64,000 bases of DNA, taken from positions 1 to 64,000 of the forward strand of contig CAKZUP010000139.1 in assembly GCA_937922945.1 (NCBI GenBank), written 5' to 3'. The position numbers were made by a program, and so were the translations under genes. The DNA comes from an uncultured Granulosicoccaceae bacterium. GTDB taxonomy: Bacteria; Pseudomonadota; Gammaproteobacteria; Granulosicoccales; Granulosicoccaceae. Each line of letters begins with the position of its first letter. The stretch's first letter is position 1. The notes under the pieces were generated by a model, which worked only from the letters and a program-made list of their open reading frames with translations, was not told the DNA's origin and made no database searches. This document shows positions 1-64,000 of this stretch, one piece after another.

Positions 1-91
1 TTGTGAACTAATCGAAGAATGGTAATTTGCACAATGCGCACAAATTAATTCGATTGTAGGATGGGAGCAATTCAAACCGAGTCTACGTCCC

Positions 92-1633
92 ATGGAAATA
101 TCCATCAAAACTGCCTTTCCGGTTCAACGTCCCATACTTGGAACGCTAGCAACCATCGCCGTCTTTATGCTTTCACCAATGCAAAGCGTCTTCGCTGCCG
201 ATGTGTCTGATTTCGACCTAGGCGAACATAATATTTGCGTAGTCGATACCAACAACAATTTGGAATGTGTCTCCAATGAAGTTGCCGACAGACACATACC
301 ACCCGACACAATCACCAAGTACACAGCCGTTGACTCGGGTGGTCAGTACAGTTGCGCCATTACCGACGCGGGTGACATAACTTGCTGGGGTAATGCGAAT
401 TTTGGTGTGTTGAATTCGCCGATTTCAAGTGTTCCATTCGTCGCGATTAGTGCAGCTGAAGCACACGCTTGCGCACTGGATAGCAGCGGCCAAGTGAGTT
501 GTTGGGGATTGAATACCAATGGACAAACTGATGTACCGGCTGATAACTCAGATTTCGTTGCAATCTATACCGGTTCTACTGGCAGTTGCGGGACCAAATC
601 GACTGGTGAATCGATTTGTTGGTCGAACACCACGCCCTACACCGATATAAATGGTCGAAGTGGCATTATCGACATGCAGCTGGCAAACAAGAATAGCGAA
701 ACAAGTTGCGTTGTCTTCAACACAGGTACACATCGCTGCTACGGAATATACCAGGGTATCGACCCATTGGATGATGGCCCTTATACGAAAGTAAGATCGA
801 ATAGCATCATGCTTTGCGGACTGAAAACGAATGGAGATATGGATTGTAATCTTCGCGATATAACTCGAACTCGTACCCCATTGAATGAAGCTTTATTGGC
901 TGATATCGAGGCACTGCCGCCGCTAGCAGATTTTGATACGAATTTTGAGTACCTTTATCATATGAGTTTCTGTGGTGTTGATGAGAATCGCCAATTGCAC
1001 TGCTTGGGCGATTCATTGCCAGCTGATCGCCTGCCTGGCGAAGTGGCTGATTTACCCGTTCCTGCTAACCTGTCATTAAGTGTGTATGGCGATAATGTTG
1101 CTGAGTTATTGTGGAATGTTGATTTATCCAGCATTAGTGGCGCGGTAGGTCAATTTCGAATTTACCGCAATGGTGAAATGGTTAACCAGGGTTTTGGTAA
1201 CGCCAGCTATCTTGACCGTGATTTTCAAATAGGCTTGCCTTATGTGTATGAAGTTTCGTACATTGCACCAGACGGTATGGAAGGCCCACGATCCGAACCG
1301 CTCACGGTTAACGCTGAATCTTCTAATCCAGATGTTGACTCCGTTATAAACCCAGTAAATCCAGCTACTGGCTTAACTGGTTTAATGCTTAGCCGATACG
1401 GTGAAGGGTCGTTGGAGATTTTCTGGGATAGGCCAGCAGAAAATATCCGCCAATATGATGTCTATCGCAACGGTGCATTGGTTGCATCGGTGCCGGGTCC
1501 ATCCTATTTTGATAATCAAGTTAATACCACCAACGCTTATCAATACACAATTGCCGCAATCTCCAATAGTGGAGAAATTAAGGCGCTTGGATTTACCCAA
1601 GTTGATAGCTTCAGTGGTTTTCAGTGTTTTTAA
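92..1633 (+). CDS. Secreted RCC1-like repeat protein with C-terminal fibronectin III-like domains
   Basis: A signal peptide is visible (hydrophobic stretch, then SVFA|AD near residue 35). Residues about 45-320 carry RCC1-type repeats with paired cysteines, seen as YSCAITDAGDITCWG, HACALDSSGQVSCWG, LCGLKTNGDMDC and FCGVDENRQLHC; such repeats usually build a beta-propeller. Two fibronectin III-like modules follow at about 335-415 and 430-505, each with an 'IYRNGE/VYRNGA' strand and ending in a YxY(E/T)V/I strand. It is probably exported to the periplasm or cell surface and used for binding; no catalytic motif is seen. The ATG lacks a strong ribosome binding site. It stands alone on its strand. 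The partner is unknown. Confidence 0.8.
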   Translation: MEISIKTAFPVQRPILGTLATIAVFMLSPMQSVFAADVSDFDLGEHNICVVDTNNNLECVSNEVADRHIPPDTITKYTAVDSGGQYSCAITDAGDITCWGNANFGVLNSPISSVPFVAISAAEAHACALDSSGQVSCWGLNTNGQTDVPADNSDFVAIYTGSTGSCGTKSTGESICWSNTTPYTDINGRSGIIDMQLANKNSETSCVVFNTGTHRCYGIYQGIDPLDDGPYTKVRSNSIMLCGLKTNGDMDCNLRDITRTRTPLNEALLADIEALPPLADFDTNFEYLYHMSFCGVDENRQLHCLGDSLPADRLPGEVADLPVPANLSLSVYGDNVAELLWNVDLSSISGAVGQFRIYRNGEMVNQGFGNASYLDRDFQIGLPYVYEVSYIAPDGMEGPRSEPLTVNAESSNPDVDSVINPVNPATGLTGLMLSRYGEGSLEIFWDRPAENIRQYDVYRNGALVASVPGPSYFDNQVNTTNAYQYTIAAISNSGEIKALGFTQVDSFSGFQCF

Positions 1634-1904
1634 CGCCTTGAATCAGGCTCCTGAACGACGAGTTGGCTGGTTGAGTCAGACCAGCTAACTCGGTTTATTC
1701 AGCAGTGAGCCCGTTTATGCCATCTGAAGCATTCGCTTAAGCGACTTTACTGTGTTATCACAAAGCAATTGAACGTGATTGGTCGTGCTTGCATTAACAT
1801 TGCATTTGAATCTGCACTGCACAAGCGTATTAGCACCAATGGTGTATTGACCTGGAATTTGGAGTTGGTAGCATTCGTACACTTTGCAATGCTAGGAAAC
1901 TCGA

Positions 1905-2912
1905 GTGAAAAAAATAACAAGTGCCGTTAGCTTATCCATCGTTGTCTTGCTCGCCAGTGCCTGCTCCAGTAGTGGCTCTGACAGTGATTCTGATACGACC
2001 AACGGAACTACCGGCTCAAGCACAGAAGGAGACGCTGGTGAGTCGAATACCGATACAAGTGGCTCTGGTGAGGGTGAAAATACCGGCGGCACAACAGGAA
2101 CCGGCTCAACTGATGATGGTGCCTCCGATCAAGGTTCAACCACGTCGTCATCCACAGCCGGCTCATCTGCATCGGGTGATAACACCGCGTTCGGAAACAT
2201 ATCAGCGACCTATAGTGGTTTGTCAGACGAAGCTGACTGGTCTGCGTCTTTTTTCTCAAGTGCAACACCTTTTCCTATATCGGCCCTAGAGCAAGAATAT
2301 ATCTCTGTACCAACTGATAGCTGTAGCTTAGCCGACACATCGATACCGGGTTTTGACCCTGACGACTTTGGCGATGTTGATATCGATAATCTACCGTTTG
2401 TACCAGAGACTGTGAGTGCGGGTGAGGTGATTACCGTTACATCGCCAGCAGGAACTTATGCCAGCTTGAAGGAGCAATCAGTTTTCGGATTCCAGATATA
2501 TCAGACTGACGACGGTGAACCGATTGCTGGCCCGATACCGGAAAATCTGGTGCTGGATATTCCGGGCGCTGCTGGTGGATTTCCAGCGTTTTCAGATGTT
2601 TCTTTTCCCTATGCCGCTCCTTTAGAGTTCACGCAGTCAGGTTCTGAGATTACCTGGACCAACTCTGGTGAGCCCGGTTCGAGCATCAGTATAATTATGT
2701 CAGCAATACCAGACGGCAATTTGCTGCAGCAGCTTTCGATTGAATGTGATCTGATCGATGATGGTTCACATCAAATTTCAGCGGACTTGTTATCGGCTGA
2801 TAATGTGGAGTTTCCTCTTTTTTCGGGAGAGCGGTTCATTACAAGGGTTGTACAGGTCGGGGGTTCTGCTTTGATTTTGCAGGCATCATCTGACGGTTTT
2901 CTAAATAGATAA
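1905..2912 (+). CDS. Putative lipoprotein with long Ser/Thr/Gly/Asp linker
   Basis: It starts at a GTG preceded by an AGGAAA-like ribosome binding site about 6 bases upstream. The N-terminus MKKITSAVSLSIVVLLASAC is a lipoprotein signal with lipobox LASAC (Cys20). Residues about 21-95 are low-complexity Ser/Gly/Thr/Asp/Glu, a typical surface linker. The rest (about 100-335) is an acidic, beta-rich domain with no recognised family; 'EITWTNSGEPGSSISIIMSA' and a late Cys suggest a compact extracellular fold. It is likely anchored in the outer membrane. The function is unknown. Confidence 0.75.
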   Translation: MKKITSAVSLSIVVLLASACSSSGSDSDSDTTNGTTGSSTEGDAGESNTDTSGSGEGENTGGTTGTGSTDDGASDQGSTTSSSTAGSSASGDNTAFGNISATYSGLSDEADWSASFFSSATPFPISALEQEYISVPTDSCSLADTSIPGFDPDDFGDVDIDNLPFVPETVSAGEVITVTSPAGTYASLKEQSVFGFQIYQTDDGEPIAGPIPENLVLDIPGAAGGFPAFSDVSFPYAAPLEFTQSGSEITWTNSGEPGSSISIIMSAIPDGNLLQQLSIECDLIDDGSHQISADLLSADNVEFPLFSGERFITRVVQVGGSALILQASSDGFLNR

Positions 2913-3355
2913 GGTTAAATCGATAGGTTAAACTCGATAAAATGAACGCGAACCGTGTTAAGCATGCCGATAGTTTTTAGCAAATTCATTCAGAATATGT
3001 ACACATGAATTGTTGGTCGTTTAATACCGGTTCGCATCTATAAGCGTTCTTCAACCGCCCAGTGATGTAAAAGTGAAGTAAAAGTGCAGTATAAAGTGCA
3101 GTAAAGAGTGCAGTAAAGAGTGCAGTAAAGAGTGCAGTAAAGAGTGCAGTAAAGAGTGCAGTAAAGAGTGTTGCGGTAGTTGCGTATTTTTGTAACGGTG
3201 CGCAAAGGGCCGAAGAGTCTCCCAACATGCTTCGCTATTGGAATGTCCTGGCAAGGCTTATTTTTAGGCGTGCATTTGTTTCGTGCGATCGTTTCATGCA
3301 TTAGTTTAGAGTTGGGTTACACTCAAGACTAAGCACACCGCATAAAAGCACAGCC
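2913..3355. other. Intergenic region carrying the 12-bp tandem repeat
   Basis: This 443-base gap separates the lipoprotein gene from the OYE gene. The only structure seen is the tandem repeat array at 3061-3170. Open frames across the array encode repetitive LFTA-like peptides and look like by-products of the repeat. Confidence 0.6.
3061..3170. repeat. 12-bp tandem repeat array
   Basis: Six perfect head-to-tail copies of AGTGCAGTAAAG run from 3095 to 3166. Three degenerate 11-12 bp copies precede them from 3061 (AGTGATGTAAA, AGTGAAGTAAA, AGTGCAGTATAA), and a partial AGTG follows. The gradient from degenerate to perfect units suggests recent expansion at the 3' side. Confidence 0.95.
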
Positions 3356-4501
3356 ATGTCCAAACTCTTCTCGCCGCTAACCATACGCGGCATAACCTTG
3401 CCCAACCGTATCGTGGTATCGCCATTGTGCATGTACTCTGGCATTGATGGTTTGGCGCAACCCTTTCACTTTGCACACCTAAGCACGTTTGCGCGTGGCA
3501 AAGCAGGTTTAGTCTTTACCGAGGCGACGGCGGTTAATCCGGAGGGGCGAATCACGCCTCAGTGTCTTGGCTTATGGAACGATGCGCAGGTGAGAGCGTT
3601 TAAGCCCATCGTGGATTTTATCCGTAGTATGGGTGTGGTTGCAGGTATACAGCTTGCGCATGCAGGTCGAAAAGGCTCAACAGCTCCTCCTTTTTTCGGC
3701 GCCAAGCCATTACCAGTGGACGACCCTTCTGCATGGTCTACGGTTGCACCGAGTGCCATTCCGGTCGGACCGGGTTTCCCGGATCCTGATGCGCTAAGTA
3801 CTGATGACATTCATGCAATAGTTCAGGACTTTGTCGCAGCGTCTCGCCGCGCGATTGAATCTGGTTTTCAGGTCATTGAGCTGCATGGCGCGCATGGTTA
3901 TTTAATGCATAGCTTTCTATCCCCCATTGCCAATAAGCGCACCGATGAATACGGCGGCGATTTAGCTGGCAGAATGCGCTTTGCGTTGGACGTGTGCAAA
4001 AGCGTTCGTGAGGCTGTAGGAAACGATATGCCGTTATTTTTCAGAATCTCGGCTGTCGATGGCGTTGAAGCCGGTTGGAGTCTGGACGATTCCGTGGCAT
4101 TGTCAAACGAGCTGGCTGCACTAGGTATCGATGTAGTCGATTGTTCTTCGGGCGGTATTAGTGGTGCACCGCGCTTTCGGGTAGCGGACGATGGTAAACC
4201 GTTGCAGGGAAGCTCGGCCCGTACACCCGGTTTTCAAGTACCTTACGCCGAGAAGATAAAGCGCACAACCGACTTGAAAAGCATGGCGGTTGGGGTAATT
4301 ATCGACCCTGAACAAGCTGAGTCTATAATAAGTGAGGGGCAGGCCGATCTAGTCGCATTAGGGCGTGAAATTATGTACAACCCATTCTGGCCATTGCATG
4401 CAGCACAAGCGCTTAATGCAGACCCTAACTTCGATTTATGGCCACCTCAATATAAGTGGGCAGTAGATCGACGTGAGCAAATTCGAAAATTGAATCGCTA
4501 G
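3356..4501 (+). CDS. NADH:flavin oxidoreductase, Old Yellow Enzyme family (YqjM-like)
   Basis: FMN-dependent ene-reductase of the OYE family, expected to reduce activated C=C bonds with NAD(P)H in the cytoplasm. The N-terminal SPLTIRGITLPNRIVVSPLCMYS contains Cys25 and Tyr27, the pair typical of the YqjM ('thermophilic-like') subgroup. ELHGAHGYL (His177/His180) is the substrate-anion pocket and SPIANKRTDEYGG is a conserved FMN-barrel segment. C-terminal ADLVALGREIMYNPFWPLHAA completes the TIM barrel with its phosphate-binding Gly-Arg. At 381 residues it is slightly longer than YqjM. The physiological substrate cannot be told. Confidence 0.92.
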   Translation: MSKLFSPLTIRGITLPNRIVVSPLCMYSGIDGLAQPFHFAHLSTFARGKAGLVFTEATAVNPEGRITPQCLGLWNDAQVRAFKPIVDFIRSMGVVAGIQLAHAGRKGSTAPPFFGAKPLPVDDPSAWSTVAPSAIPVGPGFPDPDALSTDDIHAIVQDFVAASRRAIESGFQVIELHGAHGYLMHSFLSPIANKRTDEYGGDLAGRMRFALDVCKSVREAVGNDMPLFFRISAVDGVEAGWSLDDSVALSNELAALGIDVVDCSSGGISGAPRFRVADDGKPLQGSSARTPGFQVPYAEKIKRTTDLKSMAVGVIIDPEQAESIISEGQADLVALGREIMYNPFWPLHAAQALNADPNFDLWPPQYKWAVDRREQIRKLNR

Positions 4502-4545
4502 CCATTGGCTGACCATGAAGCCTTACTCAGGAGACAGAAAAATAA

Positions 4546-4932
4546 ATGTGGATGTTGGCGAAAATCGTTATTGGCTTAATTGCATTGTTGCATTTCTATA
4601 TTGCCTGGTTTGAGATATTCGCCTGGACCACTCGTGGGCCAGTGGTATTCAGTAGCTTCCCGGCAGAATTGTTCGAGCCGACCAAGATGATGGCTGCCAA
4701 CCAAGGCCTGTACAATGGTTTTCTTGCGGCTGGTCTGGTTTGGTCGCTTTGCATCAAAGACTATCTGTGGCATAGAAGGGTTGCCACCTGTTTTTTATTA
4801 ATGGTTTGTGTTGCCGGTATTTTTGGTGCAGCAACCGTATCGCCAAGAATTGTATTTATTCAATCCATACCTGCGTTGTTAGCCATTATCCTTTTATGGT
4901 TAGCTGCGAAAAGACAAGCGGAATCTGATTAA
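4546..4932 (+). CDS. DUF1304 family small membrane protein
   Basis: The 128-residue integral membrane protein has about four hydrophobic segments (residues 5-25, 50-68, 75-95, 100-120). The motif FEPTKMMAANQGLYNGFLAAGL is characteristic of DUF1304 proteins. The ATG has a good AGGAGA ribosome binding site at 4529-4534. Its biochemical role is not established. It is followed closely by the SRPBCC gene and may share a transcript with it. Confidence 0.88.
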   Translation: MWMLAKIVIGLIALLHFYIAWFEIFAWTTRGPVVFSSFPAELFEPTKMMAANQGLYNGFLAAGLVWSLCIKDYLWHRRVATCFLLMVCVAGIFGAATVSPRIVFIQSIPALLAIILLWLAAKRQAESD

Positions 4933-4959
4933 TTTCTAACGAGTCCAGCGGAGCAAAAA

Positions 4960-5406
4960 ATGAACTGTTCATCGGAAGTCATCATCGGCAAACCTATTCA
5001 AGAAGTATGGGATTACGCCAATAATCCTGACAACCTGAAATTGTGGTTAAACGATTTTGTTCGATATGAACAAGTAACTGGTGATGTGAACGCACCGAAA
5101 GTCGGGGATACTTCCAAACATACCTACGATCAAAACGGAAAAGAATTCACTATGCAAGAGGAGATTGTTGCCTATAGTCCACCGAACCATATCACTTTAT
5201 CTTTAACACATTCATGGTTCGACATGAAAATAGTCAACGATCTTGAGGAAATCGGACCGAATCAAACAAAGCTAATTGCCATTGCCGATACCGTTAGAAC
5301 CGGTTTTATCATGAAGATTATGATGTTGTTTATGTCCAAAAAAAAGATGCAGCAAGACCACGAGAAACAAATCAACAAACTAAAAGCATTAATTGAAGCT
5401 GGTTAG
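4960..5406 (+). CDS. SRPBCC (START-like / polyketide-cyclase-like) protein
   Basis: The 148-residue protein opens with MNCSSEVIIGKPIQEVWDYANNPDNLKLWLNDF, the classic start of the SRPBCC fold: first strand, then a Pxx-V-W-x-Y/F-xxDP-like helix. A second hallmark, NHITLSLTH, and a C-terminal long helix follow. Such proteins form a deep hydrophobic pocket for lipids or small ligands; specificity is unknown. The ATG is preceded by GGAG. It lies 27 bases after the DUF1304 gene. Confidence 0.82.
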   Translation: MNCSSEVIIGKPIQEVWDYANNPDNLKLWLNDFVRYEQVTGDVNAPKVGDTSKHTYDQNGKEFTMQEEIVAYSPPNHITLSLTHSWFDMKIVNDLEEIGPNQTKLIAIADTVRTGFIMKIMMLFMSKKKMQQDHEKQINKLKALIEAG

Positions 5407-5455
5407 ACATGCAAGTCATTTATTTGGTATTTAGTGCCTTTCTCTGGCCTGAGCA

Positions 5456-6166
5456 ATGAGTTCAGATATAAAAGCATTATTGTTTGATGTATTTGGTACC
5501 GTGGTCGATTGGCGTAATTCTATTGCGCGCGAAATGCAACGTTTCGGCGACTCTCGGCAAATCAACCACGATTGGCAGCAGTTTGCACTCGACTGGCGTG
5601 CCATGTATCAACCTGCTATGGAGAATATTCGTACTGGTAACAGGGATTACGTAAAGCTGGATCAGCTGCATCGTGAAAACCTGAATCAATTGCTCGAATC
5701 TTATGGATTAGATGAGCTTGACGAGTTTCAAATCGACTACGTTAATCGCGTGTGGCATCGTCTGCAGCCTTGGGCAGATACATTGCCGGGTATGAATCGA
5801 TTGCGAAAGCATCATATACTGGCAAGTTTATCGAATGGCAATGTGTCACTCATCGTTAATATGGCGAAGCACAGTGGTATTCCATGGGATATGGTGCTTG
5901 GCTCTGAACCCGCTCAAGGATATAAACCTCAACCAGCCGTGTACTTGCATAGCGCGAACATGCTCGACTTAAAGCCTGAACAATGCATGATGGTTGCGGC
6001 ACATAACGACGACTTGCGTGTTGCCCGATCGCTTGGTTTTAAAACTGCCTACATCAATCGACCTTATGAATACGGTGAAGGGCAACGCAGCGATCTGGTG
6101 GCCGAGGACAATTGGGATATCATTGGCGACAGCATGACCGACATCGCAGAAGGTTTAGGCTGTTAA
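5456..6166 (+). CDS. HAD-superfamily hydrolase, haloacid dehalogenase type II-like
   Basis: The nucleophile motif LLFDVFGTVVDWR (Asp11) matches L-2-haloacid dehalogenases. SLSNGN at about 127-132 is the Ser/Thr motif II with the following Asn. The Lys of GYKPQPAVY is motif III, and VAAHNDDLRVARSLGFKTAYINRP is motif IV in the type II form (HNDD). At 236 residues it is the usual length. It probably hydrolyses 2-haloalkanoates or a related small acid, but many homologues are uncharacterised. It converges with the LysE-like gene. Confidence 0.87.
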   Translation: MSSDIKALLFDVFGTVVDWRNSIAREMQRFGDSRQINHDWQQFALDWRAMYQPAMENIRTGNRDYVKLDQLHRENLNQLLESYGLDELDEFQIDYVNRVWHRLQPWADTLPGMNRLRKHHILASLSNGNVSLIVNMAKHSGIPWDMVLGSEPAQGYKPQPAVYLHSANMLDLKPEQCMMVAAHNDDLRVARSLGFKTAYINRPYEYGEGQRSDLVAEDNWDIIGDSMTDIAEGLGC

Positions 6167-6174
6167 AAACAACG

Positions 6175-6768
6175 TTACTGGTCAACAAGCACAAATAGAA
6201 CCGATGCCACGGTTAAGCCAGCAAGAACCCACATAAGATAACGTTCTGCAGGTTTGCCGGCCACAACGGAGGCTATGTACTCTCCACCGTAGGTCCATAA
6301 GGGATGAAAAACTGCTTGAATCAGAAATAAAACCACCGCAACGGTTGCCGTGGCCTGAAGGGCGGATGTTTCTGGGTGGACGAAGTTGGTAAAGCTTGCA
6401 GTAATTAACGCCCAAGCTTTCGGATTAAGCGGATGAACCACCAAGCCTGCCAGAAAGCCTGGTACCGAGTCTGTTGAACCAGGCTTGAGTCGCAGGTTGG
6501 CAACTCGCCAGGCCAGCCAGATTATGTATGCGGCTGACACGTATTTAAGTGTTGAGAAAAACAACGGCATGATCAGCGCTAGCTGCATCAGGCCAAAACC
6601 AATCGGCCAAATGATGAGCTGCTTACCCAAAAGTACACCCATCATAAAAGGCAAGGCCGCACGAAACCCATGGGCCGCACCCGTCGTTAACATCGCCATG
6701 TTCGCAGGCCCCGGTGTACCAATCTGACTAGCTGCGAAAACGATTAAACTGCCAAGCGCTGCGCTCAT
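6175..6768 (-). CDS. LysE/RhtB family amino-acid exporter
   Basis: The 197-residue protein has about six hydrophobic segments. The N-terminal SQIGTPGPANMAMLTTGAAHGF is the LysE/RhtB signature (TPGPxN/M), and VVHPLNPKAWALITASF is the second conserved NPKA motif. The family exports amino acids or related small molecules through the inner membrane; the substrate is not deducible. Only eight bases separate its stop from that of the convergent dehalogenase-like gene. Confidence 0.88.
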   Translation of the reverse strand: MSAALGSLIVFAASQIGTPGPANMAMLTTGAAHGFRAALPFMMGVLLGKQLIIWPIGFGLMQLALIMPLFFSTLKYVSAAYIIWLAWRVANLRLKPGSTDSVPGFLAGLVVHPLNPKAWALITASFTNFVHPETSALQATATVAVVLFLIQAVFHPLWTYGGEYIASVVAGKPAERYLMWVLAGLTVASVLFVLVDQ

Positions 6769-7115
6769 AATGACTAATTATTTTCTTTTAATTATTGTAT
6801 ACGTTATCTGATGCGTAAAACTTGGTGGATCAATAATTTGGTCTACCAGGAAAACCAGCGATGCTCGAACAAACGAATTCTCTCTGCGGCTCAGGGCTTT
6901 TTCTAGCAGGCGTTGTGTGGACTATATCTCATTACGATAATTCAAGCTTTCGTGAATTCGCCTGCGCCGTAATGGTACTGAATAAAGCTGTGGTACATGT
7001 TAAAGAACTTCCAAGCCGGTCGATATCTGTAGGTAGGCAATGAGAAATATGCCTAAATTTCATTTAATTTGTCGAACGGGAAAGGATTCACGATGACTAC
7101 AACAGGATTTTTGAC
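6769..7115. other. Intergenic region between divergent genes
   Basis: This 347-base gap is AT-rich near 6775-6800. It must hold the promoters for the LysE-like gene (minus) and the binding-protein gene (plus). A 60-codon open frame at 6861-7043 has no recognisable product or convincing ribosome binding site and is not called. Confidence 0.5.
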
Positions 7116-8135
7116 ATGTTTGGAAATCGTTTTCTCACACGATTGATGAGAGGGCTGCTAGCGGCCGCTTCAATTTTTAGTGTCACACTCGTGCCATCAA
7201 TGGAACTGTTGGCCTCAGATGATCAATCAACTACCGGCTCCCTGCCAAAGTGTTTGTATGTGTCTTCCTACCATAAAGGTTACGATTGGTCGGACGGTGT
7301 AGAAGAAGGTATGAGATCGGTACTAGCTGGGCGATGTGAGATTATGCAGTTGGATATGGATACGAAGCGAAGGAAATCAACTGAGCACAAGCAGAGAGTG
7401 GCAGAATTAGCTTTCGATACAATCAAAACATGGAAACCCGATATTGTCATTACCTCTGATGATAATGCTGCTAAATACCTTATCGTTCCTTATCACGACA
7501 AAGTCGATGTGCCGTTTGTTTTTAGTGGCATAAATTGGACAGTGGAAGAATATGGTTTTCCGTTTAACAATGTCACCGGTATTGTAGAAGTTGCTCCTAT
7601 AGAGCCGATGCTTTCGAAAGCTATATCACTCTCTGGTGGCAAAAGAGCAATTTACCTTGGGGCAAACACGCTAACGGAAGGTAAGAACTACCAAAGAATA
7701 AGATCCGGTGCCGACAAGCTTGGTATTGAGATGGAGAAAGTGCTTGTATCCGATTTTAATGAATGGGCTTTAGCGTTCTCTGATGCGCAGAGTGCAGACT
7801 TCATTGTCATGGGAAGTAACTCTGGCATTGTAGACTGGGATGAGAAACGAGCTCAAGAGTATGCTTTAGAGCACACCGCTAAATTGAGTGTAACTAATCA
7901 TGGATGGATGATGGATGTTACAGGTCTTGGATTCACTAAATTACCTCAAGAGCATGGACAGTGGGTGGCAGAGGCTGGCTTAGCGATACTGTCTGGAGCA
8001 GCAGTGTCTAACATTCCCATAGCCACAAATAGAAAATGGGAGCTATGGATGAATAATGAATTAGTAGAAAGTGCAAATATTTCGATACCTGTGAATTTCT
8101 CTCGTCGCGCTAAGCGATTGGCAGCCGTTGACTGA
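7116..8135 (+). CDS. Periplasmic ABC-type substrate-binding protein (ABC_sub_bind-like)
   Basis: The 339-residue protein has a signal peptide (hydrophobic core LLAAASIFSVTLVP, cleavage probably after LLASD or earlier). CLYVSSYHKGYDWSDGVEEGM and KPDIVITSDDNAAKYL resemble the two-lobed 'uncharacterised ABC-type substrate-binding' proteins. No transporter ATPase or permease is adjacent. Instead it precedes a CHASE-GGDEF-EAL gene by 43 bases, so it more probably serves as a ligand receptor for signalling than for uptake (inference). An AGGA ribosome binding site precedes the ATG. Confidence 0.75.
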   Translation: MFGNRFLTRLMRGLLAAASIFSVTLVPSMELLASDDQSTTGSLPKCLYVSSYHKGYDWSDGVEEGMRSVLAGRCEIMQLDMDTKRRKSTEHKQRVAELAFDTIKTWKPDIVITSDDNAAKYLIVPYHDKVDVPFVFSGINWTVEEYGFPFNNVTGIVEVAPIEPMLSKAISLSGGKRAIYLGANTLTEGKNYQRIRSGADKLGIEMEKVLVSDFNEWALAFSDAQSADFIVMGSNSGIVDWDEKRAQEYALEHTAKLSVTNHGWMMDVTGLGFTKLPQEHGQWVAEAGLAILSGAAVSNIPIATNRKWELWMNNELVESANISIPVNFSRRAKRLAAVD

Positions 8136-8178
8136 ACGAATAGTGGTTAACCTATAAAGTTAATTCACCGCCACCCCA

Positions 8179-10947
8179 ATGAAATCACTCACTAATCTTT
8201 TCTCAAGGCTTGAGATATCTTCTTACGCGATATTCTCCGTGGTGATAGTTAGTGTGGTTGTTACCACCTACATGAATGGGGCGGCTAGTTATCAAAGAAA
8301 ACTGGATATTGAGTTTGCTGAACGGCTGAGCACAAAGCTTTCCGGCGAACTAGGGCACGTGGCTGGAATAATGAATTCGGCCTCGTCGGTTCAGCAAATT
8401 TTAGATGACCCATACAGTGACCAGTTAGATTCATTCGCGCTAAATTCGATTGAAGACTCCAGACTCATAAACACCATGGCTCGCTATGAGCGTGTGACGA
8501 AAAACGAGATTGAACCCTTCATTCAGAACATGGCTGAATCCGGGTTGTATAATTATAAAATCACTGAACTAAACAGCGAAGGAGTAAGAGGGCCTGCTAA
8601 AGAAAAATCTGTTTACTATCCCATCATCTGGAAGCAGCCTTTCAACCCTATCACTGGCGCTATGCTTGGGCTGGATATATCCTCCAATAGCGAAATAGAT
8701 GCTTTGATTAGCAGAAGTGAAGCCGCCAACACGATAGAAATTATTGAACGTCCGGAAAATTGGAATTTTGCGATCGTAGATGACCTATTGTTTTTTGCAC
8801 CTACCTATTTTGGACGCTATGCGCCACTTGCAAATTCAAGGGTGTCAGCGCCCAGTAATGGAGGTGTGATTGTTGGTGTGAATTTGACAGATTACATCCG
8901 AACCAATGAGGTCTTAAAACCGGGCTATGATCTCACTATTTCAATTAACTCGTCCGATAATAATTTTAGTACATTTAAGCCAGTTAGTTTTATACGCGGC
9001 AAAAAGCAGGTTAATCGACGACTGTCTAATATATTCGAAGGCTTTGCGCAAACCTGGGCTCCCTTTCCCGGAAATCAACGATTACGCTTACTGGTAACTT
9101 CACACGGAGGCGTAGAAAAACAGACCCTGGTTAACGCTGGGCTTCTGGCGTTGCTTTCAAGCGTTATTCTCTTAATCGGTTTTTGTATCTTTTATCAGGT
9201 CAGGAAAAAAGATGCAGCACACAGACGTGATAGAGAAACTGCATTAACTACGTTGAGAGCGATTGGTGACGCAGTTATAACCGCCAATGTGGATGGCTCG
9301 ATAACCTATGTAAACCCATCTGCCGAGGGCTTGCTAGCGCGAAGCGGCGAGAATGTTATGGGGTTGTCTATTGCAAAATGCGTGGAAATCGCGGCAGCAG
9401 ATAGTCGTGGAACATTTGGACTTTGGCAGTCTGAGTTAACGAATGCAATGGAAAACTCGTCTGGAGCTGTGTTGCCAGAGCTACAATTGTTAGAAAGTGG
9501 CGATAATCCGGTGTATCTGTCCAGCTCGGTTTCACCATTAGGCAAGGACGATAGTGACGGTGCCTCGGGCAGTGTTCTTGTGCTTCGAGATGTCACTGCC
9601 GAGCGACAACTAACGAGAGAGCTCGAATTTCAGGCGACCCACGACTCATTAACGGGCATATCGAATCGATACAGGTTCGAGCAAGAACTAGAGAGTTTAT
9701 TTGACTCATCAAAAAATGAGGGGAAATCTCATGCGGTTTGTTATATAGATTTAGATCAGTTTAAAACGATAAACGATACATGTGGGCACAGCGCAGGGGA
9801 TAAACTGCTCGTGAGAGTATCCCGCGGATTGGAAGCCAAAATTAGAAAGAACGATATTCTCGCGCGTTTGGGTGGAGATGAGTTCGGACTGTTGATCGTC
9901 GACTGTAGTTACGATGATGCGATTGGTATTGCAGAAAGAGTGTTCGGCTATTTTCAATCATTGTACTTCCAGCACGACGACGATGTATTCGCCGTTAGGG
10001 CAAGTATTGGCGTAGTCCATGTCTCAGGGCAATTTGACAATATTGAAGATATTATGGCTGCGGCAGATCTAGCTTGTTATGCTGCCAAGGATCATGGCCG
10101 TAATGAGTTACACATTTACGATCACCAGAATGATGAAACGACCGACAGGATGTCGGAAATGATGTGGTTGCCCAAGCTTCAAATGGCTCTTAGGCGCGAT
10201 AGTTTTAGACTATTCGCGCAACCTATCGTTCGAATGAGCAGTGATGGACGCAATGAGATTAATTATGAACATTATGAGGTGCTGCTAAGACTTCAGACAG
10301 AGTCGGGGGATTTAATTACACCGGCGCAACTGATTGTGGCGGCCGAGCGATACAATTTGATGAAAGAAATTGATCGTTGGGTTATTCAGCGAGCAATTAG
10401 CTTTTTGTCCGATTTGAACAACAATCCATATTCGCAGCCGTTGAAACTATCAATAAATATTTCTGGTCAATCCAGTACCGACCCTGATCTTCCACAGTTT
10501 ATTGAGGATGAAATTAATCGGGCAAAAATCGACCCAGCGTGTCTGGTCTTTGAAATAACGGAAACCGCTGCCATCACGAATATGCAATCTGCAGTAAAGT
10601 TAGTCGATTTCTTACACGAATTGGGCTGTAAGGTAGCGTTGGATGATTTTGGAAGCGGTGTAAGTTCGTTTGGCTATTTAAAATCAATTCCAGTTGATTA
10701 TATTAAAATAGACGGGCAGTTTATCAAAAACATCGATACTAACGACGTTGATAGAGAGATGGTCAAGTGTATGCAAGCCGTTGCCAACATATTGGGTATC
10801 GAAATGGTAGCGGAGTTTGTGGAAACTAAAGAGGTCGTTGAAGTTTTGCGCGGTCTGAACGTGGAGTTTGCGCAAGGGTATTATTACAGTAAACCACATC
10901 CCATTGAAGATCTACTTCAATACGACTACATGGATAAAGCAGCTTAA
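8179..10947 (+). CDS. CHASE-PAS-GGDEF-EAL transmembrane c-di-GMP signalling protein
   Basis: Domain order: TM helix (about residues 15-33); periplasmic CHASE-like sensor (about 70-270, with YYPIIWKQPF...GLDISSNSEID and FFAPTYF); second TM (about 315-338); PAS (about 350-475, 'AIGDAVITANVDGSITYVNPSAEGLL'); GGDEF with intact GGDEF at 565-569; then EAL. The EAL motif is EVL (residue 700), with the remaining catalytic signature present: SINISGQS, EITE, LDDFGSG, YIKIDG, VAEFVE, AQGYYYSKP. Both synthesis and hydrolysis of c-di-GMP look possible. It probably takes its input from the preceding periplasmic binding protein. The 3' end is overlapped by a strong terminator. Confidence 0.92.
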   Translation: MKSLTNLFSRLEISSYAIFSVVIVSVVVTTYMNGAASYQRKLDIEFAERLSTKLSGELGHVAGIMNSASSVQQILDDPYSDQLDSFALNSIEDSRLINTMARYERVTKNEIEPFIQNMAESGLYNYKITELNSEGVRGPAKEKSVYYPIIWKQPFNPITGAMLGLDISSNSEIDALISRSEAANTIEIIERPENWNFAIVDDLLFFAPTYFGRYAPLANSRVSAPSNGGVIVGVNLTDYIRTNEVLKPGYDLTISINSSDNNFSTFKPVSFIRGKKQVNRRLSNIFEGFAQTWAPFPGNQRLRLLVTSHGGVEKQTLVNAGLLALLSSVILLIGFCIFYQVRKKDAAHRRDRETALTTLRAIGDAVITANVDGSITYVNPSAEGLLARSGENVMGLSIAKCVEIAAADSRGTFGLWQSELTNAMENSSGAVLPELQLLESGDNPVYLSSSVSPLGKDDSDGASGSVLVLRDVTAERQLTRELEFQATHDSLTGISNRYRFEQELESLFDSSKNEGKSHAVCYIDLDQFKTINDTCGHSAGDKLLVRVSRGLEAKIRKNDILARLGGDEFGLLIVDCSYDDAIGIAERVFGYFQSLYFQHDDDVFAVRASIGVVHVSGQFDNIEDIMAAADLACYAAKDHGRNELHIYDHQNDETTDRMSEMMWLPKLQMALRRDSFRLFAQPIVRMSSDGRNEINYEHYEVLLRLQTESGDLITPAQLIVAAERYNLMKEIDRWVIQRAISFLSDLNNNPYSQPLKLSINISGQSSTDPDLPQFIEDEINRAKIDPACLVFEITETAAITNMQSAVKLVDFLHELGCKVALDDFGSGVSSFGYLKSIPVDYIKIDGQFIKNIDTNDVDREMVKCMQAVANILGIEMVAEFVETKEVVEVLRGLNVEFAQGYYYSKPHPIEDLLQYDYMDKAA

Positions 10948-10976
10948 GTTGCTTTATCCGGTGAGTCGTATTTTTT
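10921..10976 (+). terminator. Rho-independent terminator overlapping the GGDEF-EAL stop codon
   Basis: An inner 10-bp perfect stem GGATAAAGCA / TGCTTTATCC (10932-10941 with 10950-10959, loop 8) is extended by an outer 7-bp stem TACGACT / AGTCGTA (10921-10927 with 10964-10970). TTTTTT follows at 10971-10976. The left arms lie inside the last codons, and the stop codon is in the loop. Confidence 0.9.
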
Positions 10977-11021
10977 GTTATCCCAACGGTCCATATTTCC
11001 CTAATTTGGTGTGTTCATAAT

Positions 11022-11041
11022 ATAAACGTAGGGACGTTTAT
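11022..11041. other. Small perfect inverted repeat between convergent genes
   Basis: ATAAACGT / ACGTTTAT form an 8-bp stem with an AGGG loop. It lies 36 bases beyond the stop of the minus-strand dioxygenase gene. There is no T-tract on either side, so terminator function for that gene is uncertain. Confidence 0.35.
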
Positions 11042-11076
11042 GAGTTCCTTGCGTTTGTGCATGCTCAAAAAGATTC

Positions 11077-12057
11077 TTAATGGTTCCATACGCGAATGAC
11101 ATGACGTGTTTGTGTTTCCGGTGTTGTTTCAGTATCGTCAAATGCCTCGCGAGCGTGAAGCACTGTCCAGTTATTGAGGTATTGAAATTGGCCAGAGCTC
11201 ATTTCAAATTTAATGTTGGGTTGTCCGTTGATTACATCAGCCAGACAAAGCAGCGCTGCATCTAACTCTTTAGGAACCGGTTTGTCACTTAATTTATACC
11301 CGCCTCGGATGTAGCTATCATAATAGCGCGACATGAACTGTCCTTCATGGGCTTCGAATACAGGGTTCAATAGAACGCCAGTTTCATGTTCAGCGTGCTC
11401 GCCTTGCATATCCCATGGATGGTTTTCAAGCAGTGTATGCACATGCTCCGGGTGCTCCTTCAGCATGGTTTCGAATGCGGTCAGTATGCTTGTGATTTTA
11501 CTACCTCCACCATTTTGAGCATTGCGAATGCAGTAAAGACCAACGTATTTCGCAGGTTTTCTATGCCAACCTCCGTCTGTGTGGAATGGTTGCGCAAGAT
11601 TCGTTATCGATTTTCTAACTTTACTCGGATCCGCTGGGTTTTTATTTTTAACGTCATAGAGCGTTACGCCCTGTTTGTTTTGCTCCATCAGCTTTCCAAC
11701 CAATGAAGAGAACGCGCCGCATAGCTTTCTATTGTCAAGTTCGCTGTATCGTTCTGCGGGCAGGCCATCGACAATAACCGCACCCAAAGCAGGTGACTCC
11801 AGCCGGCTCACCAGCTCTTGCACTAAACTATGGCAATGTTTGAAATTTGTTTTATCACTTATATCTGGAAGTTCGTTTTCACCAGTTTTTGCGACAGCAT
11901 TGTCTAGCTCGTCTACACACGCACCTGGAAGACCGAGTAGAAGCTGGTCGGAAGTGATGTTGCCTGTTCGCCAGGAACCCAAATTGTCGGACGCAATTAG
12001 GTTTTGTAATAATTCCAATTTTGGGCTAGGGTTTGCAATGCTATCTGATAAATTCAT
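11077..12057 (-). CDS. TauD/TfdA-family Fe(II)/2-oxoglutarate dioxygenase
   Basis: The 326-residue protein shows the non-haem iron facial triad: His and Asp in FHTDGGWH, and a distal His in NWTVLHAREAF. It ends with the 2-oxoglutarate-binding Arg in RHVIRVWNH. These are the TauD/TfdA landmarks; the substrate is unknown (sulfonates, carnitine-like and aromatic acids all occur in the family). The ribosome binding site AAGGTAA overlaps the stop codon of the upstream TauE-like gene, so the two are cotranscribed and probably translationally coupled. Confidence 0.85.
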   Translation of the reverse strand: MNLSDSIANPSPKLELLQNLIASDNLGSWRTGNITSDQLLLGLPGACVDELDNAVAKTGENELPDISDKTNFKHCHSLVQELVSRLESPALGAVIVDGLPAERYSELDNRKLCGAFSSLVGKLMEQNKQGVTLYDVKNKNPADPSKVRKSITNLAQPFHTDGGWHRKPAKYVGLYCIRNAQNGGGSKITSILTAFETMLKEHPEHVHTLLENHPWDMQGEHAEHETGVLLNPVFEAHEGQFMSRYYDSYIRGGYKLSDKPVPKELDAALLCLADVINGQPNIKFEMSSGQFQYLNNWTVLHAREAFDDTETTPETQTRHVIRVWNH

Positions 12058-12062
12058 AGTTT

Positions 12063-12794
12063 TTACCTTGTTAATAATCGATATCCGCTAAAAACCAATA
12101 AGAGACTTATAAAGTACTTGAAAGTTTTCGGTGGAATATCGGTGTGAATCTTTCCACCAATAAAAAGGCCAAGCGCGGCTGGCGGTAGCCAAAACAGTAA
12201 TGTCTTTAATTCAAAAACACCGATTAAACCTATACTCAAAAAACCGAGTATGCGAATGCCTCCATCTATACCGAAGTAGGCTGCAAAACTTGCTCTTAAT
12301 TCAGACTTGTCTATACCTCTGACGCTTAGGTAGATCATATAAAAAGGACCACCCGTGCCGAAAAGTGTTCCTATCAAGCCGCCCACAAGTCCAGCCGGGC
12401 ATGCCCAAATTCTGGAACCTTTTAAGCTGGGAAGCGGTAAAAGCTGATATACCGAAAAAACGATTATGAAAATGGCCATTGAATTCGTCAGAAGATCAAT
12501 GTCGGCAGTTTTAAACAAATACAAAGCGACAATGCATCCAATGATCGTGAATGGTAATAGCGGTAAAATTTCAGCCCATTTAATTAATTCCCGGTTCCGG
12601 ATGCTTTGCGACAGTGAGCCAAGAAAGTCGAGCGTCACGATTAAAGGAACAACCAGAGTGATTGGGTGTACTAGCGCAAGTAATGGAATTGCAATAAGAC
12701 CAGAACCAAAGCCGGATATACCTCTAACCAAGTAAGCTACGAACAATACGCAAGCAGTATAAACTTCCACTTCTACACCAAAGACGGTGAACAT
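12063..12794 (-). CDS. TauE/SafE (DUF81) family membrane transporter
   Basis: The protein is highly hydrophobic with about eight TM segments. LVRGISGFGSGLIAIPLLALVHP and GLVGGLIGTLFGTGGPFYMIYL are the two repeated TauE/SafE signatures (GxGSG...P and GTGGP). Family members move sulfite, sulfoacetate or other organic anions. The start is placed at the ATG (MFTVFGVEVEVY); a TTG 30 bases further upstream extends the frame but is less likely. It is the first gene of a pair with the TauD-like dioxygenase, which suggests joint use of one substrate or product (inference). Confidence 0.83.
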   Translation of the reverse strand: MFTVFGVEVEVYTACVLFVAYLVRGISGFGSGLIAIPLLALVHPITLVVPLIVTLDFLGSLSQSIRNRELIKWAEILPLLPFTIIGCIVALYLFKTADIDLLTNSMAIFIIVFSVYQLLPLPSLKGSRIWACPAGLVGGLIGTLFGTGGPFYMIYLSVRGIDKSELRASFAAYFGIDGGIRILGFLSIGLIGVFELKTLLFWLPPAALGLFIGGKIHTDIPPKTFKYFISLLLVFSGYRLLTR

Positions 12795-12824
12795 TTTTTC
12801 TAAGCTTTCACATTTTCCGCGCAA

Positions 12825-13145
12825 GTATAACTCTGTTTATATTTTGTTTGCGAAATATGTAGTGTTATTCAGATTTTACTTAGCAGGAGACTGTAAATTC
12901 TTTGAAAGACAGTAGTTGTTATAAATACTTGTTGTGCATAGCAAACAGAATCAGGCTTGATTCGAATTCTGTATTAGGAGATCTACCTAGATGCGGATAT
13001 ACATTAACTTATACATTGTTTATTCTGCACCATCTTGTTCCACAGGAGTTTGAGCGCTCAGTGCAAAGAAGATACTTGCGGACGACTGTGCCGTAGTAGT
13101 GTTTGAATCGCTTTACCGATGCATTACACAGTCACTACATATTCA
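12825..13145. other. Intergenic region without a recognisable gene
   Basis: This gap of about 320 bases lies between the minus-strand TauE-like start and the end of the minus-strand trio. A 64-codon plus-strand frame at 12902-13096 has no recognisable product. No convincing hairpin or repeat was seen. Confidence 0.45.
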
Positions 13146-14000
13146 TTACATGTACAACACACCGTCACGTCTGTTTTGCACTCCGGCCGAATGTCCGTCG
13201 GTTGATGCTTGGCGCAGCCTTGCCTCTACTCTCAGGGCACGTATAGTTTCATCATTGACGATATCAGGATACAAACCGCAAAATCGAGCAACTTCAATCG
13301 CATACGATTGGCACGCCTTCTCCAGTTTTTCCCGTTGTATGTTTGATAAGCCGTTCAGCATGAGCAGCCGGGGTGATTGTCTATCAATATATCGCTGACA
13401 CAAATCTGCCATCGATTTATCCGCCCAGTCTTCCTTGATGAGGAAAGGGGGAAAAGCTTGATCTGAATCTTCTCTTCTATCGAACCATGCGGCTTTCGCA
13501 TTAACTCCTGCTCGCTCCGATACAGCGCATTCCAGTCGGTAGTTAACCGGCGGCGACTGCGATTCAATTTCCTCGGCCGTTTTCTCAACCGGCATAACGG
13601 CATCGGGTAACGCTGTCCAGTTAGCGCGGCTTGGAAACTTCGACATTTGCTCTTGCTCAGAGCACGAGTAAACCAACGCCAATGGTTCGTTGCTAATGCT
13701 ATCAAGCAACCAGTATTCATAGTGATCAATACTGGGTAGCGGTAGTTCAACGTCGGCCATGTAATCGAGTAATTCGAGCAAGGAAGGGTCAGCGGCATCT
13801 TTGTCAAGCTGAGATGCTGGATAGTTGCGGGATTTAATTGCACTGGCAGTCATGGTTCCAACACGAATATGACTTCGTTTCACGTACTGGATTTCCCACA
13901 TCTGACTATCTAATGTAAGTGCTCTGTATGTGTCAGATTCAACTATTTGAACTTGGCCTGAGAAGGGTGGCATCAGCTTTTGTGAGAACGCCTTGATCAT
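13146..14000 (-). CDS. Hypothetical protein, third gene of the MoxR/VWA operon
   Basis: The 284-residue soluble protein is not recognised as any family. It has no signal peptide or TM segment. The N-terminal half is mixed alpha/beta with a 'HYEYWLLDSISNEPLALVYSC' segment; the C-terminal 100 residues look helical and basic (DLCQRYIDRQSPRLLMLNGL, IVNDETIRALRVEARLRQAS). It lies 15 bases downstream of the VWA/metallopeptidase-like gene, so it is very likely cotranscribed with it and with the MoxR ATPase. It may be a substrate or adaptor of that complex (inference). Confidence 0.65.
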   Translation of the reverse strand: MIKAFSQKLMPPFSGQVQIVESDTYRALTLDSQMWEIQYVKRSHIRVGTMTASAIKSRNYPASQLDKDAADPSLLELLDYMADVELPLPSIDHYEYWLLDSISNEPLALVYSCSEQEQMSKFPSRANWTALPDAVMPVEKTAEEIESQSPPVNYRLECAVSERAGVNAKAAWFDRREDSDQAFPPFLIKEDWADKSMADLCQRYIDRQSPRLLMLNGLSNIQREKLEKACQSYAIEVARFCGLYPDIVNDETIRALRVEARLRQASTDGHSAGVQNRRDGVLYM

Positions 14001-14015
14001 GTTTTCTGTCTCATA

Positions 14016-15392
14016 TTAATTCAATTGTATCCGTTGCCCCCACGGCACAGGGGCGGAACCTTTCACTAACCACAGGGTTTCTGAAGTGGCTGGTTGCGTG
14101 GGAAAGCGACCCTTGGCATCGGTAAAATAGACGATAAGGTCCGGCTGTTGACTTTGCAGATTAATCCAGTTGAACACGGGTCTGAAGTCGGTGCCGCCAG
14201 ACCCTATTAAGGTGCTGGGCATTTTCAACTGGTCCCAAGGTTCGAAGCGCCAGGGCCCGTTTTCATCAAGCTCTGCATCACAGGCGAGTAGGGTTATTCT
14301 GGCGTTAACCAAGCCCTTGATAGCATTAACTTCAGAAACGAAATCGTTGAGCTCCGTGCCTTCGATTGAACCGCTTGTGTCAATGGCAATGACTATATCG
14401 ATTTGCCGAGCATGCAAGCTAGGTCTGATTGCTTCTCCTTCTCGGCGATTTGTCGGTCTCGATAGGTTGTAGTCAACTTTGGATGAGCCACTCATGAATC
14501 TCGCTAACACGGTACGCCATGGCACGGTTGAACGTAGTAGGCGCTCAACCAGCCTTGCAACGCTGCCACTCATTTTTCCGGCCGCTGTCGCTTGTTGTGC
14601 AGCTCCTGCCAAACGTTGCTGCCACTGAGTGTGTAGCTGATCTCGCTCACTTTGCGTTAACGGTGATGGCGATTTCCGTATGGAATGATCTTCCATGCTC
14701 TTGGTATCCTGTTGCACAGCGTTAGGTGATGCCGGTGGTGAGTGTTGATTCGAAGTTTCTTGTTGCTCGTATTGAGCATTGTGTTCGGCTTGTTCTGATT
14801 CACTCGGGGAGGTGTCCGACCCAGACTCTGATTCTGACTCTGACTCTGACTCTGATTGTTGCTGTTGTGAGTTTTTTGTTTTTTGATCAGCGTCTGATTC
14901 ACTTTCCCTTTGCTCATTCTGATGCTCATCGTTTTGCGTGCTCTCATGCGCATCGTAAAGGTGTTGATCTAAGGGTTGCTCTTCGGTATCCGCTGGTATA
15001 AACGGATAAATTTCTTCAGCCGACATGCCGGCATATTCATTATTTAATAAGGAACCCTGCGGTGCTTCAAGCTGATCTTCGAGCAATAGCTGATTAACCG
15101 CGTGATCGCACGCTACATCCCAACGGTGTTGGTCTCGATATTCTCTTCGGGAAAAATGAGAGAGACCACAATGCAGCGCATCGTGTGATAACACAAATTG
15201 CACTTCGCTGATATTGAGTGATTCAATAAAGTCAGGGTTGTAGTACAGCGTTTTAGCGTCCGTTGCAGTGGTTGGGCACCATGGCGCTCGTGTTTCCTGC
15301 AGTGGCAAGCGCAACACGAGCGCACCCAGAAAAGGCTTGTCTAGAATAAGCCGAGTTCTGGCAGCGGTTATTTTTCTAAGAACCTCGTCCAT
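14016..15392 (-). CDS. VWA-like / putative metallopeptidase protein (DUF2201 type)
   Basis: The N-terminal domain (about 1-140) contains VLSHDALHCGLSHFSR, the place where family members carry an HExxH-like zinc motif; here it reads HDALH (residues 70-74), with Asp instead of Glu. The middle (about 150-250) is a Gln/Ser/Glu-rich linker with a run of SE repeats. The C-terminal VWA-like domain (about 325-458) has the metal-ion site DTSGS in DIVIAIDTSGSIEG, GGTDFRP, and a final Asp in VYFTDAKGRFP. Such proteins pair with MoxR AAA ATPases, as here, and are thought to assist assembly or activation of other proteins. Confidence 0.82.
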   Translation of the reverse strand: MDEVLRKITAARTRLILDKPFLGALVLRLPLQETRAPWCPTTATDAKTLYYNPDFIESLNISEVQFVLSHDALHCGLSHFSRREYRDQHRWDVACDHAVNQLLLEDQLEAPQGSLLNNEYAGMSAEEIYPFIPADTEEQPLDQHLYDAHESTQNDEHQNEQRESESDADQKTKNSQQQQSESESESESESGSDTSPSESEQAEHNAQYEQQETSNQHSPPASPNAVQQDTKSMEDHSIRKSPSPLTQSERDQLHTQWQQRLAGAAQQATAAGKMSGSVARLVERLLRSTVPWRTVLARFMSGSSKVDYNLSRPTNRREGEAIRPSLHARQIDIVIAIDTSGSIEGTELNDFVSEVNAIKGLVNARITLLACDAELDENGPWRFEPWDQLKMPSTLIGSGGTDFRPVFNWINLQSQQPDLIVYFTDAKGRFPTQPATSETLWLVKGSAPVPWGQRIQLN

Positions 15393-15429
15393 TTAATTCA
15401 AGTATTCGGTGTCGTGTTGAACCACAGTG

Positions 15430-16578
15430 CTATAAGGGCTCATTGTCATCGAAAAGCAGAATATCGTAAACGTGATTCGCCCAAGGTTTGAACTGCGGTA
15501 AATCGAAGAGCTTTTGTCCGATGGCGCGATGCATATCAGAAACCATCATTACGCCCATCTCTCGCTCGGGAAATTTAGCCGCAAAGTCGAGTATATGGCC
15601 AAGGCGTGTATTGGCATCATCATCTTTGGTTGCTCGCACCGCATAACCCACTAGTGATGATGCCAGTGCGTATTGCAAGTCGATTGATTTCGGTACAGCC
15701 ACCTCTTTACCTTGCGCAATGTCTTCAGTGTCGGGTAGGTTATCCAGATGTTCTATAAACGCATTCACTTCGATACCGGCGGCTTCGCCTACGCATGCTT
15801 GTAGCGCATTCGCCAAAATCAGGGTATCAGTATCGAATTTGTTGAGAGCGTGGTGGGCAAATTCCCAAGTGCGAGGGGTAGGGAAAGCAACCGGGTCGAG
15901 CGCAGGGTCGAAGTCGAAAAGCAATTCCGGTCTGAAGCGCAGGAACGCGATGATACGCTCGTCGATGGCTTTTTGATGTGCCCATAAAACCCAATCATCT
16001 AAGTTAACGTCGAAGCTGTAGTGGGTGAATCGATTCGCCAAAGGTGCGGGCATGGAATAAGTGACACCTCTATCGCCTTGTCGATTGCCAGCTGCAAATA
16101 TCACCCAGGCTTCCGGCACTCGATACTCGCCTAGACACCTGTCGAGAATAAGTTGATAAGCCGCTGCCGATACGGCTGGCGTAGCAGAGGTGATTTCATC
16201 CAGAAATAATATTCCAGCACTGCCGTGGCGCTGCTCATTGGGTAGCATATTCGGCACGGCCCAATCAACCTGATTGTCGCTTCGAAACGGAATGCCTCGC
16301 AGATCACTTGGTTCGAGTTGCGATAATCTGATATCGATCAGTGGCACCGAGTGCTGTTTGGCAACCTGAGCAATAAGCTCGGATTTCCCAACACCTGGCG
16401 GCCCCCAGATCATTACTGGTGTGTGATGCCCTTCAAGTGCGCTGGAAAACTCGCGATTTAGAATAATTTGTAAGTGGCTCGGTCGCATGCTGGTTGGTGC
16501 TGTCTCTTGAGGTCTGTTTTCATCGCGGAAGGTGCCGCTATAAAGTGCGTTAAATATGCTGTACTGCTTCTGCGGCAC
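15430..16578 (-). CDS. MoxR-like AAA+ ATPase
   Basis: Walker A is GPPGVGKSE (residues 59-67), Walker B is GILFLDEIT, and sensor 1 sits in WVIFAAGNRQGDRGVTYSMPAPLANRFTHY, all typical of the MoxR branch. The frame opens at a GTG (residue 1), but the conserved domain fits the internal ATG at 16488 (MRPSHLQIIL) equally well; neither has a good ribosome binding site. It is the first gene of a three-gene minus operon with the VWA-like and unknown proteins, the usual MoxR/VWA pairing for ATP-driven remodelling of a client. Confidence 0.88.
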   Translation of the reverse strand: MPQKQYSIFNALYSGTFRDENRPQETAPTSMRPSHLQIILNREFSSALEGHHTPVMIWGPPGVGKSELIAQVAKQHSVPLIDIRLSQLEPSDLRGIPFRSDNQVDWAVPNMLPNEQRHGSAGILFLDEITSATPAVSAAAYQLILDRCLGEYRVPEAWVIFAAGNRQGDRGVTYSMPAPLANRFTHYSFDVNLDDWVLWAHQKAIDERIIAFLRFRPELLFDFDPALDPVAFPTPRTWEFAHHALNKFDTDTLILANALQACVGEAAGIEVNAFIEHLDNLPDTEDIAQGKEVAVPKSIDLQYALASSLVGYAVRATKDDDANTRLGHILDFAAKFPEREMGVMMVSDMHRAIGQKLFDLPQFKPWANHVYDILLFDDNEPL

Positions 16579-16722
16579 CTATCAAATAGTACGGTTGCTG
16601 AACTTGTTCAGATTCGATTTGGCCAAGACCCGCAGCAGTATCCCGTTTTAACGCTATTAGTGTACTTAACATTCCCAAATAGTGTAAATTAGGTTGAAGA
16701 GGATTATGGAACCACAGTTTCT

Positions 16723-18270
16723 ATGCGTTTAGTTTTCGTCTATGTGCTGGTCTGCTTACTGTTAGCCTTGTCGGGGTGCTCCGGCGGTTCATCTACATCC
16801 GGTTCGAACACATCGATGCCCGATCCAGACCCCAATCCGAATCAAAATCTGAATCAAAATCCAAATCAAAACCCAAATCAAAACCCGAATCAAAACCCGA
16901 ATCAAAACCCGAATCAAAACCCGCCTATGACAGGTAATGAGGTCAACGCCTCAGGGATTAAAGCGCTACCCGCCCCAGGCGGCCAAACCAACACAGTTTC
17001 ACCCAGCCTCCAGGTTGATTCAAACGGTGCCCAACATGCCGTTTATGCCAATATCGATGGGCATGTGATGTACGCCACATGCTTGCAAGAATGCGATAAC
17101 TCCAGCCAATGGAACGAAGTTATTGTCCTAAGTACAACGATAGACACCATACTCGGCTACGCGGTACCAAAACTTCAAATCGATCAGAGTGGCAATTTGC
17201 ATATGGCTGTTGTGGTCAATCAGGACGGTGGCGTTGTTTTTGCGTCGCAGCAAAGCCATTACTACCAATGCCAAACAAACTGTCTGGATTCAAATAGCTG
17301 GTCAGGTGGAGCAGTCCACGTGCATTCCGATGGACATCTTGAAGAAGACCTGGAAAACGTTCACTGGTTTGATTTAACCGCCGAAGGTAATCCCACCTTA
17401 GCGTTTATAGAATCAACGCCGGGTTTGTTCGGAGATGACTTTGTGTACGTCATCGGCTGTAACCAAAATTGTACACAATCTCAAAACTGGCAAGCACAGC
17501 AAATTACCGAATTGAATCTTGCCAGCAAGAAACCCGTTACCGTTAGAACCTCCAGTGCCGGTGGGGTTCGCCTAATATATGAATACCACGTTATTGCTAG
17601 TCAACGGAGTGAGCTTCAATATACTGAATGCAATGCTAACTGCGATTCTGCGGCAGGCCGCTGGAGTACTCCAGTAACGATACAAGCGCTAAACCGTGAA
17701 GGGTTCAATTCCAATGCTTATGCAGCCGACATTATCGCCGATACTGCGCCCTACGTTGGCGTGCTCTCCAACACAGATGGTGTCGTTGACGTCAACATTA
17801 TCACTTGTGTAGATCAATGCTCCCAGGCTGCGAATTGGGCATCGGCCAGCATCGTGTCCAACATTGATCTTCCGGCCGATACGACGATTTCAGGTAGAAG
17901 CATTGCAATAAACTTTGACCGAGGTTCGGTAGACTTCGCGATGTTTGCCAAGCAACGCAACGTCAGTGTGGCAAGCTCACTAATTAGAATATCGTGCACT
18001 ACTAATTGCTTTGAGGGCGCTTGGTCTTATGAGGAGCTAGCGAGTTCAACGCCTATTGTTCTCGACAATGTGGGCAACTGCATCTTCGTGGCTACCGGTC
18101 TTTCCGGACCAATTAGTCTGTCTGTCAATGCAGCATCAATGACAACTGTGCCTCACTGGGCGTGCAGTGGTCTACCCATCGAAGTAATCGACTTGGATGG
18201 GGGACGCTACATCGATTACAATGGCGATGTCCGTTTTTTTGAAATAGCGTCTGTTGTGCAAATTTTTTAA
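16723..18270 (+). CDS. Lipoprotein with Asn-Gln-Asn-Pro linker and six Cys-x3-Cys...Trp repeats
   Basis: MRLVFVYVLVCLLLALSGC is a lipoprotein signal (lipobox LSGC, Cys19). Residues about 30-68 are a PNQN repeat spacer. The remainder is made of six related modules, each holding Cys-x3-Cys followed 6-8 residues later by Trp: CLQECDNSSQW, CQTNCLDSNSW, CNQNCTQSQNW, CNANCDSAAGRW, CVDQCSQAANW, CTTNCFEGAW. Spacing of roughly 55-75 residues suggests a disulphide-stabilised beta-propeller at the cell surface. The stop codon is followed immediately by the GTG start of a hybrid kinase, so the two may form a sensing unit (inference). Function is unknown. Confidence 0.78.
   Translation: MRLVFVYVLVCLLLALSGCSGGSSTSGSNTSMPDPDPNPNQNLNQNPNQNPNQNPNQNPNQNPNQNPPMTGNEVNASGIKALPAPGGQTNTVSPSLQVDSNGAQHAVYANIDGHVMYATCLQECDNSSQWNEVIVLSTTIDTILGYAVPKLQIDQSGNLHMAVVVNQDGGVVFASQQSHYYQCQTNCLDSNSWSGGAVHVHSDGHLEEDLENVHWFDLTAEGNPTLAFIESTPGLFGDDFVYVIGCNQNCTQSQNWQAQQITELNLASKKPVTVRTSSAGGVRLIYEYHVIASQRSELQYTECNANCDSAAGRWSTPVTIQALNREGFNSNAYAADIIADTAPYVGVLSNTDGVVDVNIITCVDQCSQAANWASASIVSNIDLPADTTISGRSIAINFDRGSVDFAMFAKQRNVSVASSLIRISCTTNCFEGAWSYEELASSTPIVLDNVGNCIFVATGLSGPISLSVNAASMTTVPHWACSGLPIEVIDLDGGRYIDYNGDVRFFEIASVVQIF
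16839..16923 (+). repeat. 12-bp coding tandem repeat (Asn-Gln-Asn-Pro)
   Basis: About seven head-to-tail copies of a 12-bp unit close to AATCAAAACCCG encode the PNQN spacer of the lipoprotein. Early copies differ (AATCAAAATCTG, AATCAAAATCCA) while the last ones are identical, which suggests recent expansion. Confidence 0.9.
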
Positions 18271-20058
18271 GTGGCCGATGCGTTGCTTGCAGAGCGGTTG
18301 AAAATAGCGAAGACGCAACTGCTTCTGGCTAATATCAGAACCAATGCGGTAGCGGCGCTGGTAGCATCGACGATCGTGTTCCTGATGCTAATGCAAAGGC
18401 CGCATGAGGCGCTGCTTATTCCCTGGTATGTAGCGATCTTAACCCTATCGCTTATCCGTTTGTTCCATGTCCAACGCTGCCGTAAATCTGGACTCACTAC
18501 TCATAATGTCGATTCCACTATCTGCATCCTCGGCTTGCTTTCCTTTATGTCCGGGTGTGCGTGGGGTTCTCTTGGTCTGGCCTATATAAGCCAGGAGGAT
18601 CCCACGCCTGGCCTTATTCTTTTAATGGTATACACGGGGCTAGTGGCTAATGCATCGCTAACCATGTCTAGCATGCTGCGCATTTACTTGTTGTTTGTCT
18701 TGCCTATTTTGGTACCGACTGTCTATAAGTTCTGGTCTCTTGGTGAAGCGCAGTATTTATGGATAGCATTATTGATAGTGGTGTATATGTCGGTAAGCTT
18801 TATAACCACAGGCCGGCTGCGCGCATTATTGCAACGGACCAACTTGTTGCGCCTTGAAAACAATGACCTTATAGAAAGTCTGCAAGTTCAAAATCGTAAA
18901 ACCGAAACAGCATTGACACACGCGGAGCAAGCCAACAGAGCGAAATCGCGTTTTTTTGCAGCTGCCAGCCATGATTTAAGGCAACCGTTGCAATCAATAA
19001 GCATGTTCACAACCACGCTGGCGACACACACCGAAACGGAATCGCAGAAGAAAATTGTATCTCAGATCGATAAGTCGGTTCGCTCCCTGGAAGGCTTGTT
19101 CAACGCATTGCTCGATATATCCTCACTCGATGCCGGGACCATCAAGTTGCGAAAACAACATTTTTACCTGAAGCCTTATATCGATGAATTATCGTTAGAG
19201 TTCGTCGAATGGTGTGCTGAGAAAAACCTCCAGTTTAAGGTTGATGTTACAAACGACATTGTGCATACCGACCCTATGTTGCTAAGCCGCATTGTTCGTA
19301 ATCTGGTGGAAAATGCCGTCCGGTACACCAACAGCGGTAGCGTAACCCTGTCATCATCTCGAAAGGCTGAGCATGTTGTTTTATCAGTCTCCGATACGGG
19401 CATAGGAATACCGGACGACAACGTCGATCGCATATTTGAGGAATTTGTTCAACTTAATAACCCGGGAAGAGACAGAATAAAAGGGCTGGGCTTAGGATTA
19501 TCGATTGTGCAGCGCATTTGCCAGTTATCAGATATGACGCTAAAGGTTGAATCACTTGAGGGTAGTGGTTCAACATTCAGCGTTGGTATGGACTACGGCA
19601 AGGCTTCTGGCATTGAGTTGTTGGAAGAAGACTGTGTGAATGTCAACCCGTCACTGCATGGCATGTTTGTTCTGATTATCGATGACGAAGAAGAAATCCG
19701 GGACTCTATGGAGGGCTTGCTTAGTGTGTGGGGATGTACCGTGATGGTTGCCAGCCACGGTGCGGAAGCAGTTCAACAGATAAAAGAATTTGGCATATGC
19801 CCGCAAGCAATCATCACCGACTACCGGCTGCAAGATAATGAGACCGGGGCGCACGCGTTGGAAGCGATACAAAAGCACTGTCAGCAAGACATACCTGCGA
19901 TCATTATCACCGGCGACATTGCGCAGGATCGGCTGGTCGAAATCGATAAATTAGGTTGGCCCGTGCTACACAAGCCCTGTAGTGCCTCAGTGCTGCTGGC
20001 GCGCTTGCAGGATGTTAAGCGGTGTCACGCCACAGACCATATGGGTACTGCGTTGTAA
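18271..20058 (+). CDS. Membrane hybrid sensor histidine kinase with C-terminal receiver
   Basis: The N-terminal 200 residues hold about six TM helices and little periplasmic sequence. A short coiled coil leads to the phospho-acceptor segment RFFAAASHDLRQPLQSIS (His234). The ATPase domain follows with N-box LVENAVRYTNSG, G1 DTGIGI and G2 GLGLGLSIV. A receiver (about 470-590) carries DDEEE and phospho-acceptor Asp517 in IITDYRL, with Lys in LHKPCS. No HPt or output domain is present, so a separate regulator is expected. The GTG start directly abuts the lipoprotein stop codon and lacks a clear ribosome binding site; coupled translation is likely. Confidence 0.88.
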   Translation: MADALLAERLKIAKTQLLLANIRTNAVAALVASTIVFLMLMQRPHEALLIPWYVAILTLSLIRLFHVQRCRKSGLTTHNVDSTICILGLLSFMSGCAWGSLGLAYISQEDPTPGLILLMVYTGLVANASLTMSSMLRIYLLFVLPILVPTVYKFWSLGEAQYLWIALLIVVYMSVSFITTGRLRALLQRTNLLRLENNDLIESLQVQNRKTETALTHAEQANRAKSRFFAAASHDLRQPLQSISMFTTTLATHTETESQKKIVSQIDKSVRSLEGLFNALLDISSLDAGTIKLRKQHFYLKPYIDELSLEFVEWCAEKNLQFKVDVTNDIVHTDPMLLSRIVRNLVENAVRYTNSGSVTLSSSRKAEHVVLSVSDTGIGIPDDNVDRIFEEFVQLNNPGRDRIKGLGLGLSIVQRICQLSDMTLKVESLEGSGSTFSVGMDYGKASGIELLEEDCVNVNPSLHGMFVLIIDDEEEIRDSMEGLLSVWGCTVMVASHGAEAVQQIKEFGICPQAIITDYRLQDNETGAHALEAIQKHCQQDIPAIIITGDIAQDRLVEIDKLGWPVLHKPCSASVLLARLQDVKRCHATDHMGTAL

Positions 20059-20149
20059 AGGTCGAATAGCGCACAAGCTGCTCTAATGACTGTTCCTAAT
20101 GAGGCCTGTTTAACACGATTTTAATATGAAACCATGCTGAGTAACCCGT

Positions 20150-21490
20150 ATGTCATTCACTACTGACTTCATACACGAGCTTCAGTGGAGCGATGTTCCG
20201 CCTACTGTGCAAGCCACTGCTCGACTTGCCTTGTTGGATTTATTAGGCGTCGCTGCAAGCGGAACCAGGACGGAGCTATCGAAACTGATCAGGGCGCATG
20301 CTGTAGAGCATTTTGCCCCGGCTAACCGGCCGGGATTTGATGGTTGTCGCCTACTATTCGACGGACGACGGTGCAGCACGCCGGGGGCCGCTTTAGCTGG
20401 TGGAATGCTGATTGATTCAGTTGATGCGCACGATGGTCATAAGCTCACGAAAGGGCATGTGGGTTGTGGCGTGTTGCCAGCCGTGCTGGCGTTCAGTGAA
20501 ATGCAATTGGAATTCACTGAGAGCGATTTTATGAGTGCGCTGGTAATGGGCTATGAAATAGGGACACGCGCTGGTATTGCTTTGCATCAGAGCGTGTCGG
20601 ATTATCATACGTCGGGCGCATGGATCGCATTGGCAGCAGCGGCGATTGGTTCGCGCACCATGACATTATCGGCCGAACAAACTCGTCACGCATTAGGCAT
20701 TGCTGAGTATCATGGTCCTCGCAGCCAGATGATGCGATGCATCGATCATCCAACGATGCTCAAGGATGGTTCTGGATGGGGCGCAATGGCTGGTGTTTCG
20801 GGCAGCTTATTGGCCCGTGACGGTTTTACTGGTGCGCCTGCGCTAACGGTTGAAGCCGACGATTTACAGTCGCTATGGAGTGACTTGGGCACGCGTTGGA
20901 CCATGCTTGAGCAATACACCAAAGCCTACCCGGTTTGCAGATGGGCCCAGCCTGCCATTGCTGCGGTTCTGTTACTTCATCGTCAGCACGAGTTTAGCCA
21001 CGAAGACGTAGTGAGCGTTGAAATTGGTACTTTTCACGAATCGAAACGTCTGGCTGTACAAGAACCGCAAACCACAGAACAGGCGCAATACAGTTTGCCG
21101 TTTCCAACCGCTGTGGCAGTGGTCAACAGTGCGGTAGAGATCAATCACATTGATGGCGATGGGCTACAAAACGAAGATGTGCTGCGTATTAGTCGGCTGA
21201 TCACCATAGAGGAAGTTGAAGACTACAATGCGCGATTTCCGGCGAACCGCATTTCCCACGTCAATATTGAATTGAAAGACGGCCGTAGTTTGCAGTCCGG
21301 CCCGGTTGAAGCCCCTGGCGATCCGGAAATGCCATTTAGCGCAGAAGACATTGAAGCGAAATTTATGTGCTTCGCAGCGCCCGTGCTCAGTGAGTTCGGT
21401 GCCATCGCGTTAGCGGACGAAGTCAGGCAGATTGGTAGCAAGCCGGCTTTGGGCACATTGAATGCGCTAATTTACAAATCAGGTGCGTGA
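20150..21490 (+). CDS. MmgE/PrpD family protein
   Basis: The 446-residue protein fits the MmgE/PrpD fold: ARLALLDLLGVAASGT near the N-terminus, GALAGGMLIDSVDAHDGHKLTKGHVG (residues about 80-107), and a central lid region with EQYTKAYPVCRWAQPAIAA. PrpD dehydrates 2-methylcitrate and MmgE-like homologues act on related or unknown substrates. No methylcitrate-cycle genes are adjacent, so the substrate is open. It stands as a single gene between the kinase and convergent small gene. Confidence 0.85.
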   Translation: MSFTTDFIHELQWSDVPPTVQATARLALLDLLGVAASGTRTELSKLIRAHAVEHFAPANRPGFDGCRLLFDGRRCSTPGAALAGGMLIDSVDAHDGHKLTKGHVGCGVLPAVLAFSEMQLEFTESDFMSALVMGYEIGTRAGIALHQSVSDYHTSGAWIALAAAAIGSRTMTLSAEQTRHALGIAEYHGPRSQMMRCIDHPTMLKDGSGWGAMAGVSGSLLARDGFTGAPALTVEADDLQSLWSDLGTRWTMLEQYTKAYPVCRWAQPAIAAVLLLHRQHEFSHEDVVSVEIGTFHESKRLAVQEPQTTEQAQYSLPFPTAVAVVNSAVEINHIDGDGLQNEDVLRISRLITIEEVEDYNARFPANRISHVNIELKDGRSLQSGPVEAPGDPEMPFSAEDIEAKFMCFAAPVLSEFGAIALADEVRQIGSKPALGTLNALIYKSGA

Positions 21491-21540
21491 TTGAAACGCT
21501 TAGGCTCTGCGCCTCCCGGGAGTGTATAACTCGGCATTAA

Positions 21541-21768
21541 TCAGAGCATGTTGCGCAAATGCTCGATAAATTCTTCGGTTAATGAGTTGTTCTGCGGCAT
21601 TTTGTTTGCCCGTTTGTAGGTTCTTACAGCCCGCATTGTAAGATTGCCTGGTATGCCATCAACTGCACCTTTGTAGATGCCTAAATCTTGCATTGTTTCC
21701 TGAACCAGCATGATGTCGCTGGTTGACGCAGTAGGAGGCGAGCCCTTTTCATTAACGGTTGGTTGCAT
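21541..21768 (-). CDS. Small peptidoglycan-binding-like protein (PG_binding_1 fold)
   Basis: The 75-residue protein contains one PG_binding_1-like unit: VQETMQDLGIYKGAVDGIPGNLTMRAVRTYKRAN, with the typical L-x2-LG-x-Y-x-G-x2-DG-x2-G pattern. No signal peptide is visible, so either it is cytoplasmic or the unit serves another binding role. It has no obvious partner; the neighbour on either side is on the plus strand. Confidence 0.7.
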   Translation of the reverse strand: MQPTVNEKGSPPTASTSDIMLVQETMQDLGIYKGAVDGIPGNLTMRAVRTYKRANKMPQNNSLTEEFIEHLRNML

Positions 21769-21938
21769 ACCGAATCGTCCGGATTGATAATCCGGTTCAC
21801 GTTATTTGGAGCCAAAGACTATACCGCAAATTTTCGCGTCTGGCCCAAGCTGCGACGGGCGTTCTGACGGAGTCACTCATTTGGGCGTGTTGAGGGTAAA
21901 CTATTGGCTATTGATAAAACACTGTTCGACCTAATTTT

Positions 21939-23255
21939 ATGATGAATTACATTGAAGAGCTACGCTGGCGTGGTTTGGTTCACGATGTTATGCCTGGCGC
22001 TGAAGAGCACCTGCAAGAAACTATGCGTCAGGCTTACGTGGGATTCGACCCCACCGCAGACTCACTGCACATTGGTAACCTGGTCGCGATTATGCTGCTT
22101 GCTCATTTTCAGCGCTGTGGGCATAAGCCGGTTGCCTTAGTGGGCGGAGCCACCGGTATGATCGGCGACCCATCCGGAAAATCTGCCGAGCGCAATTTGC
22201 TCGATGAAAAAACACTGCGACACAATCAAGAAGCAATTCAGACGCAACTGGAACAATTTCTGGATTTCGATCCGGCAAAAAACAATGCTGCAATCATGGT
22301 TAATAACTACGATTGGATGAAGACATTCTCGTTTCTCGATTTTATTCGCGATGTGGGTAAGCATATTACGGTCAATTACATGATGGCGAAAGATTCTGTC
22401 AAGAATCGAATTACCGCTGATGTAGACGACACAGCATCCAGTGGTGGTTCCGAGGGCATGAGTTTTACTGAATTCACCTACCAACTGGTTCAGGGTTATG
22501 ATTTTCTGCATTTGTTTCGTGCTAAAGAATGCACGTTGCAAATGGGCGGGAGTGATCAATGGGGCAACATTACAACTGGCACTGAGCTAATCCGTCGTAT
22601 CGCCGGAGGTAAGGCCTACGCGATTACCTGTCCATTAATTACCAAAGCCGATGGGTCAAAGTTCGGTAAAAGTGAAGGTGGTAATGTTTGGCTGGATTCC
22701 AACAGAACATCACCCTACAAGTTCTATCAATACTGGTTAAATTCCAGTGACGAAGACAGTGAGAAGTATATTCGTATTTTCACGTTTCTAAGTGAAGCCG
22801 AAATTAACTCGCTTATAGCCGAACACGATGAGGCTCGACATCTTCGCACCCTGCAGAAAAGGTTGGCTGAAGAACTCACCCGAACCGTTCACTCTTCAGA
22901 CGCTTTGGAAATGGCGCAACAAGCGAGCGCAATTTTATTTGGCAGTGCAAGCACTGATGACTTAAAGCAGCTGGATGAACAAACCTTCCTCGATGTATTC
23001 GAAGGTGTGCCTCAAGCAGAGGTTTCTCGATCGACCGTTGTGTCTGGGCTGGATATTGTCGCGGCGCTTGCTACGGATACCGGGTTTCTGAAATCCAATG
23101 GTGAAGCCAGAAGAGCGTTGAAAGAAAATTCTGTGTCGGTAAACAAACTCAAAGTCGTTGAGGAGCATACGATTAGCGAATCGGATTTAATTAACGATAA
23201 GTATGTGCTCTTACAGCGCGGTAAAAAGAACTACTTTATTTTGAAGGTAATTTAG
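21939..23255 (+). CDS. tyrS: Tyrosyl-tRNA synthetase
   Basis: It charges tRNA-Tyr. Class I signature HIGN is at residues 44-47 ([12 protein letters not shown]) and the KMSKS equivalent KFGKS is at 241-245 ([11 protein letters not shown]). [18 protein letters not shown] and [13 protein letters not shown] line the tyrosine and tRNA site. The C-terminal S4 RNA-binding domain is at about 370-435 ([18 protein letters not shown]). At 438 residues it is slightly longer than the usual 420-430. A second Met codon follows the first. It is a housekeeping gene and marks the left boundary of the secretion region. Confidence 0.97.
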
Positions 23256-23423
23256 AGCGCCTGTTGGGCGGTTGTCAGCTTTTAGTAAGCCATGCTGACT
23301 TCTCTTGCAGTTGTACTATTCGGCTCGATAAATTGAGCAGTTTTAACTTTTTAATGATGATGCCCATGAAGATGTCCAAGACAGGGCAAGTTTTGCTGTC
23401 GTTTTAGGGTTTTGTCTCTAGTC

Positions 23424-23452
23424 TTGACATGTGAATAGAGATTTACTATCTG
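23424..23452 (+). promoter_or_regulatory. Possible sigma70 promoter before the needle-like 244-residue gene
   Basis: A perfect TTGACA lies at 23424-23429, and a weak TATCTG follows after 17 bases; TACTAT at 23444-23449 would give a short 14-base spacer. It lies about 40 bases before the ATG at 23490, which has an AAGGAA ribosome binding site. Confidence 0.35.
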
Positions 23453-23489
23453 TTCAAGCTAAAACGCTAATCATTAAAAGGAATTAATT

Positions 23490-24224
23490 ATGTCTACAGA
23501 AGCGGCTTTTCTGTCTCCGGTCTACAATCCGAATATGCAAGCCTTCATTAATGAAGGTGAGGCCATTAATGGTGCAAGTTACCAACAACTGATTAATGAG
23601 CATGGCGAAGACAATACACATGTTGCACTTTTCAATCTGTTTAATCACGTTTATGTCGATGACGTGAAAAACCAGTATTCTGGTTCTGCAATTGAAGATG
23701 ATGTCGTCCAAATGCTAGACGAACAGTTGCAAACGGCTACACAGCAAACCACGAGCGCAGCTCAATCAGATGTAAACGAAGTCTATTCCGATTTAATGAA
23801 GTTCTATGCAGAAAGTAGAGTAGAAGAACTGAACAACGACGCTCAAACACCTGCTGGTGAATCGTCTTCCAGTAAAAGTGGTTCACCCGGCAGCTCGGGA
23901 AATGCGGTTGCTGGTAATGCCAGCTCAGAATTGTCGGGTAACTGGTTTGCCGTGCTGGCTCGTGCCATGGGGGCTGCGGCTGGTGAGCATCTAAAGCAGG
24001 CTATAGTATCCGGTTACAAAATTGCGGATATAGCCGGCAGAGCTGAACAGGATACGCAAACAGCTCAAGGTAGAGAGGCGAATGCGCAAAATGCAAAAGA
24101 CATGGCAATTGAACAGGCTAACCTGCAGGCACAAACTCAAATGTTCAAAATGGCCTATGAAGCAACAGCCACACTAATAAAAACGACTGGTGAGAGTTTA
24201 TCTACTATGGCGCGTAAGCAATAA
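23490..24224 (+). CDS. Secreted T3SS needle/filament-like protein (SctF/EspA-like C-terminus)
   Basis: The 244-residue protein has no signal peptide. Residues 1-115 are acidic and helical; about 118-145 form a Ser/Gly linker. The C-terminal about 95 residues resemble the 101-residue protein at 32082-32387: NWFAVLARAMGAAAGEH against NWYETMAQAWGSALNNQ, and TGESLSTMARKQ against MGSALETMARKQ at the very end. Fusion of a needle-type helical hairpin to an extra N-terminal domain recalls EspA-type filament proteins (inference). Strong AAGGAA ribosome binding site. It lies outside the main operon, next to tyrS, on the plus strand. Confidence 0.6.
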   Translation: MSTEAAFLSPVYNPNMQAFINEGEAINGASYQQLINEHGEDNTHVALFNLFNHVYVDDVKNQYSGSAIEDDVVQMLDEQLQTATQQTTSAAQSDVNEVYSDLMKFYAESRVEELNNDAQTPAGESSSSKSGSPGSSGNAVAGNASSELSGNWFAVLARAMGAAAGEHLKQAIVSGYKIADIAGRAEQDTQTAQGREANAQNAKDMAIEQANLQAQTQMFKMAYEATATLIKTTGESLSTMARKQ

Positions 24225-24362
24225 CGACGCAACAAGCAGTCCTGTTCAGTGAATAGTTCATTTTAAAATTCAGTCAAAGTTAAATTATCGAGATCAAGGC
24301 TTGGCAGCTTTGTAGAATCGAACGTTAAGGTCTTTTTTGGCCATGTCGAAAGGGCCGGCGCT

Positions 24363-24390
24363 GGGTGGGGTGCTTGCAAACACCCCACCC
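24363..24390. other. GC-rich perfect inverted repeat between convergent genes
   Basis: GGGTGGGGTG (24363-24372) and CACCCCACCC (24381-24390) form a perfect 10-bp stem around an 8-base loop. It lies between the stops of the plus-strand needle-like gene and the minus-strand FliO-like gene. There is no clear T-run on either strand, so it may be a factor-assisted or bidirectional terminator. Confidence 0.55.
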
Positions 24391-24409
24391 AAATATCACG
24401 TTGTGCGTT

Positions 24410-24733
24410 TTACGTGTCAAGACTTTCGTTACTGTGCACATTATTTTTATCATAAATACGTTGGAACGATTCTGCATCACTATCTATGACAGTTATACCG
24501 CCAGGTGTAACGCCGAGCAGAACATCAGCGCCTTTGTATTGAATGAGCACAAGGCGTTCTCGGTTACCAACCGCGACGGTTTGCATTACCTTAACGGCTT
24601 TAGAGCTACCTGTTCTTGTGTTATTCATGCTCGCAAGCGTTCGAATAGCCAACCAGGCTAGCACCAACACAACCACTAATGCCAATACCGTTAGTAGCAA
24701 TAGCATAGGAAATTCAGTCTCGTTGGTGCTCAT
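24410..24733 (-). CDS. FliO-like protein of the type III export apparatus
   Basis: The 107-residue protein has one TM helix (about 8-30, MLLLLTVLALVVVLVLAWLA) followed by a cytoplasmic FliO-type domain: VKVMQTVAVGNRERLVLIQ and ADVLLGVTPGGITVI match the FliO pattern 'slG.rerv.lv...lLGVtp..i'. FliO assists assembly of the FliP/Q/R export gate in flagella. Injectisomes are generally described as lacking it. Here it is downstream of sctU on the same strand (164-base gap), and no flagellar genes are present, so it may serve SctR/S/T assembly (inference). Confidence 0.75.
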   Translation of the reverse strand: MSTNETEFPMLLLLTVLALVVVLVLAWLAIRTLASMNNTRTGSSKAVKVMQTVAVGNRERLVLIQYKGADVLLGVTPGGITVIDSDAESFQRIYDKNNVHSNESLDT

Positions 24734-24897
24734 GTGTTAACGCCTGCTTGAATTCGCGTTTCTCGACTGGGTGATTTTTTACTAATCATTTGTTTGCTTA
24801 GTTCGTTGTATGTTTGATTCTTGTATGTTTAGTTCTTTTTACATTAAAACCTGTGCGTTAAGACACGTGCATCACTATTGACTTGTAAGCACTATTG

Positions 24898-26064
24898 CTA
24901 AAGTCCTTCGCTGTTGAACCCGAGTGGATAGCGGGTTAGGTTTTCCCCGGGTGGCAACGGTGGAAATTCCGTCTTTGTAAACGGCGCTGTGGCAACGCGC
25001 TCGCGTTCAAGCATCGCCGTTGTCTTGGTTGCCCAAAGAATAATCTGTGCAACCACTTCGAAAAACTCTTTGGGTATTACGTTGCCGATATCAACATTAG
25101 CCAACAGGGTACGTGCTAGTAGCTCATTGCGTATTACCGGAACATGATTTTCGTTAGCTGCTTCACGCATTTTCGCCGCTAGTTCGTTTTCACCTTTTGC
25201 AGTGACGATGGGCACCGGTTGATTCTCTCTATGGTATTCGATAGCAATGGCAACGTGTGTCGGGTTCACCACGAGTACAGTGGCTGCCCTTGATGCATCC
25301 TCGTGGTTTACTTGTGAAAATTCTTGATGCAGTTGTTTGCGTTGATGTTTAAATGCAGGATCACCTTCGTTGTTTTTTTGTTCCTGCCGAACTTCTCTAA
25401 TCGACATTCGCATTTTCCTGGCGTATGAAAAGCGCTGGTAGCCCCAGTCGAGCAGCATCATGATGGTGAAAATGCCGATGGTCCACAGCATCAATACCAA
25501 TAGTAATTCTTTGAACGCTAATATCAGGCTGATAGTTTGTGAGCCCGGTAATAACATGAGTTCGGATAAAAAGCTGCGAATAACGATAAAAGCCACCAGA
25601 ACCAGAATAATGGTTTTGATGACCGAGAAGAGGACAGCTAGCGCGTTATCCAGACTGAACATGTTCTTGAACCCATTTCCAGGGTTCATGTTGATTAGTT
25701 TAGGCGCAACTTTTTTTAACGTGAATACCGGTCCGGTTTGTAGAAATTCAACCAGTAGTCCGAACAGGGCAATTGGAATGAGTAACGCTGCGCTGATGGA
25801 AATAAACGCATCGAATGCTGTAGCGCCGAGCAAATTGAGTGATTGACTAAAATCGCGTGTGGGAATGGCAAGTGCCGCGTAGAGCAATTCGGTGAGTTTT
25901 TTAACATTAAAGGAGAACGTGAACCAAAGCACAGCAAAAGCAAATGCCAGAACCAACGTGCTCGTCACATCCTTCGATTTAGCGACATCGCCCTGTTTGC
26001 GTGCATCGCGCAAACGGGTTGCGGTGGCCTGTTCCGTTTTCTCGCCACTGCTTGTGTCAGACAT
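24898..26064 (-). CDS. sctU: T3SS export switch protein SctU (FlhB/YscU family)
   Basis: The 388-residue inner-membrane protein starts with the conserved GEKTEQATATRLRDARKQGDVAKSKD. Four TM segments lie at about 33-52, 85-108, 140-165 and 185-207, and the cytoplasmic domain carries the self-cleavage motif NPTH (residues 267-270) in VLVVNPTHVAIAIEY. It switches secretion from early to later substrates after autocleavage. A tail of about 35 residues extends beyond the conserved domain. Unlike most clusters it is not beside sctT but in a divergent unit upstream of sctV, followed by the FliO-like gene. Confidence 0.95.
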   Translation of the reverse strand: MSDTSSGEKTEQATATRLRDARKQGDVAKSKDVTSTLVLAFAFAVLWFTFSFNVKKLTELLYAALAIPTRDFSQSLNLLGATAFDAFISISAALLIPIALFGLLVEFLQTGPVFTLKKVAPKLINMNPGNGFKNMFSLDNALAVLFSVIKTIILVLVAFIVIRSFLSELMLLPGSQTISLILAFKELLLVLMLWTIGIFTIMMLLDWGYQRFSYARKMRMSIREVRQEQKNNEGDPAFKHQRKQLHQEFSQVNHEDASRAATVLVVNPTHVAIAIEYHRENQPVPIVTAKGENELAAKMREAANENHVPVIRNELLARTLLANVDIGNVIPKEFFEVVAQIILWATKTTAMLERERVATAPFTKTEFPPLPPGENLTRYPLGFNSEGL

Positions 26065-26736
26065 TGTTATGGTCCATTTATGTTCTGCATGAGTTTGTCC
26101 GGATTATTCCGTCCCATTCACTTTATACGGTTCGCCTTGCATTGTTCGCCTTGCATTGTTCACCTTGCACTGGTCACTTTGTATAGTTCATGGCTAAGCA
26201 ACACAACTACTCAATCTTAACAGTGCAAACTTCAACTCACATGAGACTCGAGTCACGCGCACTGGCTCGCAAACGCGGTTCTATGTTCAACCTGGAAATC
26301 GTTTGCTGAGAAGTCAGTACTCTAAGTTAAATTTCAGTAGAACGAAACGCATCGCTTTGTGTCTGTTTTTGAACCGATCCTTGTGTAACAGTTAAGTGTG
26401 ATGGGGTTATCAATTTCCAATCGCTTGTGTATGCAAAAACGAATAAACATCGACTGTACTTTAGTCGAGGCTGTTTTAAGTTGTTGATTAGGAATGGAAA
26501 ATCAAATTGACCTTGTTTGCTTGTCAACAATGCCATGAGTACACTAGAACCCTAAAATCATTCGAATGAAATGAAAGAATATTTGAGTGAATCGTAAAGT
26601 TTGTATTGCCACCAACTCGCATCTTTGGATGGAGCGAGGAAAGCAAACTGAAGGTTGTAATTGAGAGACGGGTAAGTTTGCATTGCGATCGTGCGCTGTC
26701 ACGGTATTAGTCGCTGAATGGAATAACAACGGTCAA
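26065..26736. other. Divergent intergenic region between sctU and sctV
   Basis: The gap of about 670 bases separates the two secretion units and should hold promoters for both. It contains five 14-bp tandem units at 26117-26186 close to sctU. Two short minus-strand frames (26327-26536, 26544-26729) look random. The sctV frame is open back to a TTG at 26683. Confidence 0.55.
26117..26186. repeat. 14-bp tandem repeat upstream of sctU
   Basis: Five head-to-tail 14-bp units: TTCACTTTATACGG, two exact copies of TTCGCCTTGCATTG, TTCACCTTGCACTG, and GTCACTTTGTATAG. They lie about 55-120 bases upstream of the sctU start codon, where promoter elements or regulator sites would be expected. Confidence 0.85.
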
Positions 26737-28698
26737 GTGAATATACAAGCATATCTGCGAGATGCAACGGTTGCTTCTGGTAGCAGAAGCTCTAAAGCCA
26801 GTGATATCGTTCTGGCTTTACTCATCGTTGCAACCGTTGCGTTAATGATACTGCCGCTGCCAACGCTATTAATTGATTCTTTGGTGGCGATAAATATAGC
26901 CGTTGGGCTCATGCTCGTGCTAATGGGAATTTATATTAGCAACGCGCTTCAGTTTTCAGCCTTCCCAAGTATTTTACTTATCAGCACGTTATTCCGCTTG
27001 GCGTTGTCCGTGGCCACAACCCGGCTCATCTTGTTGCACGGCGATGCCGGTCATATTATCGATACGTTTGGCAACCTCGTGGTGGGTGGCAATCTGGTTG
27101 TCGGGCTAGTTGTTTTTCTTATTATCACGGTTGTGCAGTTTCTCGTTATAGCCAAAGGTGCTGAACGTGTGGCTGAAGTAGGAGCCCGATTTACACTCGA
27201 TGCCATGCCGGGTAAGCAGCTTTCAATAGATTCAGATTTGCGCTCAGGTTTAATCGATGCCAATGAGGCCAAAGAGATGCGCCGAGAGTTAGAGCTTGAA
27301 AGCAAATTACACGGCAGTATGGACGGTGCCATGAAGTTTGTGAAAGGCGATGCCATAGCCGGCATCATTATCATATTGGTGAATCTGATTGGCGGACTCA
27401 CCATCGGCATATTTCAACTTGGTATGGACACCAGTGGGGCAGTATCAAAATATTCCATATTAACTATTGGGGATGGATTGGTTGCACAAATTCCTGCACT
27501 GTTAGGAGCCATGTCAGCTGGTTTGATTGTGACACGTGCAACCGATTCGCTTAACGACCGGCATCTTGGGGATTCGATTCAAAAGCAATTTTCAGCAAAG
27601 CCTCGGGTATTGTTGGTTGCTGGTGTTATTTGTTTGTTACTGGCATTTATTCCAGGCTTTCCAAGTGCTGTGTTTTTGCTGATTGGTATGGTGCTGCTTA
27701 TTGGTGGCGCTTTTCTAGTACCGGGTTTCAGAGCGAAAATCGATCGACCCTTCAATCAGGTGCTTGACCGGCAAGCCGAAAATCCCCAGTTGGTGAACCC
27801 GGCGCAGGCAGAACAAGTGCAGCAGGCGATACCGCTCTTGCTTGAGCTGCCTAAAAGTCTGGCTCGCAACGAACATAACCAGCTGTTGAACGAACGAATT
27901 ACTGCGTGCGTCAATCAGTATCAATTAAGTTCCGGTGTTGCTATGCCGGATATTCGTATTCATTTTCGTCATGATGCTCAGAAGCAATGGGTGCTCTATG
28001 CTTTCGAAGTGCCCGTAGCGCAAGGCATCGTTAATAGCCAAACACAGGTTGATAGTATTGTTGTACAAATTCATGCTGCGTTGAGAAGAAATGGCACACT
28101 GTTTCTGGGTATTCAGGAAACGGGTCAGCTGCTAACGATCGCTTCAGCAACTTATCCGGAAATTGTGAAGGAAGTCCAGCGCAGTATTCCTGCCCAGAAT
28201 ATCGCTACGATATTACGTAATCTTGTCCAAGAAGAAATCTCAATCAGGAATATGCGTGGCATTCTGGAGGCGTTGGTTGAAGCCTCGCAGCATGAGAAAG
28301 AGGTTAACAATTTAACCGAGTTTGCTCGAATCGCACTGGCCCGGCAAACCTGCTATAAGTTCGCTCCACAGAATTCGCTTGATGCAATAGCGCTGTCACC
28401 ACAGCTTGAAGATCAACTCTCTAAATACGTGCGGGTTTCAGGCGGTATGCAACAGTTCGATATCGATCCGCATAATGCCAAACGGCTGAAAGAAAGTCTC
28501 GCAACGGCCATTGATACTTATCAGCCTAAAGTGCTACTAACCAGTGTTCGCTTACGTCGACATATCCGGGTTTTAATTGCGAAAGATTACTTTGATATAC
28601 CGGTGTTGTCATACAACGAACTCGTTGAATCCCTTGATCTGAACGTCATGCTTCAAGTAATGCCCGATGAGCATACCCCGCTAACGAGCGTCAGCTAA
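26737..28698 (+). CDS. sctV: T3SS export gate protein SctV (FlhA/YscV family)
   Basis: About eight TM helices span residues 20-310, beginning with SDIVLALLIVATVALMILPLPTLLIDSLVAINIAVG. The FHIPEP-type region follows: GARFTLDAMPGKQLSIDSDLRSGLID and AMKFVKGDAIAGIIIILVNLIGG. The C-terminal about 340 residues are the cytoplasmic nonamer domain. It forms the export gate with SctR/S/T. The chosen GTG puts the conserved region near the N-terminus; a TTG at 26683 would add 18 residues. The stop overlaps the sctC start (TAATG). First gene of the main operon. Confidence 0.95.
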   Translation: MNIQAYLRDATVASGSRSSKASDIVLALLIVATVALMILPLPTLLIDSLVAINIAVGLMLVLMGIYISNALQFSAFPSILLISTLFRLALSVATTRLILLHGDAGHIIDTFGNLVVGGNLVVGLVVFLIITVVQFLVIAKGAERVAEVGARFTLDAMPGKQLSIDSDLRSGLIDANEAKEMRRELELESKLHGSMDGAMKFVKGDAIAGIIIILVNLIGGLTIGIFQLGMDTSGAVSKYSILTIGDGLVAQIPALLGAMSAGLIVTRATDSLNDRHLGDSIQKQFSAKPRVLLVAGVICLLLAFIPGFPSAVFLLIGMVLLIGGAFLVPGFRAKIDRPFNQVLDRQAENPQLVNPAQAEQVQQAIPLLLELPKSLARNEHNQLLNERITACVNQYQLSSGVAMPDIRIHFRHDAQKQWVLYAFEVPVAQGIVNSQTQVDSIVVQIHAALRRNGTLFLGIQETGQLLTIASATYPEIVKEVQRSIPAQNIATILRNLVQEEISIRNMRGILEALVEASQHEKEVNNLTEFARIALARQTCYKFAPQNSLDAIALSPQLEDQLSKYVRVSGGMQQFDIDPHNAKRLKESLATAIDTYQPKVLLTSVRLRRHIRVLIAKDYFDIPVLSYNELVESLDLNVMLQVMPDEHTPLTSVS

Positions 28699-31010
28699 TG
28701 AATAGAACTATGTGTAAATCGCCGGCCCATGGAAGAACAATGCTCAACGCTATAATGGTCATCGGCTTTATGCTGACGCTACTCAGTCAGTGGTCGGCCG
28801 CTTATGCCGCGGATATCCCCAATTTTGATAAGCGGGTTTCCATTGCTGCCCGAGAACAGCCGGTGCACGCGTTCTTTAACGAATTATTTGGTGAGATAGG
28901 TGTGCCAGTTAAGGTCGATGCCAATGTTGTTGGTTCGGTCAACGGTGATTTTCGCGGTGCAGCCAGTGCCATTTACAAAGATGTTGAAAAAGCGTTTCAA
29001 TTAGTCATGTACTACGATCGCTCCACCGTATTCATTTACCCCGCCAATCAGGTGTCTCGCAATATCATCCCGATGAGTGAGCAGGTTGGAAAACGCGTGC
29101 TGTTCAATGCCAAGAAAATGCGCCTGAGCGATTCCATGAATAATGTGGAATGGTCCGATATGGGGCTTGTTGTCAGTGGAACCGATAGGTACCAGAAGCA
29201 AATAGAGTCTTATGCGCAAGCTATTCAACAACGAACAGCGACAAAGTCGGTAAAGCAGAGCGTGCCGCAGCCTGAAGCCAATGAAGTCATAAAGGTGTTC
29301 AAGCTGAAGTACGCCTGGGCTGATGATACAACCATTGTGTCCGGTGGCCAGGAACTCATGGTTAGAGGCGTGGCAAGCCTGCTTCGAACAGTGGTTGAGA
29401 CCGGTATGGTTGGTGTCGACACAACCGATAGCAATCAACGTACTCATCTTCCTCGAACAGAGCGGGGCTTACGGGGGCAGGGTTTACAAGCGGTTGGCCG
29501 CGAAGGTGGATCAAAAGCTGAGGGTCGTGGCGCAACAGCGAGCGTTAACACCAGTCGTGATACGCATAGCATGAACAGTACACGCATAGTCGCAGACCCG
29601 CTTAATAACGCGATCATCATTAGAGACCGGGCCGATCGCATGAGGAATTATCAAGAGCTCATTGAGTCTCTGGATATAGAGCCGCAAATGGTTGAAATAG
29701 AAGCGACCATTATCGATATGGATACCGATCGACTACGCTCTTTGGGCATCGACTGGCGCTATCAGAAAGATGGTACGAGTATTTTGTTTGGTAGTGGGGC
29801 TGATCAACTCGGGCTGAGCCAGTCTGCTGTATCTGATGGCTTGAATGGGTTTACACAAAACGTTCTGAATAACAAAGCCCGGTTTCTATCTCATGTTAAA
29901 GCACTCGAGACGCAAGGGGCCGCGCGTATTGTGTCCAAGCCGCACGTTATGACGCTGGCCAATGTCGAAGCTCTGCTGGATACAACAAGCACGTTTTTCA
30001 TACGAGTTGCCGGGCGTGAAGAGGTGGATTTATTCAATGTGTCTGTTGGAACCACAATGAGGGTAACGCCGCATGTGTTTGCTAATGGTGAGCGTTCTCA
30101 GATAAAAATGAAAATCGATATTATCGATGGCAGTCAATCGCAGCAAACAGTCGATGATATTCCTGTCATTGAAGAATCCACCATTAACACGCAAGCGATC
30201 ATTAACGCAGGGCAAAGTCTGTTAATTGGTGGCTTAGTCAGGGAATTCAAAACCACGGGCGTATCGAAAGTGCCTGTATTGGGCGATATACCCGGCCTTG
30301 GTGCATTGTTTCGCAGCAACCGTAAAACCAGTAGCAGAATGGAGCGTATGTTCCTGATTACGCCAAGGCTCAATACACAGGTATCGGCGGGTAAGCGTTA
30401 TTCGGTGCCGATAATATCCGGTAATGAAGGGCAGATTATTGAATCTGGCGCTGCCCGACTTAATCCCGCGCTTGCTGGATTGGCCTCAAGGGATGCAGCG
30501 TTTCCGATCAAGCCCACACTACCAGGCGGGCAAGCAAATATCGAGCTGTCCGTTTCCGATAATCGCAGACCAGTACCTGGCAAGGTTTCGGAGTCGCCAC
30601 CACAGAACAACAGAACAAGGCCACTACAACAACAACCCAACAGGCCGACTACGAATAATCAAATAGTGTCCCAAGGCTCAGGCGCGCAATCACAACATAA
30701 TGCGGCGGCGGTTGCCAACAAGCAGCAGGCATCAAGAGCAGCATTAGATGATCAGAGTGGCTGGCAAAGTGTTGGCAGCTCAACTGCTAAAACGGTAGCT
30801 AGCGACGATAACAGAATAAAAAAACAAGTTGCCCGTGTTCCAGCAACAGGCGAGAAGTTAGAGTTCAGACCAGCAGCTAACAATAAAGCCAACGCTGATG
30901 ATTGGATAGCATTACCTGAATCTGGGACATCCCAGCGATCAAACTCCTCGGTGCAAGTGATAAAAACCGGCACTGGCGAGCAAGATGGTTGGACTGAGAT
31001 AATCCAGTGA
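28698..31010 (+). CDS. sctC: T3SS outer-membrane secretin SctC with extended C-terminus
   Basis: A signal peptide ends at about SAAYAADIP (residue 38). N0/N1-type domains follow, e.g. VSIAAREQPVHAFFNELFGEIGVPVKV and RKxxL-type 'DRYQKQIESYAQAI'. The secretin core includes VEIEATIIDMDTDRLRSLGIDW and ends with VPVLGDIPGLGALFRSNRKTSSRMERMFLITPRL (about residue 560). Some 190 more residues follow, Pro/Gln/Asn-rich and with three short Trp motifs (Trp689, Trp736, Trp765). Pilotin-binding tails occur at this place in other secretins, but this one is long. Overlaps sctV and sctD. Confidence 0.93.
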   Translation: MNRTMCKSPAHGRTMLNAIMVIGFMLTLLSQWSAAYAADIPNFDKRVSIAAREQPVHAFFNELFGEIGVPVKVDANVVGSVNGDFRGAASAIYKDVEKAFQLVMYYDRSTVFIYPANQVSRNIIPMSEQVGKRVLFNAKKMRLSDSMNNVEWSDMGLVVSGTDRYQKQIESYAQAIQQRTATKSVKQSVPQPEANEVIKVFKLKYAWADDTTIVSGGQELMVRGVASLLRTVVETGMVGVDTTDSNQRTHLPRTERGLRGQGLQAVGREGGSKAEGRGATASVNTSRDTHSMNSTRIVADPLNNAIIIRDRADRMRNYQELIESLDIEPQMVEIEATIIDMDTDRLRSLGIDWRYQKDGTSILFGSGADQLGLSQSAVSDGLNGFTQNVLNNKARFLSHVKALETQGAARIVSKPHVMTLANVEALLDTTSTFFIRVAGREEVDLFNVSVGTTMRVTPHVFANGERSQIKMKIDIIDGSQSQQTVDDIPVIEESTINTQAIINAGQSLLIGGLVREFKTTGVSKVPVLGDIPGLGALFRSNRKTSSRMERMFLITPRLNTQVSAGKRYSVPIISGNEGQIIESGAARLNPALAGLASRDAAFPIKPTLPGGQANIELSVSDNRRPVPGKVSESPPQNNRTRPLQQQPNRPTTNNQIVSQGSGAQSQHNAAAVANKQQASRAALDDQSGWQSVGSSTAKTVASDDNRIKKQVARVPATGEKLEFRPAANNKANADDWIALPESGTSQRSNSSVQVIKTGTGEQDGWTEIIQ

Positions 31011-32071
31011 TTAACATGGTGCAGCTTAGTGTGGTTTCCGGGCTGCAGACCGGGGCGAAAATGAGTTTGAACCTGGATCAGTCCTATAGCCTGGGTGCAA
31101 CTATTGAGCACGATATTGTGTTTCGCCATCTTCATACCAGTGGCGTCAAGCTAGTCCCAGCAATAAATGGGCTGCGGGTATTCATTAGGGATGCATCGGA
31201 TACAGAAAAGGCTTGCGTTAATGGGGTTCCCGTTTCTGATACGGGCTCGGGCGTGTTGGTGCCGTACGGGCAAAGATTGCAATTGGGCGATACTACCTTG
31301 TTGTTCGAATACGAATCGCCTCGTTCAGATGACCTTGCTAACCGGATACAATCGACAGAGCCTAGCCCACGCGCCAACTTTGCAACACGCTTGTTACGCG
31401 TCGGCGGCCTATCGGTTATCGGGTTTGTGTTGCTCGGTATGGTGTCCTCGTACAACCATAATAGCCAAAAAAGTGAAAACAACAATATTGCAGCGCTAGA
31501 GTCCCGTCTAGCTCAAGCAAACTTTGCAGATCTCAGTGTCAATAGGGACGATGGCAAAATCTTTATGGTTGGCTATGTCGCTACCCGCGATCAAGCAATG
31601 CAGGTAGCCAATTTTATTGCGCAGCAGCCCGAGCCCATTATTAACAGAGTATTGGTTGATGAAGAGATTCGCGACCACATCAAAGATGTATTACGCATAA
31701 ACGGGGTAAGCGGCTCTATAGATTCAATGGGACAAGGTGAGTTTGTTGCCAATACCCGAATTAGTTCGCCGGAAAAGCTTGCCAGCTTGCAGTCATTAAT
31801 TAAAAAAGACGTACCTTCAGCTCGTTCGTTCAAGCTGATCAATGAACCGCCACCACAACCTCAGCCGGTTGCCAAGCAAACCTCGCCAGAACTCGACGCG
31901 GGTAAGCGTGTGGTGATGGTTAATTCCGATTCCCCAGCTTACGTCGTAACAGAGGACCACTCTCGTTATTTTGTGGGGTCAACGTTACCGGGCGGTTACC
32001 GAATTTCTGCTATCACCAATGGACGTGTCACGGTGGAAAAGCAGGGTGTTAAAACTGAGCTCAAATTTTAA
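31007..32071 (+). CDS. sctD: T3SS inner-membrane ring protein SctD (YscD/PrgH family)
   Basis: The 354-residue protein has an N-terminal FHA-like cytoplasmic domain (about 3-105), one TM (about 125-145, GLSVIGFVLLGMVSSY), and periplasmic ring-building (BON-type) modules to the end (NFADLSVNRDDGKIFMVGYVATRDQAMQVANFI). SctD forms the outer circle of the inner-membrane ring with SctJ. The start is GTG at 31007 overlapping sctC, or ATG at 31016 (MVQLSVVSG). The C-terminal segment VVMVNSDSPAYVVTEDHSRYFVGSTLPGGYRI resembles the end of other SctD proteins. Confidence 0.85.
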   Translation: MINMVQLSVVSGLQTGAKMSLNLDQSYSLGATIEHDIVFRHLHTSGVKLVPAINGLRVFIRDASDTEKACVNGVPVSDTGSGVLVPYGQRLQLGDTTLLFEYESPRSDDLANRIQSTEPSPRANFATRLLRVGGLSVIGFVLLGMVSSYNHNSQKSENNNIAALESRLAQANFADLSVNRDDGKIFMVGYVATRDQAMQVANFIAQQPEPIINRVLVDEEIRDHIKDVLRINGVSGSIDSMGQGEFVANTRISSPEKLASLQSLIKKDVPSARSFKLINEPPPQPQPVAKQTSPELDAGKRVVMVNSDSPAYVVTEDHSRYFVGSTLPGGYRISAITNGRVTVEKQGVKTELKF

Positions 32072-32081
32072 GGAGAAAATA

Positions 32082-32387
32082 ATGAGTGAACTAAATGCAG
32101 TACAGAGTCAGCTGAACGTCGGTTATAAAAATACAAACAGTGCTGCTGAGCCTGACAAAAACAGCAATTGGTATGAAACCATGGCGCAGGCCTGGGGCAG
32201 TGCATTGAACAATCAAGCCAGTACATTAGTCGAACAGGCAGCGCAGATCGCCAACGGGGAGCAGTCGCCAGAAGCCATCACTTTACTCACCGCTGAATCT
32301 TTGCGCATGCAGTTTCTCTCCAATAGTTCTCATACGGCTTTAACCAGTATGGGGTCGGCGCTTGAAACCATGGCCCGAAAGCAATAA
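32082..32387 (+). CDS. Putative T3SS needle protein (SctF-like)
   Basis: The 101-residue, helical, Cys-free protein sits between sctD and sctI, where sctF lies in Ysc-type operons. Two helices (about 28-52 and 62-101) separated by a short turn at GEQSPEAI fit the needle hairpin. The C-terminus ETMARKQ and the NWYETMAQAWGSALNNQ helix are shared with the 244-residue protein upstream at 23490. It lacks obvious identity to well-known needle sequences, so the call rests on size, fold pattern and position. Strong AGGAGA ribosome binding site at 32071-32076. Confidence 0.6.
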   Translation: MSELNAVQSQLNVGYKNTNSAAEPDKNSNWYETMAQAWGSALNNQASTLVEQAAQIANGEQSPEAITLLTAESLRMQFLSNSSHTALTSMGSALETMARKQ

Positions 32388-32408
32388 GCCGGCGAGGAGA
32401 TAAACACG

Positions 32409-32825
32409 ATGGAAGTACTGTCCAGTTCAATAAATACTATCAATAACGGTCTTGATTCGCTGAGCAAACCAGAAACGGTTGTTGCAGGTTATAACGTGAA
32501 CTTAAGCTCGGCTGAGCTCGCATTCTCTCACGCATTAGATCAGGCTGAACTTGCGCAACGGCATAGTAGTGCCGCTGAGGATTTATCAGCGCCCAGCGCA
32601 GTGCTCGAAGCATTAATGTCTCCGTTTTCACATATCGATGTGCAGGCTTCACAGTTAGCAGATTATGCCGAGCAGGCAGCCCAATCCGGGAGTACGCTAA
32701 ATCCAGGGGATGTGGTTATGCTTACAGCGAGAAGTCAGGAGTTTATGTTTCACAGTCAATTGCTTGCCAATATAGCGAACCGTACAACCGATGGGTTGCA
32801 GCAACTGTTTAGACAACAGAGTTGA
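32409..32825 (+). CDS. sctI: T3SS inner rod protein SctI
   Basis: The 138-residue protein has the typical SctI C-terminus: LNPGDVVMLTARSQEFMFHSQL, then NIANRTTDGLQQLFRQQS, the pattern 'pgdll.lq..l.ey.l..el.akv..k....l..llk.Q'. The N-terminal half is variable, as usual. SctI forms the adaptor between export gate and needle. The ribosome binding site GAGGAGAT precedes the ATG by 6-8 bases. Gene order D-needle-I-J follows Ysc-type loci. Confidence 0.88.
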   Translation: MEVLSSSINTINNGLDSLSKPETVVAGYNVNLSSAELAFSHALDQAELAQRHSSAAEDLSAPSAVLEALMSPFSHIDVQASQLADYAEQAAQSGSTLNPGDVVMLTARSQEFMFHSQLLANIANRTTDGLQQLFRQQS

Positions 32826-32837
32826 TTGGGGCAAACG

Positions 32838-33707
32838 ATGGAAAAACACAAACCAGTTAAACGCGCGCTCGTCATTGGTGTCGTTATGTTCTTGCTATCG
32901 GCCTGTAACGAAGAAACTGTGTACTCCAAGCTGAGTGAGCGTGAAGCCAATGAAATGATCGCGCTATTGGTCAGCTCTGGAATTGGAGCTCGTAAGGGTG
33001 CGGACAAAGACGGTAAGTTTAAAGTTCTAACTGAGTCTCAGAACTTTGCTACTGCAGTTAATGTGCTTAGCGTTAATGGATTTCCGCGTGAAACGTACAA
33101 TACGCTCGGAGATGTGTTTTCCAAAGAAAGTTTTGTCTCTTCGCCTCTGGAAGAGCGCGCCCGATTAAACTTCGCTTTATCTCAAGAGATTGCCAACACC
33201 TTATCGAGTATCGATGGGGTGTTGTTAGCGCGTGTGCATCTGGCGGTGCCACCTAGAGATGATCTTAGTAATAGCGTGCCGCCAGCGTCAGCTTCTGTGT
33301 TTATCAAACATCGAAGCGATGTCGACCTTAGCGGGAACACCAGCATGATAAAAAACCTGGTTGTAGATGGTATCGAAAATCTGGCCTATGAGGATGTAAC
33401 GGTAGCGTTCTTTAAGTCAGGCTATGGTTCATCGCCTAGCGTAGAACCAGCAACGCTGCTTAATGCGGCTGCTGATACCAGGCAAGTAGATGCGCAATCA
33501 ACGCTGAGTGGGCTGCGGCTTAGCTTGATACCGTCGATCAGCCCTACTGTGTTGGTGGCGTCGGCTCTGGGCTTTGGTTTGTTGCTCGTACTGGGTAGTT
33601 TCTGGCGGCGTAAGCCCTCAGTTGCGAACCACGATACGGTAAACCCGAATCAGATAAACCCGAATCAGATAAACCAAGATCCTGCTGGCAAGATCGACCA
33701 ACCATGA
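32838..33707 (+). CDS. sctJ: T3SS inner-membrane ring lipoprotein SctJ
   Basis: Lipoprotein signal RALVIGVVMFLLSAC (Cys23) is followed by the conserved YSKLSEREANEMIALLVSSGIGA and LNFALSQEIANTLSSIDGVLLARVHLAVP. A C-terminal TM lies at about 240-262 (TVLVASALGFGLLLVLGSF), after which a basic, Asn/Gln/Pro tail contains a 15-bp duplication (33641-33670). The ATG at 32838 is preferred; a TTG at 32826 would add MGQT. SctJ forms the inner ring on the periplasmic face. Overlaps the next gene by 4 bases. Confidence 0.93.
   Translation: MEKHKPVKRALVIGVVMFLLSACNEETVYSKLSEREANEMIALLVSSGIGARKGADKDGKFKVLTESQNFATAVNVLSVNGFPRETYNTLGDVFSKESFVSSPLEERARLNFALSQEIANTLSSIDGVLLARVHLAVPPRDDLSNSVPPASASVFIKHRSDVDLSGNTSMIKNLVVDGIENLAYEDVTVAFFKSGYGSSPSVEPATLLNAAADTRQVDAQSTLSGLRLSLIPSISPTVLVASALGFGLLLVLGSFWRRKPSVANHDTVNPNQINPNQINQDPAGKIDQP
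33641..33670 (+). repeat. 15-bp tandem duplication in the sctJ tail
   Basis: Two exact copies of AAACCCGAATCAGAT and a decayed third (AAACCAAGATCC) encode NPNQI repeats after the C-terminal membrane helix of SctJ. Confidence 0.85.
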
Positions 33708-34456
33708 ATAACCCCGACGCCAGACAAGCATCTATCCGGTATAAGCGAGCCACATTAGCCCGCACATTGTTGCAGGAGCACATCAAAGGCAATCTGGATT
33801 CCACCGTACACTGGTCATGGGATGTTCTCGATGCATTGCCCGATTGGTGTGCCATGAATCAGCCCGACCGCATGCAACTGCAATTGATCAGTGGCGCATA
33901 TTTACTGGCCCCTGCAATGCAACTTTGGATAGATCGGCGAGTTATTCAATCGGCAATAGCGATTATTGGCGAGAAAGCGTTTACCGATGCGCTTGCTTTC
34001 AATACTCCGCAGGCGTTTCCAACGGGCGATTTTCTCGACTTCGAGAACTACATTGGATTCAATGGCGGTGCGTTCAATAACAATGAACAATGCCGACATG
34101 GCTTGCATGGTGCATTCGAGCAGGCGGGCAACCAGGTTGTTAAGGCAAGTTTGCCCGCGAACACGCCAGAGCCGTTAGTAAAATTGTTGTGCCCAGAGAG
34201 CTTTCGAGCTGAAAGGGTAGCCCTGCGTGAGGGCTCGCTGAGCAATTCATTGCGAAAGGGCCTACTGAGCAATTCATTGTGCATGGCGCTTATCGAGCGT
34301 GCATTAGCCCATATAAATACCACTGGCGGGTCTACGTCTGAGGACCCTCCAGAATCGACAGATTTAACCGATCAGTCTATCCGCAGTAATCTATTCAATG
34401 GTGATGCTGTGCATGCGGATAATCGTGCCGATAGCACTGCGGGGCCGCCTCTATGA
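33704..34456 (+). CDS. T3SS accessory sorting-platform protein SctK-like
   Basis: The 250-residue soluble protein lies between sctJ and sctL with 4-base overlaps on both sides, the normal SctK place. LPDWCAMNQPDRMQLQLISGAYLLAPAMQLWIDRRVIQSAIAIIGEKAF resembles the central YscK region; otherwise the family is weakly conserved. SctK links SctQ pods to the inner ring. A 15-bp stretch is repeated at 34238-34252 and 34265-34279, giving a doubled LSNSL. The last 50 residues are polar and probably disordered. Confidence 0.65.
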   Translation: MNNPDARQASIRYKRATLARTLLQEHIKGNLDSTVHWSWDVLDALPDWCAMNQPDRMQLQLISGAYLLAPAMQLWIDRRVIQSAIAIIGEKAFTDALAFNTPQAFPTGDFLDFENYIGFNGGAFNNNEQCRHGLHGAFEQAGNQVVKASLPANTPEPLVKLLCPESFRAERVALREGSLSNSLRKGLLSNSLCMALIERALAHINTTGGSTSEDPPESTDLTDQSIRSNLFNGDAVHADNRADSTAGPPL

Positions 34457-35067
34457 CCTTGCTGTCACTGATTTCAGACAAACGTGGTTTTTTGGCCACC
34501 GATCAGCTGGTTTACAGTGCCGATGAACTGTCGTCGTTAACAGAAGCTTCTGAGCTTGTTGAGCGCCTGCGAGATTCTGTTGCGCGTCAGGCAGAACTGG
34601 AAGCCGACGCAAAACAAGAAGGGTATTCGGCTGGGTATAAAGAAGGTGTGCTTCAGGCAAAAGCTGCGTATGAAAAAAAACAAGCCGACATGTTGCTCGA
34701 ATTACAAACAGCTTACGAGCAGGATGTTGTCGATACGCGTAACGCGTGCGCCACACTGGCCATAGACATTGTTCGAAAAATAGCCGGCAACGTTGCGCCA
34801 GCAGATTGGTTGTACGCCGAGGCTTGCACAGCGGCAGCAGAACTGATTGATCAAAGCGCTCTGGTTTTACGCGTACACACTGATCATTACGCTGATATGT
34901 TGGAACGCGTGAATGAGCGCGACGTTTTTGAGCGCGTTGTTGTCGATGAAAGCCTTGCAGCGGGTGCGTGTTTTATCGATACGCGATACGGCGCCATTGC
35001 CATTGATCTTGAAACTCAGATGCAGCAAGTGCTCAAAATATTGAACACGGACGATGCCGAACCATGA
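34453..35067 (+). CDS. sctL: T3SS ATPase stator SctL (YscL/FliH family)
   Basis: The 204-residue protein has a helical N-terminus with Ala/Glu-rich coiled coil including a FliH-type GYSAGYKEGVLQAKAAYEKK segment. The C-terminal V-ATPase-E-like domain follows: ATLAIDIVRKIAGNVAPADWL and ALVLRVHTDHY, then VVVDESLAAGACFIDTRYGAIAIDLETQ. It binds the ATPase SctN and the C-ring protein SctQ. Overlaps sctK and sctN by four bases each. Confidence 0.88.
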   Translation: MTLLSLISDKRGFLATDQLVYSADELSSLTEASELVERLRDSVARQAELEADAKQEGYSAGYKEGVLQAKAAYEKKQADMLLELQTAYEQDVVDTRNACATLAIDIVRKIAGNVAPADWLYAEACTAAAELIDQSALVLRVHTDHYADMLERVNERDVFERVVVDESLAAGACFIDTRYGAIAIDLETQMQQVLKILNTDDAEP

Positions 35068-36449
35068 GTGAGCTTCAATTCAATCGTGCTCGGCCCAGCC
35101 AGAACCGGGTTAACCATAGCAAGGCTGGCAGCGGTGCGTTGGCAGACGTTGCAGATGGTCTGCGTGAGCGGCTCAATAGTGGTAGCACGCTGGAGCATGT
35201 CGGCAGAATTGTAAAAGCCGTGGGTACATCCTTGCGGGTGAGTGGTTTGCCTGTACGAATTGGGCAGAGATGCGAAGTGCGCGACAGGGACAGCGGCCAG
35301 ATTGTGCAGGCGGATGTTGTCGGCTTAGAGCAGGGCGACGCTATTTTAGTGCCGCTCAGTGGTTTGCATGGTTTGGCCGTTGATTCGGAAGTTCGCGTTG
35401 TTGCCGAGCAGGTGGGTGTTTGCGTTAATGATGCATTGTTAGGTCGGGTTGTTAATGGATTTGGACAGCCGCTTGATAAGTTGCCTCTTCCCACAGGCGG
35501 GCGAAGCATGCCGTTGCGCAATCGATCGCCTAACCCGTTAACTCGTCAACGTATTAACACGCCACTCATATCCGGGGTTAAAGCCATTGATGCATTGCTG
35601 TCCATCGGTATAGGACAGCGTATGGGGGTGTTTGCGCCAGCCGGTGCGGGTAAGTCCACCTTGCTTGGCATGCTGGCGGGTCACGCCGAATGCGATGTGA
35701 TCGTTATTGGTCTTATCGGCGAGCGTGGGCGTGAGGTCAGAGAGTTTTTAGAAGATGCACTCAGTGCAGATGCGAGGCGTCGCTCGGTCGTGGTGGTTGC
35801 TACTTCCGATTCTGCTGCAATGGAGCGGGTGAGTGCTGCCGATACCGCTACTGCCATTGCTGAAGGTTTTCGCGACAAAGGAAAACATGTTCTGCTGCTT
35901 ATCGACTCGATTACCCGTTATGCCAGAGCTTTACGCGAGATGGGTTTGGCCATAGGTGAGCCACCCGTACGACAGGGCTTTACGCCGTCGGTGTTCGCAG
36001 AGCTACCGCGGTTGTTTGAACGCAGTGGCAATAGTGAAGTGGGGAGCATCAGCGCGTTTTACACCGTGCTTACCGACGACGAAACCGGTAACGACCCTAT
36101 CGCGGAGGAAACCCGTTCTATTCTCGATGGGCACATTGTGCTTTCACGTTCACTGGCAGAACGAGGGCATTTCCCGGCAATCGATATTTTGGCAAGTCAG
36201 AGTCGTTTGTTCACGCAGTTAGCCAACGATGAGCATCAACAGGATGCAAATAAATACCGAGCGCTGTTAGCCAAACATGCTGAAGTTGAATTTCTGGTTC
36301 AGATAGGTGAGTACAAGGCAGGCTCAGATGCGTTGGCTGATGAAGCAATTGCGAAAGCACCTCAGCTCAATTCGTTGGTCCAGCAAAGCTTGGGCGAGCT
36401 TGTTCCTGTATCAACAACGCTCGACACATTAAAGTTAATTGTAAGGTGA
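35064..36449 (+). CDS. sctN: T3SS ATPase SctN
   Basis: The 461-residue F1-like hexameric ATPase strips chaperones and unfolds substrates at the cytoplasmic base. Walker A is PAGAGKST (about 192-199), followed by IGLIGERGREVREFLED. Walker B is LLLIDSITRYARALREMGLAIGEPP, then RQGFTPSVFAELPRLFERSG. The conserved catalytic Glu sits in GERGRE. The N-terminal 45 residues are Ser/Asn/Arg-rich and variable. It is typical of non-flagellar SctN and easily separated from FliI only by context. Confidence 0.96.
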   Translation: MSELQFNRARPSQNRVNHSKAGSGALADVADGLRERLNSGSTLEHVGRIVKAVGTSLRVSGLPVRIGQRCEVRDRDSGQIVQADVVGLEQGDAILVPLSGLHGLAVDSEVRVVAEQVGVCVNDALLGRVVNGFGQPLDKLPLPTGGRSMPLRNRSPNPLTRQRINTPLISGVKAIDALLSIGIGQRMGVFAPAGAGKSTLLGMLAGHAECDVIVIGLIGERGREVREFLEDALSADARRRSVVVVATSDSAAMERVSAADTATAIAEGFRDKGKHVLLLIDSITRYARALREMGLAIGEPPVRQGFTPSVFAELPRLFERSGNSEVGSISAFYTVLTDDETGNDPIAEETRSILDGHIVLSRSLAERGHFPAIDILASQSRLFTQLANDEHQQDANKYRALLAKHAEVEFLVQIGEYKAGSDALADEAIAKAPQLNSLVQQSLGELVPVSTTLDTLKLIVR

Positions 36450-36457
36450 GCTGACAG

Positions 36458-36952
36458 ATGCCTATCAATACCAATCGGTCGGTTCAAATAGATAGTCTGC
36501 TTAAGGTCTGTGAGTGTCGGGTGGAACAGGCATTCAATGTTCTGCAAAACGAGCAACAGTTAGTACACGAACTTGAAAACAAGTGCAAAGAGATTACGTC
36601 GAGCATACAGGGTCTTGAAAAAAAGCTCGCCGGTCTGGATAGCGACAGACCGAATGCGGCTGATATCAGCGTGGAGATATTGCAGGCTGAAGCATCTGCT
36701 CGAGCGATTATTGAACGCGATTTGCGCAAAGAAGTGTTCTATTTACAAACCGCAGAAAAGGATGTGCTCAACGCACAAAATGTGTTGGAGTCCAGTCGCG
36801 AGCAATGGCAGTCTCATCAAAAAAAGTTGGAATCCATTCAGCACTTGCAGGGTGATTATCAGGTAAACGAAAAACGACGTGAGCAAGTCAAGAGTGATGG
36901 TGCAGCAGATGAAATGGGCATTACCATTCACCATAGGAATTCGAATGGATAA
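36458..36952 (+). CDS. T3SS central stalk protein SctO-like (YscO/FliJ type)
   Basis: The 164-residue protein is almost entirely a predicted alpha-helical coiled-coil hairpin (LLKVCECRVEQAFNVLQNEQQLVHELENK, then a second long Glu/Lys/Gln-rich helix ending near residue 150). Its place directly after sctN and before sctP fits SctO, which rotates or plugs within the ATPase ring. Sequence conservation in this family is low, so the call depends on shape and order. Confidence 0.78.
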   Translation: MPINTNRSVQIDSLLKVCECRVEQAFNVLQNEQQLVHELENKCKEITSSIQGLEKKLAGLDSDRPNAADISVEILQAEASARAIIERDLRKEVFYLQTAEKDVLNAQNVLESSREQWQSHQKKLESIQHLQGDYQVNEKRREQVKSDGAADEMGITIHHRNSNG

Positions 36953-37523
36953 TCGGATAACACTCAATTACCCGCTGCAGCGGGTTGAGCGACAAGCAGA
37001 CCTGCACGTACGGGAACCTGATTTGTCTGATCAGTTTGATTCATTTATGCAAGTGGCAGAATCGGGTCAATTTAGCGATGATGTCAGCGCCGCCCTCCCG
37101 TCAAACAGCCCGGTAAGTAACAACTCCTTGGGGCAGTTGGGTGGACCACCGCCCGTGTCAGGTGCAACGTACCTCATGGCAGGAGAGATCAGGGTGACTC
37201 AAGCTTTGCAAATAGCCACTTTGCTTAACAAACGTATACAAGGTGTTACGACTAATTCCAACAAAGCCATGCGGGTGGAGGTTGTTGACGATCCAAGTGG
37301 GGTTGTCGATATCGAGCTCAGTCGAAATAAAGATCATCAATGGTCAATCACGATTGGTCTGCAGAATACCACTAACGTTGACTCGCTGAACGATCAAATC
37401 TCTCCGGGGACTTTAACGACTCTTCAGAATGAAATAGTCAAGGCGTTAACAGAATCTGGTGTGCAACTAGAGGCGTTGCTGATAGAGCAGCGAGCTGCTC
37501 CGTTTCGAGAAGGTGATGCATGA
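36945..37523 (+). CDS. T3SS needle-length/substrate-switch protein SctP-like
   Basis: The start is taken at the ATG with AGGAAT 5 bases before it and an 8-base overlap with sctO; a GTG further upstream would extend the frame through sctO. The 192-residue product has a disordered polar N-terminus and a compact C-terminal domain (about 95-192, ALQIATLLNKRI, AMRVEVVDDPSGVVDIELSRN, VQLEALLIEQ). That is the general layout of SctP/HrpP/FliK proteins. It is short for a ruler, so needle length may be set differently. Position between SctO and the SctQ-T block supports the call. Confidence 0.6.
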   Translation: MDNRITLNYPLQRVERQADLHVREPDLSDQFDSFMQVAESGQFSDDVSAALPSNSPVSNNSLGQLGGPPPVSGATYLMAGEIRVTQALQIATLLNKRIQGVTTNSNKAMRVEVVDDPSGVVDIELSRNKDHQWSITIGLQNTTNVDSLNDQISPGTLTTLQNEIVKALTESGVQLEALLIEQRAAPFREGDA

Positions 37524-38701
37524 AAACGGACGGTGCCATTATCAACGCAATCGCCGGGCTTGATGCGGCTATTGCCGTATTAAATACTGATACGCAAACC
37601 GTTGAGTTTGCAACACAAGGGTTTTCCGCGCTGTTTCCAGCCGCGCCTGTTTTTGCGAACGCGTCATCCAAGGGGTGTGCTTGTTTTGCCGATTCATCGG
37701 GCTTGAACGCAAATGAACCAACTAACTCATCGTGGCGAGCCACATTCGGGCATTTGCCAAAAGTGTTGCAGGCACTTGAGAATGCAGGGCGTGGCGATAA
37801 AGCGGCTGGCGCATGTGTCGTTCAGGTCGAAGGGAAAGGCTATTCGATAGAAATAAAGCCTTCGTCCGATGCACAGCTACTGCTCTTGCTACAACCAGAC
37901 TATCAATTCACCGAGCAATTGCATGAATATATGCAAGCTCGCGACAGTCTGTTTTCAACATCGAGAACAATCTCAGTAAGTGAGATGGCGACTACGCTTG
38001 CGCATGAAATCAATACACCCATAGGTACAATTAGTAACATTCTGCGTGGCATAAAAATAAGGTTGGCTAAGCCGGATACGTCAAAAGAAGTGCTCGATGA
38101 AGCACTCACGCGTGCGCTTGAGCAAACACAGTTTACGCAAAGTGTGATCAGCCGAATTCGAGAGTTTACCCAATCCAGACGTCCCAAGCATAGAACACTT
38201 GATTTGCGTGAACAGATTTCAGAGGCTGTATCACTGCTCGACTGGATGTTGAGTCAGAACAGCTGCCAAATTGAATTGAACTTGCCGGACAAACCCGTGA
38301 ACGTGGTTGGTGATGCCACCATGTTGCAACAGGTTTTAATAAATTTGATAAAAAATGCGGTTGATGCCATGCAACAGCAGGCTCGTGAGCATCGGCATAT
38401 TCAAATAGCCTTGCGCACTCAAGAGTCCAATGTCACCGTTTCCATTTCAGATACTGGCGCGGGTTTACAAAACGCTGCAGACACTTTGTTTGTGCCGTTC
38501 TCTACCAATAAAACCGGAGGCATGGGCGTGGGTTTGAATATATGTCGATCGTTTGTTGAATTGCATCAAGGCAGGCTTTGGTTGTCTCCAAATGAGTCGC
38601 AAGGCTGTACAAGCTATATGGAGCTGCCGTTGCATAACGAACAAGATAGCAGTACTACGCACAAAGACAACGCATTATTGGAGGAGCTTGTTGATGGCTA
38701 A
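37520..38701 (+). CDS. Cytoplasmic sensor histidine kinase (FixL/NtrB-like) inside the T3SS operon
   Basis: The 393-residue protein has no TM segment. Residues about 5-130 are a PAS-like sensor region with several cysteines (GCACFADSS), followed by a helix and the H-box MATTLAHEINTPIGTISN (His162). The ATPase domain shows N-box QVLINLIKNAVDAM, G1 SDTGAGL, and G2 GMGVGLNICRSFVELHQG, which is the FixL/NtrB group. It overlaps sctP by 4 bases and the regulator gene by 8, so it is cotranscribed with the secretion machine. It probably senses an internal cue and controls the regulator (inference). Confidence 0.9.
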   Translation: MKTDGAIINAIAGLDAAIAVLNTDTQTVEFATQGFSALFPAAPVFANASSKGCACFADSSGLNANEPTNSSWRATFGHLPKVLQALENAGRGDKAAGACVVQVEGKGYSIEIKPSSDAQLLLLLQPDYQFTEQLHEYMQARDSLFSTSRTISVSEMATTLAHEINTPIGTISNILRGIKIRLAKPDTSKEVLDEALTRALEQTQFTQSVISRIREFTQSRRPKHRTLDLREQISEAVSLLDWMLSQNSCQIELNLPDKPVNVVGDATMLQQVLINLIKNAVDAMQQQAREHRHIQIALRTQESNVTVSISDTGAGLQNAADTLFVPFSTNKTGGMGVGLNICRSFVELHQGRLWLSPNESQGCTSYMELPLHNEQDSSTTHKDNALLEELVDG

Positions 38702-39335
38702 GCAATCGGTAGAGCGCATTATTTTTGTTCTGGATGATAATCAGCAATTCAGAGAGTCAACTCGTTGGCTGCTGGAGTCCATGGACTATCAGGTGGAAAC
38801 GTTTTCTGATCCCGATGCCGCCATTACCAGAATGGAAGGACTTAGCGATAAAGTTGAATCCGTTTTATTGCTTGATATCAGAATGCCGATAATGAGTGGG
38901 CTGGATGTGCACGACATCATGAACAAGAAGGGCATTGCTTTGCCCGTTGTCTATATGACGGCGCACGGCGATGTGCCGCTTGCGGTTACTGCAATGTCAA
39001 AAGGTGCGCTGACGTTCCTGGAGAAACCACTCCATGAAGAGAGTCTGCAAAAAGTGCTTCAGTCGGCGTTTTCCGAAACGGTGCAAATTCGTCGCAGTGT
39101 AAAGGCCAACAACGAAGAGTTTGCTCGAACAAGAGAGCGATTAGGCAAACTTACTCGACGCGAGTCTCAAATAGTGCAAGGGATTCTGGCCGACATGAGT
39201 AATCAACAGATCGCCAGCGAATTTAATATCAGTGTTAAAACGGTTGAGTTGTATCGATCGAAAGTCATGAGCAAGCTAGAGGCAAAAAATGCCGCTCACT
39301 TGGTTCGTATGGTGATGACCTGTGCACCCGCTTAG
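38694..39335 (+). CDS. LuxR/FixJ-family response regulator inside the T3SS operon
   Basis: The ATG has a strong GGAGGAG ribosome binding site at 38680-38686; an upstream in-frame start within the kinase gene gives an implausible Cys-rich leader. The 213-residue protein has an N-terminal receiver (about 8-125) with DD (LDDNQ), phospho-acceptor Asp61 in LLLDIRMPIMSG, Thr in MTAHGD and Lys in LEKPL. The C-terminal LuxR helix-turn-helix (about 150-210) reads LTRRESQIVQGILADMSNQQIASEFNISVKTVELYRSKVM. Domain type is FixJ/TodT. Together with the adjacent kinase it likely controls T3SS or effector expression. Confidence 0.93.
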   Translation: MAKQSVERIIFVLDDNQQFRESTRWLLESMDYQVETFSDPDAAITRMEGLSDKVESVLLLDIRMPIMSGLDVHDIMNKKGIALPVVYMTAHGDVPLAVTAMSKGALTFLEKPLHEESLQKVLQSAFSETVQIRRSVKANNEEFARTRERLGKLTRRESQIVQGILADMSNQQIASEFNISVKTVELYRSKVMSKLEAKNAAHLVRMVMTCAPA

Positions 39336-40302
39336 TCAATACATGCCGGTGAAACCTCCAACCGGCTGGATTCGTCATTGTTATCGTGCTGACGATATCG
39401 CGTTGACCATTGACACACCTGAAGCGTGCTTTCTGTCTGAGCATAGTGATGGTGAAACGATAATGGAAAGTGGTGTGCAAAGTAATTTGCACGACGCCGC
39501 GGTAGCGCCGTTGTTATCGGCCATTGCACTGGCAGAGCAGGAAACACTACTGCACTGTGTTTCGCAGTGGCTCGGCAAAGAACTTGATTGGCAGGAGAGT
39601 GCTGAATTGCATGCCAGTTTGCCGATCGACGTCACGTTGAGTCGTCATTCTGCATCAGAGAAAGTAGGGTTGTCTTTTGTGGCTATGCATTCAAACTTAC
39701 CCGAGTTTCCATCGACACTCAAAACACAATACGCTGCGAAAGCACACCGGCAACGTCTCAGTGTGTGTCTGTCGGAAATAGCGCTTGGTTCAGCCGATCA
39801 GAACAGGCTCGGTCCGGGTTGCTGTGTTTTGTTGCCCGATACTTTTGCCAACTCTTTTGCCGTGTCATTGTTTAACGAAACCTATAAAGAGGGCGTTCTT
39901 AATGCATTACTCAACCCGCGTGAACACACAGCCAGGCCACTGCCAACAGTCGGTGCACCGAATAATGCGGACGTCGAACTGCGTAAAAAGCTCTCCGACG
40001 AGCCTGAGTGCTCTATCTCAACGTTGAACAATACGGCGCAAGACCCTCAGGCGATGAACCGCACGGTGCTTCGTTTTGTACTGGATGCCACTGTCGAAAT
40101 TGACGTATCCCAATGGATGCAGTTTGACTCAAGCACAACTGATAAACCCGATAAGCCGCCCGAAGGTGTACGCGACGCACAGGCGTTCACTAAGTTGGCG
40201 GGCCAATCTGTGCGGGTTGAGCAGCGCGGAATGCCTTCCAGAAAAGCCAAGCTCATTCGCGTGGGTGATGGTTTTGCCGCGTTATTCGATAACGATTGGT
40301 AA
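39322..40302 (+). CDS. sctQ: T3SS cytoplasmic C-ring protein SctQ-like
   Basis: The 326-residue protein is placed between the regulator and sctR, as SctQ usually is. The N-terminal region (to about 230) is divergent. The C-terminal SpoA-like (FliN/FliM) domain is at about 245-326: LRFVLDATVEIDVSQWMQF and GQSVRVEQRGMPSRKAKLIRVGDGFAALFDNDW. The start is a GTG overlapping the regulator; an ATG at 39343 is an alternative. An internal start giving a separate SpoA-only product, as in some SctQ genes, cannot be excluded. Confidence 0.78.
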   Translation: MHPLSQYMPVKPPTGWIRHCYRADDIALTIDTPEACFLSEHSDGETIMESGVQSNLHDAAVAPLLSAIALAEQETLLHCVSQWLGKELDWQESAELHASLPIDVTLSRHSASEKVGLSFVAMHSNLPEFPSTLKTQYAAKAHRQRLSVCLSEIALGSADQNRLGPGCCVLLPDTFANSFAVSLFNETYKEGVLNALLNPREHTARPLPTVGAPNNADVELRKKLSDEPECSISTLNNTAQDPQAMNRTVLRFVLDATVEIDVSQWMQFDSSTTDKPDKPPEGVRDAQAFTKLAGQSVRVEQRGMPSRKAKLIRVGDGFAALFDNDW

Positions 40303-40322
40303 CGGACGACGACGCTTTTACT

Positions 40323-40976
40323 ATGGACCTTACCGAATTCTCACCATCGTCTGCGCTACTGACTGTCGTGTTTTTAGGGCTGCTGCCTTTTATCGCCGTG
40401 ATGGTGACATCGTTTACAAAAATAGTCGTTGTACTAAGCCTGCTTCGCAATGCGCTGGGTGTACAGCAAATTCCCCCCAACATGGTGTTAAACGGTCTGG
40501 CGATTATCCTGAGCGTGTATGTTATGTATCCGGTGGGGCAACAAATCAGTCAAGGGCTGGCGGGGCAGGAAAACATCGCGCAAAGCACCGATACCATGCT
40601 CCAGGCCGCCGAGGTCGCGAAGGAGCCATTGAAGGCATTTTTGCTAAAGCATTCGGACGAAAAAGAGCGGCAGTTCTTTCTGGATACGTTGAACAGAATG
40701 GTTGAGCCAGATAATGTGACGTCAGTCTCTGCTACTGATCTTATCGTTCTTATACCGGCGTTCACCGTAAGCGAGCTTACCGATGCATTTCAAATTGGAT
40801 TTTTAATATTTCTGCCGTTCATTATTATTGATCTTGTAATCGCCAATATACTCATGGCCATGGGTATGATGATGCTATCGCCAACGGTTGTGTCTTTACC
40901 TTTTAAACTATTGTTGTTTGTCATTATTGAAGGTTGGGCAAAGCTTGCGCACGGGTTGGTGTTGTCGTACTTATGA
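40323..40976 (+). CDS. sctR: T3SS export gate protein SctR (FliP/YscR family)
   Basis: The protein of about 217 residues begins MDLTEFSPSSALLTVVFLGLLPFIAVMVTSFTKIVVVLSLLRNALGVQQIPPNMVLNGLAI, the hallmark of SctR/FliP (SFxKxxVVLxxLRxAlGxQQxPPn). LIPAFTVSELTDAFQIGFLIFLPFIIIDLVIANILMAMGMMMLSP is equally characteristic. Four TM helices form the gate core. A TTG at 40296 overlapping sctQ would add nine residues. No fliP-type signal peptide is present, consistent with an injectisome. Confidence 0.95.
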   Translation: MDLTEFSPSSALLTVVFLGLLPFIAVMVTSFTKIVVVLSLLRNALGVQQIPPNMVLNGLAIILSVYVMYPVGQQISQGLAGQENIAQSTDTMLQAAEVAKEPLKAFLLKHSDEKERQFFLDTLNRMVEPDNVTSVSATDLIVLIPAFTVSELTDAFQIGFLIFLPFIIIDLVIANILMAMGMMMLSPTVVSLPFKLLLFVIIEGWAKLAHGLVLSYL

Positions 40977-41036
40977 TTGCGCAGAAACAACAGCGGCTGT
41001 TCCGGTGTTCTACAAGCGCTAATACTTGGGTGAGCC

Positions 41037-41309
41037 ATGCGCACCGCTGATATCGTTAGCATAACCCAGGAGTCACTATGGCTCATACTGGTTCTTGCTG
41101 GCCCGCCTGTCGTGGTTGCCGCTTTGGTTGGCCTTGTCATTGCCTTTTTTCAGGCAGCAACTCAGTTGCAGGAACAAAGCTTTCAGTATGCCGCCAAATT
41201 CTTTGCAGTGATGCTAACGCTGTTTGTTATGGCGTCGCTGATGGGTGGCGCGCTATACCAGTTTTCCGATCGCATCTTCACAGACTTTGCGGTAATGGTG
41301 GGCTCTTAA
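41037..41309 (+). CDS. sctS: T3SS export gate protein SctS (FliQ/YscS family)
   Basis: The 90-residue protein has two TM helices (LWLILVLAGPPVVVAALVGLVIAFFQAATQLQEQSFQYAAKFFAVMLTLFVMASLMGG). The segment GLVIAFFQAATQLQEQ is the FliQ/SctS signature. It follows sctR after a 60-base gap, the largest within the operon's distal half, and its stop overlaps the sctT start (TAATG). Confidence 0.95.
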   Translation: MRTADIVSITQESLWLILVLAGPPVVVAALVGLVIAFFQAATQLQEQSFQYAAKFFAVMLTLFVMASLMGGALYQFSDRIFTDFAVMVGS

Positions 41310-42103
41310 TGCCGGAGCTTTTCGATATGCTCTCGCAACACGCATTAATTCTTGCCTTGGCGACCCTACGCATTTCCGTCGCATTTGCTACTTTGCCATT
41401 GTTTAATCGTGAGAGCATTCCGCCGTTGGTGCGAGGTTCGCTTTTTGTCTCACTAGCCCTAATCAGTATAGTGACTCAACCAGCGGGCTCGATAACCCAG
41501 CTGGATTCAAGTATTTGGTTAAACCTGTTCTTAAAAGAAGCGTTAGTCGGCTTATGTTTGGGCATATTCTTCGGTTTATTTCTGTGGGCGTTTGAAGCCG
41601 CTGGCGTCATCATCGATATGCAAATAGGCGCATCGTTCGGCTTGTTCTTCGACCCTTTAATTGGTAACGAAGTAACGCTTACCGGTTCATTTCTGAGCCG
41701 CTTGGCGGGGTATCTGTTCGTGGCATCGGGTGGCTTGTTACTACTCTCAGGGGCTTTGTTGGAAAGCTTCAATTTGTGGCCAATTGCCGAGCCGGTTGCG
41801 AGCTTCAGGGTTGCTTCTGTGCGCTTGTTCGAAGCGGAGTACTCGCATTTTTTCTCGCTGGCGATGCGTATTGCCGGGCCTATTATTGTCGTGTTATTTA
41901 TTATTGATGTTTGTATGGGATTGGTTAATCGCTATGCTCAGCAATTTAACGTGTTCTTCCTGTCCATGTCGATAAAATCGATTGCGACCATTCTTATGAT
42001 GATCATTCTGTTGCCCTATTTGGTTGATGTGTTAGTGCACGAGCTGAGCCTTGCCAGCGCGTCCTGGGAGTCGAACTTGAAAAGTATATTGAATACCAAC
42101 TAG
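41309..42103 (+). CDS. sctT: T3SS export gate protein SctT (FliR/YscT family)
   Basis: It starts at the ATG overlapping the sctS stop (MPELFDMLSQHALILALATLRISVAFATLPLFNRESIPPLVRGSL). The frame is open further upstream through sctS, but that leader is out-of-frame noise. The 264-residue protein has about six TM segments; FKEALVGLCLGIFFGLFLWAFEAAGVIIDMQIGASFGLFFDPL is typical. SctT closes the SctR5S4T1 export gate. It is the last gene of the main operon; sctU does not follow here. Confidence 0.94.
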   Translation: MPELFDMLSQHALILALATLRISVAFATLPLFNRESIPPLVRGSLFVSLALISIVTQPAGSITQLDSSIWLNLFLKEALVGLCLGIFFGLFLWAFEAAGVIIDMQIGASFGLFFDPLIGNEVTLTGSFLSRLAGYLFVASGGLLLLSGALLESFNLWPIAEPVASFRVASVRLFEAEYSHFFSLAMRIAGPIIVVLFIIDVCMGLVNRYAQQFNVFFLSMSIKSIATILMMIILLPYLVDVLVHELSLASASWESNLKSILNTN

Positions 42104-42204
42104 TGGCAATAACGGGCAGCCAAGTGGTGGAGTGTTTGTTGGTTGATTCGGTGCTGTTGGCCAGCTTTACCTTTCTGTTACGCATGCGCGGTTGGTAATG
42201 ATCT

Positions 42205-42864
42205 TTATCTATGATCCAGTGGTCCCTTGGCGATGATGTCGAGCATGCTTTCAGTTTGTAGTTCGTTTATAAATGCTTCTACAGTGACATCAGCGGTATC
42301 GTTGTTTTGCCAGCTTTGAATTAATGCCTGTAAGCCTTGCCTGGTGGTGTTCGACAGCGCGCCGCTAATCGGGTCGTCAATATCACCTTGCAGCTTCTGA
42401 CAGTAGTGGACTTTTGCCAATGGATTGCAGCTCACAAGCTTTAGCAGGCTGCTCATAATGTGCGTAAACTGCTGCCGCGTCAGCGGTTGAGCCAAGCCAC
42501 CTTGCGCGTACCACGCACAGGCGTATTCAATGGGGCCTAAAATGCGCGTTTGTCCGAATGCGCTGTCGCCGGTCAGGCTGGCTGAACCCCATGCAGATAA
42601 CTTTCCTGAGGGCAGCCTGCCGGTTCTGATGCAATCGACTAGCGTTGCAGCAACCAGATCTGTTGCTTGCGTATCGGCGTGTTGTTCCAGAGTAAACAGA
42701 ATTTGCAGAAATGCCGGGTAGAGTGCATCACCTAATTGCAAGCATACCGACTCAAGTAATTGTATTTGTTCTTCGCTTTTTGCCAGCACCTGCAACCCGT
42801 CGACAAGGTCCTGGGCGGCGCCATGCCAGTTTGGTTCTGCATTGAGCTTGAAGATGTCAGTCAC
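42205..42864 (-). CDS. Hypothetical helical protein convergent to the T3SS operon
   Basis: The 219-residue soluble protein is not recognised. It is mostly helical, with GPIEYACAWYAQGGLAQPLTRQQFTHIMSSLLKLVSCNPLAKVHYC as its most distinctive stretch and no signal peptide, TM or catalytic motif. Its stop lies 101 bases from the sctT stop on the opposite strand. The location makes a T3SS accessory role possible, but nothing in the sequence shows one. Confidence 0.6.
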   Translation of the reverse strand: MTDIFKLNAEPNWHGAAQDLVDGLQVLAKSEEQIQLLESVCLQLGDALYPAFLQILFTLEQHADTQATDLVAATLVDCIRTGRLPSGKLSAWGSASLTGDSAFGQTRILGPIEYACAWYAQGGLAQPLTRQQFTHIMSSLLKLVSCNPLAKVHYCQKLQGDIDDPISGALSNTTRQGLQALIQSWQNNDTADVTVEAFINELQTESMLDIIAKGPLDHR

Positions 42865-43647
42865 GGTCTGCTTCGGCGTTTTATCTGGCTAAAAATGCTT
42901 GATTGTTATTGTTTATAGTCATTGTCGATAGTCATTGTCTATAGGACCGGACACAATGAATTCAAGTACCCACATGACTCAATATACGACTCACCAGGTT
43001 TTTTATGCTCATGTCGGCACGAATGTGCTGGCCTATTTGCTGACCTATTTGCTGACTTGAGAAATTCGATGGAGAAATTGTCAGTCGACTGCCCGATATT
43101 TCCGGTAAAAACCAGTGGTAGTTTTCATCGGCATTCGGTATGTTAGGAGCTGGTGATGAAAGGGATTCGACACCATTGGTACGGATGTCATTATTACGGA
43201 TGTCATTTTTAAGATCAGACGACGCCGCGCGCGGTGAATTTTTGTCTATTGGTGATACCACGAAAACTCCTACTAGCCCATATAACAGCCCGACTGCCGG
43301 CTTACGTGTCGGTCCACTTGTTGACCCACACGCCAGCCAAGAATGTCGGAATGAGCCATAAGTATAGTTTGGCATACTTTGGAGTGGCTATAGAAGAAAC
43401 CCTAACTTCCCCCGCATAACTGGCAGGTAAGGCCAGAGACTGCAGGCGCGCGCCGTTTGGTCACAGTAGTAACCGCCAGCGCGTTAGTCGAGTTATGGCG
43501 TACCTGCTGGTTTAAAACCAGTTGCCAACGGGTTTGCCAACTGGTTTGCAAAGCGACGCAATGATCTTCCAATACAAGCAAAAGTCGCAGTAAACAGGGT
43601 ATTTTTACGGGTTATCGGATTTCGTGCCCGCAGCTTAAAAAATATAC
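42865..43647. other. Long gap with several short tandem duplications
   Basis: This stretch of about 780 bases holds no convincing gene. It contains 13-bp units GTCATTGTCGATA/GTCATTGTCTATA (42918-42943), three 12-bp TGCTGACCTATT-like units (43026-43061), a duplicated TACGGATGTCATT (43180-43192 and 43195-43207) and a near-palindrome at 43507-43521. A 137-codon minus-strand frame (42962-43375) and smaller plus frames run through these repeats and look non-genic. Confidence 0.55.
43026..43061. repeat. 12-bp tandem repeat, three units
   Basis: TGCTGGCCTATT, TGCTGACCTATT and TGCTGACTTGAG follow one another. The array lies in the gene-poor gap between the secretion region and the OmpA-like lipoprotein. 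Confidence 0.75.
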
Positions 43648-44895
43648 ATGGAGAGTTATCGTTATATGCAGATGTTAAACATATCCAAATTAAAACTTCG
43701 GCCATTTTTTTGGCTCGGGTTTAGTCAGCCGAGGAAGCTTCGGCTGTGGCTTGTAAGCGGCTTTGTTCTATTCTTGCTCTCGGCTTGTGGCACACGAACC
43801 ACAACGCCAGAATCGGTTGAGCCTACGATTGCCTGGGATTCGGTTATCGCCCAGGACTTCGTCAATATTATGGTGCAGATAGAAACGCTGTCGCCTTGGT
43901 CTACCATACTTAAATTTGGTTTGACCGATAACGCTTTGGCTCATGTCGATCGGGAAATGCAGACACGCCATGCGGTGTTTGCGCGTGCACTGCGTGCGGC
44001 TGCATCCAGTAGCGGCTACGCCGTGGAAACGGTTCAATCCGAGAACGTTCAGCATTATATTCGCTTCAACATTTCACAAAGCACGGATATAAGCCAGCCC
44101 TTGACCTACACCTACGATTTGTCGGTGGGTGATGTTGATTTTCGCCGAGTGTATTTAGCACGACAAGATGGCACCGTTGAGCCTTTTAAAGCAATGATGG
44201 TCAGGGGTGCCAACGCGCAAGATCTAGAATCAGACGACTCTATTTTCGAACGCCAACGTCATGCGGGTGACCATCAACTGTTAGCGCGATCAACCGATAA
44301 CGCTATTGTTACCCGCAGAAATCAAAGTAGTAGTATCGGATTCGATTCTCCTTTGGAAATTAAGCGCAAACCGTTGCTTAACAACTATGGCAATAAGAAC
44401 CTTAACGAGACTACGCCTGTGGTAACAGGTTCGGTTGCTCTTGCGCAGCCTCGTGATACTTCCAACACCATGACTAAAGATGCCAACGCATTTCAAACGG
44501 TCAGAAAAATGAACATCGCCGATATTGGCGTATCGAATTATGAAAGCCTTCTGGTTGATAAAAAAAATGTTGCTGAAGAGGTGCTTATCTTTGGTGATGA
44601 CTCTTACGTTCTGGGTTCACGCAATAAGCAATTGCTCAATGAAATTATGTCAGATTTCAATCCCGATACCGACGTTGTATCTGTCGTCGGTTGCTCTACC
44701 GGGGTCACCAAAATTGAAAATGGAAATGCGGCATTAGCCATTGGGCGCGCCAACAGAGTCAAAGAAGCGTTGTTATACAGCGGCATACCGCACGATAAAA
44801 TTTATGATGAAGGGTGTTGGTCTCCAACGCCGAATAGCACGCCGTTTCCAAACCGTGGGGTTGTTATAACCGTAAAGCGCAACGTTAACGGCTAG
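43648..44895 (+). CDS. OmpA-like C-terminal domain lipoprotein
   Basis: The N-terminus has a long basic leader then LRLWLVSGFVLFLLSAC, a lipoprotein signal (Cys47 from this start). An ATG at 43666 with GGAGAG ten bases upstream is a good alternative start. Residues about 60-160 form an unknown domain (WDSVIAQDFVNIMVQIETLSPWSTILKFG). The C-terminal about 115 residues are OmpA-like: FGDDSYVLGSRNKQLLNEIMSDFNPDTDVVSVVGCSTG, AIGRANRVKEALLYSGI, PNRGVVITVKR. It probably contacts peptidoglycan from a membrane anchor. Proximity to the T3SS is suggestive only. Confidence 0.78.
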   Translation: MESYRYMQMLNISKLKLRPFFWLGFSQPRKLRLWLVSGFVLFLLSACGTRTTTPESVEPTIAWDSVIAQDFVNIMVQIETLSPWSTILKFGLTDNALAHVDREMQTRHAVFARALRAAASSSGYAVETVQSENVQHYIRFNISQSTDISQPLTYTYDLSVGDVDFRRVYLARQDGTVEPFKAMMVRGANAQDLESDDSIFERQRHAGDHQLLARSTDNAIVTRRNQSSSIGFDSPLEIKRKPLLNNYGNKNLNETTPVVTGSVALAQPRDTSNTMTKDANAFQTVRKMNIADIGVSNYESLLVDKKNVAEEVLIFGDDSYVLGSRNKQLLNEIMSDFNPDTDVVSVVGCSTGVTKIENGNAALAIGRANRVKEALLYSGIPHDKIYDEGCWSPTPNSTPFPNRGVVITVKRNVNG

Positions 44896-44959
44896 TTGAT
44901 CTGAATATCGTGTAGCGTTTTAGGGCGTGCGGGCAAAAACAGTGCGTAGATTATCTTGA

Positions 44960-44987
44960 AAGCCGACTGATATCAGTCGGCTTTTTT
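44960..44987 (+). terminator. Rho-independent terminator after the OmpA-like gene
   Basis: A perfect 24-bp palindrome at 44960-44983, with arms AAGCCGACTGAT and ATCAGTCGGCTT, is followed by TTTT. It ends transcription from the OmpA-like gene and insulates the pyrimidine operon that starts about 90 bases later. Confidence 0.88.
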
Positions 44988-45016
44988 GGTTTTGAGCTAT
45001 TCAGTTCAAATAAAAA

Positions 45017-45032
45017 TTGACCAGTTGGATAA
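45017..45032. promoter_or_regulatory. RutR-box-like operator upstream of preT
   Basis: TTGACCAGTTGGATAA matches the E. coli RutR palindrome TTGACCA-nn-TGGTCAA at 12 of 14 defined positions. It lies 45 bases before the preT GTG, and a RutR-like regulator gene is in the same locus. Confidence 0.6.
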
Positions 45033-45076
45033 ATATTGTTTTAATCGGGATACACCGTCGTTTTTGGAGTGTATAC

Positions 45077-46393
45077 GTGCAAAGCAAATCGATAGAAACG
45101 CTTTCAACTGATCTTCATGCGCCACTGAGTAAACATGAGGCCTATGTAGAATCCGATCGGTGCTACTTCTGCCACGATGCGCCGTGTATAACGGCTTGTC
45201 CGACGGGTATCGACATCCCGCTGTTCATTCGACAAATAAACACCGACAATCCGCACGGCTCTGCAAAAACCATCTTCGATGAAAATATTTTTGGCGGTAT
45301 GTGCGCGCGCGTTTGTCCTACAGAAACCCTCTGTGAGCAAGCCTGTGTTAGAACCACCGCCGAAGATCGGCCCGTAAAAATAGGCGAGCTACAGCGTTAT
45401 GCAACCGATGCCTTAATGAAAACGGGAATGCACCCTTACACGGCTGCGTCATCGAGTGGTAAACGGGTCGCGGTTATTGGGGCTGGTCCTGCCGGTTTGT
45501 CTTGTGCTCACAGACTTGCACTTAACGGACACGCGGTTACCGTTTTTGATGCATTACCAAAACCCGGTGGGCTAAATGAATACGGCATTGCGGCGTATAA
45601 AACCGTGGACAATTTTGCGCAACGTGAAGTCGAGTACATTCTTTCCATTGGCGGAATCGACGTAATGTATGGTCAAAGCCTCGGCAAAGATCTTTCCCTT
45701 AGCTCGCTTAAACAAGACTACGATGCCGTGTTTCTTGGTGTGGGGTTGGGCGCTGTAAACGAAAGCGGCCTTGACGGTGCCGATGCTAAAGGGATTGAAG
45801 ATGCCGTTGAATTTATTGCACGGCTAAGGCAATCGCCGGAATCAAGTATCCAGGTCGGGCGCAATGTTATTGTTATTGGCGGTGGTATGACGGCCATTGA
45901 TGCTGCCGTGCAATCGAAAGTGTTGGGAGCCGAAAACGTAACGGTTGTTTATCGGCGTTCGCAAGAGAATATGAATGCCAGTGATTTTGAGCAGGCTTTG
46001 GCGCAAACCAATGGTGTGTTGTTAAAAACGCAAATGCAGCCCAAGCAGTTGCATGTTGAGAACGGCGCAATTTCTGCGCTTGAGTTCGACTATACCCACA
46101 GTGAGGGTGGTGCGTTATCAACAACCGGGGAAACCACCACAATGCAATGCGACCACTTATTAATGGCAATTGGTCAAACATTGGCGCAACAAGTTAGTGA
46201 GTTTGGTTTAACGTTGAAATCCAATCGTATCGATGTCGATGAAAATCAACGCACCAGCGATAGCAAAATCTGGGCGGGTGGTGATTGTGCCAGCAATGGC
46301 GAAGACCTAACCGTTGCTGCCGTTCAAGCCGGCAAGTTAGCGGCTGAATCCATCCACAAAGCGCTTGCTGGTTCGAATGCTACAAGCCGATAA
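45077..46393 (+). CDS. preT: NAD-dependent dihydropyrimidine dehydrogenase subunit PreT
   Basis: The 438-residue protein takes electrons from NAD(P)H to the PreA subunit for reduction of uracil and thymine. The N-terminal iron-sulfur region has CYFCHDAPCITACPTG and CARVCPTETLCEQAC, as in GltD-like dehydrogenases. FAD and NAD Rossmann motifs are VAVIGAGPAGLSCAHRLA and VIVIGGGMTAIDAAVQ, and the end has WAGGDCASNGEDLTVAAVQAGK. The start is a GTG with GGAG seven bases upstream; a TTG at 45017 would extend it. It is the first gene of the reductive pyrimidine pathway here. Confidence 0.92.
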   Translation: MQSKSIETLSTDLHAPLSKHEAYVESDRCYFCHDAPCITACPTGIDIPLFIRQINTDNPHGSAKTIFDENIFGGMCARVCPTETLCEQACVRTTAEDRPVKIGELQRYATDALMKTGMHPYTAASSSGKRVAVIGAGPAGLSCAHRLALNGHAVTVFDALPKPGGLNEYGIAAYKTVDNFAQREVEYILSIGGIDVMYGQSLGKDLSLSSLKQDYDAVFLGVGLGAVNESGLDGADAKGIEDAVEFIARLRQSPESSIQVGRNVIVIGGGMTAIDAAVQSKVLGAENVTVVYRRSQENMNASDFEQALAQTNGVLLKTQMQPKQLHVENGAISALEFDYTHSEGGALSTTGETTTMQCDHLLMAIGQTLAQQVSEFGLTLKSNRIDVDENQRTSDSKIWAGGDCASNGEDLTVAAVQAGKLAAESIHKALAGSNATSR

Positions 46394-46415
46394 TCCGGAA
46401 CGGGAGAACATAGTG

Positions 46416-47714
46416 ATGAGTGATCTAACGTCTAACTTTCTGGGCATCCACTCGCCAAATCCTTTTTGGTTAGCATCCGCACCACCGACAGATAAAGAAG
46501 TGAATGTGGTGCGTGCGTTTGAAGCAGGCTGGGGTGGCGTTGTATGGAAAACCCTTGGTGAAGATCCACATATAGTTAATGTTAACGGCCCGCGCTACGG
46601 TGCGGTCTATTCATCTGATAGAAAACTTATCGGGTTGAATAATATCGAGCTGATTACCGACAGACCATTGCAAACCAACCTGGATGAAATCAAACGCGTC
46701 AAACGCGATTGGCCTGATCGTGCTGTTGTGGTGTCTTTGATGGTGCCGTGTGAGGAATCGAATTGGAAGAATATCGTAAGCAAGGTAGAAGACACTGGCG
46801 CCGATGGCATTGAATTAAATTTTGGCTGCCCGCATGGAATGTCAGAGCGTGGTATGGGTTCGGCTGTTGGTCAGGTGCCTGAGTACATAGAAATGGTTAC
46901 AGCGTGGTGCAAGCAATACAGCAAAATGCCGGTAATCGTAAAGCTGACGCCCAATATTACAGATATTCGTTTTCCTGCAAGAGCAGCTCAGGCTGGCGGC
47001 GCCGATGCGGTTTCGCTGATTAACACGGTAAGTTCTATTGTGAGCGTTAATCTTGACACCATGTCGCCTGAACCGTCTATCGATGGTTGGGGATCACATG
47101 GTGGCTATTGCGGGCCTGCAGTTAAACCCATTGCCATGAATATGGTGGCAGAAATTGCTCGCGATACGCAAACCGCCAACCTGCCTATTTCCGGCATTGG
47201 TGGTATTACAACATGGCGTGATGCTGCGGAGTTCATGTCTCTGGGTGCAGGCAATGTACAGGTGTGTACGGCGGCAATGACGTATGGGTTCAAGATAATT
47301 GATGAACTAACATCGGGGTTGTCAAATTGGATGCAAAGTGCTGGTTACCATCGCTTAGACGATTTCGTTGGTCGTGCAACGCCGAATGTCAAAGACTGGC
47401 AGAACCTGAATTTAAACTATATAGCGAAAGCCAAAATCAATCAGGACGCCTGCATCTCATGCGGACGTTGCCACATCGTTTGTGAAGACACGTCGCATCA
47501 GGCGATAACGTCCACCGTAAATGGCGAGCGTCGTTTTGAAGTGATAGATGAAGAATGCGTGGGTTGTAATTTGTGTGTAAGCGTTTGCCCGATAGAAGAC
47601 TGTATCACTATGGAGCAACAAACCAGTGGTGTTGATGCGCGTACCGGAAAGCCGATTAATCCCGACTATGAAAACTGGACGACTCATCCGAATAATCCGG
47701 CTAGCGCCAGTTAA
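46416..47714 (+). CDS. preA: NAD-dependent dihydropyrimidine dehydrogenase subunit PreA
   Basis: The 432-residue catalytic subunit has an FMN TIM barrel like dihydroorotate dehydrogenase (NPFWLASAPPTDKEVNVVRAFEAGWGGVVWKTL; ELNFGCPHGMSERGMGSAVGQ; ISGIGGITTWRDAAEFMSLGA). Two C-terminal 4Fe-4S clusters follow: CISCGRCHIVC and CVGCNLCVSVCPIEDC. The active-site Cys of the family lies in the CPHGMSERGMG region. The start is the ATG with GGGAG nine bases before it; an upstream in-frame start overlaps preT. Forms a complex with PreT to make dihydrouracil/dihydrothymine. Confidence 0.95.
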   Translation: MSDLTSNFLGIHSPNPFWLASAPPTDKEVNVVRAFEAGWGGVVWKTLGEDPHIVNVNGPRYGAVYSSDRKLIGLNNIELITDRPLQTNLDEIKRVKRDWPDRAVVVSLMVPCEESNWKNIVSKVEDTGADGIELNFGCPHGMSERGMGSAVGQVPEYIEMVTAWCKQYSKMPVIVKLTPNITDIRFPARAAQAGGADAVSLINTVSSIVSVNLDTMSPEPSIDGWGSHGGYCGPAVKPIAMNMVAEIARDTQTANLPISGIGGITTWRDAAEFMSLGAGNVQVCTAAMTYGFKIIDELTSGLSNWMQSAGYHRLDDFVGRATPNVKDWQNLNLNYIAKAKINQDACISCGRCHIVCEDTSHQAITSTVNGERRFEVIDEECVGCNLCVSVCPIEDCITMEQQTSGVDARTGKPINPDYENWTTHPNNPASAS

Positions 47715-47729
47715 GAATGGCCAGGGTAG

Positions 47730-48338
47730 TTATGTGGGTGCCAGTCCGCGTAGCAGAAGTTGCTTTAACGTGGCTTCTGCGTCATCAAATAATTGATCGG
47801 TATCGCCATTGTGTAGCGCATCAATTTGTGCGGAAAAATCAGCGTAATGTTGTGTGGTAGACCATATGAAAAACAGCAAGTGCAGAGGATTAATCGCAGC
47901 AAGTTGTCCAGTGTCTATCCAATATTGGATAACCGTGCATTTATGATTAACCTGATTGCGCAGCTCGTTTTGCAGGTACTGGCCAATCATCGGTGCGCCA
48001 CTGATAACCTCGTTTGCAAACAACCGAGACGCAGAGGGCGCTTTGCGAGACAGCTGCAACTTGACTTGCGCGTAGCGCCAAAGCTCTTCAAGTGGCTCGC
48101 CATCAGGATTCAAGGCCTGCAACGGATCAAGCCACTCAGACAAGGTTTTTTCCAGTACCGCTACATAGATATCCTGTTTGCGGCGAAAGTAGTAAAGCAC
48201 GTTGGCCTTCGACATGCCGGCAGCCGAGGCTATTTGCTCAACAGTCGAGCCTCTAAAGCCGTGGGTGGAAAAGACTTGCAATCCAGCATCGAGCACGCGT
48301 TGCGTGTTTTCAGTTTGAATGCGCGTATTTTTTTTCAC
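47730..48338 (-). CDS. rutR: TetR-family regulator, RutR-like (pyrimidine-responsive)
   Basis: The 202-residue protein has a TetR helix-turn-helix at about 14-58 (STHGFRGSTVEQIASAAGMSKANVLYYFRRKQDIYVAVL). The ligand domain closely follows E. coli RutR: LKLE/QLSRKAPSASRLFANEVISGAP, HLLFFIWSTTQHYADFSAQI. RutR is released from DNA by uracil. It is transcribed away from the amidohydrolase gene, with an operator-like site between them, and its stop is 15 bases from that of preA. Likely represses the pyrimidine catabolic genes here. Confidence 0.9.
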   Translation of the reverse strand: MKKNTRIQTENTQRVLDAGLQVFSTHGFRGSTVEQIASAAGMSKANVLYYFRRKQDIYVAVLEKTLSEWLDPLQALNPDGEPLEELWRYAQVKLQLSRKAPSASRLFANEVISGAPMIGQYLQNELRNQVNHKCTVIQYWIDTGQLAAINPLHLLFFIWSTTQHYADFSAQIDALHNGDTDQLFDDAEATLKQLLLRGLAPT

Positions 48339-48377
48339 GAGTGCTCTTCACGGTTGTTGCGGGCAAACGGCGGGTTG

Positions 48378-48393
48378 TTGACCGGATAAACAA
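48378..48393. promoter_or_regulatory. Second RutR-box-like site between rutR and the amidohydrolase gene
   Basis: TTGACCGGATAAACAA matches TTGACCA-nn-TGGTCAA at 10 of 14 positions, with the same spacing as the site before preT. It sits in the divergent promoter region, so it could serve autoregulation and control of the downstream hydrolase-transporter genes. Confidence 0.45.
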
Positions 48394-48461
48394 GTTACGA
48401 TAGCGTGAATTCAACAGGCTGTCGAGTCGTTACGTTCTGATCAAGCAGGAGATTTATAGAT

Positions 48462-49709
48462 ATGTCGATCACTAGCAACATGAAAATCAATAGCGACAGG
48501 CTTTGGGATTCCATTATGGAAATGGCCAAAATAGGGCCTGGTATAGCGGGCGGTAACAATCGACAAACCCTTACCGATGACGATGCTGCCGGGCGTGCAT
48601 TGTTTCAACAGTGGTGTGTCGATGCAGGTTGCTCCATGGGATTAGATCAAATGGGTACGATGTTCGCGCGGCGCGAGGGAACCGATCCGACGGCGTTACC
48701 CGTGTATGTCGGTAGTCATCTGGATACTCAACCAACCGGTGGTAAGTATGATGGTGTATTAGGCGTACTTGGTGGGTTGGAGATTATTCGTCAGCTCAAC
48801 GATATGAACATTAAAACCAAACACCCTATAGTTGTAACAAATTGGACTAACGAAGAGGGAACCCGGTTTGCACCGGCGATGGTTGCATCTGGTGTGTTTG
48901 CCGGTATTCATACGCTCGATTGGGCGTACGACAGAACCGATGCCAGCGGATTAAAGCTCGGTGATGAACTCAAGCGTATTGGTTATTGTGGTGAGGAGCC
49001 GGTTGGCGAGCGAAAAATGCATGCGTTCTTTGAGCTTCACATTGAGCAAGGTCCTATCCTTGAAAATGAGGGTAAAGACATTGGTGTTGTCACCCATGGC
49101 CAGGGTTTAAATTGGTTGCAGGTAACGCTTACCGGCAGGGAATCGCACACAGGTTCAACGCCTATGCCTATGCGGGTGAATGCAGGCTTGGGTATGGCTC
49201 GAATCACGGAGCTGGTTAACGAGATTGCGCTAGGTCATGCACCCAATGCTGTCGGTGCGATTGGCCACTGCGATGTCTTTCCGAATTCGCGCAACATCAT
49301 ACCCGGTAAGGTGGTATTCACTATCGACTTCAGACATCCGGAAAAAGCCATCATTGCAGACATGGAAAGCAAGCTACGCGCAGGTGCGCAAAAAATTGTT
49401 GACGATATTGGCTTGGGTATGGAAATAGAGCAAGTGGGCGGCTTCGACCCGGTTGAGTTTGATAAAGACTGTGTGAGCGCCGTGCGAAAGGCGGCCGAGC
49501 GACTCGGTTATAGTCATCGAGATTTGGTCTCTGGCGCTGGCCATGATGCCTGCTGGATTAACCGCGTTGCGCCAACGGCCATGGTGATGTGTCCGTGTGT
49601 CGATGGACTGTCGCACAATGAAGCGGAAGAAATATCGCAGGAGTGGGCGGCCGCCGGAACAAACGTACTCTTTCATGCTGTTGTTGAAACAGCTGAAATT
49701 GTTGAATGA
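48462..49709 (+). CDS. Zn-dependent amidohydrolase, N-carbamoyl-beta-alanine amidase type
   Basis: The 415-residue member of the M20 carbamoylase group is expected to hydrolyse N-carbamoyl-beta-alanine to beta-alanine, CO2 and ammonia, the last step of reductive uracil breakdown. Metal ligands appear as His in GSHLDTQP, Asp in GGKYDGVLG, Glu in NEEGTRF, His in ELHIEQGP and His in LSHNEAE. The dimerisation lid carries GRESHTGSTPM and FPNSRNIIPG. Ribosome binding site CAGGAGAT. First of a plus-strand run leading into dihydropyrimidinase and the transporter. Confidence 0.9.
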   Translation: MSITSNMKINSDRLWDSIMEMAKIGPGIAGGNNRQTLTDDDAAGRALFQQWCVDAGCSMGLDQMGTMFARREGTDPTALPVYVGSHLDTQPTGGKYDGVLGVLGGLEIIRQLNDMNIKTKHPIVVTNWTNEEGTRFAPAMVASGVFAGIHTLDWAYDRTDASGLKLGDELKRIGYCGEEPVGERKMHAFFELHIEQGPILENEGKDIGVVTHGQGLNWLQVTLTGRESHTGSTPMPMRVNAGLGMARITELVNEIALGHAPNAVGAIGHCDVFPNSRNIIPGKVVFTIDFRHPEKAIIADMESKLRAGAQKIVDDIGLGMEIEQVGGFDPVEFDKDCVSAVRKAAERLGYSHRDLVSGAGHDACWINRVAPTAMVMCPCVDGLSHNEAEEISQEWAAAGTNVLFHAVVETAEIVE

Positions 49710-49744
49710 CTAAACCACAAAAGAAATCAATGGGAGGGTAGATA

Positions 49745-51199
49745 ATGTCCACGGTTATAAAAGGCGGCACCGTCGTCAATGCCGATAGAAGCTTTGTTGC
49801 CGATGTGCTTATCGAGAATGGCACAATAACAAGTGTTGGCAATAATCTCTCTGGTGATAAAACGCTGGATGCATCGGGTTGCTACATTATGCCGGGTGGT
49901 ATCGATCCCCACACGCATTTAGAGATGCCCTTTATGGGCACTTACTCCAGCGACGATTTTGAATCCGGTACGCGCGCAGCATTGTCTGGTGGCACCACCA
50001 TGGTGGTGGATTTTTGTTTGCCATCACCTGGGCAGTCGTTACTTGAAGCACGCCAAATGTGGGATAACAAAACAGCCAAAGCGTCCTGTGACTTTTCTTT
50101 TCACATGGCCATTACCTGGTGGGACGAACAAGTGTTCAACGAAATGGCAACCGTTGTCGACAGTGGCATTAACACGTTCAAACATTTTCTGGCTTATAAA
50201 GGCGCATTGATGGTTAACGATGAGGAGCTTTATTCCTCATTTAAACGCTGTGCTGCGCTGGGTGCTATGCCGCTGGTGCACGCTGAAAATGGCGATGTGG
50301 TAGCACAGCTGCAGCAAAGCCTAATGGAAGAAGGGAACAACGGGCCAGAAGCGCACGCCTATTCCCGGCCCACGCAAGTTGAAGGTGAGGCGTCTAATCG
50401 CGCCATCATGATAGCCGATATGGCAGGCGTACCACTTTATATTGTGCATGTTTCCTGCGAAGAGGCGCATGAAGCTATCCGTCGTGCACGACAAAACGGC
50501 AAGCGTGTTTTCGGTGAGCCTCTTATTCAGCATCTTACGCTGGATGAATCTGAGTATGCACACAGCGATTGGGATCACGCTGCGCGACGCGTTATGTCTC
50601 CGCCGTTTCGTAATAAGTTACACCAGGATTCCCTGTGGGCCGGTTTGGCTGCCGGGTCATTACAAGTTGTGGCCACCGATCATTGTGCGTTCACCACAGA
50701 GCAAAAGAGAATGGGTATCGGCGACTTTACAAAAATACCAAACGGCACAGGTGGTCTTGAAGATCGATTACCCGTACTGTGGACAAAGGGTGTTAGCACG
50801 GGCCGCTTAACCATGAATGAATTTGTCGCGGTTACCTCGACAAACATTGCGCGTATTCTGAATTGCTACCCACGCAAAGGCGTTATTATGGAAGGTGCTG
50901 ATGCCGATATTGTTGTATGGGATCCAGCGCGCTCCAAAACCATATCGGCTGCAAAGCAACAATCGGCCATCGACTACAACGTGTTTGAGGGTGTTGAGGT
51001 CACAGGCTTACCACGCTTCACATTAACGCGTGGCCATGTCGCTGTCACCGAAGACAAAATGGACACCCAGGAAGGTCATGGCCAGTTCGTTGCGCGCGAT
51101 GCCTACCCGGCAGTGAACAAAGCATTGTCGAAATGGAAAGAGCTAACCGATCCGCAACCGGTTAAACGCGATCCTTCAAAAATGCCAGCTGGGGTTTAA
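49745..51199 (+). CDS. hydA: Dihydropyrimidinase (D-hydantoinase)
   Basis: The 484-residue amidohydrolase-superfamily enzyme opens dihydrouracil/dihydrothymine rings. Binuclear metal ligands: His56 and His58 in GGIDPHTHLEM, carboxylated Lys152 in FLAYKGALM, His in LVHAENGD and YIVHVSCEEA, and Asp in VVATDHCAF. Length is normal for the family. A strong GGGAGGG ribosome binding site precedes the ATG. Lies 35 bases after the amidase and 7 before the ABC ATPase gene, so a common transcript is likely. Confidence 0.94.
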   Translation: MSTVIKGGTVVNADRSFVADVLIENGTITSVGNNLSGDKTLDASGCYIMPGGIDPHTHLEMPFMGTYSSDDFESGTRAALSGGTTMVVDFCLPSPGQSLLEARQMWDNKTAKASCDFSFHMAITWWDEQVFNEMATVVDSGINTFKHFLAYKGALMVNDEELYSSFKRCAALGAMPLVHAENGDVVAQLQQSLMEEGNNGPEAHAYSRPTQVEGEASNRAIMIADMAGVPLYIVHVSCEEAHEAIRRARQNGKRVFGEPLIQHLTLDESEYAHSDWDHAARRVMSPPFRNKLHQDSLWAGLAAGSLQVVATDHCAFTTEQKRMGIGDFTKIPNGTGGLEDRLPVLWTKGVSTGRLTMNEFVAVTSTNIARILNCYPRKGVIMEGADADIVVWDPARSKTISAAKQQSAIDYNVFEGVEVTGLPRFTLTRGHVAVTEDKMDTQEGHGQFVARDAYPAVNKALSKWKELTDPQPVKRDPSKMPAGV

Positions 51200-51206
51200 A
51201 CAAACA

Positions 51207-52019
51207 GTGACGACCGAGGAATCGAGTCAGACTGGAAAGGTCATTGAGATAGATGATCTTTCGCTGACATTTGAAACAAGCGATGGCCCCGTCTATGCGC
51301 TAAGTGATATCAACTTATCCATTGAGCAAGGCGACTTCGTCTCATTAATCGGACCATCGGGTTGTGGAAAAACCACGCTGCTCAGGGTGATTGCCGATCT
51401 TGAAGCGGCAACCAAGGGCACTATCAGCGTTAATGGTGTCACACCGGAACAAGCGCGAATGCAACGCGCCTATGGTTACGTGTTTCAGGCTGCCGCTTTG
51501 TATCCCTGGCGTACCATTGCAAAAAATGTCGCGTTGCCTTTGGAAATAATGGGTATTGGCTCCGCTGAGAGGAAGCGCCGTGTTCAGCAAAACTTGGAGC
51601 TGGTAAACCTTGGTGGTTTCGAGAAGAAATATCCCTGGCAACTCTCGGGTGGTATGCAACAACGCGCATCGATAGCGCGTGCACTAGCCGTAGAACCCGA
51701 CCTCTTATTAATGGATGAACCGTTTGGTGCTCTGGATGAAATTGTTCGTGATCACCTGAATGAGCAACTGCTCTCGCTATGGGCCAAAACCAACAAGACC
51801 GTTGTGTTTGTGACTCATTCCATACCGGAAGCTGTGTACTTATCGTCGCGTATTGTGGTTATGTCGCCACGGCCCGGGAAAATTCACGATGTTATAGAAA
51901 GTCATTTACCCAAACAGCGCTCTTTGGATATTCGGGAAACGCCAGAGTTTCTGGCTTTGGCAAACCGGGTTCGCGATGGGCTTAGAGCTGGCCACAGTTA
52001 TGATGAGCCTGAATTATGA
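51207..52019 (+). CDS. ABC transporter ATPase, NitT/TauT type (putative pyrimidine importer)
   Basis: The 270-residue protein has Walker A GPSGCGKTT (about 48-56), Q-loop YVFQAAALYPWRT, signature LSGGMQQR, Walker B LLLMDEPFGALDE and switch His in VTHSIPEA. It belongs to the NitT/TauT/SsuB group that feeds nitrate, sulfonates or thiamin precursors. The start is a GTG seven bases after the hydA stop. Genetic context points to uptake of pyrimidines or their reduced derivatives (inference). Confidence 0.9.
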   Translation: MTTEESSQTGKVIEIDDLSLTFETSDGPVYALSDINLSIEQGDFVSLIGPSGCGKTTLLRVIADLEAATKGTISVNGVTPEQARMQRAYGYVFQAAALYPWRTIAKNVALPLEIMGIGSAERKRRVQQNLELVNLGGFEKKYPWQLSGGMQQRASIARALAVEPDLLLMDEPFGALDEIVRDHLNEQLLSLWAKTNKTVVFVTHSIPEAVYLSSRIVVMSPRPGKIHDVIESHLPKQRSLDIRETPEFLALANRVRDGLRAGHSYDEPEL

Positions 52020-52048
52020 CGTACTCTCATAAGGTGTTCAGATAATGC

Positions 52049-52117
52049 TCCAACAAAATGAGCCCAACAAAATGAGCCCAAAAAAATGAGCCTCAAAAAT
52101 GTGCACCAGAAAATGAG
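52049..52117. repeat. 14-bp tandem repeat between ABC ATPase and permease genes
   Basis: About five units near CCCAACAAAATGAG: TCCAACAAAATGAG, CCCAACAAAATGAG, CCCAAAAAAATGAG, CCTCAAAAATGTG and CACCAGAAAATGAG. It fills most of the 106-base gap between two genes that otherwise belong to one operon, and ends just before the GTG of the permease. Confidence 0.85.
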
Positions 52118-52125
52118 AAAGCCCA

Positions 52126-53016
52126 GTGAACCCTAAGTCGGCCACCAACAATATTATCCCTGTGATAGTGGTTCTCAGCATCATTCTTTTGCTGTGGTAT
52201 GTGGCTGCCGTGTTCATGAACATGGCCTGGGAAAAAGATCAATACGAAAGAGCCGATAACCAGCAATACACGCTGGTAGATCTTGTTTCAGGCACCATGA
52301 AGCAGGAGCGACCTGTTTTACCAGCACCTCATCAGGTGGCGCAGGAGGTGTACAAAACCACGGTAGAAAAAAAGATTACCTCCAAGCGTAGCCTTATTTA
52401 TCATTCCGGGATAACACTGTCGTCAGCCCTGTTGGGGTTTGGTCTTGGTACGCTACTTGGCATTTTGTTGGCTATTGCCATTGTGTACAACCGTGCACTA
52501 AACAAGAGCTTTATGCCTTGGGTTATCGCATCCCAAACCATCCCGATTCTGGCTATTGCGCCTATGGTTATTGTGGTACTCAATGCCATTGGCATTCAGG
52601 GCTTATTGCCCAAAGCGTTTATCTCCATGTATTTAAGTTTTTTCCCTGTTGTGGTGGGCATGGTTAAAGGCTTAAACGCACCTGAGGTGAGTCACCGTGA
52701 CTTAATGAAAACGTACAACGCCTCTGCTGCGCAAACCTTTTGGAAGCTGCGCTTACCTTCATCCCTGCCTTATCTTTTTACCAGTATGAAGATCGCTGTG
52801 GCAATTGCCATGGTGGGAGCCATTGTTGCAGAACTTCCCACTGGTGCGGTTGCAGGCTTGGGCGCTCGCTTGCTGGCAGGTTCTTACTATGGGCAGACTA
52901 TTCAGATTTGGTCGGCTTTGGTGATGGCGTCCATATTGGCCGCATTGTTGGTGATGTTCATTGGGCTGGTTGGTAAATTGGTGAATCGCCGAATGGGGTT
53001 ATCCAGCCATGCATAA
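52126..53016 (+). CDS. ABC transporter permease (NitT/TauT type), first subunit
   Basis: The 296-residue protein has an N-terminal TM (about 10-28), a periplasmic stretch, then about five TM helices. The cytoplasmic coupling motif is VSHRDLMKTYNASAAQTFWKLRLPSSLPYLFTSMKIAVAIAMVGAIVAE, which is the EAA loop of BPD_transp_1 permeases. The start is GTG, directly after the 14-bp repeat. Overlaps the second permease by 8 bases; the two probably form a heterodimer. Confidence 0.88.
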   Translation: MNPKSATNNIIPVIVVLSIILLLWYVAAVFMNMAWEKDQYERADNQQYTLVDLVSGTMKQERPVLPAPHQVAQEVYKTTVEKKITSKRSLIYHSGITLSSALLGFGLGTLLGILLAIAIVYNRALNKSFMPWVIASQTIPILAIAPMVIVVLNAIGIQGLLPKAFISMYLSFFPVVVGMVKGLNAPEVSHRDLMKTYNASAAQTFWKLRLPSSLPYLFTSMKIAVAIAMVGAIVAELPTGAVAGLGARLLAGSYYGQTIQIWSALVMASILAALLVMFIGLVGKLVNRRMGLSSHA

Positions 53017-54229
53017 CGCAACAGCGTCAGTTATCGAAACTCCAGCGTATGTGCTATCGCGGTTACAGAAAATGTTGTTGTATGCCGCATTTGCTACGGC
53101 TTTGTTTGCACTGCTGTTACTTTTGATGTCGGTTGTTCAGGGTTACTACGATGGCGCAATACTTCTTGCCTCCGTTATTTTGTTTGTGGCTAATTACCTG
53201 TGTTTGTCCACGGTAACCATTCACTGGCGAAACGCGGTGGTAAAAGGTTTGGCATCGACCCTTGCAGCTTTATTGATCTATTATCAGCTGGACTCCAACT
53301 TGGCAGAAAATCTACGTTTAGCCGATTCTGTTAATAACACAGGTGGTGGTGCTGGATTTAACGGAACAGCCATAGCGGGTTTCTGGTTAGTGGTATTGTC
53401 GGCATGGTTAACAGCCTGGTTGTGCGTTGAGCATCTATCCTCGATAGAAACACTTTCGCGTATAAAAAATGGTGTTTTATCGCTTGTTATTCCGTTGCTG
53501 TTTGGTGTGTGGTTATTGCTGCTTTGGGAGTTCATTACGCGGGGTGCAGGTGTGCCACAGGTGCTGTTACCGTCACCCAGTGCGATTGCCGAGCGATTTT
53601 CCAATTCAATTCCAACACTGGTAGCTGATTTTAAGCAGACCTTTTTAAAAGCGGTGCTTATTGGTTATGCCATTGGCTGTTCTGCAGGATTCATTGTTGC
53701 GGTTTTAATAGATCGTTCACCGTTTTTACAGCGTGGCTTATTGCCCATTGGAAATTTGGTATCGGCATTGCCGATCGTGGGTATCGCGCCCATTATGGTT
53801 ATGTGGTTTGGATTCGACTGGCCATCGAAGGCTGCTGTGGTGGTCGTGATGACATTTTTTCCAATGCTGGTTAACACAGTAGCCGGATTAAGTGCTGCCA
53901 GTAGCATGCAGCACGATTTAATGAAAACCTATGCGTCGAACTACTGGCAAACGCTGTTCAAAATGCGTTTGCCAGAAGCGCTGCCGTTTATATTCAACGC
54001 ACTGAAAATCAATTCTACCTTGGCCCTTATCGGTGCCATTGTCGCCGAATTTTTCGGCACGCCAATAGTCGGAATGGGATTTCGAATTTCCACGGAAGTT
54101 GGACGCATGAACGTGGATATGGTTTGGGCTGAGATTGCTGTTGCGGCAGTAGCCGGTTCTTTGTTTTATGCCTTACTGTCGGGAATCGAACGGATGTTGA
54201 CGTTTTGGCATCCATCAATGAGAAACTGA
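53009..54229 (+). CDS. ABC transporter permease (NitT/TauT type), second subunit with extra N-terminal TMs
   Basis: The 406-residue protein is about 130 residues longer than the family norm. The N-terminal 145 residues add about four TM helices. The permease core follows (GVWLLLLWEFITRGAGVPQVLLPSPSAIAERF) with the EAA loop MQHDLMKTYASNYWQTLFKMRLPEALPFIFNALKINSTLALIGAIVAEFFG. Pairs with the upstream permease. Confidence 0.88.
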   Translation: MHNATASVIETPAYVLSRLQKMLLYAAFATALFALLLLLMSVVQGYYDGAILLASVILFVANYLCLSTVTIHWRNAVVKGLASTLAALLIYYQLDSNLAENLRLADSVNNTGGGAGFNGTAIAGFWLVVLSAWLTAWLCVEHLSSIETLSRIKNGVLSLVIPLLFGVWLLLLWEFITRGAGVPQVLLPSPSAIAERFSNSIPTLVADFKQTFLKAVLIGYAIGCSAGFIVAVLIDRSPFLQRGLLPIGNLVSALPIVGIAPIMVMWFGFDWPSKAAVVVVMTFFPMLVNTVAGLSAASSMQHDLMKTYASNYWQTLFKMRLPEALPFIFNALKINSTLALIGAIVAEFFGTPIVGMGFRISTEVGRMNVDMVWAEIAVAAVAGSLFYALLSGIERMLTFWHPSMRN

Positions 54230-54272
54230 TGTTTAATCTTGAGCCGATTGGCTCACAAAGGGAGAGAAAACT

Positions 54273-55262
54273 ATGAGTAAGAAATGGCTGGTCGCTGGTG
54301 CATTTGCATTGGCAGGTTTTTCAACCATAGCGCATGCTGCAGATGATGTGACTATTCAACTTAAGTGGGTAACACAGGCACAATTTGCCGGCTACTATGT
54401 TGCGCAGGATAAGGGTTTTTATGAAGACGCGGGCCTTAACGTAACCATCAAGCCTGGCGGTCCTGATATCGCACCGCCTCAGGTTATTGCTGGTGGCGGT
54501 GCCGATGTTGTTGTTGATTGGATGCCATCTGCATTGGCGAGTCGCGAGAAAGGTGTTGCGCTGGTGAATATAGCGCAACCGTTTAAACGCTCTGGCATGA
54601 TGCTTACCTGTCGTAAAGACACTGGTATTACCAAGCCGGAGGATTTTAAAGGGCGTACTTTGGGCGTCTGGTTTTTTGGCAATGAATATCCTTTTCTAAG
54701 TTGGATGTCTGCGCTTGGCATTGGCACTGAAGGTGGCGATGGCGTTACCGTGCTCAAGCAGGGTTTTAATGTCGACCCGCTACTTCAGAAGCAGGCAGAC
54801 TGTATATCAACAATGACTTATAACGAATATTGGCAAGTGGTTGATGCGGGCATTGCGCCGGACGACCTGGTGGTATTCAAGTATGAAGAGCAAGGTGTCT
54901 CAACCATGGAAGATGGTCTTTATGTGCTTGAGAAAAACCTCGCCGATGAGGCTTTCGTTGACAAAATGGCACGATTTGTCGCTGCGTCCATGAAAGGCTG
55001 GGCTTATGCTCGCGATAACGTTGATGAGGCTGCTGATATTGTTCTGGAGAACGATGCCAGTGGTGCGCAAACAGAGAAGCATCAGCGACGCATGATGAGT
55101 GAGATTAATAAACTCACGGAAGGCACCGATGGTAAGTTAGATCCGGCCGATTTTGATCGCACGGTTGAAACATTGCTTTCCGGTGGTTCCGACCCAGTAA
55201 TTACAAAGAAACCTGAAGGTGCCTGGAGTCACGTTGTTATCGATAAGGCATTAGCAATGTAA
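54273..55262 (+). CDS. ABC transporter substrate-binding protein (NMT1/THI5-like)
   Basis: The signal peptide ends at HAADD (about residue 22). The 329-residue periplasmic protein has the NMT1/THI5 pattern: IQLKWVTQAQFAGYYVAQDKGFYEDAGLNVTIKPGG, QVIAGGGADVVVDWMPSAL, FKGRTLGVWFFGNEYPFLSWM. Relatives bind pyrimidine-like ligands such as hydroxymethylpyrimidine or formylaminopyrimidine, which suits the locus. Ribosome binding site GGGAGAG. Last gene before a clear terminator. Confidence 0.9.
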   Translation: MSKKWLVAGAFALAGFSTIAHAADDVTIQLKWVTQAQFAGYYVAQDKGFYEDAGLNVTIKPGGPDIAPPQVIAGGGADVVVDWMPSALASREKGVALVNIAQPFKRSGMMLTCRKDTGITKPEDFKGRTLGVWFFGNEYPFLSWMSALGIGTEGGDGVTVLKQGFNVDPLLQKQADCISTMTYNEYWQVVDAGIAPDDLVVFKYEEQGVSTMEDGLYVLEKNLADEAFVDKMARFVAASMKGWAYARDNVDEAADIVLENDASGAQTEKHQRRMMSEINKLTEGTDGKLDPADFDRTVETLLSGGSDPVITKKPEGAWSHVVIDKALAM

Positions 55263-55306
55263 TAGTGATACATCATTCCGATTGATGGTAATTCATCACA
55301 CAGAGA

Positions 55307-55331
55307 AGGGCCGCGTTTGCGGCCCTTTTTG
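55307..55331 (+). terminator. Rho-independent terminator ending the pyrimidine/ABC operon
   Basis: AAGGGCCGC (55307-55315) and GCGGCCCTT (55320-55328) form a perfect 9-bp stem with a GTTT loop, followed by a T-run through 55331. Confidence 0.93.
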
Positions 55332-55429
55332 TATTGCAAACTTGCTGTTAGTGTTGCAGAGCGTTATCAATATAGCGTTATCAATATAGTGAGTGTTTTC
55401 ATCAAAAATAAAACCGGATTCAAAACGCG

Positions 55430-55759
55430 TTATCGTCGTCGAGCAATAATTTCCAACTGCGTTGCTGCATCTTGCGACAGTGGCAGGTTGCTGGCCCACA
55501 CAACGTCTGCTCGCGTTACACCGATATCGCTTAACATCTGATTGTCCAATCGAAGCAGGTTGTCGAAAGCCTGTCGTTCAATACGCTGCCTAATTCTTGT
55601 TTTCACAAAACGCACCGGCGCAAGCAGCCAACTGGACACGTTGGCAACTGGCGCTTTGACAGAAACTACTCTGGTTGCGTGCGAAGTAGTGTTATCGGTG
55701 TAGGTATAGCTTTCGTTACAGGTATTGCTGCAAAGTGTGTTCATGTCGATGACCCTCAT
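55430..55759 (-). CDS. DUF1127 domain protein
   Basis: The 109-residue protein has a C-terminal DUF1127 signature: QAFDNLLRLDNQMLSDIGVTRADV (about 63-86), where the arginine/LDD-IG pattern is typical. The N-terminal 50 residues are polar and unrelated. A second Met at residue 6 is an equally good start. DUF1127 proteins are small regulators in several proteobacteria. It diverges from the LysR gene. Confidence 0.85.
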   Translation of the reverse strand: MRVIDMNTLCSNTCNESYTYTDNTTSHATRVVSVKAPVANVSSWLLAPVRFVKTRIRQRIERQAFDNLLRLDNQMLSDIGVTRADVVWASNLPLSQDAATQLEIIARRR

Positions 55760-55884
55760 GGTTGTTTGGCATCTTGTGCAACGTGCGTTTATTAGCCATT
55801 GCGCGATAGTGTTCGAGCATTTTTGTTGCTCGTGTTGTTACTTTGCGGCTCGGAGTAGAATCAATCAAACGAAAAGATATGATA

Positions 55885-55911
55885 GTATCTATCAAATATA
55901 TTTATAGATAC
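55885..55911. promoter_or_regulatory. Inverted repeat in front of the LysR-type gene
   Basis: GTATCTAT (55885-55892) and ATAGATAC (55904-55911) are perfect inverted arms with an 11-base AT-rich spacer. They lie just before the LysR ATG (55921), in the gap shared with the divergent DUF1127 gene, as expected for an autoregulatory LysR site. Confidence 0.5.
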
Positions 55912-55920
55912 CGATCTCCT

Positions 55921-56820
55921 ATGGCTAATCCTATAAAAAACAATCAGTTACCGTTGCTAGAGCTTGATTTGCTTAAAACCATCGTGGTTATTGCGGAAAC
56001 AGGAAACTTCACTACGGCCGCAGAGCAGCTGTTTCGAACTCCTTCGGCCGTATCCATGCAGGTAAAGCGTATTGAGGAGTTGCTGGGAAGAACGCTGTTC
56101 TATCGAGATTCACGCTCAGTTACGCCCACTGGGGAAGGGGAGTTGTTGGTCGAGCATGGAAGGCGGTTGTTGGCGTTGAATAATCAAATGGTCAGTCGGT
56201 TTGTCATGCCAGAGATATCCGGCAAAGTTCACCTCGGCGCAACCGATGATATCGCTGAGCGTTTTCTACCCGGATTATTACAGCGTTTCGCGCAAACGCA
56301 TTGCTGCGTAACAGTGGATGTTGTCGTGGAAACCAGCGTTAATTTAAAAAAGCTGGTTAGTGCCGGAAAGATGGATGTGGCCTTAATAACCTACGACCCT
56401 AAGAAAAAACAGAATAGCGATATTCAATCGGTGTATACCGAGCGACTCTGTTGGGCTGGGCTTAAAAATGGCGTAGCGTTTGAAGCGCGGCCACTACCGG
56501 TTTCTGTTTGGGAGGAGGGGTGTTCGTGGCGCAATGCTGGCCTGTCCAGTCTGGAATCTGCCGGCATAGATTACCGTGTGTCTTATATGAGTGCCCATAT
56601 ATCCGGCCAGCGGGCCGCCATATTGGCAGATTTGGCTGTTGCGCCCATTCCAGTTTCCTGTTGTATTAATAATATTGTGGAACTGACCCATCAGGATGGT
56701 TTACCTGATTTGGAAAATTATGGTGTTGGTATGGTTTTAAAGAAAAAACTATCTGACCCGGCTAAGGCAATTGCCGAGCATATAAAAGAGGGGTTATCTC
56801 AAAAGAGCTATGCCGCCTAA
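55921..56820 (+). CDS. LysR-family transcriptional regulator
   Basis: The ATG start gives 299 residues, the normal length; a TTG 78 bases upstream would add an unusual leader. The winged helix-turn-helix at about 12-70 reads LDLLKTIVVIAETGNFTTAAEQLFRTPSAVSMQVKRIEELLGRTLFYRDSRSVTPTGEGELL. The effector domain follows (KVHLGATDDIAERFLPGLLQRFAQ). Flanked on both sides by DUF1127 genes on the minus strand, which are plausible targets. Confidence 0.93.
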   Translation: MANPIKNNQLPLLELDLLKTIVVIAETGNFTTAAEQLFRTPSAVSMQVKRIEELLGRTLFYRDSRSVTPTGEGELLVEHGRRLLALNNQMVSRFVMPEISGKVHLGATDDIAERFLPGLLQRFAQTHCCVTVDVVVETSVNLKKLVSAGKMDVALITYDPKKKQNSDIQSVYTERLCWAGLKNGVAFEARPLPVSVWEEGCSWRNAGLSSLESAGIDYRVSYMSAHISGQRAAILADLAVAPIPVSCCINNIVELTHQDGLPDLENYGVGMVLKKKLSDPAKAIAEHIKEGLSQKSYAA

Positions 56821-56833
56821 GGTCGGCATAGCT
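56806..56833. terminator. Stem-loop between convergent LysR and DUF1127 genes
   Basis: AGCTATGCCG (56806-56815) and CGGCATAGCT (56824-56833) form a perfect 10-bp stem with an 8-base loop overlapping the LysR stop. On the minus strand it is followed by CTCTTTTGAG, a weak T-run, so it may serve the DUF1127 gene. Confidence 0.5.
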
Positions 56834-56860
56834 AACTACTCATAATGACTTGATCGATCG

Positions 56861-57370
56861 TTATTTGGCTGTTGTCGAACAACCGTTATGTTCTGCAGTA
56901 TTGTGTTCTGCAAAATCATGGTCTGCAACATGATGGTCTGCAACATGATGGTCTGACCGGGCAACAAGCCGTTTTTTAATTTCGGCATCAAGAGACAGTG
57001 AGTCAAGCTTTATCGAAACGATATCTGAGCGGTTTAGACCCATGTCTCTTAGCAAGTAATCGTTGAATTGCAGTAGCTGCTGCAGAGCTAAACGATCAGC
57101 GCGTCTTTGCTGGTGCCTTGCATAAACCTGGGTCAATAGGTTGTTTACACGCTTCAGTACACGTCGAACCGAACCCAATACCAACAGCGTTACATTGCCA
57201 CTGTTTGTCGCCATTCGATTAAACGCATGCTGGTGTTCCTTGCGCAGTGAATCCTGCTGGAGCGGGGCGCTGGTAACATTTTTTCGCTTAGGCTTTGAAG
57301 TGCCATCACCATTGTTAGTAGTGGCAGCATTGTTGTGGTCGTCGTACAGAGCAATCATGTTCCACCTCAT
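56861..57370 (-). CDS. DUF1127 domain protein with His-rich pentapeptide tail
   Basis: The 169-residue protein carries the DUF1127 segment LALQQLLQFNDYLLRDMGLNRSDI (about 94-117). The N-terminal part is basic and polar. The last 30 residues repeat a pentapeptide close to D-H-H-V-A, then A-E-H-N-T, coded by 15-bp tandem units. The tail may be a recent repeat expansion. Converges with the LysR gene. Confidence 0.78.
   Translation of the reverse strand: MRWNMIALYDDHNNAATTNNGDGTSKPKRKNVTSAPLQQDSLRKEHQHAFNRMATNSGNVTLLVLGSVRRVLKRVNNLLTQVYARHQQRRADRLALQQLLQFNDYLLRDMGLNRSDIVSIKLDSLSLDAEIKKRLVARSDHHVADHHVADHDFAEHNTAEHNGCSTTAK
56890..56949. repeat. 15-bp coding tandem repeat in the DUF1127 tail
   Basis: Four head-to-tail units, the last two identical (GGTCTGCAACATGAT), preceded by GTTCTGCAAAATCAT and GTTCTGCAGTATTGT. 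Being a multiple of three, length changes keep the frame. Confidence 0.85.
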
Positions 57371-57876
57371 GGTAAGAAGTGATAAGGGGCGATGAAAGGT
57401 TATTTCAACGCATAATGTAAAAGCCTTGGTAAGACTCTTTATTAACTTTGCGGCAGATACCGCAAATGGTCAAACGATAGCTTGTGATTTTAACTATCAC
57501 AGATGTTGATGTTTGCTTAACGCCCATGCCACACCTATAAATGAAAACTGCTGTCGTCGTCAGTCGGCAACTGTACTGTGCGACTGGAGTAGTAATATTC
57601 CCGTTGATTTTGCGAAAGAGTTTGTGTATCTGTTCTTCCGGCGCGGGTACCCTGTAGATAATCCTGCTAATACTTTCAATGGCTTGCGTGAAGGGAAATC
57701 AGGTGGTCGTAACGATACGAGACTAAAGGTTAGGGCTCGCTGGTTACAGTCAGTTACGGTGGATTAATCAGGTTTGGATAAAATAGCTATTCAAGCGTTT
57801 TTTACCACAGTAACTAACGAATTCAATCTGCCTACATTGCGGCGCGATGCCTTAAAAATTGGATGGTGAATTAGAC
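57371..57876. other. Intergenic region without a recognisable gene
   Basis: The gap of about 500 bases lies between the divergent DUF1127 and lipoprotein genes. An 84-codon frame at 57513-57767 lacks a ribosome binding site and any known motif. No clear hairpin or repeat was seen. Confidence 0.45.
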
Positions 57877-59268
57877 ATGAATATGAAAATAGTTTTAGCA
57901 ACCTGCCTGGTTAGCGCCTTGATAACGGCGTGCAGTTCACGAGACGATAATACTCCGACAAATGACATGGATACCGAAGAGGTAAAAGTTGCAGCTCTTC
58001 GTTCTTTAGGCGGAAATTTTGATGGTAACGCCACTGCGGTGGGTACTGTTTTAAACCGAAATTCAGATGTATTAACTGGCACTTTGGGAGATGTAGCAGT
58101 AGGTGGTTCCGAACAACTGCCAACAGAGGTTGAAACCGACTTGGAAATTCAAGAGAGAGTACAGTCACTTTTATCCGCATCGCTTGGCATTGATGAATCA
58201 GACAATAGTACAACCACCAGAGTCGGCAATACCATACTAATAGACCCAGACGAAACCATGCTTTGCGCCGATGATACCCTGGACGACTTCAGTTCAGATG
58301 TTGATCAGCAGCACTGTGAAGAACTAATGAAGGATCTCACTGTTGAGCTATTGGCTACCGGAGAGGAAGCAGGCGTTGTTACCTATAAATTTCAGACCGA
58401 AGATCTTATTAGTTTTGGTTATGGCGGAAACACAGAATATTCTGAAATACATTTCGCCGGCTTTAAAACACTTTTAAATGCAAACTCAATGGTAACCAAC
58501 GGAGAAGAACTCGATGGCTTACCATCAACAATACAGGGTTCATTAAGGGCTTCTGCCACAGTAACCAACGACAAAGCGGGCAGTGAGGCAGGCTCTCTTC
58601 AATACGATGTGGCTTCTCCCATTCGAATTGTTTCAACCACTGAGAAAGGCACCACCGATATAACGCTTGATACAGGAACGTTATTCAAAATTACCGCAGA
58701 TACCGTAACTGGTGCGGGCAGTTTATCTTTCGATGCGGGCGCATTATCGGTTATTGCACCTACCGATTCAGGTGTTGGCCGATTGAATCTTGAGGGCTAT
58801 ACGGGAAGTGCTGAAATCAATCCTGAGAACGGAGATCTTGTTGTGCGTGATTTAGGCTTATCCAAAGGGCCATTCAGTTTCAGTATCGACAACACTGAAG
58901 TACTTAAAATGACATTGAGTGCATTCGGGTTTACGACAACAGAAGGCACAGACCTTGAGCCCGGCGAAGTAATTATAGATGGCGATATGGACTTATCTGT
59001 TGTTGTGAACAGCGTTACCGACTTCGAACTTGATGATGAACTTGCATCAGCCATTCTTAATGTAATGATCCCGGATTCCACCAGTGTTTCCCGTGCGGGA
59101 AATGGCAATTCAAAAGTTGGTGGAGTTGGACCATTGACTGTTAGCTACACCACAACCGATAATCTTAATATGGTCGATAGCAAATCGGTAACAGTGAATT
59201 CTGGTGAATGCTTCATCACATTGCTGGACGAGGACGCAGCAGCACCTTCAACCGAATTGTGTGAGTGA
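57877..59268 (+). CDS. Large putative lipoprotein, beta-rich, unknown family
   Basis: The ATG at 57877 gives MNMKIVLATCLVSALITAC, a lipoprotein signal (lipobox LITAC, Cys19); an ATG 18 bases upstream is possible. The acidic mature protein (about 445 residues) has a Cys pair region LCADDTLDDFSSDVDQQHCEEL and long Thr/Ser/Gly-rich beta repeats such as TDITLDTGTLFKITADTVTGAGSLSFDAGALSV. Two Cys lie near the C-terminus (GECFITLL, ELCE). Surface location is likely. Function is unknown. Confidence 0.72.
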   Translation: MNMKIVLATCLVSALITACSSRDDNTPTNDMDTEEVKVAALRSLGGNFDGNATAVGTVLNRNSDVLTGTLGDVAVGGSEQLPTEVETDLEIQERVQSLLSASLGIDESDNSTTTRVGNTILIDPDETMLCADDTLDDFSSDVDQQHCEELMKDLTVELLATGEEAGVVTYKFQTEDLISFGYGGNTEYSEIHFAGFKTLLNANSMVTNGEELDGLPSTIQGSLRASATVTNDKAGSEAGSLQYDVASPIRIVSTTEKGTTDITLDTGTLFKITADTVTGAGSLSFDAGALSVIAPTDSGVGRLNLEGYTGSAEINPENGDLVVRDLGLSKGPFSFSIDNTEVLKMTLSAFGFTTTEGTDLEPGEVIIDGDMDLSVVVNSVTDFELDDELASAILNVMIPDSTSVSRAGNGNSKVGGVGPLTVSYTTTDNLNMVDSKSVTVNSGECFITLLDEDAAAPSTELCE

Positions 59269-59299
59269 CATTACAAAGATTCACGATGTTCATTACCAA

Positions 59300-59323
59300 C
59301 GTCGAGCCTCTTCAGGCTCGACG
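59300..59323. other. Stem-loop after the lipoprotein gene
   Basis: CGTCGAGCC (59300-59308) and GGCTCGACG (59315-59323) make a perfect 9-bp stem with a 6-base loop, 32 bases after the stop. No T-run follows, so it is at best a weak or factor-dependent terminator. Confidence 0.5.
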
Positions 59324-59527
59324 CAACCGGTCAGGCCTGAGGCCGCAGGAGCGGCACAATACGGTTAGTCTTTCTCATTTCGGCGTCTTTGTAGTAGGTC
59401 AACTGCTATATTTCCCGCCCGAACCTGCTATGGCATGGCAGACCCAAGTGCGAATTTAGGCGATACTAGGGGCTCATTCAAGCTCTGAGATTCAACCATT
59501 AACAAGCAACACAGAATTCGTCACTCG

Positions 59528-61855
59528 TTGCGTGCCTTTGTTCCGATCACACAGATTATTACTCGGCTAATCGTTTTCTCAGGAGTGCTTGCGGGCAGTC
59601 TGTTAAGCAGTAGTGCAGCGCGGGCTGACACGGTCACCGTCACGTTGCTCGAATTACAAAATGCGCTCGATAACGCAACACAGCAACCCGATCAGGTGTC
59701 TCGCGATTTACTGGATAGAATTACGCAGGCATTAAATGAATCTGATATCGGCTTCTCAAACGGCGAAGTGCTCTATCAGGATAGTGCTGCAGATATCCCC
59801 ATTGACGGTGGGTGCAATAACACCGAAATTCTGCAGCTGAACACCAACATAGTGTTAGCCTCCGACACCAGCTTGTCTCTTACGCTGAACTCATTATACG
59901 AACCAATCATCTTGGCTGTTGCCGTTCAGGCCAATGTGAACAGTAATGGTAGCGCCAGGAATATCGTTGGAATCAGGCTTGGGGATTGCCAAAATATTGC
60001 GCGTGATACGTTCCAGTTCGATGCTAACGGGCAGGCAAGCTTCTCACTTTCTGTGAGCTTAAGTTTGAACCCGGAGTGGAGCGAATCGTCTGTACTGAGC
60101 TTATTCCCCACATTGAGTCTTGATGGCGAGTTGGCTCAGTTTTCTTCAACGGTTGATGTAGACGACTCGGTGCTGGCATCTCTACTCGAAGATTACATCG
60201 AAGGTGAAATAGAAGACACGTTCACCAACTCAAGATTATCCGCAGAATTACAAAACTTTGAACTTACGTTGAATGAGAAGTTAAGTGAATCATTAGACAA
60301 TGGCCGCCTGGACATAGAGCTTCCGGAATCAGACGATGAGCAGGTTCTGGCGCTATATCGCTTGTTACAACCCGAGGCGCGTTTCCCTATTACGTTGGAT
60401 ATGATTCGTTTACACCGACGCGAGCTGCTTGCATCGATTCTTTTTGGCGAACCCACTTCACCGACCTCAATTTTTGCTGATGCTTTGCTGTGTGAATCCG
60501 CGTCGTCCTTTTTTAGTACAACTCAAACAACCCCCATCTTCACTGGCGGGCCTGCACAGTGCAGCCAGGTTACAGACGTGGAGACAGTAACCGGCCAAGT
60601 CTGGTCCGATGCGAATTGCCAGCAGGCCTTGGATTACTCGCCAACCAGTGTGAGTGCGTACTGCAATGTGGCGCTCGATTCTGACAGGCTGGGCAATGCT
60701 GCATCGAACCCGTTGGAGCTGCAGAGGTTTACGCACAGTCCGGGTACACGCTTTGACATCAGCGCGTTGACATCGGAAGGGTTGATACAGCCATTCATGC
60801 AGCGCTTTAATTACAAACAAGTTGATACACCGCGCGGCAGTTGTGAGCTTGAAATGCGGGTTTACAGCTTAAGCGCTGCGCAAGACTCTACCGATAGAAA
60901 AGCACTGCTGGCCTTGCATGGGGGTAGTTGGCAAGCACGCGCCAGTGGTTTTATCGGTGTTGAGGCCATGGCAACGCATTTTGCTAATGAAGGTTTCACC
61001 GTGTTCGCACCTTTCTATAGACTTATCGGTGATACAGACGGGAACATTGCCTGCAACGATGCAAACCTTAACGATATTCTCGACGACGTTAACGATGCAC
61101 TCGATTGGGTACAACAGCGAGCAGACTCGTTTGGCTTGCGGGGCAAAACAACGGTGTTTGGTCAGTCCGCTGGCGGGCACCTGGCTTTGTCGCTGGCCAC
61201 GCATCGCGCAGAGGAGATTCGGCGCGCCATCCTGTTCTATGCGCCAACCGATTTCACTGACTTTGCAGAGCAAATCAGAAGCGGTGCCTACACGAACCCC
61301 ACTGGGTTAAAAATTCTGGAGGCAGTAACCGGAAGCAGCATCGATGCGCTGGATACATCCTCTGCGCTGGTTCGCAATAACAGCTTTCCCATGCTGGTGT
61401 CGCAGGCTGCTGTTCCAGTTCCGCCCATGTTCATACTGCATGGTGAAATGGATACCCTATTAGATTACCGGCAATCGGTTCGCCTGTGTAATGCGTTAAG
61501 CGGTAGTACCGATTTTAATACCGGGCCTGCGTTGTCAATGCCCAATATGACAACCCTTGCCTCGCGTGTTCAGTGTGATGCTAATGGTAGTCAGCTTCAC
61601 CTTATTGCAGAAGGTGAGCATGCCCTGGATTTATGCATAGCGCCATCCTTGTGTTTATCAGGTAGCACCGAGAGTGCTGATGAGGTTGCGCAGTCGATTA
61701 GTGCTATGCTGGAATGGTCTAGTGCCGAATCGTTAAGCGCCAATGCATCCGGGGGCGGTTCGTCTTTTCTGGGTAGTTTGAGTTACTGGTACGTGTTCAG
61801 TTTATGGTTATTGTTACTGGTAAGGTTCGAATTGATTCACAAGCGTATAACTTAG
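59528..61855 (+). CDS. Exported alpha/beta hydrolase with GlyGly-CTERM-like tail
   Basis: The TTG start gives a signal peptide (ITRLIVFSGVLAGSLLSSSAARAD). Residues about 35-430 are an unknown beta-rich region with scattered Cys. The alpha/beta hydrolase part (about 440-735) has the oxyanion motif HGGSW (464-468), nucleophile Ser547 in FGQSAGGHLAL, acid in FILHGEMDT and a His in AEGEHALDL, the carboxylesterase/lipase pattern. The end (742-775) is GGGSS, a hydrophobic helix, then basic residues, matching GlyGly-CTERM tags cut by rhombosortase. Likely a type II-secreted, surface-linked esterase. Confidence 0.82.
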   Translation: MRAFVPITQIITRLIVFSGVLAGSLLSSSAARADTVTVTLLELQNALDNATQQPDQVSRDLLDRITQALNESDIGFSNGEVLYQDSAADIPIDGGCNNTEILQLNTNIVLASDTSLSLTLNSLYEPIILAVAVQANVNSNGSARNIVGIRLGDCQNIARDTFQFDANGQASFSLSVSLSLNPEWSESSVLSLFPTLSLDGELAQFSSTVDVDDSVLASLLEDYIEGEIEDTFTNSRLSAELQNFELTLNEKLSESLDNGRLDIELPESDDEQVLALYRLLQPEARFPITLDMIRLHRRELLASILFGEPTSPTSIFADALLCESASSFFSTTQTTPIFTGGPAQCSQVTDVETVTGQVWSDANCQQALDYSPTSVSAYCNVALDSDRLGNAASNPLELQRFTHSPGTRFDISALTSEGLIQPFMQRFNYKQVDTPRGSCELEMRVYSLSAAQDSTDRKALLALHGGSWQARASGFIGVEAMATHFANEGFTVFAPFYRLIGDTDGNIACNDANLNDILDDVNDALDWVQQRADSFGLRGKTTVFGQSAGGHLALSLATHRAEEIRRAILFYAPTDFTDFAEQIRSGAYTNPTGLKILEAVTGSSIDALDTSSALVRNNSFPMLVSQAAVPVPPMFILHGEMDTLLDYRQSVRLCNALSGSTDFNTGPALSMPNMTTLASRVQCDANGSQLHLIAEGEHALDLCIAPSLCLSGSTESADEVAQSISAMLEWSSAESLSANASGGGSSFLGSLSYWYVFSLWLLLLVRFELIHKRIT

Positions 61856-61884
61856 TGTTAAGCATATTTTAAAAAGGATTTACC

Positions 61885-62190
61885 ATTCGTAAGCTGCGCA
61901 TCAGTAATGATTATTTGTTGGCGATACTGTCCACTGTTGTTGGTTTGGGTTCGCAAAACGTATCGAGCAATGTCGCTGTTGAAGCGTGGCAAGCGGCAGG
62001 TTACGAGTGCGACGAGTTGTTTTTTGCCCACCTGGATGCGCTGATAGAATATCGTTTTCTGCAATACAACGTTACCGGCGAGACGCTACTGGAGTTCAAT
62101 GAGCTGGTTAAAGGCAGCAACGAAATAGACAGGCTTATATCGCTAACGCATGAAGGAACAGAGTTTCTGCATTGTTTTGGCAGGCGATAG
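61885..62190 (+). CDS. Small winged-helix-like (DUF2513-like) protein, possible ATT start
   Basis: The frame encodes RKLRISNDYLLAILSTVVGLGSQ at the N-terminus and LISLTHEGTEFLHCF near the end, which resembles DUF2513-type small winged-helix proteins (terminal LTxxGxxFL). An AAGGA ribosome binding site at 61874-61878 lies 6 bases before an ATT codon at 61885; no ATG/GTG is at that place. The nearest conventional start is TTG at 61915, which has no ribosome binding site and removes the conserved N-terminus. It may be a rare-start gene or one whose ATG has mutated. Confidence 0.55.
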   Translation: MRKLRISNDYLLAILSTVVGLGSQNVSSNVAVEAWQAAGYECDELFFAHLDALIEYRFLQYNVTGETLLEFNELVKGSNEIDRLISLTHEGTEFLHCFGRR

Positions 62191-62207
62191 TGTGGCAAAT
62201 ACGTTGT

Positions 62208-62666
62208 TTACTTCTGCGATATTTGTTTCTCATACAATTTAATCCAATCTTGCGGCGTCATTTTGGCCGCCAGCTCAGCGATAAGATCGTACGGAATGTT
62301 TTCCATTTTCTTAAACCGGATGCATGATTTTCCCATATCCAATTTCCCATCAACGCGTTTGGCGTATTCTGTTGTGAACCAGTTATACAGTTTTTTATCA
62401 GCATAGATACCCATGTGATAAAGCGCTACATAGCTTTTTTGGGATGCAAGATTTATAAATGGCAAGGGTAGGCTGGTGTTGCAATGATAACCAGCAGGAT
62501 AAATGGAGTGGGGGACAACATAGCCAAGCATGTTGTAGCTCATTTCTTCTTTAAAGCCTTTGGGTAAGTGCTTTCTTAAGGTGGTTCGAAGCTTGGCTAC
62601 AACTTTCTTACGATCTGCCGGTAACTGATCGATGTATTCTTTAGGCGTTTGTGGTTTTGTCTGCAT
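62208..62666 (-). CDS. DUF1801 (YdhG-like) protein
   Basis: The 152-residue protein begins PKEYIDQLPADRKKVVAKLRTTLRKHLPKGFKEEMSYNMLGYVVP, the DUF1801 pattern. It continues with YVALYHMGIYADKKL and LDMGKSCIRFKKMENIPYDLIAELA. The fold is iron-homeostasis-like or DNA-associated in some members, but no firm role is established. Converges with the small winged-helix-like gene. Confidence 0.85.
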   Translation of the reverse strand: MQTKPQTPKEYIDQLPADRKKVVAKLRTTLRKHLPKGFKEEMSYNMLGYVVPHSIYPAGYHCNTSLPLPFINLASQKSYVALYHMGIYADKKLYNWFTTEYAKRVDGKLDMGKSCIRFKKMENIPYDLIAELAAKMTPQDWIKLYEKQISQK

Positions 62667-62711
62667 GGCTCCCCTCTGTCTGGCTTGTTGAAAGAGTGCA
62701 GGTAGATATTA

Positions 62712-63740
62712 TTACTTATTCGGCTTGGCGCCCACCTGTTTTTTAGTATTAGTTTGGCTGGCGTTGTTTTTTAGCGCTGCTATTTTGGAATCTAAATCTG
62801 CCAGCGTCAGCGCCACTTCCTCACGTTGGGTTTGTAGTTTTGATAACTGCTTTTCAGGGGAAATTCTTAGAATGCGATTAACCACTTGATAGGTCATTAA
62901 CGCACGCATGGCTTTCATGCCGAGGCTGCGAACCCTGTAAACACGGCCGAGCCTTGCTATTTTCTGGATTTTGGCGAGTTTTGCCAATCTTAAAACGCGT
63001 AGCGTACGCAGGAAGGATATAAACGGAATAAGGATAATGGCAAGATCAATCCAGTTTTTCTTTATGTAAGCAAGCTTCTTATCGGTTGCGTGAATCATGA
63101 TAATGAATTCAAGCGTGAACGCGAACCAGATGAACCCGGTTGTAAAGTGCATCGTGATTCGCAACCAGAAGTATTGCTGTACCGCATTCTGGAAAGCAAA
63201 CTCGATAAGCAGTATGGGCAATATCAGCAGCGCGATAATTAACATCGGCTTGTTGAATATTTGCGTTAGCAGTGTTGAAAGTTCTCTACCGGGGTGTTGC
63301 CAGGTAAGAGAGGGAAGCCATAGCCGATCATCCCAGGCGCGAGAGACTTTTCCTAAACGCAATGGCGGAATGAAGCAGGCCATTAATGCCTGGAAATGTG
63401 TTTCGCGCGCGCCTTCGGTATTGCGTACCACACGAGAGCTGTACACATACTCTAACCAGAACAGTGGCCAGATTAGCAGCAGTGCGGCAAACAGAATTTT
63501 CCCGACATGCGATGCAGATTCTGCGAGTTGCACGGCTTCTTGAACTTGCCTTGCCTGGACCGACACCTCTTCACTGTCCAGCTGTGCCATCTCGGCCACG
63601 CGAGGAATATCGACCCAGGTAATTATAATCCCTGCCAGCAGAACCAAAAAAATCACGCTGAGCACAAACATCGGAAAGGCCAGATTGTCTGCCTTCTCAC
63701 GCTGTTTTTTAATAATTTCTGTGTCCGTGCTTTCTGTCAC
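62712..63740 (-). CDS. Voltage-sensor-like ion-transport membrane protein
   Basis: The 342-residue protein has hydrophobic helices at about 22-42, 78-98, 165-185, 195-217 and 228-245. An S4-like helix with a basic residue at every third position follows: RTLRVLRLAKLAKIQKIARLGRVYRVR (about 247-273). No pore loop (TxGYG-like) or pore helices follow; instead there is a coiled-coil tail (QLSKLQTQREEVALTLADLDSKIAALKN) and a basic end. It belongs to the Ion_trans superfamily but may be a voltage-sensor-type protein rather than a channel (inference). The upstream neighbour is not visible. Confidence 0.72.
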   Translation of the reverse strand: MTESTDTEIIKKQREKADNLAFPMFVLSVIFLVLLAGIIITWVDIPRVAEMAQLDSEEVSVQARQVQEAVQLAESASHVGKILFAALLLIWPLFWLEYVYSSRVVRNTEGARETHFQALMACFIPPLRLGKVSRAWDDRLWLPSLTWQHPGRELSTLLTQIFNKPMLIIALLILPILLIEFAFQNAVQQYFWLRITMHFTTGFIWFAFTLEFIIMIHATDKKLAYIKKNWIDLAIILIPFISFLRTLRVLRLAKLAKIQKIARLGRVYRVRSLGMKAMRALMTYQVVNRILRISPEKQLSKLQTQREEVALTLADLDSKIAALKNNASQTNTKKQVGAKPNK

Positions 63741-64000
63741 TTAGAACATTCCGGGTGTCTATGGTTGCCAAGCTCATAGTCAATGAAATGGCGTTCTTTC
63801 TAGGTTTTTGCGAAAACAAACGCCGTTTTGCTGTAGTTAAAACCTTTATTAATCAGCTTGCCAGATATTCCTTGCAAGATTTGTGTTGATCCAGCGGCAA
63901 CGTTTTGGCACCGCAAAACTTTGGCTGTGCTGGTGGCTTATAACTTGCTCTTTGAACTTTATATAACAGCCTTGCACAGAGATTCTAACGTGTGAGATGC

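Follow-up and report, generated by a model that had tools for sequence, protein, structure and literature searches.

Results

The window, a stretch of 64,000 nucleotides from an uncultured Granulosicoccaceae bacterium, carries a non-flagellar type III secretion system (NF-T3SS) with a FliO-family gene next to its sctU (Table 1). A 107-aa open reading frame (ORF) with an ATG start fills positions 24410-24733 of the minus strand exactly, and sctU, in the same orientation, ends 164 bp upstream of it. This gap is longer than in most relatives, and no terminator-like site was found in it on the strand of the two genes. The sctU-fliO pair is divergent from a long operon in which sctV-C-D are followed by the gene of a needle-like protein, an sctI candidate, sctJ, sctK/L/N/O/P (assigned by family or position), a kinase/regulator pair, sctQ and sctR-S-T. 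SctV, SctC, SctD, SctJ, SctR, SctS and SctT all score above the curated NF-T3SS equivalog cut-offs; SctU (344 versus 358) and SctN (551 versus 605) fall slightly below theirs, yet their best-scoring models are the NF-T3SS ones. No translocon protein was identified in the window system, and the needle-like protein is kept in place without a family match. The other NF-T3SS of this genome (L003) likewise has the histidine kinase and LuxR-type regulator between sctP and sctQ.

Table 1. Genes of the NF-T3SS locus and beside its FliO gene, with positions in the window (scores in bits)
Feature	Position	Strand	Evidence and remarks
244-aa protein	23490..24224	+	adjoins fliO; no family match
FliO-family protein, 107 aa	24410..24733	-	short acidic N-terminus, TM helix, predicted cytoplasmic beta domain; strands 48-54, 60-66, 69-76, 79-85
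sctU, FlhB/YscU family	24898..26064	-	NPTH autocleavage motif; PF01312 334.9; TIGR01404 (SctU) 344 versus flhB 295
sctV, divergent from sctU-fliO	26683..28698	+	TIGR01399 697.3, above cut-off 692.25; start codon unrefined
sctC, secretin	28698..31010	+	TIGR02516 379.9, above cut-off
sctD	31007..32071	+	TIGR02500 95.1, above cut-off 86
small needle-like protein, SctF candidate	32091..32387	+	position and conservation in most lineage loci; no family match
sctI candidate	32409..32825	+	PF17001 18.2, below cut-off
sctJ	32826..33707	+	TIGR02544 205.1, above cut-off
sctK, by position	33704..34456	+	operon position; no family match
sctL	34453..35067	+	PF02108 25.5, above cut-off 24.1; SctL model TIGR02499 45.3
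sctN, ATPase	35064..36449	+	best model TIGR02546 550.8, below cut-off 604.75; subfamily TIGR01026 above cut-off
sctO candidate	36458..36952	+	YscO-like PF16789 24.9, just below cut-off 27
histidine kinase and LuxR-type response regulator	37520-39335	+	within the T3SS operon, between sctP and sctQ
sctQ, by position	39322..40302	+	precedes sctR; no Pfam match
sctR, presumed FliO client	40296..40976	+	TIGR01102 264.6, above cut-off; fliP model 201.7, below cut-off
sctS	41037..41309	+	TIGR01403 86.4, above cut-off 76.5
sctT	41309..42103	+	TIGR01401 190.9, above cut-off 163; likely start ~41309 (listed ORF opens at 41078)

The 244-aa protein adjoining fliO resembles the needle-like protein in its C-terminal part (NWF..LARAMG ... 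LSTMARKQ; 24% identity, E 3e-4, in a single comparison). Homologues stand beside sctU/fliO in L041, L058, L072, L089, L100, L112, L117 and L127, and in L112 and L117 their N-terminus is a glycine-rich hydrophobic stretch, which suggests that the family may be a secreted needle-domain or translocator-like substrate.

An earlier note on this DNA had read the ORF as FliO from a single TM segment followed by a domain with VAVGNRERLVLIQ and LLGVTPGGITVI. Both motifs are present in the ORF, and the Pfam FliO profile PF04347 matches it significantly, at 47.7 bits (E 1.7e-12; gathering cut-off 22), which places it in the family; the flagellar FliO equivalog of NCBIfam, TIGR03500, scores 49.1 bits, slightly short of its cut-off of 55.25, so that the protein falls outside the equivalog. 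All 35 aligned FliOs of the lineage (35/35) match PF04347 singly, and no competing family explains them. An AlphaFold2/ColabFold model built on this alignment of 35 sequences consists of a single long helix (residues 7-42), a linker and a four-stranded sheet (48-85), with a mean pLDDT of 79.8. It thus has the one N-terminal TM helix and small antiparallel beta-sheet domain of the FliO fold, and is like the FliO core described in PMC12403147. The assignment and the predicted architecture therefore both stand. Neither profile nor fold searches returned a solved relative in the PDB, and hence there is no structural template for FliO. A chance ORF or a generic TM protein is ruled out by the profile match and the model, together with the conservation and selection described below.

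The injectisome FliOs have few residues before the TM helix and end shortly past the sheet, whereas the flagellar FliOs of relatives carry a signal-peptide-like stretch at the front and a longer C-terminal part. Because the window protein has neither the signal peptide or periplasmic stretch nor more than a little C-terminal extension, its mode of action may differ from that of flagellar FliO. Both kinds share a TM helix followed by a small beta domain, probably cytoplasmic, that bears the core signature G-x-R-E-R ... LLGVT, and both are encoded by a single gene adjoining export-gate genes. The location of this domain is suggested for the injectisome FliOs by the acidic N-terminus and the basic residues after the helix.

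The genome (C139, Granulosicoccaceae) is 94% complete and was searched for the flagellar markers FliG, FliP and FliO. FliG_C has no match in the whole genome, while control genomes do match; the FliP/SctR family has exactly two members, both SctR of NF-T3SS loci, with no third found genome-wide. Since FliG is unmatched and the only FliP-family proteins are two SctR, the organism probably has no flagellum, and for the same reason the window gene is not a stray flagellar one. The genome encodes two FliOs and no more, and each gene lies 3' of the sctU of a separate complete NF-T3SS; the second (C80:50575, 128 aa) follows its sctU directly, at the edge of the second system. The position downstream of sctU with no flagellar genes in the window was thus as the earlier note described, and a separate flagellar fliO, which it had proposed to look for, does not occur in the genome. 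The second system (L003 and L004, G000:C80) belongs to the same T3SS lineage as that of the window.

Searching 84,980 species genomes with an SctU alignment yielded 80 loci, with hosts in Granulosicoccaceae, Burkholderiales, Caulobacter, Sphingomonas and Dyella. A FliO-like ORF is present in 73 of them, directly 3' of sctU in 71 and beside sctV in two (Dyella); in L062, extra to the 73, the start of FliO is encoded but the contig breaks off within the gene. L097 stops too early to show whether it has FliO, L055 is an isolated sctU alone, and four members (L092, L102, L112 and L117) apparently have no FliO beside sctU, so that FliO may be dispensable in some systems of the lineage. Several Sphingomonadales and relatives have the arrangement sctU-fliO-sctR-sctS-sctT, like the flagellar fliO-P-Q-R. 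Wherever context was read among 57 relatives, FliO matches lay in flagellar fliO-P-Q-R or in sctU-fliO, except in L042 (2717-3157; G029), whose FliO-domain protein has no flagellar or T3SS export genes among its checked neighbors and forms a long branch in the FliO tree. Within the same genus, FliO is found downstream of all eight lineage-type SctU genes (8/8), and L041 shows full synteny with the window flanks. In one relative (G023), an injectisome fliO occurs alongside a flagellar one. The NF-T3SS of a further genome of the genus (G015) is of another type (sctR-S-T-U) and has no FliO beside sctU, and the presence of FliO therefore follows the T3SS lineage, not the host.

Classical injectisomes, taken as the systems from 25 further genomes of Pseudomonadota whose SctV exceeds the TIGR01399 cut-off, share with the window system the core of SctC, D, J, N, R, S, T, U and V, but differ from it in having no FliO in the injectisome locus: none was found near the 28 SctV genes above the cut-off in these 25 genomes, nor by profile search in 20 excerpts of classical SctV loci. 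In the lineage of the window, FliO is a stable trait.

The FliO tree, built on only 92 columns, separates 29 injectisome FliOs from the flagellar ones (support 99/98), and so the window protein differs from flagellar FliO in its branch as well as in being encoded after the sctU of an injectisome and scoring below the TIGR03500 cut-off. The window's genus has its flagellar FliOs on the other side of this split, which rules out co-option from a flagellum of that genus. The Dyella FliOs (L128 15310-15903 and L129 15940-16335), which lie beside sctV rather than sctU and keep a signal-peptide-like N-terminus, also fall on the flagellar side, possibly as a separate acquisition. Within the lineage, FliO and SctU distances are correlated (Mantel r 0.78; 0 of 2000 permutations as high). 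The dN/dS of close FliO pairs is mostly 0.1-0.5 and always below 0.6, the ratios being approximate because some compared ORFs were trimmed by profile; the lineage FliOs are under purifying selection.

SctV and five-gene trees were rooted on flagella, with Myxococcota and Chlamydiota systems outside the sample. Both recover the window lineage as a single clade, fully supported by SH-aLRT. When the sampled classical systems were constrained together, the lineage was their sister in the SctV tree, which gained 6.27 log units over the free quick tree (p-AU 0.724); the corresponding five-gene tree, without the long-branch row L240, was 1.14 log units worse (p-AU 0.418). Dropping L240 altered the branch order, and the order of NF-T3SS branches shifts with the gene and taxon sets.

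Discussion

It might be asked whether a stray or relic flagellar fliO has come to lie beside sctU by chance, as the window protein is after all a member of the FliO family. We regard this as extremely improbable and reject it. The genome has neither FliG nor a flagellar FliP, a second copy in the same genome has the same neighbor, purifying selection acts on the lineage FliOs, and those of flagella in the same genus group elsewhere; above all, the idea is refuted by the conserved sctU-fliO adjacency, which is kept in 71 loci of alpha-, beta- and gammaproteobacteria.

We propose instead that the FliO-family protein of this lineage, made from an sctU-fliO transcript, probably acts like flagellar FliO in assembling the SctR/S/T(-U) export gate. 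In Salmonella, FliP is stabilized by FliO, which also promotes formation of the FliP-FliR core ahead of the remaining gate components (PMC5542435). By analogy, the likely co-transcript would yield a protein that inserts into the membrane in a single pass, with the acidic N-terminus outside and, on the cytoplasmic side, the basic linker and the four-stranded beta domain. Such a protein may then transiently stabilize SctR and/or SctU, so that an SctR5-SctT(-SctS4) gate could form with its help before the SctD/SctJ rings close round the gate. This explanation is based on family, predicted fold, synteny, the absence of the searched flagellar markers, conservation in the lineage, purifying selection and a divergence that parallels that of SctU; what we infer is the topology, the co-transcription, the clients and the chaperone function. 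An assembly chaperone is the best-supported role in light of FliO biology and synteny, and it is also the simplest reading given the conserved core signature, the position beside sctU (in Sphingomonadales beside sctR as well) and the co-divergence with SctU. Against it stand the TIGR03500 score below the cut-off, the absence of the end segments of flagellar FliO, the four loci that apparently have no FliO beside sctU, the comparatively wide sctU-fliO gap of the window, and the fact that classical injectisomes assemble without FliO.

An alternative that we consider rather unlikely is that FliO has been repurposed and, for example, stabilizes or regulates SctU in substrate switching instead of chaperoning SctR. 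In most loci fliO adjoins sctU rather than sctR, neither the N-terminal nor the C-terminal part of flagellar FliO is present in the injectisome protein, and Campylobacter FliO is described in PMC12403147 as affecting the stability or levels of FlhB and not the levels of FliP. However, fliO lies between sctU and sctR in Sphingomonadales, and the G-x-R-E-R ... LLGVT core is identical to that of flagellar FliO, both of which count against repurposing.

In the earlier note, a FliO-type factor was suggested to have been either kept or regained by an injectisome. This holds for the whole NF-T3SS lineage, and the trees and AU tests do not tell the two histories apart. The first NF-T3SS might have had FliO, with classical injectisomes losing it and the window lineage and the Myxococcota systems retaining it, a history to which we give not quite an even chance. 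It accords with the higher likelihood of the SctV tree in which classical systems are held together, and with the position of fliO directly 5' of sctR-S-T in Sphingomonadales, as in flagellar operons, although that adjacency could be secondary. Myxococcota systems have been placed as the earliest NF-T3SS branch (PMC3459982) and are FliO-positive according to PMC12403147; together these two points are compatible with retention and count against a later gain. The branch order changes with gene and taxon sets, however, and was obtained from a sample without Myxococcota and Chlamydiota. Alternatively, the ancestor of the lineage might have been a FliO-less injectisome that acquired a flagellar fliO beside sctU, the gene from then on moving together with the system; we find this conceivable at somewhat less than even chance. 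In the free SctV tree and in one concatenated tree, FliO-less classical groups flank the lineage on both sides, so that one gain is simpler there than several losses, and the Dyella FliO, which lies beside sctV, keeps a signal peptide and falls on the flagellar side of the tree, suggests that separate uptake can happen. Yet the T3SS FliOs group together, separate from every flagellar FliO in the sample, their nearest relative not being a flagellar donor, and trees in which the lineage branches first among the sampled NF-T3SS are not rejected by the AU test (p-AU 0.724 and 0.418).

The premise of the earlier note, that injectisomes have no counterpart of FliO, reflects the textbook view before 2025. 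In that year FliO was reported in NF-T3SS operons of Myxococcota and several orders of Pseudomonadota, Granulosicoccales included, with Myxococcus xanthus and Luteimonas among the cases and some genomes without a flagellum (PMC12403147). The absolute flagella-only rule had thus already been broken, so that the central surprise of the note was published and its weight is limited, and the window FliO is a well-supported further example, not the first. Beyond that paper, searches on this T3SS lineage by host names and on type III secretion in Granulosicoccus returned nothing. The cases reported there are likewise FliO-domain proteins in NF-T3SS operons, their list of orders overlaps largely with the lineage described here, and most of those orders recur in the 84,980-genome SctU scan. 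What differs from the available text of PMC12403147 is the description given here of sctU-fliO adjacency across the lineage, of a shared reduced form and of co-divergence with SctU. Our addition is that the sampled cases, the Dyella FliO apart, make up a single T3SS lineage, whose members share a reduced FliO that tracks SctU, and that this FliO may have been retained from the flagellar ancestor.

Tentatively, and at less than even chance, we suggest that the window system belongs to an early-branching NF-T3SS lineage that retains the FliO of the flagellar ancestor in reduced form, the need for it having been lost in classical injectisomes. If true, injectisomes would have first assembled their export gate with FliO. 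A whole lineage of FliO injectisomes, two of them in a genome without flagellar markers, bears on the origin of injectisomes from flagella, and the four members apparently lacking an adjoining FliO provide natural controls for its replacement. An injectisome lineage with a stable, co-evolving FliO makes it testable why some export gates need a helper and others do not.
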